Shown: positions 1-64,000 of the stretch, one piece after another
How the letters are laid out: every line of letters begins with the position of its first letter
Numbering within the stretch: the stretch's first letter is position 1
Source: Cenococcum geophilum 1.58
Lineage: Eukaryota > Ascomycota > Dothideomycetes > Gloniales > Gloniaceae
Length of the DNA: 64,000 bases
Direction of reading: 5' to 3'
NCBI GenBank assembly: GCA_001692895.1
Contig: KV748212.1
Location: forward strand, 62,001 to 126,000
Translations under genes and position numbers: made by a program
Notes under the pieces: model-generated
Seen by the model: only the letters and a program-made list of their open reading frames with translations
Databases searched by the model: none
Told to the model about the DNA's origin: nothing

Positions 1-2620
1 TAGATTATAGAGATATTATAGGGAGGTGGCGATCTTAAGGATCTTATAAGATACTTTAATTATTATAGGTTACTCTAGTTTAAGTAATATATAGAGAGTA
101 TACTATAATACCTTAAACGTTATATTAAAGAATTCCCTACCCTTTACTAGCTACTATATGCAATAGTTTAATATATAGTGGCAACTATGCATAAATAACT
201 ACTATAGCGCGCGATACTGCTTATAAGTATTTTAGGGAAGCTTTAGGACCTACCTAATAATAATATAGAGGACGAAAGTAACCCTAATCTGTTAAATATC
301 CTATTAGGCCTAAGGAATTTACTAAGGGTATTCTTAGGTAGGTAGGCTAAAGTCCTAATATAAAACTTAGAATATAATTATATAATTAATCTAAAAAGGG
401 GTAAATAGCCGCTAAACCTTTCTATTTATAACCTCTTTTATAAAGAGTTTAAGATCCTATAGAAGTATCTTAATAGCTTACTAGAAAAGGAATAGATTTA
501 GCCTAATAAGTTACTAGCAGGCGCGCCAATCCTCTTTATTTTAAAACTAAATAGAACTATAAGGTTATATATAGACTATCGCAGTCTTAATAAGATTATA
601 ATTAAAAACTATTACCTATTACTACTGGTTAGTAAAATGCTGGATTAATAATTTAGGGCGAAGATCTTTATAAAGCTAGATTTATAAGACGCCTATTATA
701 GGCTCTATATTAAAGAAGGGGATAAGTAAAAGACCGCTTTTAAGACGTAATACGGCTACTTTAAATATCTAATAATACCTTTTAGGCTAGCTAATGCGCC
801 TCTAATATTCTAATTATATATTTATAGAGCCTTAGGAGGACTAGTTAACAGTATATATATTATTTATTTAGATAATATCCTAATATATTTAAAAAAAAAA
901 AATAAGAATTTGTACAAGTAACGCGCCTATAAAGTACTAAATGTTTAGATAATTAGGGCCTCTATACTAAAGCGCTAAAGTATATCTTTAATACTAAGTA
1001 GGTTAAGTTCCTAGGTTATATTATAACGCCTATAAGCGTAGTTATAGACCTAGTATAGGTATAGACAATTTAAGAGTAGCCAGAGCTAGAAAGCTATTAG
1101 GATATTTAAGTACTTCTAGGCTTTGCTAATTTCTATAAGCGCTTTATTTATAACTACTTAGATATTACCTAATACCTATTTAACTATATTATAAAAGCTT
1201 CTTAAGACCTAACCTAGGAAGTAAAAAGCTTAAAGGTAAAAAGAAAGAAAACTAAAAAGGGACTAACTAAATAATATAAACTATAGTTATAGCCTAAGAA
1301 GGTTTAGGAGGCCTTTTAAAAACTACTTATAAAATCTATAGAAGCTTTAATACTACGGCATTTTAACCTATATTAGCTATTAATAATAATTACTAATATA
1401 TTAAATTTTACCCTTATTAGTATCCTACTATAACCTAATAGGGATTTAGACGCTATTTAGCTCTACTAGAGACTAGTAGCATTTTATAATAGAAAATTCT
1501 AAGGACCTAAAGTTAGGTATTATACCCACGATAAGAAACTGCTAGCTATAGTTAACTGCTTTAAATAGTAGCGACACTACTTAAGTACGCGAGCTATACT
1601 ACTTATATACTCTTAGATTACTATAATTTATACTACTTTATAACTATAAAGGAGCTTATACCTTAATAAGCTAGATAGGTAGAGGAGCTTATATAATTTA
1701 ATTTTAAGATTAAATATAAGCTGGGGGGAAATAACCCTACTAGTAAACCGTTATAATGGCTAAACTATACTAAAGGCTTTAAAACGGGAGAATAAAAATA
1801 GATAATAGATATCTTACTCCCTATATTATAGAATAAGCTTTAGGTATTAAATGCTTAAGTACTTATAGCTTTATATACTAATCTTAGGTAGTATAAACTT
1901 TATTAGCTTTTATTAACGTTTTAGCTAGTACCTAGTCCGTTCTTATTAAAGGTCTAAATATACTTAGATAGGATATCTCTAATATAAGTTTAGAACCTAG
2001 TAGTATACTATCTCTAATTACTAAGCTATCCCCTTAAACTAATAGTAAAGCTATAGAGTAATTAGAACTTGGAGTCCTATAATAACTAATAGACTTTAAC
2101 CTTATAGCAGCCTTCCTAATATACGCGTATTAAAGAGTTATAAAATCTATAGTACTATTTAGTCTTATACTTAAAGTAGTATAAAATAAAATAGCTTTTA
2201 CCTAGGAACTATCTAAAAGGTTAACGGATTTTATCTATAAGTATAATAGAGGGACGCTTTTTATATTATCTTTAATATAGAAGTAGACCCGAAATATAAC
2301 GGAAAGGAAGCTACTAGGCGCTACTATTAGGAACTAGGCTTAATAGGCCTACTATATAGAAATAGTAAGGTTTATATGCTATAAGAAGTAAATCTATAAT
2401 GGAAGATTCTTATAAAGAATTATAATAACTCTTTAGATGGCTACTATAATTAAGCTAAAATAGTAGAATTACTTTAATATAAATACTACTAACTAAAGCT
2501 TAATTAGGAAGTAAAGGAGTATATTAGCTATTATAAAAGGTGTTAAGTATATAAAATCTAAAGGTACAAGCTATAGGGTTTACTTAAATCTATTTCCCCC
2601 GCTAGTAAATTATAGCAATA
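1..2620 (+). mobile_element. Ty3/gypsy retrotransposon A, 5' portion (RIP-degraded, truncated by window start)
   Basis: Conceptual + strand translation shows a Ty3/gypsy pol read through many TAG/TAA stops. The reverse transcriptase core lies at about 530-905 (YIDYRSLNKI, then FRLANAP, then YLDNILIY where the family has YLDDILIY). RNase H lies at about 1300-1640 (PVAFYNRKF, HDKKLLAIV, WRHYL). The integrase zinc-binding region lies at about 2440-2570 and leads into a WQY segment. The reading is cut at 2620 by insertion of gypsy element B and resumes at 16314. Base composition is strongly RIP-like, so it cannot encode protein now. Its left LTR and gag are outside the window. Confidence 0.9.
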
Positions 2621-2813
2621 TATTACGGAACCCTACCGCAGGGGCCTCTATAGGAGAGCCCCGTGCTCTTACGTACACCTCGCGTACAGCTTATGTTAGC
2701 TACGCGTAGGTATATCACCTCCTTACGCCCTTAACCCTTACGATCGATCGCGTAACGTCTTGTAGACTCCTCGAATACATACGCTTTATAGCTACTGCCC
2801 ACGTCCCATAACA
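2621..2813 (+). repeat. 5' LTR of gypsy element B
   Basis: 193 bp, aligning end to end with 16121-16313. The inferred unmutated ends are TGTTACGG and ATAACA; here the start reads tattacgg. This copy keeps more CpA/TpG and CpG than the 3' LTR (for example tgctcttacgtacacctcgcg against tgcttttatatacacct at the same place), so RIP struck the two LTRs unequally. The 5-bp flank is caata. Confidence 0.85.
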
Positions 2814-4160
2814 TTACGTTGCGCCTTTTTTACTACTAATGCTTAGCCTATAACCAATTCTATATCTCTATAATACTATAGGCGCTGCTAGAAGCAGCGT
2901 ATTTATAAATTACCTTACTTTATACTTCTAAGGAACCTATAATAGTAAGACAATATCCCTTACTAGCTACTATATTAAACCTAAAGAACAATCTAATACC
3001 TATACTTAACCTACAACGCTAATTAATCCTAGAAGAATTTAATTTATTAGCTTTAGCCTTAACCCCTAAGGAGATGGACACTAATAATATCTTATTTTTT
3101 ATTAATTATATAACTACGGATAAGTAAATAGAAGGGCTACTACCTATTAAAATTAAAATACGAGACGCCGAGATGTTTATAAAAATAGTAGTATAAGACC
3201 CTAATAAATACTACCGCCTTTTATAGAACTACTACCTAAAGCTTATATGAGCTAAGATATATACTGCCTAAGATCGCAATATTATCTAAGACCTATAAGC
3301 TTATAAGGCGCTCACCGATAATATATATTAAGAAACCAAAGACGACCTCTATATATTTAAACGCGACGTCTAATAGTTAAAGAAGGCTAAGATTATACTA
3401 ATTGCTATAGTTACTAAAAGAGAAGGCATAATTAAATACCTATAATTTTAGCTTAATAAGTATATTTATAATAACGCTAGATACCTTTTTACTATATATA
3501 ACGCTACCTAAGTTTTTACGCCCCCGGTAACTTTACCTACTTAATACTTAATAGAGGGCTAGTGCTAAGTAGCTTTACCTAACAGGAACCCCTACTAAAG
3601 CAGCAATAATAAAAGCTATAATAATTAGACCTAAACTGCTACTATAGGGTCTAATATATGCTACCTTAATCCCCTAGTCTTTTAGGGAAACCGTAAAAAA
3701 TATAGCTACTAGAAGATATAAATCTACAAGAAACTAATTTAGAGCGCCTGCCTTTTTCCTATAGAAGTCACTAAGATTAGTTATATTATTAGGCGAATAA
3801 AGGGTATACCGTTTAACAGACTCTTCGTCTAATAGAAGACTAGTAGCCCCTAGAAGTAGTAGTCCTACTAAGAAGTCCTTAATAATCTTAACCTAATATA
3901 CCGTAATTATAACCTACTGGCTACTAACTAAGCTAAACTACGTGCCCTAAAGATAAGCCCTACTAAATTATTTAACGAATTCTATATTAAATTCTAGGAA
4001 TATACTAGAGCCCTTACCTAAGATAATACTAAAGACTAAAAAAACCTCCTTAAAAAAGTTACTTATTGCCTTAGTTACGCAGCCGCTAGCTACAACTACA
4101 ATAATATTTATAATATGGTAGCAGCTCTATAGAAGATTGAACGACGACTAAATTAGATTA
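2814..4160 (+). pseudogene. gypsy B gag remnant, first part
   Basis: Between the 5' LTR and the Fot1-like insertion the + strand gives a gag-like reading, starting near the ATG at 3074 and running through frequent TAA/TAG stops. It is followed after the insertion by a possible zinc-knuckle stretch near 6228-6285 (spacing like CYRC...GYY...C). Gag would form the capsid. The assignment rests on position between the LTR and protease and on the downstream knuckle, not on a clear capsid motif. No primer-binding site was recognised just inside the LTR. Confidence 0.6.
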
Positions 4161-6042
4161 TCCGTGGCTTGCGTAGCTGCGCCTTAACTACCCACCCTCT
4201 CGGGTGGGTAGTGGATATCCTAATCGCCAGGACACCTTAATCGCCAGGGTTTAAAAAGAATTAATTATAAAGCACCACTATAATAATAATTACAAGTCTT
4301 CCTGCTGCTTACGCGCTTTATCCTATTCACTATATTTATCCCTAGAGTCATTAAGAGTCTCAGGCTCTAGTATTAGTATTTTAGCCTACTTTTTACGCTT
4401 ATTTATAAGCTTCTTTTTATCAGCTTTCTTCCTCTTTTTAGCTAGTAAACGACCCTCTGCAACTGTAACTACCCTAAACTTCTGTATAACCTTTCTAGCA
4501 TTAGCCTTTTGCTTTTAGCGTCGCTTATTCTTAGCCTTAGTCTCCTTTAGCTGCCATTTAAGAGATCTAAACGCCTAGAGCTAAATCTCTACCCTATATA
4601 CATATTTCTGTATAGCCTTATTTAGGTCCTTATTCTCCTATTCCTCCTAATTCTACCTAATGTATAAAGCTAGGTCACTTGCCTGCCTAAGTGTTTTTAG
4701 TATCGTAATATTAATAGTCGTTAACCCTAGGTCCTTCTCTAGTGTAGCCTTACGTAGTGGAGGTAGTTTATTAAGTACCTTCTTTAGGTTAAACAGGTAA
4801 AGGCCGGTCTCTGCGAATGCCGCTTTAATTATTGTTTTTTTAAATGTGCTCTTCCGTACGTCAGGAATAAGGTAAAGAAATTCCATCTTATTAATCTTAA
4901 ATACGCTAGTGCGGTAAGCCTAGTTTACGGCCTCGCCGTACTAGTGCTTAAATGGCTAAAATACAACTACATTAAGCGGCTGCATCTTATGAGTAAGATG
5001 TAAGGGAAAGTAGGCTAGTAAGATCTTACAATTAATACAGTATTGCGTAAATTCTAGCGTCTTATAAAAGCCGTAGCCGTTAAGGATAAGGAGTCTATAT
5101 GCACCCTTTATCTGATTTTACGTATAAAGATTAAAGTATTTAATCCATTTAAGCGCAATCTCGTCATTTGTATACGCCGTATTACTAATACCGATAGTAT
5201 AGCTATTGGGAATCGTTATTTTTAAGTACTAGCGTATCTAGTGGGTCTTACCTTTAAAGATAATAAGAGGCGGGATAACGTGGCCGTCTATATAAATTGT
5301 CTTTGTAACCATAACAGATTTACGGCTAAACGCTTTACCTGCCTTATTATAAATAATAAGTACCTTCTTTTTCTTTCCTTGCCCTATACGTACGCCTGAT
5401 TCGTCCATATTATATATATCTTCATACTATACAGCGTACTTCTTAATGTCTTTCCCTAACGCGTTAAACCACTCTTTTATAAGAACGGGATCTTTAGCAG
5501 CCTATCTTTTTGCCTCTTTAGGTACCTTAGTCCTAAGTATAACCTTTTGGCGCTTACAGAAGCGTGTAGCCTATTTAGTGCCGTAGGTAGGTGGTAGTTT
5601 AGTAGGATCTATATGACGGTCGGCAAGGATACGATTAACGAATCGTTTAAGCAGAGAAATGCTAGGGCGTTGACCAATATCGTTTAGCCGTGTTATCTAT
5701 AGCATAATGCCTTCTTCTTTGGTGTCATTAAGTAGCCTATTTATTGCAGGTCGATTTGATTAAGATGTTCGTCCAGTAACGCGATTCTTAACGCGACCGT
5801 ATAGGTCAGGATTCTTACGCGTTGCCTCTGCAATTAAGGGATATTCGCTATTATGGATAGCTTAAGCAAGACAAGCGACCTGGTTTTTAGTAGACAGATA
5901 ATCGCTTATATTAGTGGTTGTGTAGTAATTAAATAATTAAGAAAGTTAATTAATTATAGCTATTGAGGTGTCCTGGCGATTAGGATGTCCACTACCCACC
6001 CGAGAGGGTGGGTGGTTAAGGCGCAGCTACGTAGGCCATGGA
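4161..6042 (-). mobile_element. Fot1/pogo-type DNA transposon (1882 bp) nested in gypsy B gag
   Basis: The element is bounded by TA duplications (4159-4160 and 6043-6044) and by terminal inverted repeats of about 75 bp that end tccgtggc / gccatgga. Each repeat contains an inner palindrome (acccaccctctcgggtgggt). The minus strand encodes a DDE-type transposase of the pogo/Fot1 group. Length and TA target match the Fot1 family. It carries fewer stops than the surrounding gypsy sequence, so it is probably a younger arrival or less RIP-exposed. Confidence 0.9.
4290..5925 (-). pseudogene. Fot1/pogo-like DDE transposase, inactivated
   Basis: Read from about 5925 leftward, the minus strand gives a transposase with an N-terminal helix-turn-helix/CENP-B-like region (about 5920-5520) and then the DDE domain. 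The first catalytic Asp is visible in YNMDESGVRIG (about 5430-5390), followed by VMVTKTIYIDGHVIPPLIIFKGK (about 5320-5230), the usual Fot1/pogo arrangement. The C-terminal part, near 4886-4653, is the longest remaining open stretch (77 codons). Several in-frame TAG/TAA codons interrupt it, so it is inactive. Confidence 0.8.
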
Positions 6043-7278
6043 TACTACTACTAACTTCTACCTAAAGACCTCTCTATAGAAGCCCCTAGGCCTACTAAAC
6101 CTATATATACTAAGCCACTAACGCCTATTACCTTAAGTACTACCAGAACTAATATCAATTTCTCTATACTAACCTTTCTATAAAAACTCCTAGATAGAGA
6201 GCACGAGCTACTTTAAAAACTAAGACGCTGCTATAGATGCTATTAAAAAGGCTATTATTATAATAACCTAAACTGCCTAATAGCTAGGTTTAGTAGCCGC
6301 CGCCTAATACCTAACCTAATACCCTAAACACTAAATACGTTGCTATGTGCTACTACTATATAAGATAAAGATATAGTAATAGTAGTAGAGTTAGATACAG
6401 AAACGGAAAACGCTAAATTTTAGCCCTAAGTTATAGGTTAGGACGCCCTAATAACGGAGGGATCTATATATTAGCTTACTTAATAGATAACTTTATAAAG
6501 ATAAATGGACGGAAATAGATAGTTTTACCTATAACAGGAACTACTGCTAAAAAATAATATAAAAGCCGTTTTATAATTAATTGCGGAGCTACTAATAAAT
6601 TTATAGATACTTAATTTATGCGTACTTATAACCTACTTACCTTACCCCTTACTAAAGCCCGCGCCCTATAACTTGCTAATAGTAATTATACCGTATAGAA
6701 GATTACCTATATAGTATAACTCCACCTAGATATAAATAGGCACTAGGAAAAACTCTAGGCCTATATTATACTAATTACTAACTACCTTATTATCCTTAGA
6801 ATAAACTAGCTTAAATAATATAACCCCGCTATTAACTAGAAAAAGAGAAAAGTAACTTTTAACTCTAAATACTATAGAGAGACTTGCCTAGGGCATGGCC
6901 TAACCGCCTCTATTTACTCCCTAGGATATTAACCTAAGGAACCCCTTATTACCCCACCTATAACTAACTGCTACTATATAAGTGCCCTAGCCTTTTACCA
7001 TATAGTACGTAAGAAAGGCTAAACCATTATTATAGCTTTTTAATTATAATTATATAAGCTTAATAAAGAATAGGACTACGTCCTTTATAGTAATAGAATA
7101 GATATAATTAACCTTTTAGAAGACGACGCCCTTATAGAACTTTATAGACTTTTACCTTTAGACTTTAAAAAGTTTATAAAGCTTAAAAAAGAACTTACTA
7201 ATAAAGAACTCCGTAAGCTCCTCCCTAAGAGGTACTATAACTTTACTAATATATGCTTATAAAAGAGCGTAGATATTA
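6043..7278 (+). pseudogene. gypsy B gag C-terminus and aspartic protease remnant
   Basis: After the Fot1 insertion the gypsy reading resumes. A probable gag zinc knuckle lies near 6228-6285. A retropepsin-like motif follows near 6555-6620, reading INCGATNKFID where the family has a D-S/T-G-A active-site motif; Asn in place of Asp is what G-to-A RIP would give. Downstream sequence leads to the linker before reverse transcriptase (KLKKELTNKELRKLLP region), which is cut at 7278 by a MITE. Confidence 0.7.
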
Positions 7279-7672
7279 TAAGGGTTATTTTAGCCCTTAC
7301 TCGGCTGCATTACCTAGGGGCTCTTAGGGGTCGCCAAGGCTAGCCTTTAGCTAGCCCTTAGCACCTCCTTATAAGCACCTTGGGCTTATAGCCCTTCCCT
7401 CCTCATTAGTTCGTCTCTCTATACTAGGCTATTGCCTACCCTTATTACTATATCGTCCTCTTCTATCAACTCCCTATATGACTTATACTCGGCTTGCCTA
7501 CTCCTTACCGTATACCCTAGCAATACTGCCTTACATTTAAACCGATAAGGAGGGAAGGGCTGTAAGCCTAAGGTGCTTATAAGGAGGTGCCAAGCCTAGC
7601 CTTCGGCTAGGCCTTAGCTACCCCTTAAAGCTCCTAAGCGATGCAGCCGAGTAAGGGCCAAAATAACCCTTA
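7279..7672. mobile_element. 394-bp MITE with about 130-bp terminal inverted repeats, TA target
   Basis: The left arm starts taagggttattttagccc and the right arm is its near-perfect inverse ending ataaccctta, each about 130 bp. Flanking TA dinucleotides are at 7277-7278 and 7673-7674. There is no coding capacity. Removing it restores the gypsy B protease-RT linker reading. The TA target suggests mobilisation by a Tc1/mariner/Fot1-type transposase, but the arms do not match the Fot1 element at 4161-6042. Confidence 0.85.
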
Positions 7673-8157
7673 TAGATATACTCCCCCTATATTAACCTAA
7701 TAACTATACCATTAATATTAAATAAGGAAAAATACTACCTTATAAGAGACCCTACCTAATATTAAAAGATAAACTTTTAGTTATAAAAAAGTATATTAAC
7801 AAGCACCTTAATAAAGGATTTATTTGTCCTAGCATATTACTAGTAGCCGCCCCTATCCTTCTTGCTAAAAAGCTAGAAAAAGGTATTTAATTCTGCGTTA
7901 ACTATAGAGGACTTAACGCTATTATAATTAAAAACTAATACCTAGTACCGCTTATATATAAGACCCTTAAACGGCTTAGTTAAGCTAAAATCTATACTAA
8001 GCTTAATATTATCGCCGCCTTTAACTATCTCTAAATACGGGAAGGTAATAAATAGAAAACTATATTCGTATTGCGCTTTAGCCAATTTAAATATACTATT
8101 ATACCCTTTAGCGTATATAACGGCCTAGGCACCTTTTAAAGCTATATTAATAACGCC
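7673..8157 (+). pseudogene. gypsy B reverse transcriptase, N-terminal half
   Basis: The + strand reads the fungal gypsy RT entry segment (YINKHLNKGFICPS, then APILLAKK, then FCVNYRGLNAI, then FSVYNGLGTF) through scattered stops. It stops at the 12-bp target duplication attaataacgcc (8146-8157) and continues after the composite LINE at 11102, where the YLDDILIY catalytic box follows. The reading frame joins cleanly, which fixes the limits of the insertion. Confidence 0.85.
8146..8157 (+). repeat. TSD of composite LINE 8158-11101 (left copy)
   Basis: attaataacgcc, identical to 11102-11113. A 12-bp duplication of this kind fits LINE target-primed reverse transcription. Confidence 0.9.
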
Positions 8158-8470
8158 TGCCCGCGAAGCCCTACTGCACGCGTCCACGTCGCCGCGGGTG
8201 GAAACATCATTAGGAAAACCTTCCTTACGATGGCCAAGTGCAGAGGCGATGGTAGAGAGCCGTCGCAGCGCGTGCAGCGCGCTGTCGTCGCGGTTCTGTG
8301 GTGTTGAGCTCGCGACGCGTACGAAGCATCGTACAAAGCATCGCCCCCAACACCACCAGGAGCCTCACTGCCTCCGCTTGAGGCTCCTGCTCTACTATCT
8401 AGGGAGGCAATCAATCAAGGGAAACTGGGATACGAAAACCACCCGACGTACAACTACCTAGCTCGTAGCT
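8158..8470 (+). other. RIP-spared GC-rich start of module X
   Basis: About 310 bp at the 5' end of the composite element keep many CpA, TpG and CpG dinucleotides, while the sequence on both sides is TpA-saturated. Open frames on both strands here have no recognisable product and overlap each other, so no gene is called. The inverted copy at 28780-29003 is also partly spared. Confidence 0.7.
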
Positions 8471-11101
8471 AGGGCCGAAATTGGCCTTATTAAGCTAGCG
8501 GATGCAGACGCGTCCTAGGCGTACAACAGGACACCCTTAGGCTTGCACTAGCTCTAAGACCAAGATATGGCGAGGGCGTAGGGAACCTCTTTTTATAAGA
8601 ACTTGTTAAGGTTAACGCGTCGCAGATACTTTATACGAAACTTATTAAGGCCCTAAGGCCACTATAAAGAACTTGTTAAGGCCCTGCCTAGAGAACTTAT
8701 TAAGGTCCCTTTAAGGGCCTATCTAGTATTCGGTATACCTAGGTGACTTAAAAGAGGGTCTTAATAGGCGTAGTGCGCGCGACCTGGTCGACAGCGACGC
8801 GATAGCGACGTGACGGCGACGTGATGGCGACTAGACGGCTTAACGAGGTGGAAATATAGGTAAAGCTCTAGGCAGCGGAAACACAGGCCAGCTTTAACGG
8901 CCCTATGGCGTTAAAAGGTAACTTATAGGAGGGTCTTAATAGGCGTGGTGTATGTAACCTAATGTATATATATAAGGCGACTTATAGGAGGGTCTTAATA
9001 GGCGTAGTATATATAACCTAATGTATATATATAGGGGAGGCTATAGGGAAAATATAGGCCAGTTGGACAAGGACTTAATAGTTAGAGATATAGGCTAGCT
9101 TATAAAAAGGGGGGATATAAGCTTAGTTAGTAGAAGAGGGGGGAGTAAGTTACCTAGTACGGGACCTAGCGTCTTTACAGCCCCCTCCTATAAGACACGG
9201 TTGGCCTATTATAAAAAAACTCCTATAGGTAACGCGAAATAGAAACTAGCAGTAGTATAGGGTATTACGCCCCTATACTACTACTAGTTTCCTATAGGGC
9301 GTAGTATATAGCAGCCACTGCTAGCTTTAAGGACTTTACCCTTTAGCTAGGCTTTAACCCTTAATACACCTAGTAGATAGGTAGGATTACGTCCTAGCTA
9401 GAGAGATTACTATGTGGCTTAAAAGAATAGATATATGTGTTGGTATATTAATAGACAGGACCGTTCGCCTCTAGGGCGGTACGCCAGTAAGATATACTTA
9501 AGGAGTAAATAGGAGTTACTTAGGCGGGAGAGGTTTTGGCCCGGCCTTAACCGTAGAAGGTAGTAACGCCTAAGGGTAGGAATAAGCTACTGGAAAACTG
9601 GGGTAGAGGCCTAGATAAGTAGGTATATTAAACTCTACTATATTATAGCTAATATATAACTACCTATAGGAGTATAGGTAAATAGTAAGCTCTGGTAGAG
9701 TGTATATGCAGCGTAAGCGGCCTATAAGGGCTAAGTATAGTATATCATATTATCTAGGATCGTTAATTCTATATAGGGCCCATGCTTCTAAAGGTTACGC
9801 CTACTATATACAGCAGTTGTCCGGCTAACTATAACGTATAGGTCTAGTATCTGGGCCATTAGAGAATCTAAAAAAGGCCCTCTTAAATCGCTCCTTAAAC
9901 CACTCTAAAGGGTTTAAATAGCCTGCCTCTAGAGTATAATAGGTGGATATAAGTAAACGGCTACAGCTCTGCTTAAGAAGGAAGCTAATATTCCCCCCCT
10001 ATAACTATATATTAAAGCCGCTGTAATATAAAGGGCNTAAAAGGAANNNAACTNTAATNTTATAAAGTATATTAAGANANGNCTANATAAACTATAGAGG
10101 GACCCTAGGGCGCCTTATAGGAGAATAAACTAATAACCCTAAAGTAGGGAAGATATATTAGAGAAACAGGTAAAGAAAGTAGAAGAAAAATGGTGCTGCT
10201 TTAAGGCCTAGGCCTATATAGAGGAGGAAGGGAAACGCGTAAGAGGCCAGTAAGGATAATAGTAAGAAAGAGAAAGGAGCTAAAGTAGAGCATAAAAGAA
10301 TACTAGGAAACTATCTACCGTAATATAATACTGGCTAGACTAACGCTGGAGAGGTATATAGAAGTTAAAGGTATAGAGGCTAACTAAGGTAAGAGGAATC
10401 TAAGCTGTAGTATGGTTAATGCTATAGGGGGTAAACACCTTAAGGCTCCAAGAAGGCCTAATAAAGGTAGAAAATATAATAGTAATACTCTTAAGAACAA
10501 AAATAATAGGACTAAAAGACTGGCTCTACTAGGTAGGTGTTCTAATAGGTAGCCTAAGATGCGAATATAGCTGGCTAAGATAGACACTAAAACATGTAAT
10601 ACTATTATACCCCTTATACACTAATTAAGAAGTAATACTCTTAGTAGCTGGTATAGAGAACTATAAGATACCGCTCTTAATATAAAAAGGCCTTAAGGCG
10701 GTTACCTAGTAGCTTATTAGCTAAAATATACTAAACCAGTTCTGGGTTATAAAGGAAATAATAATAGAGGGCGGGGGGGCGAGTAACGGGCGCCCCCTAA
10801 TAACTCTATAGTAGTAGAGTAAAGTATATAATACTAGCGCGTCCGTAGGCTTATTACGGCAGCAGTAGTTTCTAAAGAGGTTAAAAAGTAAGGTAATAGG
10901 AGCACTATAGGTAACTTGTAGGCGCCTTATAGGCACCTTATAGGCGAGTCCTAAAAGGCGGGGAGATGGATTACGGGGTTTTCTCAAGTTAAGTCTTTCT
11001 TAAGTTGAGTTTTCTCCCCATATATAAATAAGGAGTAGTCCACGTGGGCCTAATAGGGATCTAAATCGGACGTTAAGCAATGAATTATTATTATTATTAT
11101 T
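8158..11101 (+). mobile_element. Composite LINE: 5' module X fused to a LINE 3' end
   Basis: 2944 bp between identical 12-bp target duplications (8146-8157, 11102-11113). The first about 1.5 kb (8158 to about 9662) is module X, starting GCCCGCGAAGCCC. The same module occurs inverted at 29003-27175. From about 9663 (TAGGAGTATAGG) to the (ATT)n tail at 11083-11101 it matches the 3' end of the LINE family seen at 18840-17428 and elsewhere. No reverse transcriptase core is included, so this copy is non-autonomous. The join lies after AACTACCT, the same module end used in the other copy but with a different LINE partner position. Confidence 0.8.
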
Positions 11102-11113
11102 ATTAATAACGCC

Positions 11114-12136
11114 TTATAGGACTACCTTAATAACTTCTGTTCTACATACCTAGACGATATACTTATTTATAGTAATAACCCCTCTAAGTATACTAAACAC
11201 GTTTAAAAGGTCCTACAGCGCTTTAGGGATGTAGGACTTTATATTAATTTAAAGAAATATAAATTCTTAGTTATAGAAGTAAAATACCTTAAACTAATTA
11301 TTACTACTAAGGATGTCCGTATGGACCCTAAGAAGGTACGTATAATTACCGAATAGTAAGCCCCTAACTATATTAAGGACGTATAAGCCTTCCTTAGTTT
11401 TGCTAACTTCTATTAAAAATTTATATATAACTTCTTAAGCGTAGTAGCACTACTTATAGCAATAATGCAAATAAAGGGCCTTTTTGTAAAAGGAAGAAAA
11501 ATGTACTTACGCTTTACCTAGACGCCTAAATACGAGAAGGCGTTCTAAGACCTTAAAAATGCCTTTACTAAAGCACCTATCCTAGCTTACTTTATACTAG
11601 GATAATAACTCTACCTTAAAACCAACTCCTTAGACCACGTTAACNTAGGCGTNCTCTTTTAGATAGGTAATAACGGTCTCCTTTACCTAGTTACATTCTA
11701 CTTGTCTAAGCTTATACTATAAGAGTATAACTATAAGATTTATAATAAAGAACTCCTTATAATTATATAAGCGTTTAAAGAATTTTAACTAGAACTTTCT
11801 TTAGTAGAGCTTAACTAGCTAACTAAAGTCCTTACGGACTATTGTAACCTTAAGTACTTTATAACTATAAAGCAGCTAAACTAACGCTAAGTATATTAAA
11901 ATAAGTTCCTCTTTAGTTTTAACTTTAAAATTATATATAAACTAGGAGTATAAGGTATTAAGCCTAATAGCCTAATACGCCGCTTATAAAACCTTCCTTA
12001 GTCTAAAGATAACCCCTATAATTAGTTCTAATAATAGATAATCTTAAAAGCACGAAATTTGGCCTTAAGTATACTACCTATAATAGAGCTAACTATACCC
12101 TAGCTTTATATTATAGAACTAAAGTTACCTCCTAAA
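11114..12136 (+). pseudogene. gypsy B reverse transcriptase C-half and RNase H
   Basis: The reading resumes after the composite LINE with the RT catalytic box STYLDDILIYSNN near 11140-11175, where both Asp codons are intact. The RT thumb follows. RNase H lies near 11580-11800 (AYF, YSNxLY-like and HDKELL-like positions, degraded). It ends before the second LINE insertion at its target duplication 12137-12148. Scattered stops and two N bases (11645, 11653) are present. Confidence 0.8.
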
Positions 12137-12148
12137 ATTAATAAGCTT

Positions 12149-14236
12149 TTTTTTTATTTTTAGGTCCGTTGTATTATACTACGTATAATACTACGCATGC
12201 AGCCTCTAGGCTATGGCGCTATAGTTCTATATACATAAATCCTTTCTAGGCAGCTTAATATATACTAGTAGCTATATCCTAGTAGTTTATAAACCCCTAA
12301 GGGTATATAGCTCCTTAATGAAATACTAAGGTACTGCAACTACTAGGAAATAAGAAAACGGTAGGAAAAACTATAGAAAATCCTAACACCTGTCCCTGTC
12401 CTTTTGCAATTTATTTCTATCCTTTTGCTCTCTAATATCTTTTTAAGAGCCTAGTAGGAGTTGCCTCCTTCTAGAATCCTATCTGTTTTATTCTTCCATA
12501 GAATCTTCTTTACGTACTAGTTTAGCTGCTTTAAGAGTCTCGCAGTCTTTACTATTAGTAAAGTGTTTTTCTTTACAATTAATGCAAAGAGGGGTGGTAT
12601 ACTAGTAAGGCTTGCCTATTATTATATAGGTAGAACAGGAATGGTCTTTAGATAAATATGCAGCGGCATAGTATCTGCAGGCCCTAGTAGAGCACCTGTC
12701 TCCTATATGGCCAAATTTTTGGCAGCTCGTACACTGCGTAGTAGGAGAGACCTCGAGGTATTTTACTACCTTAGTAGCTGTACCTGCAATTGATATCTCT
12801 TTTTGCTTAAGGATTTCTTGTCTTTTTTCTTCGTTCTCTATAGTAAAAACTATAGAGCCAAATCTGGTCTATGGATTGTGTCTTTTTTCACTAAATAAGA
12901 TCTATCTAGGTAGTCCTTATATCCTTATAGGATTAAAGGTCTCGATTTCTTCCTTTAGGAGCTTAAAGCCTCCTTCTTTTAGGAAAGGTAGGGTAGGAAC
13001 CCTGTGGGCTATAATTTAAACCCATAGTTCTAGTTTTTGTTCTCTTTAAAAGGTAAAGCAGTTATACCAGATATTCTTATATTTGACTAAGAAATCTGTA
13101 TTATACTCTTCTGTAGTTATAAGGAAAATATTTTGTTTTCCTTTTGTTCTAGCTATCGATGCTAAAACTGGCTTTTTTACTTGTAATTTTGATGTAAATA
13201 GTTAATTGACTTTATTTCGTATAGAGAAGGTATTAGGGGTTGGTCCTTTTTGTCTATAATCAGGACTAGCTTTCTTTCTTATAGCTGCTTTTTCTTACTT
13301 CTAGTAGAAGTAGAAGGGGTAAGAGAAGGTAGTGATGAGGAAGGTAGTAAGGATAAAGAAGGGAGGTCCTTCTTTAGCCTCTCTGCGTAGGTTTCTTTAG
13401 TAGGGGCCACCTCCTTACGGAGAGCTCTTACTTCTTCGACTAGTCCTTTTAGGACTTCTTTTGTCTTTTCTTTCCCTTTTATAAAGGGATTTTCTCCTAC
13501 TAGGATACTGCGTGTATAGTCCTCTAGCTGTTTAACTTATTCTTTTTTTCCTTCTTCTTCTTTTTCTTCTAGCCCTTTATAGGCCTGGGTTAGGCTTTCT
13601 AAGGCCTTTTGTAGGTGTTGTTTTGGAGAAAGGGGAGGGAAGGATATACTAGGTATACCAGCCGTAAAAGTTATAAATTTTGTTGTCTTTTTTGCAGGTT
13701 TTTGGTTTTCTTTTTCGGTAGAAGACTAAGGATGTCCTCTTTTTTCTCCTGTCCTAAATAGGCCAAGAGAAGGAGAAGGGGCAGAGAAAGTGAATGTAGA
13801 CTTATTGTCACTTATTTCTATAGGAGGTTGTTGTTTTTTTTTATGCCTACTAGGCTTCGGCATCTTATAGGAAGGCTCCCTAGTTTTTACTATCCTTATA
13901 CCCTTTTTCCTTACTAATCCTACTAGAAGATTTCTGGGGAGATTAGGCTAAAAGGTAGTAGAAAAACTAGCTCCTATTTTGCAGTTTTGGTATTAGTGGT
14001 AGTAGTTTTAGTGTTCCCGTCCGTGCCTCGCTTATAAGCTAGGGCCACCCTTAGAGAAAATTTTCTGTTGGGAAAAGGGGGTAAAACGACCAATAAATCC
14101 ACCTCTAGCTCGCTAGGTAGTAGGAATTAGGTCTTAAAAGTTGGAAAATCGATTGTTTTTAATGGTAAGATGGGTATGCATAAGTTTTGAAGTGTGGCGC
14201 TACCTTTTAGTAAGGTTGCATGTGTAGTGTAAGCTT
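12149..14236 (-). mobile_element. ORF1-only, non-autonomous LINE (2088 bp)
   Basis: Flanked by an exact 12-bp duplication (attaataagctt at 12137-12148 and 14237-14248). On the minus strand the order is a 5' leader (14236-13864), a gag-like ORF1 (about 13863-12400), and a 3' stretch ending in an A-rich tail (tttttttttattttt at the + strand left end). There is no endonuclease or reverse transcriptase, so it must rely on a partner LINE. It retains CpA/TpG far better than the host gypsy B around it, so it is less RIP-mutated. It is a different family from the (TTA)n-tailed LINEs at 16.4-33.6 kb. Confidence 0.8.
12400..13863 (-). pseudogene. LINE ORF1 (gag-like, CCHC zinc knuckles), few stops
   Basis: Starts at the ATG complementary to 13861-13863 (MPKPSRHKKK). 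A Lys/Gln-rich N-terminus is followed by a Glu/Lys-rich, probably coiled-coil segment (13640-13340). A zinc-knuckle block lies near 12740-12550, with CTSCQKFGHIGDRC and then CINCKEKHFTNSKDC, typical of the nucleic-acid-binding ORF1 protein of Tad1/I-type LINEs. About half a dozen in-frame stops, mostly TAG/TAA, interrupt it. It would coat LINE RNA. Assignment by motif is good; the exact 3' end is uncertain. Confidence 0.75.
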
Positions 14237-14248
14237 ATTAATAAGCTT

Positions 14249-15835
14249 ATTACTAGGGTATATAACGCCTTTATTAACTCATTACTATATTAACTTATTA
14301 CCGTAAAGACCGCTAGCGCCTATACGCTGCCTATTAACCTCTAAAGCTTAGGCTAGATTAATATAGTAGCCTTAAAAGTAAAAGAGAATAGGCTCTATTA
14401 TAGAGGCCGCCTATTTATCCCTAACTTAGAAAATCTATAACGGTAACTAATCTAAATGGCTTACGACCTCTAATTAAGCGGCTATCTAGGTAGAGAAGGA
14501 ACCTACAAGCTTTTTAGCCAATACTACTTTTGGCCAAAAATAATAAACTTAGTTAAATGCTTTATAGGCGCCTGCTACGGTTATAAGCGCGCTAAGGCCT
14601 TTAATATAAAGTACTAAGGACTACTATACCCTCTACTAGTACCTATATAATAATGGGTAAATATTGCTATAGATTTCGTTATTAACCTACTACCCTATAA
14701 ATGATACGGCCGTACCTATAAGAACATCCTTATAATAATATACCGACTTATAAAAGAGCGCCACTACGTCCTAACCGAAGGTGTAGCCGTTAGCGACGTT
14801 ACTAATACCTTTCTTTACAAAGTTTACTGACTATATAGGTTACCTAACTCAATTACGTCCGACTAAGGCATATAACTTAACTCTAATGTATAAAGATAAA
14901 TCTACTAACGCCTTAGTATCTCTGTTAAGATATTTATATCCTTCTATTATAAAACTGCTAGGTAACTAGAAAATGCTAATGCTAGTATAGAAGTATACCT
15001 ATAATAGGTAGTTGCCTATAGTTAAGATAACTGGGTAAATTACCTCCTACTAGGTGAATTTATAGTAAATAACTATGTCTTAACTACTATAGGACTTACC
15101 CCGTTCTTTATAAATAAGGGTTATTACCCCTAATCTAGTATAGAGCTACCAGAACCTATTAATAAGAAACTGCTATATAAAAACGCCTTAAGATACTACT
15201 TGCTAACTAGTATACAGACCGTATAAAAAATCTACTTAACTACTATAAGGGAGAAATGGCCTGGGCTTAAGTAAAGTAGGCCTACTTTACTGACTGTTAT
15301 AGAACGCCACTACTAGAGATGCGTATTGGCAACTAGGTATAGCTAAATATATATAATATCTTTACGTAGAGGCCTATAAAGTTACTTAATTATAAGAACC
15401 TTAGCCCCTATTTAATTAAACGAGTTATTAATAGGGGAGCTGTATATAAGCTAGAACTTCTACCTACCCTAGCTACCCGTGGGATATAGCCCATATTTTA
15501 CCTATAGCTACTATACCTCTATTAGCCTAACCCCTTATTAGGGCAGATATAGCCTAAACCCCTATTAGTACTAATCTGAGATAAGAATAAAGATAAGAAC
15601 TATAAGGAGTGGACTATTAAACAAATTATTAACTCTAAATACTTTAGTAAAGATAGAGGACGACGGCTCTACTATAGAGCTATATATATAGGATTTAACA
15701 TAGATTAGCTAGAATGGCAACTATAGGAAGACTTTAAAAATGCAAAGGATCTAATTAGCNACTTTTACTANGNNAACNTATAGAAACTNGGCCTAAGNAG
15801 AGANTTTATACCTAATCCTCTATAGGAGCCCTTAT
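14249..15835 (+). pseudogene. gypsy B integrase with C-terminal chromodomain
   Basis: After the LINE the + strand reads integrase. The zinc-binding part lies near 14400-14560 (RGRLFIP, YYFWPKI). The catalytic core starts IAIDFVINLLPY near 14660 and continues through ITSD (14860) and a region near 14990-15060. The C-terminus near 15590-15790 reads EWTIKQIINSKYFSK...RRLYYRAIY.GFNIDWLEW, which is the layout of a chromodomain. Chromodomains on fungal gypsy integrases guide insertion to H3K9-methylated chromatin. Stops are abundant and several N bases lie at 15760-15803. Confidence 0.8.
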
Positions 15836-16105
15836 AGAGTTAAACCGTTATATATTACCACGTAAGGGTAAATTGCCGTTAGATTGCAGTAAAGTGCGAT
15901 TATATAACCAAAATATCGTTAAGATGTCTAGGAACTTTAACCGGCGGTTAAAGTTATCTAATTGGTTAGATTTTTAGATGCTAAGCCCTATTATATAACG
16001 TTATTTTAAGCCTTTAGTAATACCCCCCTTTTCTTTTTTTCTATATATTAAGTGTCCCTTTTATATATATATAGTAACCACAGCGTCACTAAAGCTCCGC
16101 CTCTA

Positions 16106-16120
16106 TAAGAGGGGGGGTAA
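16106..16120 (+). other. Polypurine tract of gypsy B
   Basis: A purine run (aagagggggggtaa) lies immediately 5' of the 3' LTR at 16121, the expected plus-strand priming site. Confidence 0.75.
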
Positions 16121-16313
16121 TATTACGGAACCCTACTGTAGGGGCCTCTATAGGAGAGCCCTATGCTTTTATATACACCTTATGTATAGCTTATATCAGC
16201 TACGCGTAGGTATATCACCTCCTTACGCCCTCGACCCTTACGATCGATCGCGTAATGTTTTATAAACTCCTTAAATATATACGCTTTATAGCTATTGCCT
16301 ACGTCTTATAATA
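16121..16313 (+). repeat. 3' LTR of gypsy element B
   Basis: Same length (193 bp) as 2621-2813 and more heavily RIP-converted. The 3' flank taata matches caata after one C-to-T change. Confidence 0.85.
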
Positions 16314-16409
16314 TAATATTACACTATAGACTTTATTATAGATCTCCTACCTTTAAAAAATAGGTAAAGATAAATATATAATTTGGTCCTTATACTTATT
16401 AGTAGGGTT
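16314..16409 (+). pseudogene. gypsy A integrase core, middle piece
   Basis: Directly after the B insertion the gypsy A integrase resumes (YTIDFIIDLLPLKN, then NLVLILI.R), matching the D-F-I and VDR positions of the integrase core. It breaks again at about 16410, where LINE D was inserted. The continuation past 33552 is too decayed to follow with confidence. Confidence 0.7.
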
Positions 16410-16423
16410 TTAAAGTATATTTA

Positions 16424-17412
16424 TTATTATTTATTGCTTAACGTCTAATTTGGATCCCTATTGGGCCTACGCGGACTACTCCTTATATACATATAGGGAG
16501 AAAACTCTATTTAAGAAAACCCCGTAATCTATTTCCCCGCCTTTTAGGACTTGCCTATAAGGCGCCTATAAGTTACCTATAGTGCTCTACTACCTTACTT
16601 TTTAACCTTTTTAGGAACTATTGCTGCTGTAATAAGCCTACGGACGCGCTAGTATTGTAAACTTTACTCTACCACTATAAAGTTATTAGGGGGCGCCCGT
16701 TACTCGCCCCCCCTACCTTTTATTACTATTTCCTTTACAACCTAAAACTAGTTTAGTATATTTTAGCTAATAAGCCACTAGGTAACCGCCTTAAGGCCTT
16801 TTTATATTAAGAGTAGTATATTATAGTTCTCTATACTAACTACTAAGAGTATTACTTCTTAGTTAGTATATAAGGGGTATAATAGTATTACGTATTTTAG
16901 TGTCTATCTTAGCTAGCTATATTTATATCTTAGGCTACCTACTAGGACACCTACCTAGTAGAGCTAGTCTTTTAGTCCTATTATTCCTATTCTTAAGAGT
17001 ATTACTATTATATTTTCTGCCTTTATTAGGCCTTCTTAGAGTCCTAAAGTATTTACCCCCTATAGCGTTAACTATGCTACGGCTTAGGTTCCTCTTACCT
17101 TAGTTAGCCTCTATACCTTTAACTCCTATATACCTCTTTAGCGTTGGTCTAGCTAGTATTATATTATAGTAGATAGTTTTCTAGCATTATTTTATGCTCT
17201 ACTTTAGCTCCTTTCTCTCTTTTATTATTATCTTTACTAGCCTCTTACGCGTCTTCCTTTCTCCTCTATATGGGCCTAGGCCCTAAAGTAGCACCATTTT
17301 TTATTTGCTTTCTTTACCTATTTCTCTAATATATTTTCCCTACTTTAGGGTTATTAGTTTATTCTCCTATAGGGCGCCCTAAGGTCCCTCTATAGTTTAT
17401 TTAGGCGTATCT
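16424..17412 (-). mobile_element. LINE D, 3' portion (Tad1-like, TTA-type tail)
   Basis: Reads leftward and ends in an ATT/TAA-type tail near 16424-16434. The sequence aligns with 17428-18440 and with 11101-10080 (inverted). It contains the ORF2 C-terminus and 3' UTR of the LINE. It is cut at 17413-17427 by the target duplication of composite L2 and continues at 29019. The probable outer target duplication (ttaaag...tttta near 16410-16423 and 33552-33566) is imperfect. Confidence 0.7.
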
Positions 17413-17427
17413 TAATATACTTTATAA
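17413..17427. repeat. TSD of composite LINE L2 (left copy)
   Basis: taatatactttataa, identical to 29004-29018. The two copies bracket 17428-29003, showing that everything between entered as one LINE insertion plus later nested material. Confidence 0.9.
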
Positions 17428-20400
17428 TAATAATAATTTATTACTTAACGTCCGATTTAGATCCCTATTAGGCCTACGCGGACTACTCCTTATATACATA
17501 TAGGGAGAAAACTCTATTTAAGAAAACCCCGTAATCTATCTCCCTGCCTTTTAGGACTCGCCTATAAAGCGCCTATAAGGCGCCTACGAGTCACCTATGG
17601 TGCTCCTACTACCTTACTTTTTAACCTCCTTAGGAACTACTGCTGCCGTAATAAGCCTACGGACGCGCTAGTATTGTAAACTTTACTCTACTACTATAGA
17701 GTTATTAAGGGGCGCCCGTTACTCGCCCTCCTACCCTCTATTACTATTTCCCTTATAACCTAGAACTGGTTTAGTATATTTTAGCTAATAAGCCACTAGG
17801 TAACCGCCTTAAGGCCTTTTTATATTAAGAGTAGTATATTATAGTTCTCTATGCTAGCTACTAAAAGCATTACTTCTTAGTTAGTGCGTAAGGGGTATAA
17901 CAATATTACGTGTTTTAGTGTCTGTTTTAGCCAGCTATATTTATATCTTAGGCTACCTACTAAGATACCTACCTAATAGAGCCAGTTTTTTTTAGTCTTA
18001 TTATTCCTATTCTTAAGAGTGTCGCCATTATATTTTCTACCTTTGTTAGGCCTTCTTAGAGTCCTAGAGTGTTTACCCCCTATAGCGTTAACTATGCTAT
18101 AGCTTAGGTTCCTCTTACCTTAGTTAGCCTCTATACCTTTAACTTCTATACGCTTCTTTAGCGTTAGTCTAATCAGTATTATATTACGATAGATGGTTTC
18201 CTAGCGTTCTTTTATGCTCTACTTTAGCTCCTTTTTCTCTCTTATTATTATCTTTACTGGCCTCTTATATATCTCCCTTTCTCCTCTATATAGGCCTAGG
18301 CCCTAAAGCAGCACTATTTTTCTTCTACTTTCTTTACCTGTTTCTCTAATATATCTTCCCTACTTTAGGGTTATTAGTTTATTCTCCTATAGGGCGCCCT
18401 AAGGTCTCTCTATAGTTTATTTAGGCGTATCTTAATATACTTTATAATATTAGAGTTGCGTTTATTTTAGGCCCTTTATATTATAGCGGCTTTAATATAT
18501 AGTTATAGGGGGGGAATATTGGCTTCCTTCTTAAGAAGTGCTATAGCCGTTTGCTTATATCCGCCTATTATACTCTAGAGGTAGGCTATTTAGACCTTTT
18601 AGAGTAGTTTAAGGAGCGACTTAGGGGGGCCTTTTTTAGATTCTCTAATGGCCTAAATACTGGACCTATATATTATAGTTGGCCGGACAACTGCTGTATA
18701 TAGTAGGCGTGACCTCTAAAAGCATAGGCCCTATATAGAATTAACGATCCTAGATAATGTAATATACTATACTTAGCCCTTATAGGCTGCTTACGCCGTA
18801 TATATACTTTACTGGAGCTTACTGTTTACCTATACTCCTAATACCCTTAGGCCCTTAACTAGTTAACCCCTAAAGCCTTAAATGTGGATTATATACTAGA
18901 GATCTATAGATTAGTTGCGTTTTCTTATAAAATAGATTAGCTAGTATTTCTCTAGTAAGAATTAGACTCTATATTGTCTTACCTATTCTATATAGGTATT
19001 ATAAGCTTTCTCTAGCATTCTGCAATTCTTTATAGCTGATGGCCCGTATATAATTAGGTTTGTATTATTAATAAAGCCTATTCCCTAGGTCGCCCCTTCT
19101 TTAAAGGAGTTAAGTAGGTTGCTTATAAAGAAAGGGAAGAGTATAGGCGAGAGGGGTAATCCTTATAGTATTCCTATTGTAACTGTAATAGGGGGGCTTT
19201 GGTATCCGCTAAAGACTAATAATATTTCTTTCTAACCTATAAACCCTTAGATAAATTATATAATCCATTCTAAGAAGCCTTTTACCCTAAGGATATATAG
19301 GAGACGCTTATGGGGTACGTTATTATAGGCGCCACTAATATCTAGGCTAAGCATTAATACTATAAAGTCCCTTCGCATCGCCTATATAGATTTAATAGTG
19401 GTAGCGAGTAGCGTAAGTGCTAATAGTGTTAAGCGGTTCTTTCTTGCCCCTATTTAGCTCTATAGTAGTAGGGCGTATTCCTTAGCCGTGTCTACTATAT
19501 AGTCCACTATTACCTTTTCTAAGATCTTGTTAAGGGTGTTTTCTAAGGCAATAGGGCGGTAGCTTCCTAGAATTAAGTAATCTGCTTTACCTTCTTTTTA
19601 TAGAATAACCGTCGTTATAAATCTTCTAAGTTATAGGTAGTAGCCTATAGCAAAGTATGCTTTAGCTATATCTATAAGCTAGGGTGCTATAAGTGGTCTA
19701 TAGGTCTTTAAGGCCTTATTTAGAATCCTATCTAGACCTAATACTATATTATTTAAAAGGCGGCTAATAGTTCTAGCCATTTCCTCTATTATTATATTGC
19801 TGTTAACCCGCAGGCGAGTTACCGGTGCTTTACCTGTAATATTACTAAGGTCTACTAGAGCTAGTTAGGGGAAGAACCTTTCTATAAGGATCTTTATCTT
19901 CTTATCGTTATTATTAGTAGCTTATAATTTCCCTGCTCTTTATAGAAGTAGTAAGTATAAGTCTTCTACTAGTCGCCCTGCCTTTTTCTTTACCTATTTT
20001 GCTATAGCCTATAGGCCCTTATTATAGGGGAGGCTTGGGTTAAAAGTATACTTATTTATAAATTATCTCTAGTTATTCCTTACTTCTTTTTTTAGGGTAT
20101 TCTTTAACTAGTTTTTTATATCTTTATATTATCTCTTATCTTTAGGGTTATAGCTACTTAAGTATTTCCTTCTTACTTGTTATTGGCTAGCTATAAGAAC
20201 CGCGTATTATACGGACTATGCGTATTATGTATAGGGGCCTAGTCTTAAAACCGGGTAGTGCTCTTTTAGCCTATTTTTAATTACTGCCTAGATCCTTTCT
20301 AGTCTTTAGTTAATTTCCTTAGGGGTAGCTAATAAGCCTCGCTTATTTAGTATCGGGTAGATTTCTTTCTAAGGTCTTAGAGTTGTTATTTAACTTATAT

Positions 20401-20831
20401 TAGGAAAACTGTTTATCTTAAGTATCTTATTATATAATCTTTTTACTATTTGTTTACGCCTTAATATCTAAATCTAGCTATATCTAGATGGGGGATATAG
20501 TCTAAAGGTAAGTGCCCATTCTTCTTTAGGGTTATACCTTTTAAGTCTCTGGTATAGGCCTTCGTCTATAAATATAAGGTTATTAATTACTTCTAGCGGG
20601 TCCTTATTGCCATATATTTACTCTAGGGGGGGGTAAGCTAGCTTAAGGCCCTAGTATCTATAGCTTTTAGTAAGGTACTTTACCTATTGGTTTAGCAGTA
20701 AACGTAGATACCCCCTAACTATAGGTAGTAGAAGGTTTATATCTCCCTAATAAGAATAGACTCTATACCTTTGGTTTTAAGTAAGCTTATTACTAATATA
20801 ATATTCTCTATTTATAGGACCCCTTTAACCC
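17428..20831 (-). mobile_element. Composite LINE L2, 3' part with reverse transcriptase
   Basis: Minus-strand LINE from the (TTA)n tail at 17428 to the L3 insertion. RT reads near 19850-19250: LGLDRILNKALK, then LGSYRPIALENTLNKILEK, then MLSLDISGAYNNVPHKRL, the Tad1/I-type RT layout. The C-terminal part of the endonuclease lies near 20830-20500 (GDINLLLP). All frames carry RIP-type stops. It continues at 26448. Confidence 0.85.
19250..19850 (-). pseudogene. LINE L2 ORF2 reverse transcriptase core, inactivated
   Basis: Conserved blocks of a non-LTR RT are readable in the minus strand: YRPIAL, the fingers segment, LSLDISGAYNNV with the first catalytic Asp, and HKRLLYILRVKGF. In-frame TAG/TAA stops every few dozen codons show it is dead. 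The equivalent blocks recur at about 23260-22690 (L3) and about 30400-29830 (D). Confidence 0.85.
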
Positions 20832-20843
20832 TAAGGTTATATA
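20832..20843. repeat. TSD of LINE L3 (left copy)
   Basis: taaggttatata, repeated at 26436-26447. It brackets L3 within L2. Confidence 0.8.
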
Positions 20844-23800
20844 ATAAATAATAATTTATTACTTAACGTCCGATTTTGGATCCTATTAGGCCTATACGGA
20901 CTACTCCTTATATAATAATATAGGGAGAAAACTCTATTTAAAAAAACCCCTATAATACTATCTCCCTGCCTTTTAGGACTCGCCTATAAGGCGCTTATAA
21001 GGCGCCTGGTGAGTTCACCTAATAGGTGCTTTTACTACCTTACTTTTTTAAACCTTTTTTAGGAACTACTTGCCGGCCGTAATAAGCCTACGGACGCGCT
21101 AGTATTGTAAACTTTTACTCTACTAACTATAAAGTCATTAGGGGGCGCCCGTTGCTCCGCCCCCTTTACCCTTTATTACTATTTCCCTTATAACCTAGAA
21201 CTGGTTTTAGTATATTTTAGCTAATATAAGCCACTAAGGTAACCGCCTTAAGGCCCTTTTTATATTAAGAGTAGTATATTAATAGTTCCTCTATACAGCT
21301 TACTAAAAGTATTACTTCTTAGTTAGTGCGTAAGGGTAATAACAGTATTACATATTTTTAGATGTCTGTCTTAGCCAGCTATATTGATATCTTAGGCTAC
21401 CTTACTAGGACACCTACCCGGTAGAGCCAGTCTTTTAGTCCTATTATTCCTATTCTTAAGAGTATTAACTATTATATTTCTGGCCTTCGTTAGGCCTTCT
21501 TAGAGCCCTAGAGTATTTACCCCCTATAGCGTTAACTATGCTATAGCTTAGGTTCCTCTTGCCTTAGTTAGCCTCTATACCTTTAACTCCTATATATCTC
21601 TCTAGCGTTAGTCTAACCAGTATTATATTATAGTAGATAGTTTCCTAGCGTTCTTTCGTACTCTGCTTTAGCTCCTTTCTCTCTTTTACTATTATCTTTA
21701 CTAGCCTCTTACGCGTTTCCCTTCCTTCTTTATATAGGCCTAGGCCTTAAAGTAGCACTATTTTTCTTCTACTTTCTTTACCTGTTTCTCTAATATATCT
21801 TCCCTATTTTAGGGTTATTGGTTTATTCTCCTATAGGGCGCCCTAGGGTCCCTCTATAGTTTATTTAGGTATGTTTTAATATACTTTATAACATTAGAGT
21901 TGCGTTTATTTTAGGCCCTTTATATTACAGTGGCTTTAATATATAGTTATAGGGGGGGAATATTAGCTTCCTTTTTAAGAAGTGCTATAGCCGTTTGCTT
22001 ATATCCGCCTATTATACTCTAGAGGCAGGCTATTTAGACCTTTTAGAGTAATTTAAGGAGCGACTTAGGGGGGCCTTTCTTAGATTCTCTAATAGCCCAA
22101 ATACTAGACCTATATGTTATGGTTGGCCGGACAACTGCTATATATAGTAGGCGTAACCTCTAGAAGTATAGGCCCTATATAAAATTAACGATCCTAGATA
22201 ATGCGATATACTATACTTAGCCCTTATAGGCCGCTTACGCCATATATACGCTCCACTAGAGCTTACTATCTACCTATACTCCTAATACCCTTAGGCCCTA
22301 AACTAGTTAACCCCTAAAGCCTTAAATACGGATTATATGCTAGAGATCTGTAAATTAGTTGCGTTTTCTTATAAAATAGATTAGCTAGTATTTCTCTAAT
22401 AAGAATTAGACTCTATATCGTCTTGCCTATTCTATATAGGTATTATAAGCTTTCTTTAGTATTCTGTAATTCTCTATAGCTAATAGCCCGTATATAATTA
22501 GGTTTATATTATTAACAAAGCCTATTCCCTAGGTCGCCCCTTCCTTAAAGGAGTTAAGTAGGTTACTTATAAAGAAAAGGAAGAGTATAGGCGAGAGGGG
22601 TAATCCTTATAGTATTCCTATTATAACTGTAATAGGGGGGCTCTAGTATCTGCTAAAGATTAATAATATTTCTTTCTAACCTATAAACCCTTAAATAAAT
22701 TGTACAATCTATTCTAGAAAGCCTTTTACCCTAAGGATATATAGGAGACGCTTGTAGGGTACGTTGTTATAGGCGCCACTAATATCTAAGCTAAGTATTA
22801 ATACTATAAAGTCCCTTCGCATCGCCCATACAGATTTAATAGTGGCAGCGAGTAGCGTAAGTGCTAATAGTGTTAAGCGGTTCTTTCTTACCCCTATTTA
22901 GCTCTATAGTAATAGGGCGTATTCTTTAACCGTATCTACTATATAGTCCGCTATTACCTTTTTTAAGATCTTACTAAGGGTGTTTTTTAAGGTAATAGGG
23001 CGGTAGCTTTCTGGGATTAAGTAATCTACTTTACCTTCTTTTCGTAGGACAACCGTTATTATAGATCTTCCGAGTTATAAGTAGTAGCCTATAGTAAAGT
23101 ATGCTCTAGCTATATCTATAAGCTAGGGTGCTATAAGTAGTCTATAGGTCTTTAAGGCCTTATTTAGAATCCCATCTAGACCTAGTACTATATTATTTAA
23201 AAGGCGGCTAATAGTTCTGGCTATTTCCTCTATTATTATATCGCTGTTAACCTATAGGTAAGTTACCGGTACTTTACCCGTAATATTACTAAGGTCTACT
23301 AAAGCTAGTTAGGGGAAGAACCTTTCTATAAGGATCTTTGCCTTCTTATTATTATTATTAGTGGCCTGTAATTCCCCTGCTCTTTATAGGGGTAGTAGGT
23401 ATAAGTCTTCTGCTAATTACCCTGCCTTTTTCTTTACCTATTTTGCTATAGCCTATAGGCCTTTATTATAGGGAAGGCTTAGGTTAAAAGTATGCTTATT
23501 TATAAATTATCTTTAGTTATTCCTTACTTCTTTTTTTAGAGTGTTCTTTAACTAGTTTCTTATGTCTTTATATTATCTCTTATCTTTAAAGTTATAGCTA
23601 CTTAAGTATTTCCTTCTTACTCGTTATTGGCTAGCTATAAAAACCGCGCATTATACGGACTATATATATTGCGCGTAGGGGCCCAGTTTTAAGACCGGGT
23701 AGTACTTTTCTAGCCCATTTTTAATCGCTGCCTAGATCCTTTCTAGTCTTCGGTTAATTTCCTTAGGGGTGGCTACTAAGCCTCGCTTGTTTAGTATTAG

Positions 23801-26435
23801 GTAGATTTCTTCTAAGTCTTAAAGTTGTTATTTAACTGTATTAAGGAAACTATTTGCCTTAAGTATCCTTATTACATATCTTTTACTATTTAGTTACGCC
23901 TTAATATCTAAATCTAGCTATATCTAGATGGGGATATAGTCTAAGGTAAGTGCCTATTCTTCTTTAGGGTTATACCTTTTAAGTCTCTAGTATAGGCCTT
24001 CGTCTATAAATATAAGGTTAATTATACTTCTAGCGGGTCCTTATTACTATATAATTACTCTAGGGGGAGTGGCCAGCTTAAGGCCCCAGGTGTCTATAGC
24101 TTTTAGTAGGCACTCTACCTATTATTTAATAGTGACGTAGATACCCCCCCACCGTAGGTAGTAGAGGTTTATATCTCCTAATAGGATAAACTCTATACCT
24201 TTGGTTTTAAGTAAGCTTATTACTAATATAATATTCTCTATTTATAGGACCCCTTTAACCCTAGGGTTATATACATTAATAATTTATACCGGTCCTCTAT
24301 ATGTCTAGATTATTATAACTATAATATCTAGATTAACTGCCTACTATAACTATAAGGATAGGCTAATAGTCTTACTAATTATAAAGCATATATATATGGC
24401 TACTTTTGGTTCGTATAGGAGCTAGAATCCTTAGGGGCAGTATATCGATTATATATAGGTATTGTAGTACGGCTCTTATATAGCAAGGATATAGTATTTC
24501 TCTAGGTCTAAACTGTCTAGTAAGGGCCTTATAAGACAGTGGTTTATATTGCTATAGTTATACTATATAATAGATAGGTGGCGGACCCCTAGCGAGGGTC
24601 CTTCGCCTTTTTATTATTCCTCGCTTCTTCTATTTCTACTTTCTTTAGGATATTTAAGACTTTTATCTCTTATGTTTATACCTTAGTTACTACTTATTTT
24701 ATATAGAGCTTTCCATTCCCGTATCTTATGTTCCTACTAGCGCTTCTATATCTAAATCTAATATTATCTCTAGTTCTTCCCCTATTCTTACTAGTTAGCT
24801 ATATATCCTTTAAAAGTCGGCTACGAATATTATATTTGCCGCGTTAAGTCTAATTCTTAATTATCCCGGTCTTAAGCTTACTATAGCTGTCTATAAGGGT
24901 CTTCCTACAAAGCGTCCTCTCCCTTATATCCCCTGTAACCCTTATATCCCTATATAGTCTAGTAATATCGCGCGGCGTCGCTTCTAGCCCGTTAAGGCTT
25001 AGGATAGCTAGCCTAGCCCCCCAGTATTAAAGGTAGAAAACGCTAAAAAGGTACCTACGCCCCCCTAGCTTATCGCCTATTATTTCCATTTATATAACCT
25101 AGCGTGTAGTTATTCCCGCAGCTGTTAAGCCCTTACCTTCTATCTCCTGTATTTAATGTAGTTTTCTCTCTCCTACGCCTTATATGTACTTTAGTAGCAG
25201 TTTACGCATTTTATTTAGTCTTAATTTAAGCAGTGTCTTATATTATAGGGGCCTATATAGTGGCCGCAGCATACCTATACTATATATGTGGATTAAGTGT
25301 ATCCTTATTATACGTAGCAATAATATTATTTTAGGCGGAGTCTGTAGTTATAGAGCCTTACGTCGTATATAAGGCTATTTATAATAATACCTTTTTAAAT
25401 AAGGAGTTTTTGCATTCCTAGTATATATATGCTAACAATAAGGGAGCTATACGTTTAACTAGCGTTTCCCTAGCGAGTCTCTAGCGACCCTTATATTCTT
25501 TTATTATTCTTATTATATACTTAGTTTATATTTTCCTATTAAAGCTATTAGATTTGGGTAATCTTAAGTCCTAATATAAGGCGTTCCGTTTATTTTACTA
25601 TCTTATATATAGTTGCTGTATTGTCCGCCTAGCGTCCCTTTTCTACCCTAAGGCTTAGGGGAACCGCTAGGACTTTAACTAGGTAATCTTCGCGGAGTAC
25701 TTTTATGCCAATATATTCTCCTAGCCTATCCCCTACCCTAACGGCTCGTTCCTTTACCTATTAGTCCCTTAGGGTAACTCTAATATCTTCGCTCCTAAGG
25801 TGCTAGACTATAACAGCGTTATAAACCTCTTTATAAATCTCTATAAGGACTTCTGTTTCTAATTATCCCCTAAGCCCCTCTACTTTTTTTATATTTAGTT
25901 ATATTATAATTATATACCCGGATATTATCTTTAGGGGGGTGGGTTCCCTATACTATAGACGCGCAGCTATAGCGGCCCAGGTGCGGTTCGCCGGTAAAGA
26001 GGGGTTTTATTTATTTTTAATTTTGCTTAACCGTTAGAGGATTTAATTAAGGGTTTGCTAGAGGGGCGCCTAAGGTTTACTAGATTAGCGGAGCCATTCT
26101 ACTAGCTATATTAGTTCGTTATAGCTAACAGTTACTCCCCCGTAACTACGGATACTAAACACGTCTAATAGGCTTTATATTTTATTAAATGCCTTCTTAA
26201 TAGAGGTCTTTCTGCTTTATAGTGTGGTATTCGCCCGTTCTTATTATAGAGGGCTATTGCTAGGCGTAGTTTTAGTAGACGCGCGCGAGTATAAACTACC
26301 GTCGTTTAATATATACCTCCCCTGCGATATATATATCTTAGGGGGATTCTCTAGGTATTTTTTAGGGTTCTTTTAGTTGGTTTTAGTCTTTTTGGGCCGG
26401 GTGCAGTAAGAGCTCCACGTCGATTTTTTTAAGAT
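20844..26435 (-). mobile_element. LINE L3, near full length (Tad1-like), nested in L2
   Basis: 5592 bp on the minus strand. In its own 5' to 3' order it has a 5' end near 26435 (GGAGCTCTTACTGCACCCGG region), an ORF1 region (about 26200-25000), endonuclease (about 24620-23900), RT (about 23260-22690), the ORF2 C-terminus and a (TTA)n tail at 20844. It aligns with D over 24256-26420 versus 31400-33551. It lacks module X. It is saturated with RIP-type stops and cannot encode enzymes. Confidence 0.85.
24000..24620 (-). pseudogene. LINE L3 ORF2 endonuclease N-terminal region
   Basis: Minus-strand translation gives an apurinic-endonuclease-like start (an L.QY.......R motif resembling LQYNVNRS and then a region matching the QEPW position). 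The downstream part resembles the GDxNL motif seen in the sister copy near 20750. It would nick target DNA for TPRT. RIP stops prevent a clean reading, so limits are approximate. Confidence 0.5.
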
Positions 26436-26447
26436 TAAGGTTATATA

Positions 26448-27174
26448 TATTAATAATTTATACCAGTCCTCTATATGTCTAGATTATTATAACTATAATA
26501 TCTAGATTAACTGCCTACTATAACTATAAGGATAGGCTAATAGTTTTACTAATTATAAAGATACGCGTGTGGCTGCTTTTGGTTTATATAGGAGCTAAAA
26601 TTCTCAGGGGCAGTATGTTGATTGTGTATAGGTATTATAGTACGGCTCTTATATAGTAAGGATATAGTATTTCTCTAGGTCTAGACTATCTAGTAAGGGC
26701 CTTACAAGACGGTGGTTTGTGTTACTATAGTTATACTATATAATGGATAGGTAGCGGACCCCTAGTAAGGGTCCTTCGCCTTTCTATTATTCCTTACTTC
26801 TTCCATTTCTACTTTTTTTAGAATATTTAAAACTTCTATCTCTTATATCTGCACCCTAGTTACTACTTATTTTATATAGAGCTTTCTATTCCCGTATCTT
26901 ATATTCCTACTAGCGCTTTTATATCTAAATCTAATATTATCTTTAGTTTTTCCCCTATTTTTACTAGTTGGCTATATACCCTTTAAGAGTTAGCTATAAA
27001 TATTATATTTGCCGCGTTAAGTCTAATTCTTAATTATCCTAGTTTTAAGCTTGCTATAGCTGTCCATAAGGGTCTTCCTATAGGGCGTCCTCTTCCTTAT
27101 ATCCCCTATGACCCTTATATCCCTATATAGTCTAGTAATATTATACAGCGTCACTTCTGGCCCGTTAAGGCTTA
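26448..27174 (-). mobile_element. Composite LINE L2, endonuclease part, up to its junction with module X
   Basis: Aligns with 24268-25007 of L3 and 31390-32130 of D. At about 27175 the LINE homology stops within CCTAAGCCTTAACGGG and module X begins after ACTACCT. The same module end meets a different LINE position at about 9662. Confidence 0.8.
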
Positions 27175-29003
27175 GGCAGGTAGTTATATAGTAAAGTTTA
27201 ATATACCTACTTATCTAGGCCTCTACCTTAGTTTTTAAGTAGCTTTCCCTTACTAAGCCTAAGGGCCTAGGGCTTTCCATAAGCAATTAGCTGCCATTAC
27301 CAATTAATGGGGAATTTTACTATTCTTTTAGGTATTTTATAATGGGATTAGCCTAAGTACTAGACTGCCCCCTAGCGGTCTATATAAGAGTCTCCTTTTA
27401 GAGTTAGTACGCTTTTATATAGCTTAGGAGCCTTCTATAGCCTCTAGTTTTACGCCTTTCTTTATTATTTCCGCCAGTATAGGCATAAGCTACCATTTTT
27501 AGGGGTCGTAACTCCCTTCTTACGTGCCTACTGGCGTAATCCTATAAGGGTGTTATAGCTGCATCCTGTAATATAGAAGCCTTAAGTACCTTCTGCAGTT
27601 AAGGCCTAGACTAAAAAAGCCTCCCCTACCTAAGTAACTCCTATTTACTCCTTAAGCATATCTTACTAGTAAGCCGCCCTAGAGGTAAACGGTTTTGTCT
27701 ATTAATATACTAATACGCGCATTTATTCTCTTAAGCTATATAGCAGTCTTCTTCGGCTAGGACGTAATTCTACCTATATACTAGGTGCATTAGGGGTTAA
27801 AGCCTAGCTAAGGGGTAAGGTCCCTAAAGCTAGCAATAGCTACTACGCACTACGCCTTATAGGAGGCTAGTAGTAATATAGGGGCGTAATACCCTATATA
27901 CTACCAGCTTCCGTTTTACGTTACCCATAAAGATCTCCTTATAATAGGCCAACCGTGTCTTATAGGAGAGGGGCTATAAAGACACTAGGTCCTATACCGG
28001 ACAACCTACTCTCCTCTCTCCTACTAACTAAGCTTATATCCCCCCCTTTTATAAGCTAGCCTATATCTCTAACTGTTAAGTCCTTATCTAACTAGCCTGT
28101 GTTTCCCTTATAGCCTCCCCCATATATATACATTAGGTTGCGTACACTATGCCTATTAAGACCCTTCTATAAGTCGCCTTATACATATACGCATTAGGTT
28201 ACGTATACTACGCCTATTAAGACCCTCCTATAAGTCGCCTGTAAGTCAACTATAAGTTAAACGCCATAGGGCCGTTAAAGCTGGCCTGTGTTTCCCTACC
28301 TAGAGCTTTACCCGTGTTTCTACCTCATTAGGCCGTCTAGTCGCCGTCGCGTCACCGTCGTAGCGCTATCGCGTCGCCGTCCCCTAGGTCGCGCGCACCA
28401 CGCCTATTAAGACCCTCTTCTAAGTTACCTAATTATACTAGATACCAGATGGGCCCTTATAGAGGGGCCTTAATAAGTTCTTTAGGTAGGGCCTTAATAA
28501 GTTCTTTATGGTGGCCTTAGGGCCTTAATAAGTTTCGTATAAAGTATTTGCGACGCGTTAACCTTAACAAGTTCTTATAAAAGGGGGATCCCTACGCCTT
28601 TATCGCGCTTACTTTGTAATCTTAGAGCTAGTGCAAGCCTAAGGGTGTCCTATTATATGCCTAGGACGCGTCTATATTAACTAGCTAGATAAGGCTAGTT
28701 TTGGGCCTAGCTGCAAGCTAGGTAGTTATATATTAAGCGGTTTTTGTATCCTAGTTTCCCTTAATGGGCCTCCCTAGATGGTAGAATAAGAGCTCTAAGT
28801 AGAGGCAGTAAGGCTCCTAGTGTTATTAAGGGTAATACTTTGCACGCGTCGCGGGTTCGTCACCATAGAGTCGAACGACAGCGCTATACGCGCTGCGACG
28901 GCTCTCTACCATTGCCTCTGCACTTGGCCATTAAGAGGAATAGGATTCCAGATAATGTTTCCACCCGCGGCGACGTGGACGCGTATAGTAGGGCTTCGCG
29001 GGC
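27175..29003 (-). mobile_element. Module X, second copy (5' module of composite L2)
   Basis: Inverted copy of 8158 to about 9662 with the same outer end (GCCCGCGAAGCCC, complementary to about 29003-28991) and the same inner end. It is about 1.8 kb here and about 1.5 kb in the other copy because of indels. It contains repeated ga(c/t)ttaataggcg-like and cttgttaagg-like short motifs and a partly RIP-spared 5' edge (28780-29003). It does not resemble the 5' region of LINE D or L3. No protein was recognised. Confidence 0.75.
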
Positions 29004-29018
29004 TAATATACTTTATAA
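29004..29018. repeat. TSD of composite LINE L2 (right copy)
   Basis: taatatactttataa, identical to 17413-17427. Confidence 0.9.
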
Positions 29019-32000
29019 TATTAGAGTTACGTTTATTTTACGCCTTTTATATTATAGTGGCTTTAATATATAGTTATAGGGGGGGAATATTAGCTTCCTT
29101 TTTAAGCAGTACTGTAGCCGTTCGCTTATATCTACCTATTATACTTTAAAGGTAGGCTGTTTAGACCTTTTAAAGTAGTTTAAGGAGCGATTTAGGGGGG
29201 CCTTTCTTAGATTCTCTAATGGCCTAAATACTGGACTTATATGTTATGGTTGGCCGGACAACTGCTCTATATAGTAGGCGTAACCTTTAGAAGTATAGAC
29301 CCTATATAAATTTAATAATCCTAGATAATATAATATACTATATTTAGCCCTTATAGGCCGCTTATGCCGTATATACGCTCTACTAGAGCTTGCTATCTAC
29401 CTATACTCCTAATACCCTTAGGCCCTAAACTAGTTAACCCCTAAAGCCTTAGATGTAAATTATATGCTAAAGATCTATAAATTAGTTGCGTTTTCTTATA
29501 AAGTGGATTAGCTAGTATTTCTCTAGTAAGAATTAGACTCTATATTGTCTTGCCTATTCTATATAGGTATTATAAGCTTTCTCTAGTATTCTGCAATTCT
29601 TTACGGCTAATAGCCCGTATATAATTAGGTTTATATTATTAACAAAGCCTATTCCCTAGGTCGCCCCTTCCTTAAAGGAGTTAAGTAGGTTACTTATAAA
29701 GAAAAGGAAGAGTATAGGCGAGAGGGGTAATCCTTATAGTATTCCTGTTATAACTGTAATAGGGGGGCTCTAGTATCTGCTAAAGATTAGTAATATTTCT
29801 TTCTAACCTATAAACCCTTAAATAAATTATATAATCTATTTTAGGAAGCCTTTTACCCTAAGGATATATAGGAGACGCTTATAGGGTACGTTATTATAGG
29901 CGCCGCTAATATCTAGGCTAAGTATTAATACTATAAAGTTCCTTCGCATTGCCTATGCGGATTTAATAGTAGTAGCAAGTAGCGTAAGTGCTAATAGTGT
30001 TAAGCGGTTCTTTCTTGCCCCTATTTAGCTTTATAGTAGTAGGGCGTATTTCTTAGTTATATCTGCTATATAGTCCACTATTACCCTTTCTAAGATCTTA
30101 CTAAGGGTATTCTCTAAGATAATAGGGCGGTAGCTCCCTAGGAGTAAGTAGTCTACTTTACCTTCTTTACGTAAAATAAATGTTGTTATAGCTTTTTTAA
30201 GTCTTGGGTAGTAGCCTATTATAAAGTATACTTTAGCTATATCCGTAAGCTAAGGTGCTATTAATAGTCTATAGGTCTTTAGGGCTTTATTTAGGATCCT
30301 ATCTAGTCCTAGTATTATATTATTTAAAAGGCGGCTAATAGTTCTAGCCATTTCTTTAGTTGTTATGTTGCTATTAACCCTTAGGTAAGTTACCAGTACT
30401 TTACCTATAATATTGCTAAGGTCTACTAAAGCTAGTTAAGGGGAAAAAATTCTATAAAGATCTTTACCTTCTTATTATTATTGCTTATAGCTAGTAATTT
30501 ACCTGGTCTTTATAGGGGCGGAAGGTATAAGTCTTCTACTAAATATCCCACCTTTTTCTTTACCTATTTCGCTATTCTTTAAAGACCTTTATTATAGGGG
30601 AGGCTTAGGTCAGTAGTATACTTATTTATAAACCGTCTTTAGCTATTCCTTACTTTTTTTTTAGGGTATTCTTTAGCTGGTTTCTTATGTCTTTATATTA
30701 TCTCTTATCTTTAGGATTATAGCTACTTATATATTTTTTTTCTTGCTTATTATTAACTAGTAATAAGAATTACGTATTATATAGACTATATATATCGCGT
30801 ATAGGGGCCTGGTTTTAAGACTAGGTAGTACTCTTTTAGCCTATTTTTAATTGCTACCTAGATCCTTTTTAGTCTTTAGTTAATTTCCTTAGGGGTAGCT
30901 AATAAGCCTTACTTATTTAATATCGGTTGGATTTCATCTAGGTCTTAAAGTTATTGTTTAACTATATTAAAGAAGCTATTTATCTTAAGCTTTCTTATTA
31001 CGTATCTTTTACTATTTAGTTACGCCTTAATATTTAGATCTAGCTATATCTAAATAGGGATATAGTCTAAGGTAAGTGTCTATTCTTCTTTAGGGTTATA
31101 CCTTTTAAGTCTTTAGTATAGGCCTTTGTTTATAAATATAAGGTTAATTATACTTTTAGCAGTGCCTTATTACCATATAATTACTCCTAGGGGGGTAGCT
31201 AGCTTAAGGCCCTAGGTATTTATAGCTCTTAGTAGGCACTCTACCTATTATTTAGCAGTAATATAAATACCCCCCTACCATAGGTAGTAGAGGTTTATAT
31301 CTCCTAATAGGATAGACTCTATGCCTTTAGTTTTTAGTAAGCTTATTACTAATATAATATTCTCTATTTATAGGACCCCTTTAACCCTAGGGTTATATAT
31401 ATTAATAATCTATACCAGTCCCCTATATATCTGGATTATCATTATTATAATATCTAAGTTAACTACCTACTATAACTATAAGGATAGGCTAATAGCCTTA
31501 CTAATTATAAAGCATATATATATAGCTGCTTTTGGTTTATATAGAAGCTAGAATCCNTAGGGGCAGTATATTAATTATATATAGGTATTATAATATAGCT
31601 CTTATATAGTAAGGATATAGTATTTCTCTAGGTCTAGGCTGTCTAGTAAGGGCCTTATAAAACAGTGGTTTATATTGCCGTAGTTATACTATATAATAGA
31701 TAGGTGGCGGACCCCTAGCGAAGGTCCTTCGCCTTTCCTTTATTCCTTACTTCTTCTATTTCTACTTTTTTTAGGATATTTAGAACTTCTATCTCTTATA
31801 TTTATACCTTAGTTACTACTTATTTTATATAGAGCTTTCTATTTCTATATCTTATATTCTTACTAGCGCTTTTATATCTAAATCTATTATTATCTTTAGT
31901 TCTTCCCCTATTTTTACTAGTTAGCTATATACCCTTTAAAAGTCGGCTATAAATATTATATATGCCGCGTTAAGTCTAATTCTTAATTATCTTAGTTTTA

Positions 32001-33551
32001 AGCTTACTATAGCTATCTATAAGGGTCTTCCTATAGGGCGTTCTCTCCCTTATATCCCCTATAACCCTTATATCCCTATATAGTCTAGTAATATTATATA
32101 GCGTCGCTTCTAGCCTATTAAGGCTTAGGATAGCTAGCCTAGCCCCCTAGTATTAAAGGTAAGAAACGCTAAAAAGGCACCTACGCCCCCCTAGCTTATT
32201 ACTTATTGTTTCCATTTATATAACCTAGCGTATAGTTATTCCTATAGCTATTAAGCCCTTACCTTCCGTCTCCTATATTTAATACAGTCTTCTCTCTCCT
32301 ACGCCTTATATATACTTTAGTAGTAATTTATATATTTTATTTAGTCTTAATTTAAGTAATGTTTTATATTATAGGGGCCTATATAGTGGCCGCAGCACAC
32401 CTATACTACGTATATGGATTAGGTGTATCCCTATTATATATAGCGGTAGTATTATTTTAGGTAGAGTCTATAGTTATAAAGCCTTATATTATATATAAGG
32501 CTATTTATAATAATACCTTTTTAGATAAGGAGTTTTTGTATTTTTAGTATATATATACTAACGATAAAGGAGCTATATATTTAACTAGCGTTTCTTTAGC
32601 GAGTCTCTAGCGACCCTTATATTCTTTTATTATTCTTATTATATACTTAGTTTATATTTTACTATTATAGCTATTAGATTTAGGTAATCTTAAGTCCTAG
32701 TATAAGGTATTTCGTTTATTTTACTATCTTATATATAGTTACTATATTATCCACCTAGCGTCCCTTTTCTACCTTAAGGCTTAGGGAAACCGCTAAGACT
32801 TTAACTAAGTAATCTTTATAGAGCACTTTTATGCTAATATATTCTCCTAGCCTATCCCCTACCCTTATAGCTTATTCCTTTACCTATTAGTCCCTTAAGG
32901 TAACTTTAATATCTTTACTCCTAAGGTATTAGACTATAATAGCGTTATAAACCTCTTTATAAATCTTTATAAGGACTTCTATTTTTAATTATCCCCTAAA
33001 CCCCTTTACTTTTTTTATATTTAGTTATATTATAATTATATACCCAGATATTATCTTTAAGGGGGTAGGTTCCCTATACTATAAAAGCGCAGCTATAGCG
33101 GCCTAGGTACGGTTCGCCGGTAAAAAGGGATTTTATTTATTTTTAATTTTACTTAGCTATTAGAGGATTTAATTAAGGGTTTGCTAAAGGGGCGCCTAAG
33201 GTTTACTAGACTAGCGGAGCTATTCTACTAGCTATATTAGTTTATTATAGCTAACGGTTACTCCCCTATAGCTATAAATACTAGACGCGTCTAATAGGCT
33301 TTATATTTTATTAGATGCCTTCTTAATAGAGGTCTTTCCGCTTTATGGTGTGGTATTCGCCCATTCTTGTTGTGGAGGGCCATTGCTGGGCGTGGTTCTG
33401 GTGGACGCGCGCGAGTGCGAACCACCGTCGTTCGACGTGTGCCTCCCCTGCGATGCATGCATCTCAGGGGGATTCTCTGGGTGTTTTTTCAGGGTTCTTT
33501 TGGTTGGTTTTGGTCTTTTTGGGCCGGGTGCAGCAAGAGCTCCTCTTTCAG
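29019..33551 (-). mobile_element. LINE D, 5' portion (RT, endonuclease, ORF1 region)
   Basis: Continuation of the LINE whose 3' end is at 16424-17412. RT blocks lie near 30400-29830, endonuclease near 31750-31000 and the ORF1 region near 33300-32150. It aligns throughout with L3. It is RIP-saturated up to about 33340, then abruptly unmutated to its 5' end at about 33551. There is one N at 31558. Confidence 0.8.
33345..33551 (-). other. Un-RIPed 5' end of LINE D
   Basis: About 207 bp in which CpA and TpG are intact and composition is GC-rich, in the same LINE copy whose adjacent part is TpA-saturated. Aligned with the mutated copy at 26222-26425, nearly all differences are C-to-T in CpA or G-to-A in TpG (for example cgatgcatgcatctcag against cgatatatatatcttag). 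This is probably the LINE 5' UTR. Overlapping short + strand frames here are not credible genes. Confidence 0.8.
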
Positions 33552-33566
33552 TTAAAGCTTATTTTA

Positions 33567-36402
33567 TTAAGAAATAAATCTTATTCTTCCTTAGAATATA
33601 ATACCCGTAAATAAAGTTTATTATTTAACGCCCACAGTAAATATAAACGACGACAATATAAAGCGAAGTAGGTACTATTAAGCTATATATATAAACTACG
33701 TAATCTCCGTCCCGGTGCGCCCCGTTTGGGTTTAGCGGGGCACCTGCGCTAAGCCTTCTCAGGTATCACCCTTCGCTCAGACCATCCGCCGCTGCTGACG
33801 TCTATAAAGCTGCCCGTCCCTCTCAACCTGCGACCTGCTCACCCATTTTCCCTTCCATTGCGACTTTTTTCTCGTTTCACCCTTGCCCCTGGCTCCGCCG
33901 AATCCTCCGTGGCCCCTGCGCCTTGATCATGCGGTCCCCTCACTTCCAATCACAACCTCGCTACTTGACACGCTCCGCCGGGATTTTCAATTCCAGACCT
34001 GTCATCTCTGCTGTTGTGCTGGACTAATTTTCCCCCTTTCTCCTCTTTTCGCATTATCGTACTCTTCGGTCTCCGTCCTCTCGAATATTTTTCCTCTAAC
34101 ATCGAGATGTACTAGTTACTCTAGACCTCTACCTCTCTCTATGCCTACCACCCTCATGTGAATGATCTGTGCCGCAACGGATCCGGATTTCCCCCTTCCT
34201 CATCACATTGGAAATTGCTCTACCTGGCTCCAGTGGGGGCAGTGCTGCAGACCCGACGGCGGCTGCGTATGCCGCGCTCAGGTATGCACCATGTCCAATT
34301 AAGAAAATACCTCATCATTTACCGGCCCGATGCTCCCACTTAGTGCAGCAGCGGTCGGACCTCAAAAAGTTGAGGGGATATATTGGGTCTGCGGCGGAGT
34401 TTGCGCTACGGCCAATTGCTGAGAGAGCGTCCTCTGTATCGCTCCAGATTTGAGACAGCGGCGGGGCAAAGGCGGCGTAGCAGAAGGAGGACGAGGCGAT
34501 GAGTGCGACGAAGGATTACTAGATTGGCGTTCTGGTTGATGAAGAAATGCCTAATTGCATGGAATTGATGAGGCTATGGGACGGAGCTGACGTTGGCATT
34601 TCTCCGTTGAGGATGCGAGCTATGTTTAGGGCACGGTAGACTGGTGGAATCAGCTAGCCACGCAGTTTTGACTTGATACATGGCTTAATTACGCTGTCTT
34701 TCTCCACTAACGGTCTGGTATCTTCTAAGATACTCCTGACGTTCAGACTGTCGGACTATCAGCTCCAGTCCTCTTTCGGAGGTCCAGACCGGGTTGGATA
34801 GTCTGTCGCGCCGGCGCCGACCCCAATTATGCAGACACCAAGATTATCGTTGGAGCCTGCAAGGAAGGGGCGTAATACTCATGCACTGCAGCCTCTCCGC
34901 TGCATCTGTGTGCCTCGCGCTACCTCACGGACTATTACAGTCGGGGGTAAGTGCGGATGGCTCGATACTTGCAGGTGGCGACGTGGATCAGGCAGCTGAA
35001 GGATCGGGCTATGGTGAGGGAGCGTGCATATATAAGCCTCCTGCCTTCTCCACGGAGCGAAACAAAATCCTCAGCTTAGTTCCCTATCTTGTCCTTCTCC
35101 ACGTTCAAACACCATAGAGTTTGTTATGTACCAACCCGGTCCACCCACCCACTTTTTGTAATCCGCCGACAGTTTTGTCTTCCTACCGCCCTTCCACTCT
35201 CCCCGAAGAGCCAGTTCGTCGAAATGCACCGCGCGATGCATTGGATAAGGCGTTGGACCGTTATGGTGCAATAGAGATTATTGATCTTACGGACGAAGGA
35301 GACACTCTTGCGAAGCGGCGCCCCGCTAGACGCGACCAAGCGATGCCGAGGGGTGCCTTTGCATGCTGCCGATATCCTCTTGAATTTTATCTTAACTGGG
35401 TACAGAAAGACCAGCTGCGGCCAGAGACAATCACGGCCGTGACAGCGAATTTCCACCGATTGAAGAGATCGTCTTAGGCAAATCTTCGACAAACACACCC
35501 CAGAGTCTCGAGCTAACAAACAACGAACGAATTGACAGAAGGTAGGCATCGACACGTAGTCTCCTTTTGTTGACTGGACGTAGGCAGCGACTCTAGCCCT
35601 CTCGCACATTCTAGAATTGTTGGCAAATTGATTTGTCAGGATTCTATATATCAGACTGCGTATTTATATAGAAGCCTAGCAGTGACAAGACTGATAAATT
35701 ATGCATATATAGACGTCCCTCGTTTAGCCCTCGTCCACTTCCTCTCCTTTCTGTTCTTTAGTCGAATCATTCAATTCCTCAGCTTATAGATAGTGCTCGC
35801 AGAACCGTGCCCATGTTCAACAGGCGCTGCAGCGCCGCGATAGTATCTGTATAAAGTCGCGATCAGCGAGGGTCCAGCAGATTACCAACCAGCGCTTAAG
35901 GCGGGGATTGTAGATACCACCACTTCATCGGATCTCATATTTTTCCATCTCTCATATTCATCCTTGTCGTTGTCGTTGTTGTCAAGGAAGGCTTCTGTGC
36001 CACGTCTCTCAAGCGTAATGGCTAAAATATAATATATTAGCAGCTGCAGCTACCGCAGTCAGGGCGCTGCCTTCCCCGAGATTCTGCCGCCGGTGAAATG
36101 TAGCTAGGCTTGGCAGGGGCTCTATATATTCCGCCTCTGCCCAGGCAGCTAGAGAGAGTTGAGGCTTTCTGTCTTCCTAGCTTCTGCTGCCGTGAGTGCT
36201 CCCAACATAATATCCTACGCACCTCATGTGTTATCCAGGTTTGAGATTACAAACGGCCCAAATTACAATCAGACAGGCGCGCCGTCCCATTCGGGTTTAG
36301 CGTCACACTCGCTTGGCAGAAACCCCCAAATCCTCACCGTGTCAGCTAGAAACTATTCCTTGCCATCAACTCGCGTCGAAGGCCTCACTTATTATTGCAA
36401 CC
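33567..36402. other. Normal-composition stretch, no gene supported
   Basis: Composition changes from RIP-like to ordinary by about 33700. A GC hairpin (ggtgcgccccg / cggggcacc) lies at 33714-33744. One frame at about 35121-35477 includes an acidic hydrophobic string IEIIDLTDE that looks like a SUMO-interacting motif, but it has no ATG before that string and no recognised domain. The last about 130 bp (36270-36402) are homologous to the leader of the second ATPase copy (48640-48757), so they belong to the duplicated gene unit. Confidence 0.5.
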
Positions 36403-38014
36403 ATGGCATCCAAGTTTATGGTTAATGCAGCCTTTGAGGCTCGTCTTCTCCTTCGACCATCTCACCAGCGCACTGGAACCATCCTTGGCCGACCCACGTT
36501 ACTACCGATTCTCAGCTCCAGATCATACTCAGACTCTGCTTCTACTCCTCCCTTTCCAAAACGCTCCGGGTCTACTGAGGGCTCACAATCTTCTGGACCT
36601 GAGGATAAGAACTGGTTCTCCCCTAAGGCCTGGGGTAAGGTCTGGGGCTGGGGCAAGGCTTTGGGCTTGGGCGCAATTGGTATTGTACGTGCAGGCTCCT
36701 TTCTATATGCCAATTGAAACATGTTGATTACCAAAGACTTTTACAGGATATGTCACCCAGGAAATGTGGAAAGATCGGTACTAAGCATTTCGGAGATGTG
36801 TACACGAATCTGCACACGAATCTGCAATCTACAATAAGCTCAAAAAGGGACCGGTGTTCAAGAAAGCCATTAAGCATATTATCCAACGCGAACCCCTCGT
36901 CGAGGAAGTAAGGGAGCTCATCACACCAGTGGAAGAAGGTCGTCTTTACCACGTTATTATTGGAGAGCACGGAACTGGAAAGACAAGTCTGTTCAAGCTC
37001 GCCGTGAATGGCATGGACGAGCCTAAGGGTGTAGTATATGTCGATATACCTATTAAGTGCGACTCACAAGTCGATGTTGCCGAGGCGATGCGAATGGCTT
37101 TGGGGTGGAGTCTAGATCAGGTTATCGATTCTAGCGAACGTAACTATAGCAGTTCCCTTCTAGTGAGTATTGCTTGAGGCTAATAATAGATTCGCAGCAG
37201 CATCTGTATGGAAATTTTTGCAACGTTTTTCACGTCTCGCAATTAAGTACAAGCAGGAGTATGGGAAAGTATTGGTCTTGATAATTAATAATGCGAACAG
37301 ACTCGCCCAGACGCAACAAGGGGCTCTTAACCTATTTCAGGACTACGCAAAATTTGCTGCCAACGAAGGGACAGTTACCGTTGTGTTTGTCTCAAGTAAA
37401 GGCCGCGTACTATGTTATATGATAGGTAAGTCAATCATATTTGTAGTCTTATTTAATTGTTATGTGCTAATTAAGTGCTACAGAGAGAAGCTCGTGGTCA
37501 AGAGTGGGCCAGTTATTAAAATTGGCGATGTAAGCAAAGAGGAAGCTCTTTAGTACCTTAAACTCCGGAAGATCTATAAGGAGCAGGCAGCGCAAATTTA
37601 TAAGCTTGTTAGTGGCCGCATAATACACCTTAAGTCTATTGCAGATGAAATCGAGAGAAACGGCACACTTAAAGGTATGTGTACAGCATGCTATGCAGAA
37701 AACAGGGTTAGTTTTTCACCGCCTTTACAGCTCTGCGCCAGACGATGTTCTACGCCGAAGGACAACTCTAGTCCGCTAAAATTCTTCCTGGACGTCGTTA
37801 TTACAAGGAGGGAGCGGTGATTTTACGTGAACTCTTAAAGAAGGGATCTATCTCACGGAGTACCTACTATAACCTAGTAGACGCCGACACTGGGGATAAG
37901 TTATTAGAAACAAACATATTCGCATTCCACTTCAATTCCCGAGAGATCACCTTTTAGTCGACAGTGATAAAACAGTTTTGCGAGGAAAATTCGGCTCTCT
38001 GGGAAGGAAAATGA
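36403..38014 (+). pseudogene. P-loop ATPase, decayed copy 1 of a duplicated pair
   Basis: Alignment to the intact paralogue at 48758 gives the same four-exon plan: ATG 36403, a first intron of 52 nt at 36685-36736 (the same length as in the paralogue), then two further introns near 37423-37485 and 37674-37730. The N-terminus (MASKFMVNAAFEARLLLRPS, then SSRSYSDS) looks like a mitochondrial presequence. Walker A GEHGTGKTS is intact. Damage: an in-frame TAA where the paralogue has CAA (about 36780), a 4-bp insertion near 37165 causing a frameshift, Walker B VLIINNANRL (Asp to Asn), and CAG to TAG at about 37550 and about 37956. All three stops are C-to-T in CpA, the RIP signature. The gene is dead. 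Confidence 0.85.
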
Positions 38015-39596
38015 ATAAGCCTTCTCCATATGAGTACCAGAAAGACACTCGATAGCATAAATTTCTCTGCTTGTCTTATATAGCTACGACTCCTCAAGCG
38101 TCACTGATTACGATAAGAAGCTCTCTAGCATGAAATTTCCTTATTCTTTGAATAGACTATATCTACGGCGATGGCAATGTTTACTAAATACATTCGTCTC
38201 CTGACTGCCTCTTATATCAAATTCCTTATATGTACAAGCAAGTACCCAAGCCAAACTAGTTCAAGTCACGCCCTCCAGCTTGCTTACTTGCTTATTTTGG
38301 AGCTCTCGACTTGCTTGGCTGGGCCCAACTTGCAGGGTTTGTTAGCGCGCGCGATGGCCTGAGCCCCTAAATGTCTATTTCAAGCTTAATTTGTATTTTA
38401 TTAACACCTCTACTAATTAACAAATGCTTACATACGATTATAGAATAGCGTTTGCTGAATCTATTTTTGTCATTTATGTTATCATCTAAGTCCGCAGTCC
38501 AGTTTTATTTTGAGATTTCGCCTAACCATCAAAATGGGGGGTGTGATCCAGCGACGAGATAGCGATAGGGAAATCGAGCTTGGCCCACTGATGCAGTGGA
38601 ATGTATTTGGAATGCATTGCTAATACCAAATAGCTCCTTTCTTACTTGATAGATTTAACGCCGAGCGCATTAGCCGAACTTTTCAGTGGCGCCCCAACAT
38701 GTGGGTGGCCATGCACCCAACTTATGGGCGGTCATGTACCCAACTTATGGGCGGTTGAGCCCTAGCTTGCGGGCGGGCGCAAACCGACTTATAGATTGTC
38801 GTACCCGCTTGAGCGGCCGCCATTCAATGGTTCTTAATTCTATTACATATGTTTGTAGAGTAGGTTCTCCTAAATAATTTAAGTCCTCCCGCAAGACGAT
38901 ACGATGTCTGGTGACGGAGGTGTTTCGAGTTTCCTAAGGCCACCAGTCACCTAATAAATTTGGCTAGTGTGCACCACTAACACGTGCATCCTGGGCCCAG
39001 ATCCTCGCTAGCTAAGGGTCTGGGGGACCAAGATAATCAACTTGCTTGTTTATAACTCTGCTAAGGATAGATCCAGCCCTATAACAGATAATGGCGTTAA
39101 GAGGAAACCTAAATACAAGGGGTACCACGAACGAGGCAGACGCCCTCCCTGCTAGTATGTTAGCAGAATAATACAACCCAACCATTTTGCAAGGACTCGC
39201 TTATTTTGAAAACATACCAGTAGGGAGGCGTCTGCCCCGTTCGTGGCACCCCCTATAGGTAAGGAGGAAGCTAGGGCAAAGTAGGCGTTAGCAAGTTATT
39301 ATTATAGGGCATCTACAATAGTTATAAAAATATAGTTAAAAATAGATACTAGCATTAATAGGCACCAAATAAGAAATCCTACTTATAGGAAATCCTACCA
39401 GTAGAAAATCTTTACCTTTATTCGCTCTTTCTATTTTAAATTAATTAAAAGCGGTAAAGATAAGAACTAAGGATTACAAGCAGTAGTGGGCGGACTACCT
39501 CTAGCTATTAAAAGAGGAAATATATACCTCTTTTGGCTTAAGTTTAGAGATTATATAGATTATATAGGTAAAGTTAAATAAATTGCCTAAGGACTG
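38015..39596. other. Intergenic stretch with degenerate repeats
   Basis: No gene is supported. Near 38690-38790 a degenerate unit of about 20 bp (cccaacttatgggcggtcatg-like) is repeated. A foldback sequence lies at 39119-39253. From about 39260 to 39596 the composition turns AT-rich with few CpA/TpG, suggesting RIP leakage or an older repeat at the edge of gypsy C. Confidence 0.6.
39119..39253. repeat. Foldback (inverted repeat) with about 43-bp arms
   Basis: Left arm 39119-39161 (ggggtaccacgaacg...gtatgtt) and right arm 39211-39253 (aacatacc...cgttcgtggcacccc) are inverse copies with a few mismatches around a 49-bp loop. It may be a small MITE. No convincing target duplication was found. 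Confidence 0.7.
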
Positions 39597-39961
39597 TGTA
39601 AGAGGCTAGCCTCTCTAGAACGTATAATTATCTAATTAATAGTGTTACTGGTAAGTAGAAGGTGAGTTAAAGGTAAGTCAAAGGTAAGTTAAAGGTAAGT
39701 TAAAGGTAGAATAGGTTTTACGTATTAAAGGACAAATGCTTCTAACCACTTCTATTTAGAGACTAATCGCTAGCTCTTCTCTAGAGGAGAACTAGCTCCC
39801 TATATAATCCTTCTAAAATATTAGTAAAACCCTTTACCCCTTATCTATTTAATGGTGTTATCTCTAAGATATAGATGGGATATAGATGGGATATAGATAG
39901 GACATTAATAAAACCTCCTACTATCTTATCCGATATGTACCTTCTAGGGGATTCCGTTATA
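39597..39961 (-). repeat. 3' LTR of gypsy C (365 bp)
   Basis: Aligns with 46988-47341 but is 11 bp longer because it has four instead of three units of an aaggtaagtta-like tandem repeat (39658-39708). Its outer (left) part keeps cytosines that the other LTR has lost; its inner (right) part is more RIP-converted. Confidence 0.9.
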
Positions 39962-42499
39962 ATTGCCTCCCCTTTAAGGGTTTTAGTCCTCTAAGACTTT
40001 ACCTCTTAATAAACCTTTATAGAGTTCTAACTAAAACTACTAGGGAAGTTCTTAGTAAAAAGGTACTCTATAATATAGCTTATTACTAGCTCTTTATTAG
40101 TATAGAACTTTACCTTATCTTTTATTCCTCTACTCTTCTTCTACCCTAGCTCTTTATAATACTTTTATAATAGAATTTTAATAATAATAATAATAATTTA
40201 GTAGAATTTACCTTTCTAGTTATAGAAGTCTGTTATAAATAGATCTAGAGGTTATCTAGTATAACGTGTTAACTAACTATTATCCCCATTTACCTAAAAT
40301 AGGTTTTAATAATAACGTCTTATTTTAATTTCTTCCTATTTATAAGCCGTTGTCTCTTACTTATCCTTCTATTAATAATACTATTTATCTTATTCTTAAA
40401 TAGACTATTTTTTATTATATCTTAACTTTTAGCTCTTACATCTCTAGCTATTCCTTTATTACTGCTTTAATATCTTCTTATAATGCATCTATAAGTAATA
40501 GGATCCCTACCTTATCTCTAGTGATAATACTAACTTCCTATAGTATTTCCTTATAATAGCTTATAGACGTACTACGCGTCCCTAGACTAGCGGCGGTATC
40601 GTTCCTCTCTTAATGGCGCCTTAGACCACTTTGGTTACTCCTATAGTGGTTTCCCTAAAATGCTGCCGTTGTTGCGTCTATGCTCTTACACTAGATCCCT
40701 CCCATACCTATAATATACCTTATTCCGGCGAAAATAAATCTAAGTACTCCTATTGCCGTAGTAGGAGAAAGACCTATATTCTAGTAGTTCCCATTCTATT
40801 CTATTCTAGATTTTGCTTATTATATTAGATCCCCGCTATCTACGCGCATAAGACTTACAAGCTCTAGCGCGCTATTAGGGATTTCCGCCTATATCTAAAT
40901 AGCGATAGACGGGGATAGAAGGTATCTTCTATTGCTTGCAGGCTCTTTAATTTAATAAGGGTTTCTACTACTATAGAAACGCAGCGATCTCGGATATATA
41001 GTGTCTAGGAACGCATCTATAAGCAGCTTACCCTTATAAATAATAATATTTACACTCTTACGCGGGCCTTTCTAGCTAGGTGAGTTTCTTTAGTAATACA
41101 TTAGGAACTATACTAATTCTTTTAGCCAACGGCTTTCTAATTCCTACTTAGATACTAACTTAGAACCTAGGGATAATACTAAGGATAGCAATAAAAGTTA
41201 AGAAGAACGTTCTCCTTGCTAGTCCCCCGCCTATACTAGCCTATCTTCCTATTACTTAAAGAAGAATATTAGTGGAAGTACTAATGCTTCTAGGGATGGG
41301 AGTGCTAATAATACTGCCAATAATAACGTTAAGATAGAGGAGGAGGCTCCCGTTGCTACTACTGGTGGTTAAGTTATTATCTTATTCTTTCTTTCTTCTT
41401 ATAGTATAGCTTTATATAGTGCCTCTTAGGTATCTCTAGGATGCCCTAGTACTAGGAATTAACTTTATACTTTAGGGATACCTTTACCCTAAGCTTTAGT
41501 AATAATCTATATAAAAAGTAGTATATTACTATAATCCCTATATATAATAAACGGGTAGTATTCCTATAGGTGCTTTATAATTTCTTAAAATTTCTAATTC
41601 TTTATAGGCTGTCTTTTTGCTCCTCTTTATACCATTAACTCTACTATATATCTCTAGTGCCAGACTAGATACTCTCCTTTTATCCCTAGAGGACCTTTTT
41701 AAGTCCCTAAGGCCTCTTCTTATAGTGCTACTACTTATTCTTAAATAGCGTCTTCTTTAGATAGTATCCCTAGTAGTTCTCCTATAGATCCCTATAGGCT
41801 TCCTCTTATAGGGTTCTAGGATCTCTATTATAATAGCGAAACGTTCCCATTCTTAATGCCTGCGTTTAACCCTATGGTTTTAATTTATAGGGTCTTCCCT
41901 ATTATCTTACCTACGGTATATCTAGAACTATTACTAAATCTTAGTTTACGGTTTTTAGGAAAATTTTAATTACTATATTATATCCTAGTTAAAGGTACTC
42001 CTTAGGTTCCTAGCTGTTATACGCCTAGGAGTATCCTTCCTAATAAACTAAAAATTCGCGCTTCTTCTAACGCCATCTTTAGTCTAAAATGTCTTCTATA
42101 TTCCATTCCAGTTCCCTATTAATTTTGCTAAGTAGGGGCAGTTCTATACTATCTCTTCTCTAATATAGCTCTAGTAGGGAAACATAAAATATAGGATGTA
42201 TTAGATATAATTTTAGCAATTCCAGTTTATAGGCTTAATTTCCTTTGGTTTTCCTAACTATCTTAAAGGGTCTAAGCCACCGGTGGTCCAGCTTCTTCTT
42301 AATATATTTTATTTGGATATTTTTTATAGATAGTAAGACTTTATCTCCTATCTTAAACTCTTTTAGCATATATTTTTCGTTATAGTACCTTTTTTATATG
42401 GCCTAGGCGTCTAGTAAGTGCTTTTTAAGTTCTTCTCTACGAATTTTTATTTGCTTAATTCTCTTAAACGCCACTAGTGCCTCCCTTTTAGGAATAATG

Positions 42500-43350
42500 T
42501 CCTTAATATTCTAGGGGTTATTTACTTTTACCCCAAACAGTGCTTTATAAGGGGTTATTTTTATACTGCTATAGATAGTTATATTATATACGTGCTGCGC
42601 TAGAGCTAACTATAATGTCTAATTATTCTATTAATAATTGATATAGTAGCGGAGGTAGTATTCTAATAACGCATTTAGACGCTCTATTAGCCCATCTATT
42701 TACGGGTAAAAGGTAGTACTTATCCTTTGCTGTATTTTTAATAAGAGGCAGAATGAAGACTAAAATGCACTGTTAAATACAGTACCTCTATTAGATATAA
42801 TTCCCCTTAGTATGCTAAATAAGAGCCACCATTCTAGAAACAGGTCTGCCAGTTCTACTACCGTAATTATTATTATAACAGTAAAGTACCCTAAAAACTT
42901 TATATATCTATTAATGATTACTAGGATAGTATTAGTAACCTCTCTAGTTCTTATTTTAGTAGGGGGTAAGCCTATAATAAAATCTATTATTAATTCTAAT
43001 ATAGGTCCCTATAGAATAGGAAGCACTAATAACTCGCCATATAGGTAATGCCTAGATATCTGTACCCTTTAGTATATATTACACCTTAATATATAGTACT
43101 TAACCTCTTTAGATATTCTATCCTAAAAGTATTTCCTTTAAATGGCCTTAAGGGTTCTATTAGCACTATAGTAACCCCTAAGAGGGTTATTATAGAAGAC
43201 TTTTAGAATTTTATCTTGGACTGCTTAGTCCTTTAGGATATATATAGCACCCTTAAAGCGTAATAGACCCTTTTAGTCTTGCTACCATAGCTTCTTAGTA
43301 ACTCCGGCCAAGTTAGTCTCTACTATATCCTTCTACCTCTCCCTAGAAGT
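42500..43350 (-). pseudogene. gypsy C integrase remnant
   Basis: The minus-strand reading near 42730-42600 gives ISTTFYP.IDGLIERLN, which matches the S-T-A-Y-H-P-Q-T-D-G-Q-T-E-R block containing the end of the DDE core. The upstream part near 43300-42900 fits the zinc-binding region and core start but is badly degraded. Limits are approximate. Confidence 0.7.
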
Positions 43351-43929
43351 AAAGGCATCCCTCTATTAAGCTTAGAGAAGAAGATCTAAAAAGGTTTTGT
43401 GTAGATTACTTACTTCCGTTTTGCCTGCCGCTATTATAGACTTAAGGCGTAGCACAAGACGTTTTAAACCATTAGTGCTAGCAGATTCTTCTACCGTTAT
43501 ATAGTATACCACGCTATAGATAGGTATCTCGCCTATCCCCTCTAGATCCGGAAACTTATAGCTAATGCACTATTAAGTTAAAGGTGCCGCGATACCCCTA
43601 GCACATCCTGTAGAATTCTTGCTAATTCTAGGGTACGCTAACTTTATAATATCTGCTTAGTCTATAACCTAGTCTATAACTATATCCTACGGCTCTATAA
43701 TTATAGCGCTTTATAGCTATATTGCTAGGACCTCTACCCTACTATAAAATTTGGTAGTTCTAGGGAAAGAGTCTTCTTTCTTCTTAAGTAAATTTTATAA
43801 TATAGGAATTATTTCCCCTATACTGTCCTAGATCCTCCCTATCTTATAATCTAGACGCCTTAATAACCTATTAGTGGGATTTATCTTTCCTAGGCGGTAT
43901 ATAATCTTAAAGTTATACTATAATAGTGC

Positions 43930-45010
43930 CTCTACCTATCTAGCTTACTAACCGCTTAACACCTTTATAGTTATAAAGTATTTTAGGTTATTATAGTCTA
44001 TAAGGACTTTAATAGGATAGTTGCTTCCTATACAATTACTTTATTACTGCGACTATTATAAGCAGCTCCTGGTTATACGTTATATAACACTATTCTATAG
44101 GGGTTATTTTCCTTAACTAAAACGCTATAGGATGCCATTTTCCGTCTTTTAATTAAGATATAATTTCCCCTAAGGTAAAGCTGGATGCATTTATTTTAAG
44201 GTGTATATATAGCTCCTAGTAGAAGTGTATTAGGATAGGCGCCGATATAAACAAATCCTTTAACTAGTCTATAGCCTACTTAGCAGCTTCCCTAAATATA
44301 AAGGGTCCTAACTTCTTGCCATTCTTAGATCCTTTTAGTAGATTAGTAATTGGGAGTATTACTTATAAATAGTAAATAATAAACCTTTAGTAGAAGTTCG
44401 CCGTGCCTAAGAAAACCTATACTTCTCTAAATGTTATAGGGTATAGCCATTCCCTAATAGCGTCTACCCGGCTTTTCTCTATTAACACTCTATTAATACT
44501 AATAATAAAGCCTAGAAAATCAATGCTAGTAACATAAAATAAGCATTTTTTTAGGTTTATATAGAGCTTATATTCCTATAGTCTTTCTAGTACTATTTGC
44601 ATATAATACGTATACACTTTATAGTTATTAGAGTAGACTATAATGTTATTAAGGTAGACTATATATATTATATCTAATAGGCCTAATAATGCCTTATTAA
44701 TATAGGCCTAAAATATTACCGGTGCGTTAGTAAGCCTAAATAGTATCACTAGGTACTTAAAGTGGCCGTACTGTGTTTGGAACGCCGTTTTCTACTTATC
44801 GCCGGCTTTAATCCGGATTTAATAGTATACATCTTTTAGATCTAATTTTGTAAATATCTTTACGCCTAATAGCCTGTTAATAAGCTCCCCTATTAAGGGT
44901 AGTAGGTAGTAATTCTTTATAGTAATCCTATTAAGCGCCTAATAGTTAATATAGAGGTAAAGGGTCTTATCCTTTTTAGGTATAAACATAATTAGTACCT
45001 CTACCCAGCT
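43930..45010 (-). pseudogene. gypsy C reverse transcriptase and RNase H remnant
   Basis: RT blocks run right to left: FTKLDLKDVYY (about 44870-44835), KTAFQTQYGHFKYLV (about 44800-44755), LTNAPVIF, and VYLNNIIVYSNN (about 44665-44630), where the family has YLDDILVYS. Both Asp codons are now Asn, as G-to-A RIP gives. RNase H follows near 44210-43930 (INASSFTLG, WHPIAF, TYNQELLIIV). Stops interrupt throughout. Confidence 0.85.
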
Positions 45011-45589
45011 TATGGAAGGCCAAATCTATCCTCTCTAAAGATTGTCTACTATATACTAACGCAATACTACTAGCTTATTTTCTAATAGGTTATATAGTAG
45101 TCTAAAAGGAGGTTCCTTATCCCCTATATCTATCTTATGCTCAACTAATATAGGGTTAAGTAAGGTTTGTGCAGCCTCTTTACTAGCAACCTCTTCTAGG
45201 TCCATATATTCCTATAGGATCTCTAGTTCCTTAACTGCGTATAGCTAGATATCCAAAAATAAATACCCTATATCTTTATTTTTAGGGTTAAGAGTAGTAT
45301 ATATAGCATATGCCCACCCTTCTTCTTATACATAGCTTAGGAAAGTCTCTTAATCTTTAACTAAAATATATAGTTAAGACTTCCAATGTTAATATAAGGC
45401 TAAAGGCCAATTAATATCTGGATTAACTTAGTAAAGCTATAGGTATCCCAAAATAAGGTTATACCCCTTAATTTCTGTGGCGCAGAAGCGTATCTCCTGC
45501 GTATCCTATAGACCCTCACGGTCCTGGCTGGCCATGGAATCTAGTGGCCTCTAATACTTTAAATGGTGCGTACCTATAAGCTACTAAGG

Positions 45590-46933
45590 TCTAAATCTAA
45601 CTCTTTTACTAGTAATTAAGAAATAAACCCTATACTTACGCCGCTGTCTATAAGGCAGTCTTATATTACCTATTTATTATTAACTTAAATAGAGATAGGA
45701 ATAACCATATAACAGCTTACTTCCTCCTTCTCTTACTGGCCTAATATAAGGGAGTAAAGATTTACTAGGCTCTCTCTTTTCCCAATTAGGCTAATTCTTA
45801 CTTCTTTTATTAGTAGAAGCGGCTTATATGGCCCTTCTTGCTGCAGTTATAATAGGTATATATCTCCTAATTCCCCTTATTCGGATTAGGTTTCTACCTA
45901 TTATTATTTTAGGGTTAACTAGCGTTACTCTAGGGCTGCGAAGCCTACTTGTGTTATCCTTCTATAAAGTGGTTAGGTTAGAATCTGCCCCTATTATTAA
46001 AGCTAGGTCTAGTCCTATACTCTTTATTATTAGCATCTCGTTCCTTTTACTTCCCTAGGTTATCTCTTTTAGCGTTCTTAATCTGGGTAGCCTTAGAGAT
46101 AAGCTTTTCTTAAGAGATAGGAATTTTGCCCTTCTTCTATATGGCCTGCCGAATCTTAGGCCGTAGTTTAGCGAGTAGCTAGTAAAGTTATATAGCGTCA
46201 TCCTATAGATCTAAGTAGGGTATATTATCTTCTAGTTCTTCTAAGTAGTTTATAAACTGGACCACACTCTAGCCTTTTTACTATTTAGTGTTATAGTATT
46301 ACTGGTTATAATCTATCCCTTAATTAGTAGGGTCTTAGACCTAATTAACTAACTAGGACTTAAATTTGCTAAATTTAAGGGGTGTAGTAAGTTTCTTCTT
46401 AACCTATATCTATAAACTCTTAATAGTGCTATATAGGAAGGTAGAAGTAATTAGTGTCTAATTATACTTATTAGAGTAATATTTTAGTTTTAGCCAAAAT
46501 ATAGTTTTATATTAACGGATAAAACAGTTATAGTTTTAGAGACTATTACCCTTATACTTATTAGGGTCTTTTATACGGAATTTAGTCTTTTCTAACACTA
46601 CAGTATAGTATAGTATTGCCCCTTTAAGTCTGCTTTGCGTCTAAGGTGTCTATACTTCTCCTATTTATCCTTATAATTATTTTTAATAATCTTAATATAC
46701 TTATCTTAATTATATCTCTAACTCTTTTATTTTTTATAGGGTATTGCGTAGTAACTGCTCTAATAACTCCCTAGCAGTAATTATTCCTAAGGGTCCCGCA
46801 AAGTTAGATAGACTAGCTGTGGCTTCTTAGTCTACCCCTTTATAAGTAGAGGGAATACGCTCCTCTAGAGAGACTCTCTAAGCCTCTTATAGTAAGGGCG
46901 TTACTTTAGGGGGTAAAGGAGTATAGCCCATTA
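45590..46933 (-). pseudogene. gypsy C gag and protease remnant
   Basis: Gag probably starts at the ATG complementary to about 46931-46933 (MGYTPLPPK). A CCHC knuckle (YNCSKKGHISRF, last Cys lost) lies near 45860-45810. The protease active-site motif DSGVSIGFI lies near 45660-45630. Open frames on the opposite strand in this region are shadows. Confidence 0.7.
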
Positions 46934-46987
46934 TTATCAATTAATAGCCGTACGTTTCTTCCGTAACGGATTATAAGCAATTAGAAT

Positions 46988-47341
46988 TATAAGAGGCCAG
47001 CCTCTCTAGAATATATAATTATCTAATTAATAGTGTTACTAATAAGTAGAAGGTAAGTTAAAGGTAAGTTAAAGGTAAGTTAAAGGTAGAATAGGTTTTA
47101 TATATTAAAGGACAAATGCTTCTAACCACTTCTATTTAGAGACTAATCGCTAGCTCTTCTCTAAAGGAGAACCAGCTCCCTATATAATCCTTCTAAAACA
47201 CTAGTAAAACCCTTCGCCCCTTATCTGTCTAACGGTGTTATCTCTAAGACGTAGATGGGACATAGATGGGACATAGATGGGACATTGATGAAACCTCCTA
47301 CTGTCTCATCCGACATGTACCTTCTGGGGGATTCCGTTACA
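46988..47341 (-). repeat. 5' LTR of gypsy C (354 bp)
   Basis: Starts tataagagg (mutated from tgtaagagg) and ends gattccgttaca. Its outer 130-150 bp (about 47190-47341) are free of RIP (gacgtagatgggacatagatgg against gatatagatgggatatagatgg in the other LTR), while its inner part is converted. Confidence 0.9.
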
Positions 47342-47641
47342 GACCGCAAGCAGGTGAGGTTGGCCAAGCTCGCGTCTTCTTAGGGCCCCAAGTAGTCCGA
47401 AGGAACATTTTTAACCAGCTACAAGGCTAGGTACAAACTTAGGAGTATATGAGATTAGTAAAAGGCTTTAACTGTCAGGTAATATTTTAGCCATCCTATC
47501 TACTCTATTGATTCTCAGAATCCTTTTATTTTAACGGGAAGTCCGATTTCGCCGGCCCCAGGAACCTAGGGTAGCTGGGATCCTCCCCACATAAGCTTTA
47601 GAGAATTTGAACTATAAGTACGCCGTTTGCGACTTCTAGTA

Positions 47642-47830
47642 CGGGAAAAGTTGTGGTGCAGGAACGTTAGGTTGGCCGCAATCTCAGCTCCGCGGTTCCT
47701 GTATGGGAAAAGTTCTGGTACGGGAAGAGCTGTGGCGCAAGAACGTTAGATTGGCCGTAATCTTAGCCACGCGGTTCCTGCACGGGAAAAGTTCTGGTAC
47801 GGGAAAAATTGTGGTGTAGGAAGGTTAGGT
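47642..47830. repeat. 79-bp tandem repeat, about 2.4 copies
   Basis: Units start at 47642, 47721 and 47800 (each cgggaaaa/cgggaaga...) and contain the string gcaggaacgttaggttggcc or close variants and a ggttcctg block. Flanking sequence to 47930 holds further related cgggaga/ccgtaccag motifs. There is no coding sense. Confidence 0.8.
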
Positions 47831-48218
47831 GCGGGAGAGGCCCTAGGCGCTTCGAGTGCCAAGCAAAAATCCCGTACCAGAAAATTTCCTGTACAAGAAT
47901 TTTTCCAGTGCGGGAGAGGCTGGGCGCTTCGAATACCTTCAATAGTATATCAATAGTAATATCCACACTGCGGGGGTTGCGGAAAGCTCTGACCCTGATT
48001 GACATGCTGTAATAATTACTAGGAATCCGAGTTTCCAAGAGGTTGAGTTACAGAAACTTAGATAATACGACCTAGGTAACCCTTTTACCGGAGCATTATT
48101 ACACGGGAACAGTGACTTCTTGAGTCATCTCTGTACTTGAGTACTCTTACTTAGGAAATACGGCTTCTCGGATAATGTGACCTAGGGAACTGTTTTACCT
48201 GAGTAAAGACTTAACGTA
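47831..48218. other. Intergenic, diverged duplicated segment
   Basis: No gene. Two diverged copies of a segment with taata(c/t)gacctaggtaac and ttttacc(g/t)gag lie near 48060-48095 and 48172-48205. The stretch ends at the TA target of the MITE. Confidence 0.4.
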
Positions 48219-48636
48219 GTCTGCGGGCAAGTGGACCATGCGGGCAAGTGGACCACTTCAAAAACTCACCAAAAAATTAGGAAATTCACACCTTAATATC
48301 CTAACAACCACTTAATAATAAATTCTAATAATTTAGATCTAAGCTTTTATATATACTCTATAGCTTTTATTAAAGTTATATAGTAAATAGTTTAGTAGTT
48401 TTTAAGATAAAGTGGTTTTGCCTTATTTTGGCCCCTAAATTTTAATATCTTTAAAACTACTAAACTATTTATTATATAACTTTAATAGAAGCTGCAGAGT
48501 ATATATAAAAGTCTAAATCTAAATTATTAGAATTTATTATTAAGTGGCTGTTAAGATATTAAGGTGTGAATTTCCTAATTTTTTGGTGAGTTTTTGAAGT
48601 GGTCCACTTGCCCACATGGTCCACTTGCCCGCAGAC
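48219..48636. mobile_element. 418-bp palindromic MITE, TA target, upstream of ATPase copy 2
   Basis: Starts gtctgcgggcaagtggacc and ends with the inverse (ggtccacttgcccgcagac). The arms are about 190 bp and near-identical around a short centre, with TA at 48217-48218 and 48637-48638. Within each arm end the unit gcgggcaagtggacca occurs twice. Non-coding. Its right end lies 121 bp before the ATG of the ATPase gene. Confidence 0.9.
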
Positions 48637-48757
48637 TAAGTATCAGGAAACGGCGCTATCCCATTCGGGTTTAGTGTTACACTTGCTTGGCAGAAACCCC
48701 TCAACGCGTCCTCTAGAGAACTTTTCCTCACTCGCGTCCTCACTCATCATTGCAACG

Positions 48758-50410
48758 ATGGCGTGCAAGTTCATGGTTAATTCAGCCTTTGAGGCTCGTC
48801 TTCTTCTTCAACCATCTCACCAGCGCACTGTTCTAATTGCGACCGTCAACAAGCTTGGATGCCCCATCCCTGGCCGACCCATGTTGCCGCTCATTCTCAG
48901 CTCCAGATCATACTCAGAGTCTACTCCCACTCCTCCCTTTCCAAAAACCTCCGGATCTACTGAGGGCTCGGAATCTTCTGGACCTGAGGATAAGAACTCG
49001 TTCTTCCGTAAGGGCTGGGGCAAGGTCTGGGACAAGGTCTGGGCTGGGACCAAGACCGGAGGCTTGGCTATAACTGGTCTTGTACTTGCAGACTCCCTTA
49101 TATGTGCCATTTTATACATGCTAATTACTAAAGGGGCTCACTACATATGCCACCCAGTCAATCTGGCAAGATTGGTACCAACAATTTCGGAGACGCGTAC
49201 GCGAATCTGCACGCGAATCTGCAATCTACGATAAGCTCAAAAAGGGACCGGTATTTGAAGAGAAAATGCGCTATATTATACCACGCAACCCCCTTATCGA
49301 GGAAATAAAGGAGATCATCACGCCAACGGAAGAAAGTCGTCTTTACCCCCTAATTGTCGGAGAGCATGGAACTGGAAAGACAAGTCTAATCAAGCTCGCT
49401 GTGAATAGCATGAATGAGAACAAGCCTAAGGGTGTAGTATATGTCGATATACCTATTGAGTGCGACTTAGAAGTCGATGTTACCAAGGCGATGCAAGAGG
49501 CTTTAGGTTGGAGCCCAGATCCGCTTATCGATCCTAGCGAACGTAACTATAGCAGTTCCCTTCTAGTATTACTTGAGGCTAATAGATTCGCAGCGGTGTC
49601 CTTAGGAGGGGTTTTGCAAGTTTTATCCCATCTCGCCATCAAGTACAAGCAGGAGTATAACAGAGTGCCGGTTTTAATAATCGACAATGCGAACAGACTC
49701 GCCGTGAAGCAGCAGAGGCTTCTTGACCTGTTTCAAGACTATGCGAAGCTTGCTGTTGACAAAGAGATGGTCACTGTTGTATTTGTGTCAAGTGAAGGCT
49801 ATATACCACGTCGTATGATGGGTAAGTTAATTATGTTTATAGTTATCTTATTAATTATTATATGCTAATTAAGTGCTATAGTGAGAAGCTCGTGGTCAAG
49901 ACACGGGCAAATCATCGAAATTGGCGATGTGAGCAAAGAGGAGGCTCTTCAGTACCTTAAACTCCGAACAATCAATGAGGAACAGGCAGTGCAAATTTAT
50001 GAGCTTACTAGTGGTCGCATAATACACCTTAAGTTTATTGCAGATCATATTAAGATAATAGGCACACTTGAAGGTACGTATATAGTATGCTATGTAGGAA
50101 ACAGGGCTAGTTTCTCACCACCGTTACAGCTGTTCGCCAGATGATGTTCTCCGACGCCAAAAGTCAACTCGAGTCTGCTGAAATTCTTCCTGGACATTGT
50201 TACCATAAGGAAGGAGCGGTGATTATACGTGAACTTTTAAAGAAGGAATCCATCTCAGATGACACTTATTATGGCCTCATAGGCGTCGGTGCGGGGGCTA
50301 AGTTATTGAAAACAAACGTGTTCGCAATGCACGTTAACTCTAGAGGGATTACCTTTCAGTCGACAGTGATGAAGCGGTTTTGCGAGGAAAATTCGGCTCT
50401 CTGGTCATAG
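48758..50410 (+). CDS. P-loop ATPase (ATPase_2/AAA-like), probably mitochondrial, intact copy 2
   Basis: Four exons join in frame: 48758-49081, 49134-49821, 49882-50073 and 50130-50410 (494 residues). All introns are GT-AG (52, 60 and 56 nt), with ctaat-type branch points in the first two. The start is the ATG aligned with copy 1; residues 1-60 are Arg/Ser-rich without acids at first (SSRSYS), like a mitochondrial presequence. A Trp/Gly-rich, weakly hydrophobic stretch follows at about 88-115. Walker A GEHGTGKTS is at 184-192, VVYVDI at about 209, Walker B VLIIDNANRL at 288-297, and a sensor-like TVVFVSSEG at about 324-332. The C-terminal half (GDVSKEEALQYLKL, SGRIIHLKFIADHI) looks like the helical lid of STAND/ATPase_2 proteins. 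The exact function is unknown; it should bind and hydrolyse ATP. A MITE lies 121 bp upstream. Confidence 0.85.
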
Positions 50411-50543
50411 GTCCCTGTTCTATTGGTGGCGTCGGCGAGGAGTATCGTGGGGAATTGAACTCGAGAAAACGGCACTAGGCCCTCTAAAACTGGAGGCGAA
50501 TTTGCCGTCTAATTGTTTAAAGTAGTAATCTATACAAACTCCT

Positions 50544-50735
50544 TTATAGTGTACCCTTCTCAGCCACCAATTGCTCTTCTGCCTGCACAGCTGAAAGTCT
50601 CCTCACGGCCTCCATTACGACCTCCTCGCCATCAAACAGCAGCAATCTCTTCCAAAGTCCTTCCCTTAGTCTCCAGGAAGAGGAAGTAAATAATAAGGTA
50701 TAATAGGCGAAGCGCTAACCCTAAGTTAATAGGAT
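50544..50735 (-). pseudogene. 3' fragment of an MFS sugar transporter gene
   Basis: The minus strand reads ALRLLYLIIYFLFLETKGR, then TLEEIAAVFDGEE, about 20 more residues and a TAA at 50544-50546. The ETKGRTLEEI box marks the end of the last membrane helix of fungal sugar/hexose transporters of the major facilitator superfamily. Only this C-terminus (about 60 codons) is present. The sequence to the right (50740 onward) has no transporter homology that can be read, so this is a scrap left by a rearrangement rather than a gene. Confidence 0.7.
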
Positions 50736-52897
50736 AGGAGGGGGCCCGTTTTTAGGTGCAAGCACTGCTTAAAACAGCGGGCCAACCCACCCAAAAACGG
50801 TGGCCAATGTCCCTGGATGTAGAGTTACTGTGGTAATAAAGTTAAGACGTTGCGTAAGGAAAGAAAGTAAGAAATAGGAGGGAGGGATATATATCGTTAA
50901 CTTAGTCGCTAGGTTAATAGGTGCCGTGCCGTATATAGGGCAGATTAAGGTTAGGTAGGATCGTCCTAATAGTCTATCGAATTTGGGTGACGATATAGAG
51001 TTCTGCCGGATATAATCGTTAATGGACCGATTGGGATTTTCTATACCAAACCGCGCAATCAGGTTCTGAAAACTGAGGCATCAACTCTGGGAATTAGCCA
51101 CCAGCGACCTCCCATACGCTTTCCCCTCGTTCCACGTTTCATTTATTGCTTTCAACACTCCCAGAACGCTTCTACACTGCCTCCACATCCTCAATTCTCC
51201 CCTCCAGATGCAGCACCCTATGCAAGAGAATTTATGGTATGAGCTACTATAACAGCCCCTCCGCCTCACCCAAGACGAGGAAGGCCGCATCTGCTCGATA
51301 GTCTACCAGCCGCCTAATCGCCTGAGGAGGGGCTCATTGGTCTGCGGGTAGGTGGAGGTGATGTAATGGAAGGAAGCGCCTCCTGGAGCTACATATATGG
51401 GGCGAAGGGTTCCTTCTAGCACGACGGTAAGAGCCGAGTCGATGGATTGGGAAGGAGATGGAGATTTGAGGGTCACAGCTGCGAATTTGATGATCGTGTT
51501 GGATAATGGGATGACCTCTTTGATGACTGCCTCCCTCGAAGGTCAGGAGGGGAGTGGGATGAAGAGACAGGTCAGAGGTTGGGTGAGATGGAGGAATTTG
51601 CTTCCATCGATGCATAAGCGATGTAATCAACGCAGTGATCTTTGTTGGAGCGGGATCTATTTGGAGCTCCAGGTGGATTGAGGCTTGATGTGGATTTGGA
51701 GTCGGGCTTCTGATTGGTGGATTAGAGTGGATCTGAGGTTGATTTGGCTCTTGGAGCTCCAGATCTATACCCAATTCGGAGTAAGGTTGACTCGTTGTCT
51801 AGTAAGTAGTATATTAGCCATAGAATCTACTACGGTATTAGGCATAAGTTTCGTTAGTATGCACGGACCTTGGTAAAAGAATTCCTTTTTTCTTATTAGT
51901 TACTTTAAAAGATTATCGCGCATTGTTAGTTGGGTGGCCTGTCTTATCCTTATTAATAATCCGTATTAGGTGGGGCGTAGTAGGACGCCCGCTTACTCTC
52001 CTGCTGCTACCGTCGCTTTTGCTATTACTTATCCACATCTACACTTACTATTGTGGTCCTGTATTTGGCTCCCTCTAAAATAGAACAATATCTATCGGTT
52101 CGGCTGGTAGCAGCAGCGGAGGACACTCCGGTGGAGCTAAGTAAGCCAATTAAGCTAGATCCGGATAATAAGAATAATAGCGACGACGCCTACGCTGCCT
52201 TTAAGGATATTGATGATATTAAGGCAATTGGGGTAGAATATGAGGGAGATTTTGTATTAGACTGAGCGATTTAGGCTCTATTTAATAGGCTTAATCGAAT
52301 CTTCCTTTCTTACCTAAATATCCACCCGATGCCAAGACTTACTATTTATAGTATATATTTGATCTGGAGCTGCATTGGAGTCCTGGAGCTCCACCAGCTT
52401 TTTGGCGTATGGAGTGGATTTGGGGGTCAAATCCACTCCACTCCAATCCAACAAGAGCACTGAATCAACGCTCAGCTTCTGGCGTTTAGAATTGCAACCC
52501 ACTAGCTCGACCACTGAAACGGAAATATCGGGTGATAGTGCAGTACGACATGTACAGAAATGTGCTTAAAAAGTGTGTTATGCTTTCTGGAAGAAAAGGA
52601 TTGTATTGTTATGGTCCAAAAAGGTGTTTGTCGTTCTGCTCATGCGCTATAAAAATGAGACTATTATTACATGTATGAAGCAATTCCTTCAGGGGAAAAA
52701 TCAACGGAAACCGCAAGCTATTGCTAATGTGTTGCTGTCCAATCTTTACGGACAATTAAAGCTAGCTCAAACATGGTCCACTCCAGTCTCGTAAAGCAAA
52801 GAAGCGGGACATGGGGGCTGACGTAAGACTTATGCCCACCCACAATTGCATTTGAGAAACACAACACCTCTTTCCTGAAGGGCTCTATGGACTACTC
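50736..52897. other. Intergenic, partly AT-rich, no gene supported
   Basis: Several short frames overlap on both strands without recognisable domains. The minus-strand stretch about 51290-51600 has a coding-like look but ends in a stop and frame change. Palindromic ggagctcca motifs recur (about 51660, 51755, 52385). A perfect 12-bp hairpin lies at 52411-52439. About 51790-52320 has mild RIP-like composition and a 70-codon frame (52053-52265) of unknown nature. Confidence 0.5.
52411..52439. repeat. Perfect 12-bp stem hairpin
   Basis: ggagtggatttg (52411-52422), a 5-nt ggggt loop, then caaatccactcc (52428-52439). It is followed by more actccactcc units. Role unknown. Confidence 0.7.
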
Positions 52898-55326
52898 CTA
52901 ATGGTCTAGCTCGAATCGGTCCAGGAACTTGAAGGTTCTTAGTGCGTCGGCGAACACGCTAGTAATGTTACCCCCAGCTGGCACAGTAAACACGCCCGGA
53001 GTGCCTGTTGGAATCCCTGCAGCAGTGAAAGCTTGGCTGCCGCTGCCGATGGCTCCGACTGGCTTACCCCATCTATATCCACTCACTAAGATCTGCAGGG
53101 GATGGCCGGCGGGATATAGCGTCGAGGTGGAACTATTAGCATTTGCAGTGAATAGGCCTGCAGTGCCATCTGACACGATGATGCCATCAAAGTTTGACGC
53201 GTCCGTTGCCGAATACGTCTGGTTCACGCCTGATACGAGGGATTCTGCAACCACTACCAGGTCGACGCCCACGGAAGCGAAGCCGGCCTGTAGCGTGCTG
53301 AGGGACGAGTTGTAAGACGGGTTGGTGGTTCCAGCCGCAGTGACCGACGTCAGAAAACCGACCTTCAGGCCATCCAATCTTAGGAGCTTGTTTTTGAAGA
53401 CGGATACGCCAGTGGTCACATTATTGTTATAGAAGGTTGGATCCGAAGGTGGCGCGGTCATGCCAAGCGCTTCAGCGACGCGGACAGCAATGTCATGGCT
53501 GATGCGGTTGAGTTGGATAAGGACATTGTTCTTCACAATCTTGCTCTGGATATTCGAAGTTTCGAATCGGATGGCATTGACTACGAACTGCTGTTCAGCG
53601 GGAAGGAGAGAGTTGAAGAAAAGGCGAGGCTGTGACCAAACATCCGAGAATGTAGAGGAGACTGCGCGAATCAATTTGCCGGAAGCGGAACGATTGGGGG
53701 CAGTGAAGAAACCTCGGCCGGTGGTCTGATTCGCCTGGGCTGGGAAGCCTGAATTGAGCGTATTCGGGGTGTACGCAGCAGTGTTCAACGGGATGAACAT
53801 TTGCCCTATACACGAGTTATTTTCGGCAAGGCTTGTGCTTAGAAGGATCTACCTACCCGCGCCGTCCCGGTTGTTGTTGTGCCATGGAACCCGCGGCTGG
53901 TTGATGGGCAGCTGCTCAAAATTAGGCCCGCCATTGCGATTGAGTTGCGTGTCGAGATATGAGAAAAGCCGACCTTGCAGCAAAGGATCCTCTGTGAAGT
54001 CTATTCCCCTCACGACGTGACCGGGTTGAAACTTAAAATGTCTAAGTCAGTGGCACATTCTGACCAATTAGCACGAAGAAATTTTACCATGATCTGTTCG
54101 GTCTCGGCAAAATAGTTTTTCGGATTCCGGTTCAAGGTGAGCTTCCCGAGTGGCGTAAAAGGCACTAGTTCTTCAGGCACAATTTTAGTTGGATCCAAGA
54201 GGTCGAAGCCAAATCGGAGTTGATCTTCCTCATCCATAATCTGGACGCCAAACTATTTCACTTGTGAGCAGACATGCACTTCCAATTACCGGGCTTAGAG
54301 AGCAATAAAACGTACCTCCCACTCAGGATACAATCCCTTGTCGATCGAGTCGAACAAATCCTGCCTGTGAAAATCGGCATTCTTTCCGGCGGTGGCCTGG
54401 GCTTCTTCCCAAACCAGGCCCGCCTTTCCTTGCAGGGTCCTGAATTTAAACTTTACCAGCTTTGAAGTGCCATCGTCTGTAACGAAACGAAAGGTGTGAA
54501 CTCCGAAACCATCCATGTGACGATAGGATCGTACAATGCCGTTTGGAGACATTGCCCACAACAAAGTATGGAGAGTACTCGGTTGCTGGCTAAAGAAATC
54601 CCATGCTGTGTCATGGGCAGTCGCAGCTTGAGGGATTTCCCTGTCAGGCATTGGTTTAACTGAATGGATTAAATCCGGAAACAAAATGGCATCTTGTATA
54701 AAGAATACAGGGATATTGTTGCCAACAATGTCTTGAATCAGTCAGTAGATTGCGGGGTGCACTAAAACCGAGCAGGGTACCTCACCGTAATTTCCTTCAT
54801 CCGTGTAAAATCTAGTCGCAAATCCATGTACATCCCTGGCAGTGTCTGCAGAACCTCGACTGCCTGCAACGGTGGAAAACCGAATGAAAACAGGAGTTTC
54901 TTTGCCTTCAGAACCAAGGAACGAGGCAGCGGTAATGTTAGACCAGTCTCCATAGGACACAAAAACTCCATGCGCACCAGCTCCTCTTGCATGGACAGCT
55001 CTTTCTGGAACGCGTTCGTGATCGAAATGCTGTATCTTTTGGCGAAATATGAAATCTTCTAATAATGTAGGTCCGCGATCACCAACGCTAAGACTATTCT
55101 GGTCTGAGATTGGTCCTCCTACGTCTGTTGTTAAAAAGGCGTTGGTGTCGTCAATTTCGAACTTTTTCAGAAAATCGTCAGTTGGGCTATATCCATCCCG
55201 TCGCACGTGAGGATAGTTTTCTCGGAGACCGTGTGCGCCAATTTCACCAGTCATGTAAGGGCACGATGCCGAAAAGGCAGAGCCAAACAGTGTGGCGAGA
55301 AACCCAATTCCTCGTAAAGTCGGCAT
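52898..55326 (-). CDS. Secreted large-subunit catalase (CatB/Cat-3 type)
   Basis: Five exons on the minus strand: 55326-54786, 54731-54316, 54252-54088, 54031-53857 and 53805-52898, joining in frame to 734 residues. Introns are 51-63 nt, all GT-AG. It splits hydrogen peroxide into water and oxygen with haem. The start at 55326 gives a signal peptide ([20 protein letters not shown]); an in-frame ATG at 55353 would add nine residues and spoil it. Visible features: catalytic His about 112 in [11 protein letters not shown], the [14 protein letters not shown] haem-site block at 149-162, catalytic Asn about 185 in [11 protein letters not shown], and the haem-ligand Tyr about 399 in RLFSYLDTQ. The C-terminal flavodoxin-like domain (about 560-734) typical of clade-2 catalases carries NxS/T glycosylation sites. 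All key residues are present, so it is probably active and extracellular or wall-bound. Confidence 0.95.
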
Positions 55327-57399
55327 GTCGATGAGTTCAAAGGGAGCTCGCAATAACGAAGGTTGGGGTTGGGCCTTTCAGTGAGCGAAGGCTCCCTTTA
55401 AATTAGTTTCTGGGTGGAGCAGCATTGGGCAATTGCCCAGTCTAATCACTCCTAGTTCTATGGAATCCAATTCACCCAATCCATTCGGATGAGACATACA
55501 CGTCAGATAGCCAGATCACCTGGGCCCTCAGTCATAGTAACGCAAAAGCGTTGGGAACGACACGGGGTTAGAAATCGAATGGGGTTTATTGGTATGCATG
55601 CCAGCCAAGCACGCCTTCAGGCGGGCATCCGCTCTACATGGGTCCCTGTTCAGCATGGCATTATCGATTCCATTGTGGTGGGTTGAGGCTGTGAGATGAG
55701 GGACATCGGAAAGTTGCTGCATATCGTCATCCCCCTGCTACCGTCGGTGGCTCTACTTGGGTCATCGTACGACCACGGCGAGATACAGCATCTAGATAAT
55801 GTGAACATGTGAACGAAATGGTTACAATTAAAAAAGCCCAAAGATACCCGTTGGCGACTGCGGAAGTACAAATGGGAACTGCTCGAAAGCATTACAGGCT
55901 AGAAACACTCCACAACCCGGTAATATTATGTGATGAAACGTACCTAGGTAACTTATGCGGCAATCCGGCTTGGCGGCAAAATGGTAAACTGAATCAGTGA
56001 TGCCACTTAGGCTAGTGAAGAGTGATTGTGGTATTCAGTGGTCCAGATTCTCGCTGTGACAAATGAAGCTCTGTGGAGTTGCCAAGAAGCGCGGCGCTTG
56101 GCGCCATGTTTATATTACCAGGGAGGACCCAAGCGTTCTTCGGATATATGAAAGGGTCATAACCCACGACTATCAACTTCTAGATCTGAACTAGGTGCGA
56201 AGGGTATTTGAGTGGTGGTTAGATCTTCGAGATGACAAGATGCCTTAGGCATCAAACTCGGATTCCTTATACGACGGGTAGGGCTACTGTTGGCGATCAA
56301 GGATCATTACCGCAGTCACGTGATAATTATGTAATGGAGGACACACCTGTATCCTCCATACAATATACAATCAACTGATATAACACGAAGCTTCCATACC
56401 GCTCATATTCCAACAGCTGCTATATAGGAGAGTGACAGCAATGAGAGCGGGGAAAAAACTGGACCAATCATAATCGTCCTGATTGAAGTCTCTTGCTGTC
56501 CTGAAAGGAGTCGCCAGGCACGCTCAAGGAGGACGCGGGGAAATGACCCCGGAACAAGTTTTTTCGGCTTCGGTTTTGGATTTTCTCCCCTCCTCGACCG
56601 CATCTCTGACCCTCGGTATACAAACACTTACACATGCCCACGCAAACTGCCTTCACAAACAGAAGTCTCTCCCCGATGATAAACTTGCAATTCATCGTAC
56701 AGAGTGGAGACTTTCAAGATCTCTACAGCACGGAACCAGCGGTTTGAAAATTTCACAAAATCTTCGAACATGCTCTTATCACCGTGGTTCAACACCAGGA
56801 TTGCAGGATGGTGATGAAGGAATATGATTCTGATAAGAGAGATGCCTAGAAATTTATATAATAAGTCGAAAGAATGCCGTGAATCACGAAGCCAAATCAC
56901 AGCGACGCGGGCAGCAACCATGTCGTTGGAGTTAAGTTCGAATTTTACAGCAAATCCTGCTGCAACATCAAAGCACTTTCTATAATTGTAGATCCATTGT
57001 TCTTGAGAAACTAACAGACTGGCAGGCATTCACTTGAGCCTATAGGATCGCATAATGCCAGCATTACTTACTACCTAAACAGGCAGCGGCACCCTTAGGT
57101 ACGCTTATACTAACGTCTATCATGGTGTTTCCTGCCCGTCAACACAAAATACAACATTCCGGCGCACGAGCAATCGATATTTGATACGCTTCAACATCCA
57201 GGATTGCTCCTCAATCTCTCAAGTCCAAATATATCTCTCCCAGACAGTATCAAGACGGATTATCCTTCACTAGCAGCTATAGCATCTTATCGGAGGCCAT
57301 TTCTTCCATTTGCCATTTGCCTTCACCAACCCCGTCACAATCTTTGCGCAACCGAACTCGGCAAAGTTACTATCTCAGTCTTATACCCCCTACGAACCC
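55327..57399. other. Intergenic region between catalase and F-box-like gene
   Basis: The first several hundred bases right of 55326 are the catalase upstream region. No gene is supported with confidence except the doubtful frame described at 56628-57029. The A-rich, intron-less stretch near 57040-57200 could be the promoter of the next gene. Confidence 0.4.
56628..57029 (-). CDS. Hypothetical protein, 133 codons, doubtful
   Basis: An open minus-strand frame from ATG 57029 (MPASLLVSQEQWIYNYRKCF) to a stop at 56628. It has mixed polar/hydrophobic composition, no signal peptide and no recognised motif. It could be an exon of a larger gene, since overlapping frames continue leftward to about 56400. 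Nothing in the neighbourhood supports a function, and it may be non-coding. Confidence 0.25.
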   Translation of the reverse strand: MPASLLVSQEQWIYNYRKCFDVAAGFAVKFELNSNDMVAARVAVIWLRDSRHSFDLLYKFLGISLIRIIFLHHHPAILVLNHGDKSMFEDFVKFSNRWFRAVEILKVSTLYDELQVYHRGETSVCEGSLRGHV

Positions 57400-58164
57400 A
57401 TGGATGACAGCGACTCGTTGCTCGTACACCCTGCTCAGTCATTCCACCATCCATATGCTAGACCCCGAGATTTCCTGACACTTCCGGCTGAGCTTCGAAT
57501 GATGGTGTATCGCGTCCTACTTATTCTACCTGAGATCAACTCTGCTCTAAAGCGGTCCAACATCAAACCAAAACTTAGCCTCGGCATCTTGCGAACATGC
57601 CGCCAAATTTACTATGAGGCATCTATGGAGCTTTGCCGCCATAAAAACTTTGGAACGCTACGTGGCTACCATCATGAGAGCCTCTCGGCTGTTATCAGGC
57701 ACTTTGAATTTAATGGCTTCAGTTGTTCTGCCGTTGGCCGCATTGAGAAATTTAGATTTCTGGCGGACTTGCGCCTGAATATCTATGGTTTGATAGACTT
57801 GGATAGGTCTGGATTCGGTCGGCTTATCAGGAAGACTCCCAACGGCACGAATGTCGAGTCTAAAGACACTTCAGATTTCATTGATTTCGCCTCATAAAAG
57901 TGCGAGAGCCTTCAACAGAGAATCAAGCTCTCATTCCCGGCGCAATTCCTTGACCCTCAAGGGCTGGATTCTCAAATTGGTCGAAGCAGTTCCAGGAGAT
58001 TTTCTATTGAGTATATTGAACCGCAGCTCGCAGGTTCGCTCATGCTTCCCATCAAAGCCAAAATTTTCAACGCAATCCCGGAAGGATTTGAAGCCTATTC
58101 GGGGCTCAAGGTGGGACTGGTAGTAGTATTTATGGTGTACTACTATAAGAGTGAGACCATGTAA
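57400..58164 (+). pseudogene. F-box/2EXR-like fungal protein with one in-frame stop
   Basis: From ATG 57400 (MDDSDSLL) the frame encodes LTLPAELRMMVYRVLL at about residues 27-42 and SLGILRTCRQIYYEAS at about 65-80. This is the pairing seen in fungal F-box-like/2EXR proteins, where the first motif is the degenerate F-box helix. TAA at 57895-57897 (codon 166) ends it, yet the same frame stays open for 88 more codons to TAA at 58162-58164, with ordinary protein-like composition (KCESLQQRIKLSFPAQFLDP and so on). One CAA to TAA change would explain it. A short non-canonical intron (gtcgag...aaaag) is an alternative. It lies in ordinary, non-RIPed DNA. The downstream half has no recognised domain. 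Confidence 0.65.
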
Positions 58165-59749
58165 GCTCCGCCGATGTAAGCTCCGCCGATTGTGGATATT
58201 GTATCAAAACCCTTATTCCGATCATTGATCTTGTTTCTATCCAGTGTTTTTGGAGAGCTTCGAAGGAACATCGCATTCCGGTACTCCGGCAATGCGAAGT
58301 TTAGGCACATTTCATTCAAGTCATTAATTCATAAAGCTTATGTGCTACCAAAAGAATAGATCGTGCATTTTTTGGTCTAAAGCTCTCCTCATTCGGCGGG
58401 CATTTGCCTCATCCTCTCGTCTCCCCCTATCCATCCTAATTAAATTTTCACTGCCCAACTCCAATCTCAACGATGCGCATGCCTTGCCCAATCACTCGGC
58501 TGCCACTGTCTCCCCGGGGGTCTCGGCGTCCCGGGCGGCGCCAACCACAGCACACACGTCACAGCTTGTCCCGGTTGCCCGCCGGCAAACGAGACGTTGA
58601 AGCCACTAGAGCCACCTGTAGGCTGGTCTTGATGCCAAACAAGCCAGTTGGCTCGAGGTCTAACCCAGCCCACATAAATTAGCCAATCGCCTTTCAAGCC
58701 CAGGAGTCAGAGAAGTGGGAGAAAGCGGGGAGGAGAGAGAAGAGAAAGGAAGCACCCTACCGTCCTGTAGTGCTGAAATCGTAAGGCGGGTTCCGCGATG
58801 GCTGCCCGTTGGCTAGAACGCCTTGGATACGTGGCGCAGCGATGGGTCGGTCGGTGGCGAGTATGTAGGTGCCCACGCCACGGCTGCGGACGGGGATTTG
58901 GATGCGCCCATAGTTATTACAGCGGAGGGAGACCCGGTTAGCTACATATCCCGGCGGATCGTCGCCGTTCATGGTGGTTTAAACCTGAAGCTTGGGTCCG
59001 TTGCGGACACTTAAATGTACTGAATATGGGCCTGAAAGAACGTCCTAGCTTAAAGGTAAGCCAGAGAATTTCTATATCTTGGAAGAAGAAATACTGGCGT
59101 TTTGAGGTACACATTTGGACGTCTTATCTGCGGGGTAGAGAAGCATGGGAGCTCTATCTTCATGGGTCGCAAAGCTGAAGCTGGTCTAAAATACAGAGGA
59201 ACGCTTCGAAGGTGATGAACTGAATGGTGATTAAAGTTCCAACTACGACGAATATAAGCCTCTAATATAGGCCTATATGTGTAGCAATCAATAACCAAAC
59301 CACGAAGAAAGTGAGTCTGCTTATGTAAGTAGGAAACGTAGATCCTTCCTCAAAACGCATAGCTCGTTAATGTCAATGGACATGCTAAATTAAGCTGGAA
59401 CTCTAAAAAAAATAAGCTCTAAGCCACTAATTTTGCACCGGCAGAATGAAACTTAGCAGAAGATTCGGAGAGTAAAGCTACTGCCAAGCGTTACTGTCCG
59501 GATCCTGACCGCAAATCGGCTGTAGGGATAGATTTAGCAGATTAAGATTGAGGGAGTCTACCACTTCCCATTGCACACATTACAAAGATCTAGTTGGATT
59601 TAACTCTTCTCACCGAGACTTTAATTATAACGACGAGATGAACGAAAAAGAGCATGTTGCATGTAGAACCAAAAAAAAAGCTACAGAAATAAATGCCTCT
59701 GATTAGCCGACTGGTCTTCCAAATTTTGGTCTACCCCCAGAGGCACCTC
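58165..59749. other. Intergenic, no gene supported
   Basis: Starts with a short tandem (atgtaagctccgccg, two copies, 58157-58188). Frames on both strands (58340-59300) overlap each other and lack recognisable motifs. One minus-strand hydrophobic stretch near 59290-59200 is not enough to call a gene. Confidence 0.4.
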
Positions 59750-59935
59750 TGCGCCCCTACGCCTCTACGCCTCTACGCCTCTCCTCCCTACGCCTCTCCC
59801 TACGCCTCTCCCTACGCCTCTCCCTACGCCTCTCCCTACGCCTCTACGTCTCCGCGCCTCTACGCCTTCATATCTCCGCGTCTTTACGTCTTTATGCCTG
59901 CGTCTGTCTCTACGCCTCTCTACCTAACCCCATAG
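59750..59935. repeat. Minisatellite, 12-bp core cgcctctcccta
   Basis: About five near-perfect 12-bp units (about 59788-59842) sit inside a longer run of 6- to 9-bp variants (tacgcctc, tccgcgcc, tacgtctt). It gives a false open frame of Tyr-Ala-Ser-Pro repeats. Confidence 0.85.
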
Positions 59936-60112
59936 GACGTGCAAAGAAACGCGTAAGGGGACGCAAGGAGACACGGGTAGAGACACGGCTTATGCTGTTC
60001 GCCCTCTTCTCGGGCGCCTTCGCCCTCTTCCTCAGACGAGATTATCGTGCCAGTCTCGGACCGGCTGTCCTTCAAATTGTACTCCCGTCATTACCGCGGC
60101 CATGTTTGAATC

Positions 60113-61234
60113 TCACATCTTCTCATCCTCAACCCAGAGCATCGCCTTCTCATATGCATTTCTTGCTATCCCATCAGATTCTTTCACACCCAATATTCCC
60201 GTCAATATCACGCAAAAGTGTTCCGTCGCATCACGGCCAAATCTCATAAACCTCGGCGTGCTCAGGACATCACGATAAACTTCCTCAATAGTTTTGTTGT
60301 AGTCTACAGGCACGCTTTCTTTTCTCCACTGGAAAGTGTGAAATGCTAGATCTAGCAAAGCGAAGACTTTGTCACGGACATGATTACATTTTTGGCCGAC
60401 CACTGTAGGATCAGGCCGCCAAGGCTGTAGGCAGCCATGCGTCGCTCGTCCGACATGATCTCGATGTGATTTTGTTTTGCCCATACCACCCTAGAGCCCT
60501 GAGAGATTGAAAGAGCATTCTAAAAGGCTTGGTGATCATCTGAAATGGTCGCAAGGGTATCACATGTTAGGACAGACTCGTGGAGACCCTGCCACCAAAA
60601 CGACTCGTCGCGCCAGTAAAGCAGGATCTTAGCAGCTAGAAGGAATTCCTGAACGATCTACATGCCCTCACAGTAGCTCTTTGATAGTAAGTGATAGAGC
60701 AGGTAGGGGCCCTAAGGCTTGCTTTCGAGGGAACGACCGCGTCGATAGATATGACGGACAGCAAGTTTGCTATCATGCGCCTCCGGACCTAGTCAGACCA
60801 AGAAAATGCTTTTTCCTGTGTTTTCTTGGTCGATGCAAATCGCGTCGACCCAGATCAACGGGGAGTCTGTGTACATGACCTCTGTGAGAGTCTGCAAGGC
60901 AGGCTTTAGCAGATGGGACAGCAGAGGGATATGCGAAAACATGCATACGTCTTGAAGCTCACTGCGACCACTATCTCGAATTTTTATAATCGTACGCAAA
61001 GCCAGCCAGGTTATTACGTATAAATATTTCGTGTCTATCAATAGAGATTGCGTGGTTCGAGACTTCAGTTCCCCATTCGTATAAAAGTGCAATGAACAGA
61101 GTATCTCCTTCTAAGGGGCAAATGTGGAATTTGCATTGACGGACACCATTCACGGGAGGGGAAAGCTCTATCAATCTGATCAGCCTGTTGTTGGGGTTTG
61201 ATGCTGATGCTTGATGCAATGCTGAAGATGCCAT
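60113..61234 (-). pseudogene. HET-domain (heterokaryon incompatibility) protein, frameshifted
   Basis: HET motifs appear in order on the minus strand but in several frames. LIRLIELSPPVNG and then LFIALLYEWG and IFIRNNLA lie at 61180-61010. After a frameshift, LALRTIIKIRDSG, then PLIWVDAICIDQEN, lies at 60990-60820. After a stop and a decayed stretch, IVQEFLLAAKILLYW lies at about 60655-60615. After another shift, VRDKVFALLDLAF, then VPVDYNKTIEEVYRDVL, lies at 60375-60260. These match the N-terminal, WIDAICINQ, vQE and DKvFALLGLa blocks of HET proteins, which trigger cell death when incompatible nuclei meet. At least two frameshifts and one or more stops rule out a normal product. Confidence 0.8.
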
Positions 61235-62216
61235 GTATGTGCCGCGTTTGATCCTTGCGCACAGCGCATGCGCATTGCGAGGTGATAGGGAGAAGAGAGG
61301 TCAAGTTGTGTCATCGGATCCACTTTGTATGCGCGTGCTTGGTTGATTTCCTTGCGGCTGTGAGGGTGCAAGCGCCAAGGAGGTGACGGAGAGGAACTAT
61401 AAGATTCGTTAGTTGAGAGGCTCAGAAATGAAAGACTAGGATAGAGACACAAAGTAGCCTATATCTTCAATAAGGAAAACCCGTGTACCAAGGCAGAATT
61501 AAGTTTCATAACCTTTATATGACGCCAACCTGCAACGCAATTGAGATTTCGCGGTGGCCGAGGTACTATGTTGCGATACAGCATATGGTGTTAGGATTCC
61601 GACGTGGAAGTCGGAAGAGTTGAAGCCGATTATCTTGGCATAACTATTTGTTCTCGTTTGACAATGACATCACCGATGGAGTCCGGCGCTTCAGTAAGGG
61701 ACATCGCATCCAGTCAACACGCTGGTCGCTGCAAACCTCAAACAACCATTCCCCTTCTTCCGAACTGCAGCTACAGAGCGCCAACTGTTTCAAACATTCT
61801 AGGTATGTTCTCGCATCTGTAAATCCTTCGGCTCTAGCAATAACCAAATTTGCGCAACCGCTGGCCATGACCTTACACGACCTCAAACGCGAGGCTCCGA
61901 GCGCTCGGATAGTGGTGCTAACAATAGCATTACCAGAACACATATAACCTCGATACCTCTGTGGAATATTTTCACAATGTAAGCTGGCCTTCATTCTCAA
62001 TTCCACTGTCTTCAGTATTTTCCTTTTACTGTCCTGCATTTACCTGTTGTTGTCAAATCCATTGCATCCTTCGGGGTCACTTCTTGCATTTCGTTGTTTT
62101 GGATATCGCCTCTAATGGCCATCTTTGCCTATCCACCTCCCCCACCACCACCTCCACCTCCATACTCAGGCTCTCCTCCTTCTCGTACACCATCTCGATC
62201 ACGCTCGCTTACCATC
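61235..62216. other. Upstream region of the eisosome gene, no gene supported
   Basis: Overlapping frames at 61604-62039 on both strands show no domain. A C-rich run (ccaccaccacctccacctcc, about 62142-62161) just before the eisosome ATG is probably 5' UTR. An in-frame upstream ATG at 62115 would add a proline run and is judged less likely than 62217. Confidence 0.5.
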
Positions 62217-63426
62217 ATGCCTACTCGAACTAGGAACCGCTCCCTCTCGGTCCGCTCCAAGAAGGAGCCTAGCAATGGTGGCATATCCGAGAAATCAGTG
62301 CCTAAGCACCGCTTTACCATGGCCTCGCTACGTGGGATGCAGCAGCCCGATATCTCTAAAAAGCTGTACAAACTCATCAAGACCGAGAATCATGCCATTA
62401 GTGCGTACGAAACCGCTGGTCGCGAACGTGCAGCTATTGCTTCGCAATTGTCAGAGTGGGGCGAGGCCACCAGCGATGATGCTGTCTCAGAGATATCAGA
62501 TAAACTTGGAGTGTTGCTAGCGGAAATTGCAGAGCAGGAAGACTTGTTCGCACAGAACTTAGAAGACTCTCGGGGTGTTTTGAAGCAAATCAGGAATACT
62601 GAGAGCTCGGTGCAGCCGAGCAGGGACCATAAGGCGAAGGTATGCGTAGCCGAGTAGTTGGATGGAAGGATGAGTGCTGATAGTTTAAAAGGTGTCGGAT
62701 GAGATCCAAAAACTTAAGTACAAGGAACCACAGAGCGCTAAGATTGTGCAACTGGAGCAGGAACTTGTCCGCGCAGAAGCACAGAGCTTAGTCGCGGAGG
62801 CACAACTCACCAACATCGTAAGTTTCCTCACCCAAATCTCCATTCCCCTTATTTCTCTTCCACTCTCGATCCTCTTCAACTAACACTCACTCTTTTAGAC
62901 CCGCCAAAAATTCAAAGAAGCCTACGACATCCACTTTGCCGCGACAATTGAGCGTGCCGAAAAGCAAATCATCCTCGCAAAACAAGCCCGTCGTCTCCTC
63001 AACCTTCTCGACGACACTCCAATCGTGCCCGGCGACACTCACCCACCCTTTGAGAACGTCGAGGCCGCTCGCCAAGTCCTTAATGATGCCGAAGACGAAC
63101 TCCGCGCCTGGCATCCGGCCGTTGAGCCCATTCACACCTCTGCCGGAAACCTTGGCGCAGGAGCAATGCCTGGCGGCGTCATACCTGGCGTGGGAACTGG
63201 TACAGCATACGGAAGTGAAGTTGGGACCGAGCATGCCTTGCAGGATACGCATCCTGCTTACAGAGAGAAAGCCGCCAGGAGCCGAAGCACCAGTGGATCG
63301 AGGAGAATAACGAGCGGAAGCACGGTGAACACGGTTGCTTCGCCTGTCGCAACAGAGACACAGGGGCCTCCGTACCCGGTTAGTGAGGTTGAGAGAAGGG
63401 AGGCGGCGCAAGTAGCTGCGTTTTAA
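62217..63426 (+). CDS. Eisosome core protein Pil1/LSP1 family
   Basis: Three exons (62217-62639, 62692-62817, 62899-63426) with GT-AG introns of 52 and 81 nt encode 358 residues. Pil1/LSP1 proteins are BAR-domain scaffolds that bend the plasma membrane into eisosome furrows. The N-terminus (MPTRTRNRSLSVRSKK) is basic and serine-rich, fitting lipid binding and kinase control. The domain begins at about residue 35 (MASLRGMQQPDISKKLYKLI) and contains ENHAISAYETAGRERA, QLSEWGEATSDDAVSEISDK, NTESSVQPSRDHK, EIQKLKYKEPQS, LEQELVRAEAQSLVAEAQLT and RLLNLLDDTPIVPGD, all family hallmarks. The tail (about 290-358) is Ser/Gly-rich and disordered. Nothing is broken. Exon junctions match the expected protein alignment exactly. 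Confidence 0.95.
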
Positions 63427-64000
63427 TCTGAGCGAGTCTTGCGGCGTAGTTCTAACGATTCTGAATGATTCTCCGTGTGAAATTCTCGTTTCGTTATTGG
63501 GTCTGAGACTCCGACGTTTTTTGCATTATTGGATTCGGGACGATGGGAAGTAACATGTTGTATTATTACCGGGGTGGAGATGTTCATTGCTGTCTTTGTA
63601 TCCCTTCTCCTACGGATCTATGAGCGGGCTAATGGGGTTATGATGGAATTCACTTATTTCATTAGGCTTTTTGAATTGATTCGTATTGTGGAGCTGCTCC
63701 ACTAGGCATGACAGTTCGGCTGATTGTTCGTGGTTCTTAAGCTGAACTGTAGCTTTCGCCCACGTCCCCTCTTCCTATTTCATCTTTGGCCGTTTCTAGT
63801 ACTCCCTCCTACCAATACGCGTGAAACGCATGTCTCTACTTTCCCAATGGATATCCCCAAAAGTGTCTGAAGTCTTACAAGCACAGATCGCTGCGGATTC
63901 AAATCCGCTGCTTACTCCTTCCATCTCCCGAAAACGGTCCAGAATTTCAATATCCGTCAGCAATCCTGGGCGCTCTTGCGTCATGAAATAATGATGGCTC
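63427..64000. other. 3' flank of eisosome gene, no firm gene
   Basis: The eisosome 3' UTR probably occupies the first few hundred bases. A minus-strand frame at 63984-63796 (62 codons) might be the end of a gene that starts outside the window, but it shows no recognisable motif. Confidence 0.4.

What the first reader, a model, noticed from the sequence alone, without database searches (positions are those of the whole stretch)
8158..11101. Composite LINE: an unrelated 5' module fused to a LINE 3' end, copy 1
Between exact 12-bp TSDs lies module X (8158 to about 9662) joined to the 3' end of a LINE. The same module occurs inverted at 29003-27175, again as the 5' end of a TSD-bounded insertion, but joined to a different internal LINE position. 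In both, the module ends after ACTACCT, with one to four bases of microhomology (CCTA/TA). This matches the MINE retroelements of Magnaporthe, where a WEIRD sequence is fused to variably truncated MGL LINEs by template switching. If the family here is unrelated to WEIRD, it is a second, independent case.
Basis: partly seen in the sequence, partly recalled or inferred. Interest (0 to 1): 0.75.

Follow-up and report, generated by a model that had tools for sequence, protein, structure and literature searches.

The report
Ribozyme-headed RNA captured by LINEs
In this fungal genome hundreds of copies of one long non-coding sequence, whose front end folds like the self-cleaving hepatitis-delta ribozyme, sit at the front of jumping genes, and where the join was read it was mostly made separately each time, a larger and more varied counterpart of the MINE elements of rice blast.

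Summary
Copy 1 is module X (8159-9666) fused to a LINE 3' end, bounded by a 14-bp TSD. Copy 2 (29003-27177, minus) joins the same LINE family elsewhere. Genome-wide, 273 places match X's first 40 nt (<=3 mismatches, control 0). I read 98 junctions where X runs to its 3' end. In all 98, ACTACCT is followed by G (63) or A (35, read as RIP-mutated G). What follows varies: 37 distinct positions among 39 joins to the window's LINE family, none at that LINE's own 5' end. At least three other partner families and X itself also occur, and four X subtypes each join several partner groups. So these are repeated captures, not one amplified composite.

New: X's fixed 5' end coincides with an HDV-like ribozyme fold (P1, P1.1, P2, P3, P4, J4/2; best Rfam E=1.8e-4, below gathering cut-offs). 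A second, ~1 kb element ("d", 1003 first-look candidates) has a similar head and a LINE-like tail.

Verdict: a second, larger MINE-like system, built on a ribozyme-headed RNA. Template jumping onto the RNA's 3' end is favoured over RNA pre-ligation, not proven. No stand-alone X was recognised.

The parts
8145..8158 (+). 5' target site duplication of composite copy 1 (14 bp, TATTAATAACGCCT)
   Evidence: repeated at 11101-11114
8159..9666 (+). module X, copy 1 (1,508 bp, short form); last base is X's terminal G, here A
8159..8248 (+). HDV-like ribozyme fold at the exact 5' end of X (copy 1)
   Evidence: descriptor hit exactly at 8159; no Rfam HDV hit for this copy; helices counted on 48 copies
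9667..11100 (+). 5'-truncated LINE 3' part (LB family, from LB position 4133) ending in a TTA microsatellite tail
11101..11114 (+). 3' target site duplication of copy 1
29004..29020 (-). 5' TSD of composite copy 2 (17-bp match)
27177..29003 (-). module X, copy 2 (1,827 bp, long form), ends ...ACTACCTG
28914..29003 (-). HDV-like ribozyme fold of copy 2
   Evidence: Rfam RF00094 27.4 bits, E=0.017, whole model, 28911-29005 (gathering cut-off 50); not hit by the descriptor
26428..27176 (-). first piece of the LINE part of copy 2 (LB position 1414 onward)
17430..20852 (-). rest of the LINE part of copy 2, separated from the first piece by the nested LINE B; edges approximate
17413..17429 (-). 3' TSD of copy 2 (next to the microsatellite tail)
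20841..26416 (-). LINE B, used as reference LB (5,576 bp), native 5' end GAGCTCTTACTGCAC, inserted inside copy 2
29004..33543 (-). LINE A, host of copy 2, with the native LINE 5' end at 33543; its 3' remainder is about 16416-17432

Best explanation
Module X is the DNA copy of a 1.46-1.83 kb non-coding RNA whose 5' end is an HDV-like self-cleaving ribozyme and whose 3' end is discrete (...ACUACCUG, no poly(A)). During target-primed reverse transcription of a LINE RNA the LINE reverse transcriptase leaves its template at an internal place and continues on the 3' end of an X RNA, copies it to the ribozyme-cut 5' end, and the chimera is inserted with a 12-17 bp TSD. This happened separately in the great majority of the copies read, with several retroelement families and with other X RNAs as first template. 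Shown here: anatomy, fixed X ends, variable partner positions, TSDs, sense orientation, ribozyme-like fold. Inferred: self-cleavage, RNA 3' end chemistry, template jump as the joining step. Separate odds: independent captures 0.95, ribozyme fold real 0.88, template jump rather than RNA ligation 0.6.
For: Copies: 273 matches to the 5' 40-mer. X 5' end: 52 of 55 examined copies (L011 and L024 5'-truncated, L055 no match; many of the 55 were chosen for holding this end). X 3' end: of 60 further copies picked only by an exact 5' 40-mer, 50 hold it intact in the fetched stretch, 1 is altered, 9 lack it there. Junctions: 98 read; 39 mapped on LINE LB at 37 positions over 5,576 bp (KS p=0.14), 0 at its native 5' end. 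The two coincident pairs there join different X subtypes. Partner groups by local DNA similarity, labelled by hand: LB 43, c 11, d 9, e 8, g 7, b/other LINE 5, f 4, X itself 3, unassigned 8, L002 inverted; e and f are parts of one element. Four X subtypes each join several groups. TSDs of 12-15 bp abut X in 11 of the 28 loci among L001-L030 that hold X's 5' end, plus copy 2. Ribozyme: Rfam RF02682 E=1.8e-4 and RF00094 E=0.0034 for L052; copy 2 E=0.017; 3 of 10 further loci. 31 pairs on 48 copies: 92.8% of cells paired, 32.5-54% when slid. P4 changes on both sides that RIP cannot make: A-U to G-C and A-U to U-A. Descriptor: 42 of 48 hits in 703,852 strand-bases lie within 1 nt of an X or d 5' end.
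Against: No transcript data and no source gene were found, so RNA ends are inferred from DNA. All Rfam hits are below the curated cut-offs; copy 1 has none; whole-genome Rfam searches recovered no X copy. The descriptor was written after seeing X and d, and at least 33 of 75 ends fail it, copy 2 among them. In one search the number of further pair types is no higher than in shuffles (19 against 17.4; 92 of 500 reach it), and relatedness is not controlled. No join at the native LINE 5' end (0 of 39) is unexpected if jumping occurs at run-off. The C-rich start of the partner part is unexplained. Seven junctions are shared by two copies (L042/L113, L021/L035, L088/L146, L132/L148, L091/L109, L092/L119, L090/L127); L088/L146 and L092/L119 share an X subtype and could be copies of one composite. 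Eight of 98 partners are unassigned. LINE LB's reverse transcriptase is only weakly seen by Pfam (RVT_1 E=0.05-0.14).
Confidence: 0.6

Rival explanations
1. RNA ligation first: X RNA (3' 2',3'-cyclic phosphate) is joined by a tRNA-ligase-type enzyme to LINE RNA fragments that carry 5'-OH, and the chimeric RNA is then copied from the LINE tail.
For: None of 39 joins is at the native LINE 5' end although copies that reach that end are abundant (1691 first-look candidates, 40 scored). X joins at one fixed 3' base with no need for microhomology. Partner parts begin mostly with C, like a cleavage preference. Pre-ligation is considered for human U6/L1 chimeras (passages of PMC8857657, and PMC13174262).
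Against: No direct sign of ligation. That LINE RNA is capped is inferred from an extra G before 10 of 11 LINE 5' ends, not checked against their TSDs. Two of seven mapped d joins lie at d positions 3-4, next to its native end but not at its first base. Module-module joins are expected under both models.
Confidence: 0.33
2. A single composite family (SVA-like) that arose once and amplified.
For: Seven junctions are shared by two copies.
Against: 37 distinct positions in 39 joins to one LINE; several partner families; 5 of the 7 shared junctions join different X subtypes.
Confidence: 0.02
3. X is the normal 5' end (5' UTR) of some autonomous LINE whose intact form was not sampled.
For: A 5' ribozyme is typical of non-LTR elements such as R2 and L1Tc (abstracts); partner groups c, e, f, g were not followed to their 5' ends.
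Against: X's 3' end is one fixed base in 98 of 98 read junctions and no partner continues X at one position in more than two copies read. The window's LINE has another 5' end.
Confidence: 0.06
4. Chance neighbours: LINEs inserted into or beside older X copies, or DNA-level recombination.
For: Nested insertions are common here; L002 shows a LINE in reverse within X's 3' end.
Against: One TSD bounds X plus partner in 11 loci and copy 2; LB-family partners are in sense except L002 and, in part, L050; the X end is fixed.
Confidence: 0.02
5. The 5' fold is not a ribozyme; the fixed 5' end is a transcription start or RNA end of another kind.
For: Rfam scores below cut-off, none for copy 1, none genome-wide; activity untested.
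Against: Coincidence of fold start and element end in X and, separately, in d; helices P1-P4, P1.1 and J4/2 present; 0 of 52 X copies have a G before the end, although 32 have an A that could be a mutated G.
Confidence: 0.1

Closest known systems
MINE chimeric retroelements of Magnaporthe (WEIRD ncRNA + MGL LINE), PMC2104539
   Same: Full-length 5' copy of one non-coding RNA fused in sense to variably truncated LINE ends; fixed RNA ends; TSDs; also joined to a SINE and in a tripartite form; no solo copy found.
   Different: 31 MINEs there against 98 junctions read and 273 X 5' ends here; one LINE partner and one SINE there, at least four partner families here; X is 1.46-1.83 kb against 1.1 kb; X starts with an HDV-like fold (for WEIRD not known to me); the motif at the join differs (GCC*A/U in MGL there, X's own G then a C-rich partner start here).
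R2 SIDEs and R2/R1 hybrid SIDEs of Drosophila, PMC3414825 (abstract, passages and one section read)
   Same: A 5' HDV-like ribozyme joined to the 3' end of the same or another non-LTR element; template jumps to small RNAs seen too. Element d here looks like a SIDE.
   Different: SIDEs are families with one structure that propagate as such; X composites have different junctions and X has no LINE tail of its own.
U6/L1 and other RNA/LINE-1 chimeras of mammals (passages of PMC13174262)
   Same: 5' non-coding RNA, 5'-truncated LINE, TSDs, sense orientation; template switching or RNA ligation both considered.
   Different: The RNAs are known cellular RNAs; X has no known source, is far longer and carries a ribozyme-like fold.
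Retrozymes (search listing only, PMC4918200) and VS satellite RNA (recalled)
   Same: Non-coding RNAs with self-cleaving ribozymes that use a foreign reverse transcriptase.
   Different: Plant retrozymes have hammerhead motifs in LTRs; X has one 5' HDV-like fold, and no head-to-tail dimers were found by two patterns.
HDV-variant ribozymes of fungi, PMC5640933 (passages and section 7 read)
   Same: Active HDV-class ribozymes, 230 in 26 fungal species.
   Different: Those have a C-G pair at the cleavage site, an inserted base between P2 and P3 and a loop E in P4; X has G-U at the P1 base and no inserted base. The main text has 0 occurrences of 'retrotransposon' and speaks of 'widely variable gene associations'.

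Membership tests
MINE-type chimeric retroelement | 5' part is a full-length copy of one RNA with fixed ends | tested here: met
   5' end in 52 of 55, partly chosen for it; 3' end in 50 of 60 copies picked by the 5' end only
MINE-type chimeric retroelement | 3' part is a LINE truncated at variable places, same orientation | tested here: met
   37 distinct of 39 for the LB family; exceptions L002 and, in part, L050
MINE-type chimeric retroelement | TSD bounds the whole chimera | tested here: met
   11 of 28 loci and copy 2; in the other 17 no tail-plus-TSD was recognised, several because the partner runs past the fetched end
MINE-type chimeric retroelement | 5' RNA is non-coding and expressed | tested here: inconclusive
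   longest open stretch 100 aa in copies 1 and 2, no Pfam hit; up to 144 aa stop-to-stop in another copy, not searched; expression not testable here
WEIRD RNA itself | sequence similarity to WEIRD | not testable with these tools
   no WEIRD sequence or Magnaporthe genome in the collections offered
HDV-class ribozyme | nested double pseudoknot P1, P2, P3, P1.1, P4 | tested here: met
   (31 pairs, 92.8% of cells paired)
HDV-class ribozyme | conserved J4/2 with catalytic C | tested here: met
   (G/A)GC(C/T)AAG in A1 with the C nearly invariant; the role of that C is recalled
HDV-class ribozyme | Rfam gathering score | tested here: not met
   best 31-34 bits against 44-50
HDV-class ribozyme | self-cleavage before G1 | not testable with these tools
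   needs a bench assay
R2-type SIDE (module X) | 5' ribozyme plus 3' LINE recognition end in one fixed element | tested here: not met
   X has no fixed 3' LINE end
R2-type SIDE (element d) | 5' ribozyme plus LINE-like 3' end, own TSDs, fixed length | tested here: inconclusive
   997-1021 bp and TSD of 12-20 bp in 11 of 11 copies read, abutting in 10; tail AGACGTTAATTAAAGAGTTACTAC like the LINE's; but the fold is weak in Rfam (E=2.1 and 2.9)
SINE | Pol III head and LINE tail in one element | tested here: inconclusive
   X lacks a fixed LINE tail and ARAGORN found no tRNA gene in 7 loci; Pol III promoter boxes were not tested

The most novel reading that the evidence does not exclude
X is not a housekeeping RNA but a parasite with a new way of life: a ribozyme-headed non-coding element with no tail that a reverse transcriptase recognises, which spreads only by being added to the 5' end of other retroelements' copies. 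Each inserted copy can be a new source, because the ribozyme frees X's 5' end from any read-through transcript and a signal inside X sets its 3' end. That would make template-switch or ligation capture a stable mode of transposition, and WEIRD may be a second case.
Probability: 0.25. Interest if true: 0.92.

Novelty: new variant of a known kind. Interest (0 to 1): 0.74.

Why it matters
As far as I recall, MINE is the only well-described fungal system of this sort, and its RNA is unexplained. Here is a second case with more copies and several partner families, so that where a non-LTR reverse transcriptase leaves one RNA and picks up another can be studied statistically in nature. The ribozyme-like head suggests why the 5' end of such a captured RNA is exact, and makes a question left open for WEIRD (what the RNA is and how its ends arise) directly testable. 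Element d suggests SIDE-like, ribozyme-headed retroelements in fungi. Among the titles and abstract starts listed by my paper searches (open-access library only; at most 25 of up to 4,450 matching papers shown per search) none reports an HDV-like ribozyme at the head of LINE chimeras in fungi; this is not proof that none exists.

Tried and rejected
Head-to-tail X dimers, expected if X RNA came from a tandem array or circle: 0 convincing of 7 and 0 of 4. An idea that X ends in ...GCC(C) with C microhomology was dropped: partner positions without C show no left-over C in the copy. Splicing as the join was dropped: parental LINE bases before the join are not AG in general. Pol III origin was set aside because X holds an internal T run and no 3' T run. 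A first count of seven separate partner families was withdrawn when groups e and f proved to be parts of one element. L050 (X, a 34-nt reversed LINE piece, then LINE position 1) and the 8 unassigned partners are unexplained; two of those 8 were searched and are repeats.
Full report
What was checked. The window is contig C37:62001-126000 of a 177.19 Mb assembly in 162 contigs. It is TA-rich with TpA/ApT 1.54 and (CpA+TpG)/(ApC+GpT) 0.69, the signature of repeat-induced point mutation (RIP), strongest over the repeats.

Copy 1. X begins at 8159 directly after a 14-bp TSD (8145-8158, repeated at 11101-11114) and ends at 9666; the LINE part runs from 9667 to 11100. Copy 2 lies on the minus strand, X at 29003-27177. 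Its LINE part starts at 27176, position 1414 of LINE B, whereas copy 1 joins at position 4133. LINE B (26416-20841) was later inserted into copy 2, and copy 2 itself into LINE A; this nesting is read from the self-comparison and the TSDs.

X is not this LINE's own 5' end. A search with LINE A's 5' region scored 40 of 1691 first-look candidates: the 39 other than the window copy begin at query 524-559, 30 of them at 557-559. Of 11 read, all begin GAGCTCTT and 10 have an extra G before it, as a copied cap would give; I did not check these against their TSDs. None of 52 X copies has a G before its 5' end, though 32 have an A that RIP could have made from G. Where the TSD is known it touches X with no extra base, except the rearranged L020.

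How many copies. Three searches gave 528, 525 and 405 first-look candidates, 40 scored each. The pattern of X's first 40 nt with up to 3 mismatches gave 273 places and 0 for the reversed control; the 100 listed are exact. X lengths in 26 aligned copies are 1,460-1,828 nt (the longest includes one partner base). Subtypes differ by a block of about 320 bp and by the last 40 nt.

The junctions. I read the 3' side of X in L001-L030 (best matches), L031-L050 (20 of the copies) and L088-L127 and L132-L151 (60 copies picked only by an exact 5' 40-mer). In the 60, X's 3' end is intact in 50, altered in 1 (L111), and not in the fetched stretch in 9. Across 98 junctions the base after ACTACCT is G in 63 and A in 35 (less L002). 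For 68 of 87 junctions at least two parental sequences could be compared: the parent has G there in 6, T in 29, C in 20, A in 13, so the G is X's. From the next base the parent is C-rich: 46, 42 and 28 of 68 at +1, +2, +3. Parental states were called with a rule that favours C over T and G over A in mixed columns, to allow for RIP.

Where X joins. On LINE B coordinates 39 joins (38 loci and copy 2) map to 37 places between 72 and 5219, not distinguishable from uniform (KS p=0.14), none at position 1. The two shared places (2943: L042, L113; 4832: L021, L035) join different X subtypes. Later comparison showed five more shared places outside that count (L088/L146, L132/L148, L091/L109, L092/L119, L090/L127), three of them between different subtypes. 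Partner groups by local DNA similarity, labelled by hand, in the 99 rows: LB 43 (including the odd L050), c 11 (RNase H PF00075 E=2.5e-6 for L107, and 2.7e-5, below cut-off, for L123), d 9, e 8, g 7, b/other LINE 5 (b about 60% identical to LB), f 4, X itself 3 (plus inner joins in L014 and L019), unassigned 8, and L002 with a reversed LINE. LB is a whole element, so groups without similarity to it are other families; but the groups are short stretches, and e and f lie in order in one element on the window's minus strand at about 14228-12399. So the sure count is LB, b, d and the e/f element; c and g may be further parts of it or separate. Two unassigned partners were searched and are repeats. 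None of the 8 unassigned has a TSD right after X. So no stand-alone X was recognised.

TSDs. In 11 of the 28 loci among L001-L030 that hold X's 5' end, the TSD (12-15 bp) follows the partner's tail and its other copy touches X (L001, L003, L007, L008, L016, L017, L018, L020, L021, L023, L027). In the other 17 no tail-plus-TSD was recognised; in several the partner runs past the fetched end. Short, tail-less matches were not counted.

The ribozyme-like head. X starts G1-CCCGCG (P1, pairing with CGCGGGU, G-U at G1), then P2 CUGCAC/GUGCAG with an outer GCC/GGC, P3 GCG/CGC closing loop UCCACGU, P1.1 CC/GG, P4, and J4/2 GGC(C/U)AAG. On 48 copies 92.8% of 1,488 cells pair, against 32.5-54% when slid by 1-3 columns; 27 cells change on both sides against 12.9 in shuffles (0 of 500 as high) and 7 pairs against 3.7 (18 of 500), but further pair types do not exceed shuffles (92 of 500), and relatedness is not controlled. 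Most variation is RIP-type; the informative changes are in P4, A-U to G-C and A-U to U-A, each in 4 sequences and probably one event each. Rfam: copy 2 RF00094 27.4 bits E=0.017 and RF00622 E=0.028; L052 RF02682 31.1 bits E=1.8e-4 and RF00094 E=0.0034; L085, L086 and L087 of 10 more loci; copy 1 none. All lie below gathering cut-offs, and genome-wide Rfam searches did not recover X. A fold descriptor that I wrote after seeing X and d gave 48 hits in 703,852 strand-bases of fetched sequence, 42 of them within 1 nt of an X or d 5' end (75 ends present, some loci overlap), and 1 hit in 640,000 bases of first-order random sequence. The first 300 nt of L008 fold with z=-4.0.

Element d. Joins such as L016 and L019 led to a second element of about 1 kb, L025:499-1500. 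A search with its 5' region and upstream flank scored 40 of 1003 first-look candidates; of the 39 others 24 begin within 3 bases of its 5' end and 15 run on into the flank. In 11 copies read, its TSD was found in all and abuts GGCCGUC in 10. It folds with P1 GGCCGUC/GACGGCU, P2 CUCUGC/GCAGAG, P3 ACC/GGU, P1.1 GU/AC, and aligns end to end with RF02682 and RF01787, though weakly (E=2.1, 2.9; the only two hits). Its 3' end resembles that of the window's LINE. It is anatomically like a SIDE (compare PMC3414825).

Mechanism. The fixed X 3' base and free partner position fit a reverse transcriptase that moves to the 3' end of X RNA; in vitro a non-LTR RT jumps best with a 1-nt (at most 2-nt) overhang matching the new template's end (PMC8857657, passages). 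The absence of joins at the native LINE 5' end fits RNA ligation instead, if that end is capped, since capped ends cannot be joined that way. I lean to template jumping at 0.6 and hold ligation at 0.33. Where X RNA is made, and how its 3' end arises, is unknown.

Comparison and verdict. By anatomy this is MINE-type (PMC2104539). Whether X is WEIRD by descent cannot be tested here. It differs in scale, partner range and the ribozyme-like head. I file it as a new variant of a known kind.

Noticed in passing
L025:499-1500; L160-L169: Element d: about 1 kb, about a thousand first-look candidates, mostly exact 5' end with a second HDV-like fold, LINE-like 3' tail, own TSDs; looks like a fungal SIDE.
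   Followed up: partly
window about 12399-14228, minus strand: Remains of another LINE-like element that supplies X's partner groups e and f, 81-97% identical to those partner stretches.
   Followed up: partly
window 20841-33543 and 16416-20852: Nested insertions: LINE B inside composite copy 2 inside LINE A.
   Followed up: yes
L014, L019, L034, L104, L114; also one search places C45:1438303-1440486, C17:2447188-2449578, C25:43631-45661: X joined to an inner position of another X, in places apparently several in a row, as serial captures would give.
   Followed up: partly
L025:484-1515: d flanked by repeated TATATATCTTCA, directly followed by an X composite and preceded by another d end; a tandem that I did not resolve.
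   Followed up: no
L050: X followed by a 34-nt reversed LINE piece and then LINE position 1; origin unclear.
   Followed up: no
window 48214-48641: A 428-bp AT-rich inverted repeat (two 196-nt arms, 94% complementary); it also gave one descriptor hit at 48365 that looks like chance.
   Followed up: partly
L170 (C81:661519-661594, minus): Weak HDV-F-prausnitzii match, 28.9 bits, E=0.156, not an X or d copy.
   Followed up: partly
first 200 nt of X: Among the best conserved stretches across 26 copies (0.93-0.94 identity; other full blocks 0.79-0.93), and at least 100 copies keep the first 40 nt exact although the genome is RIP-mutated.
   Followed up: partly
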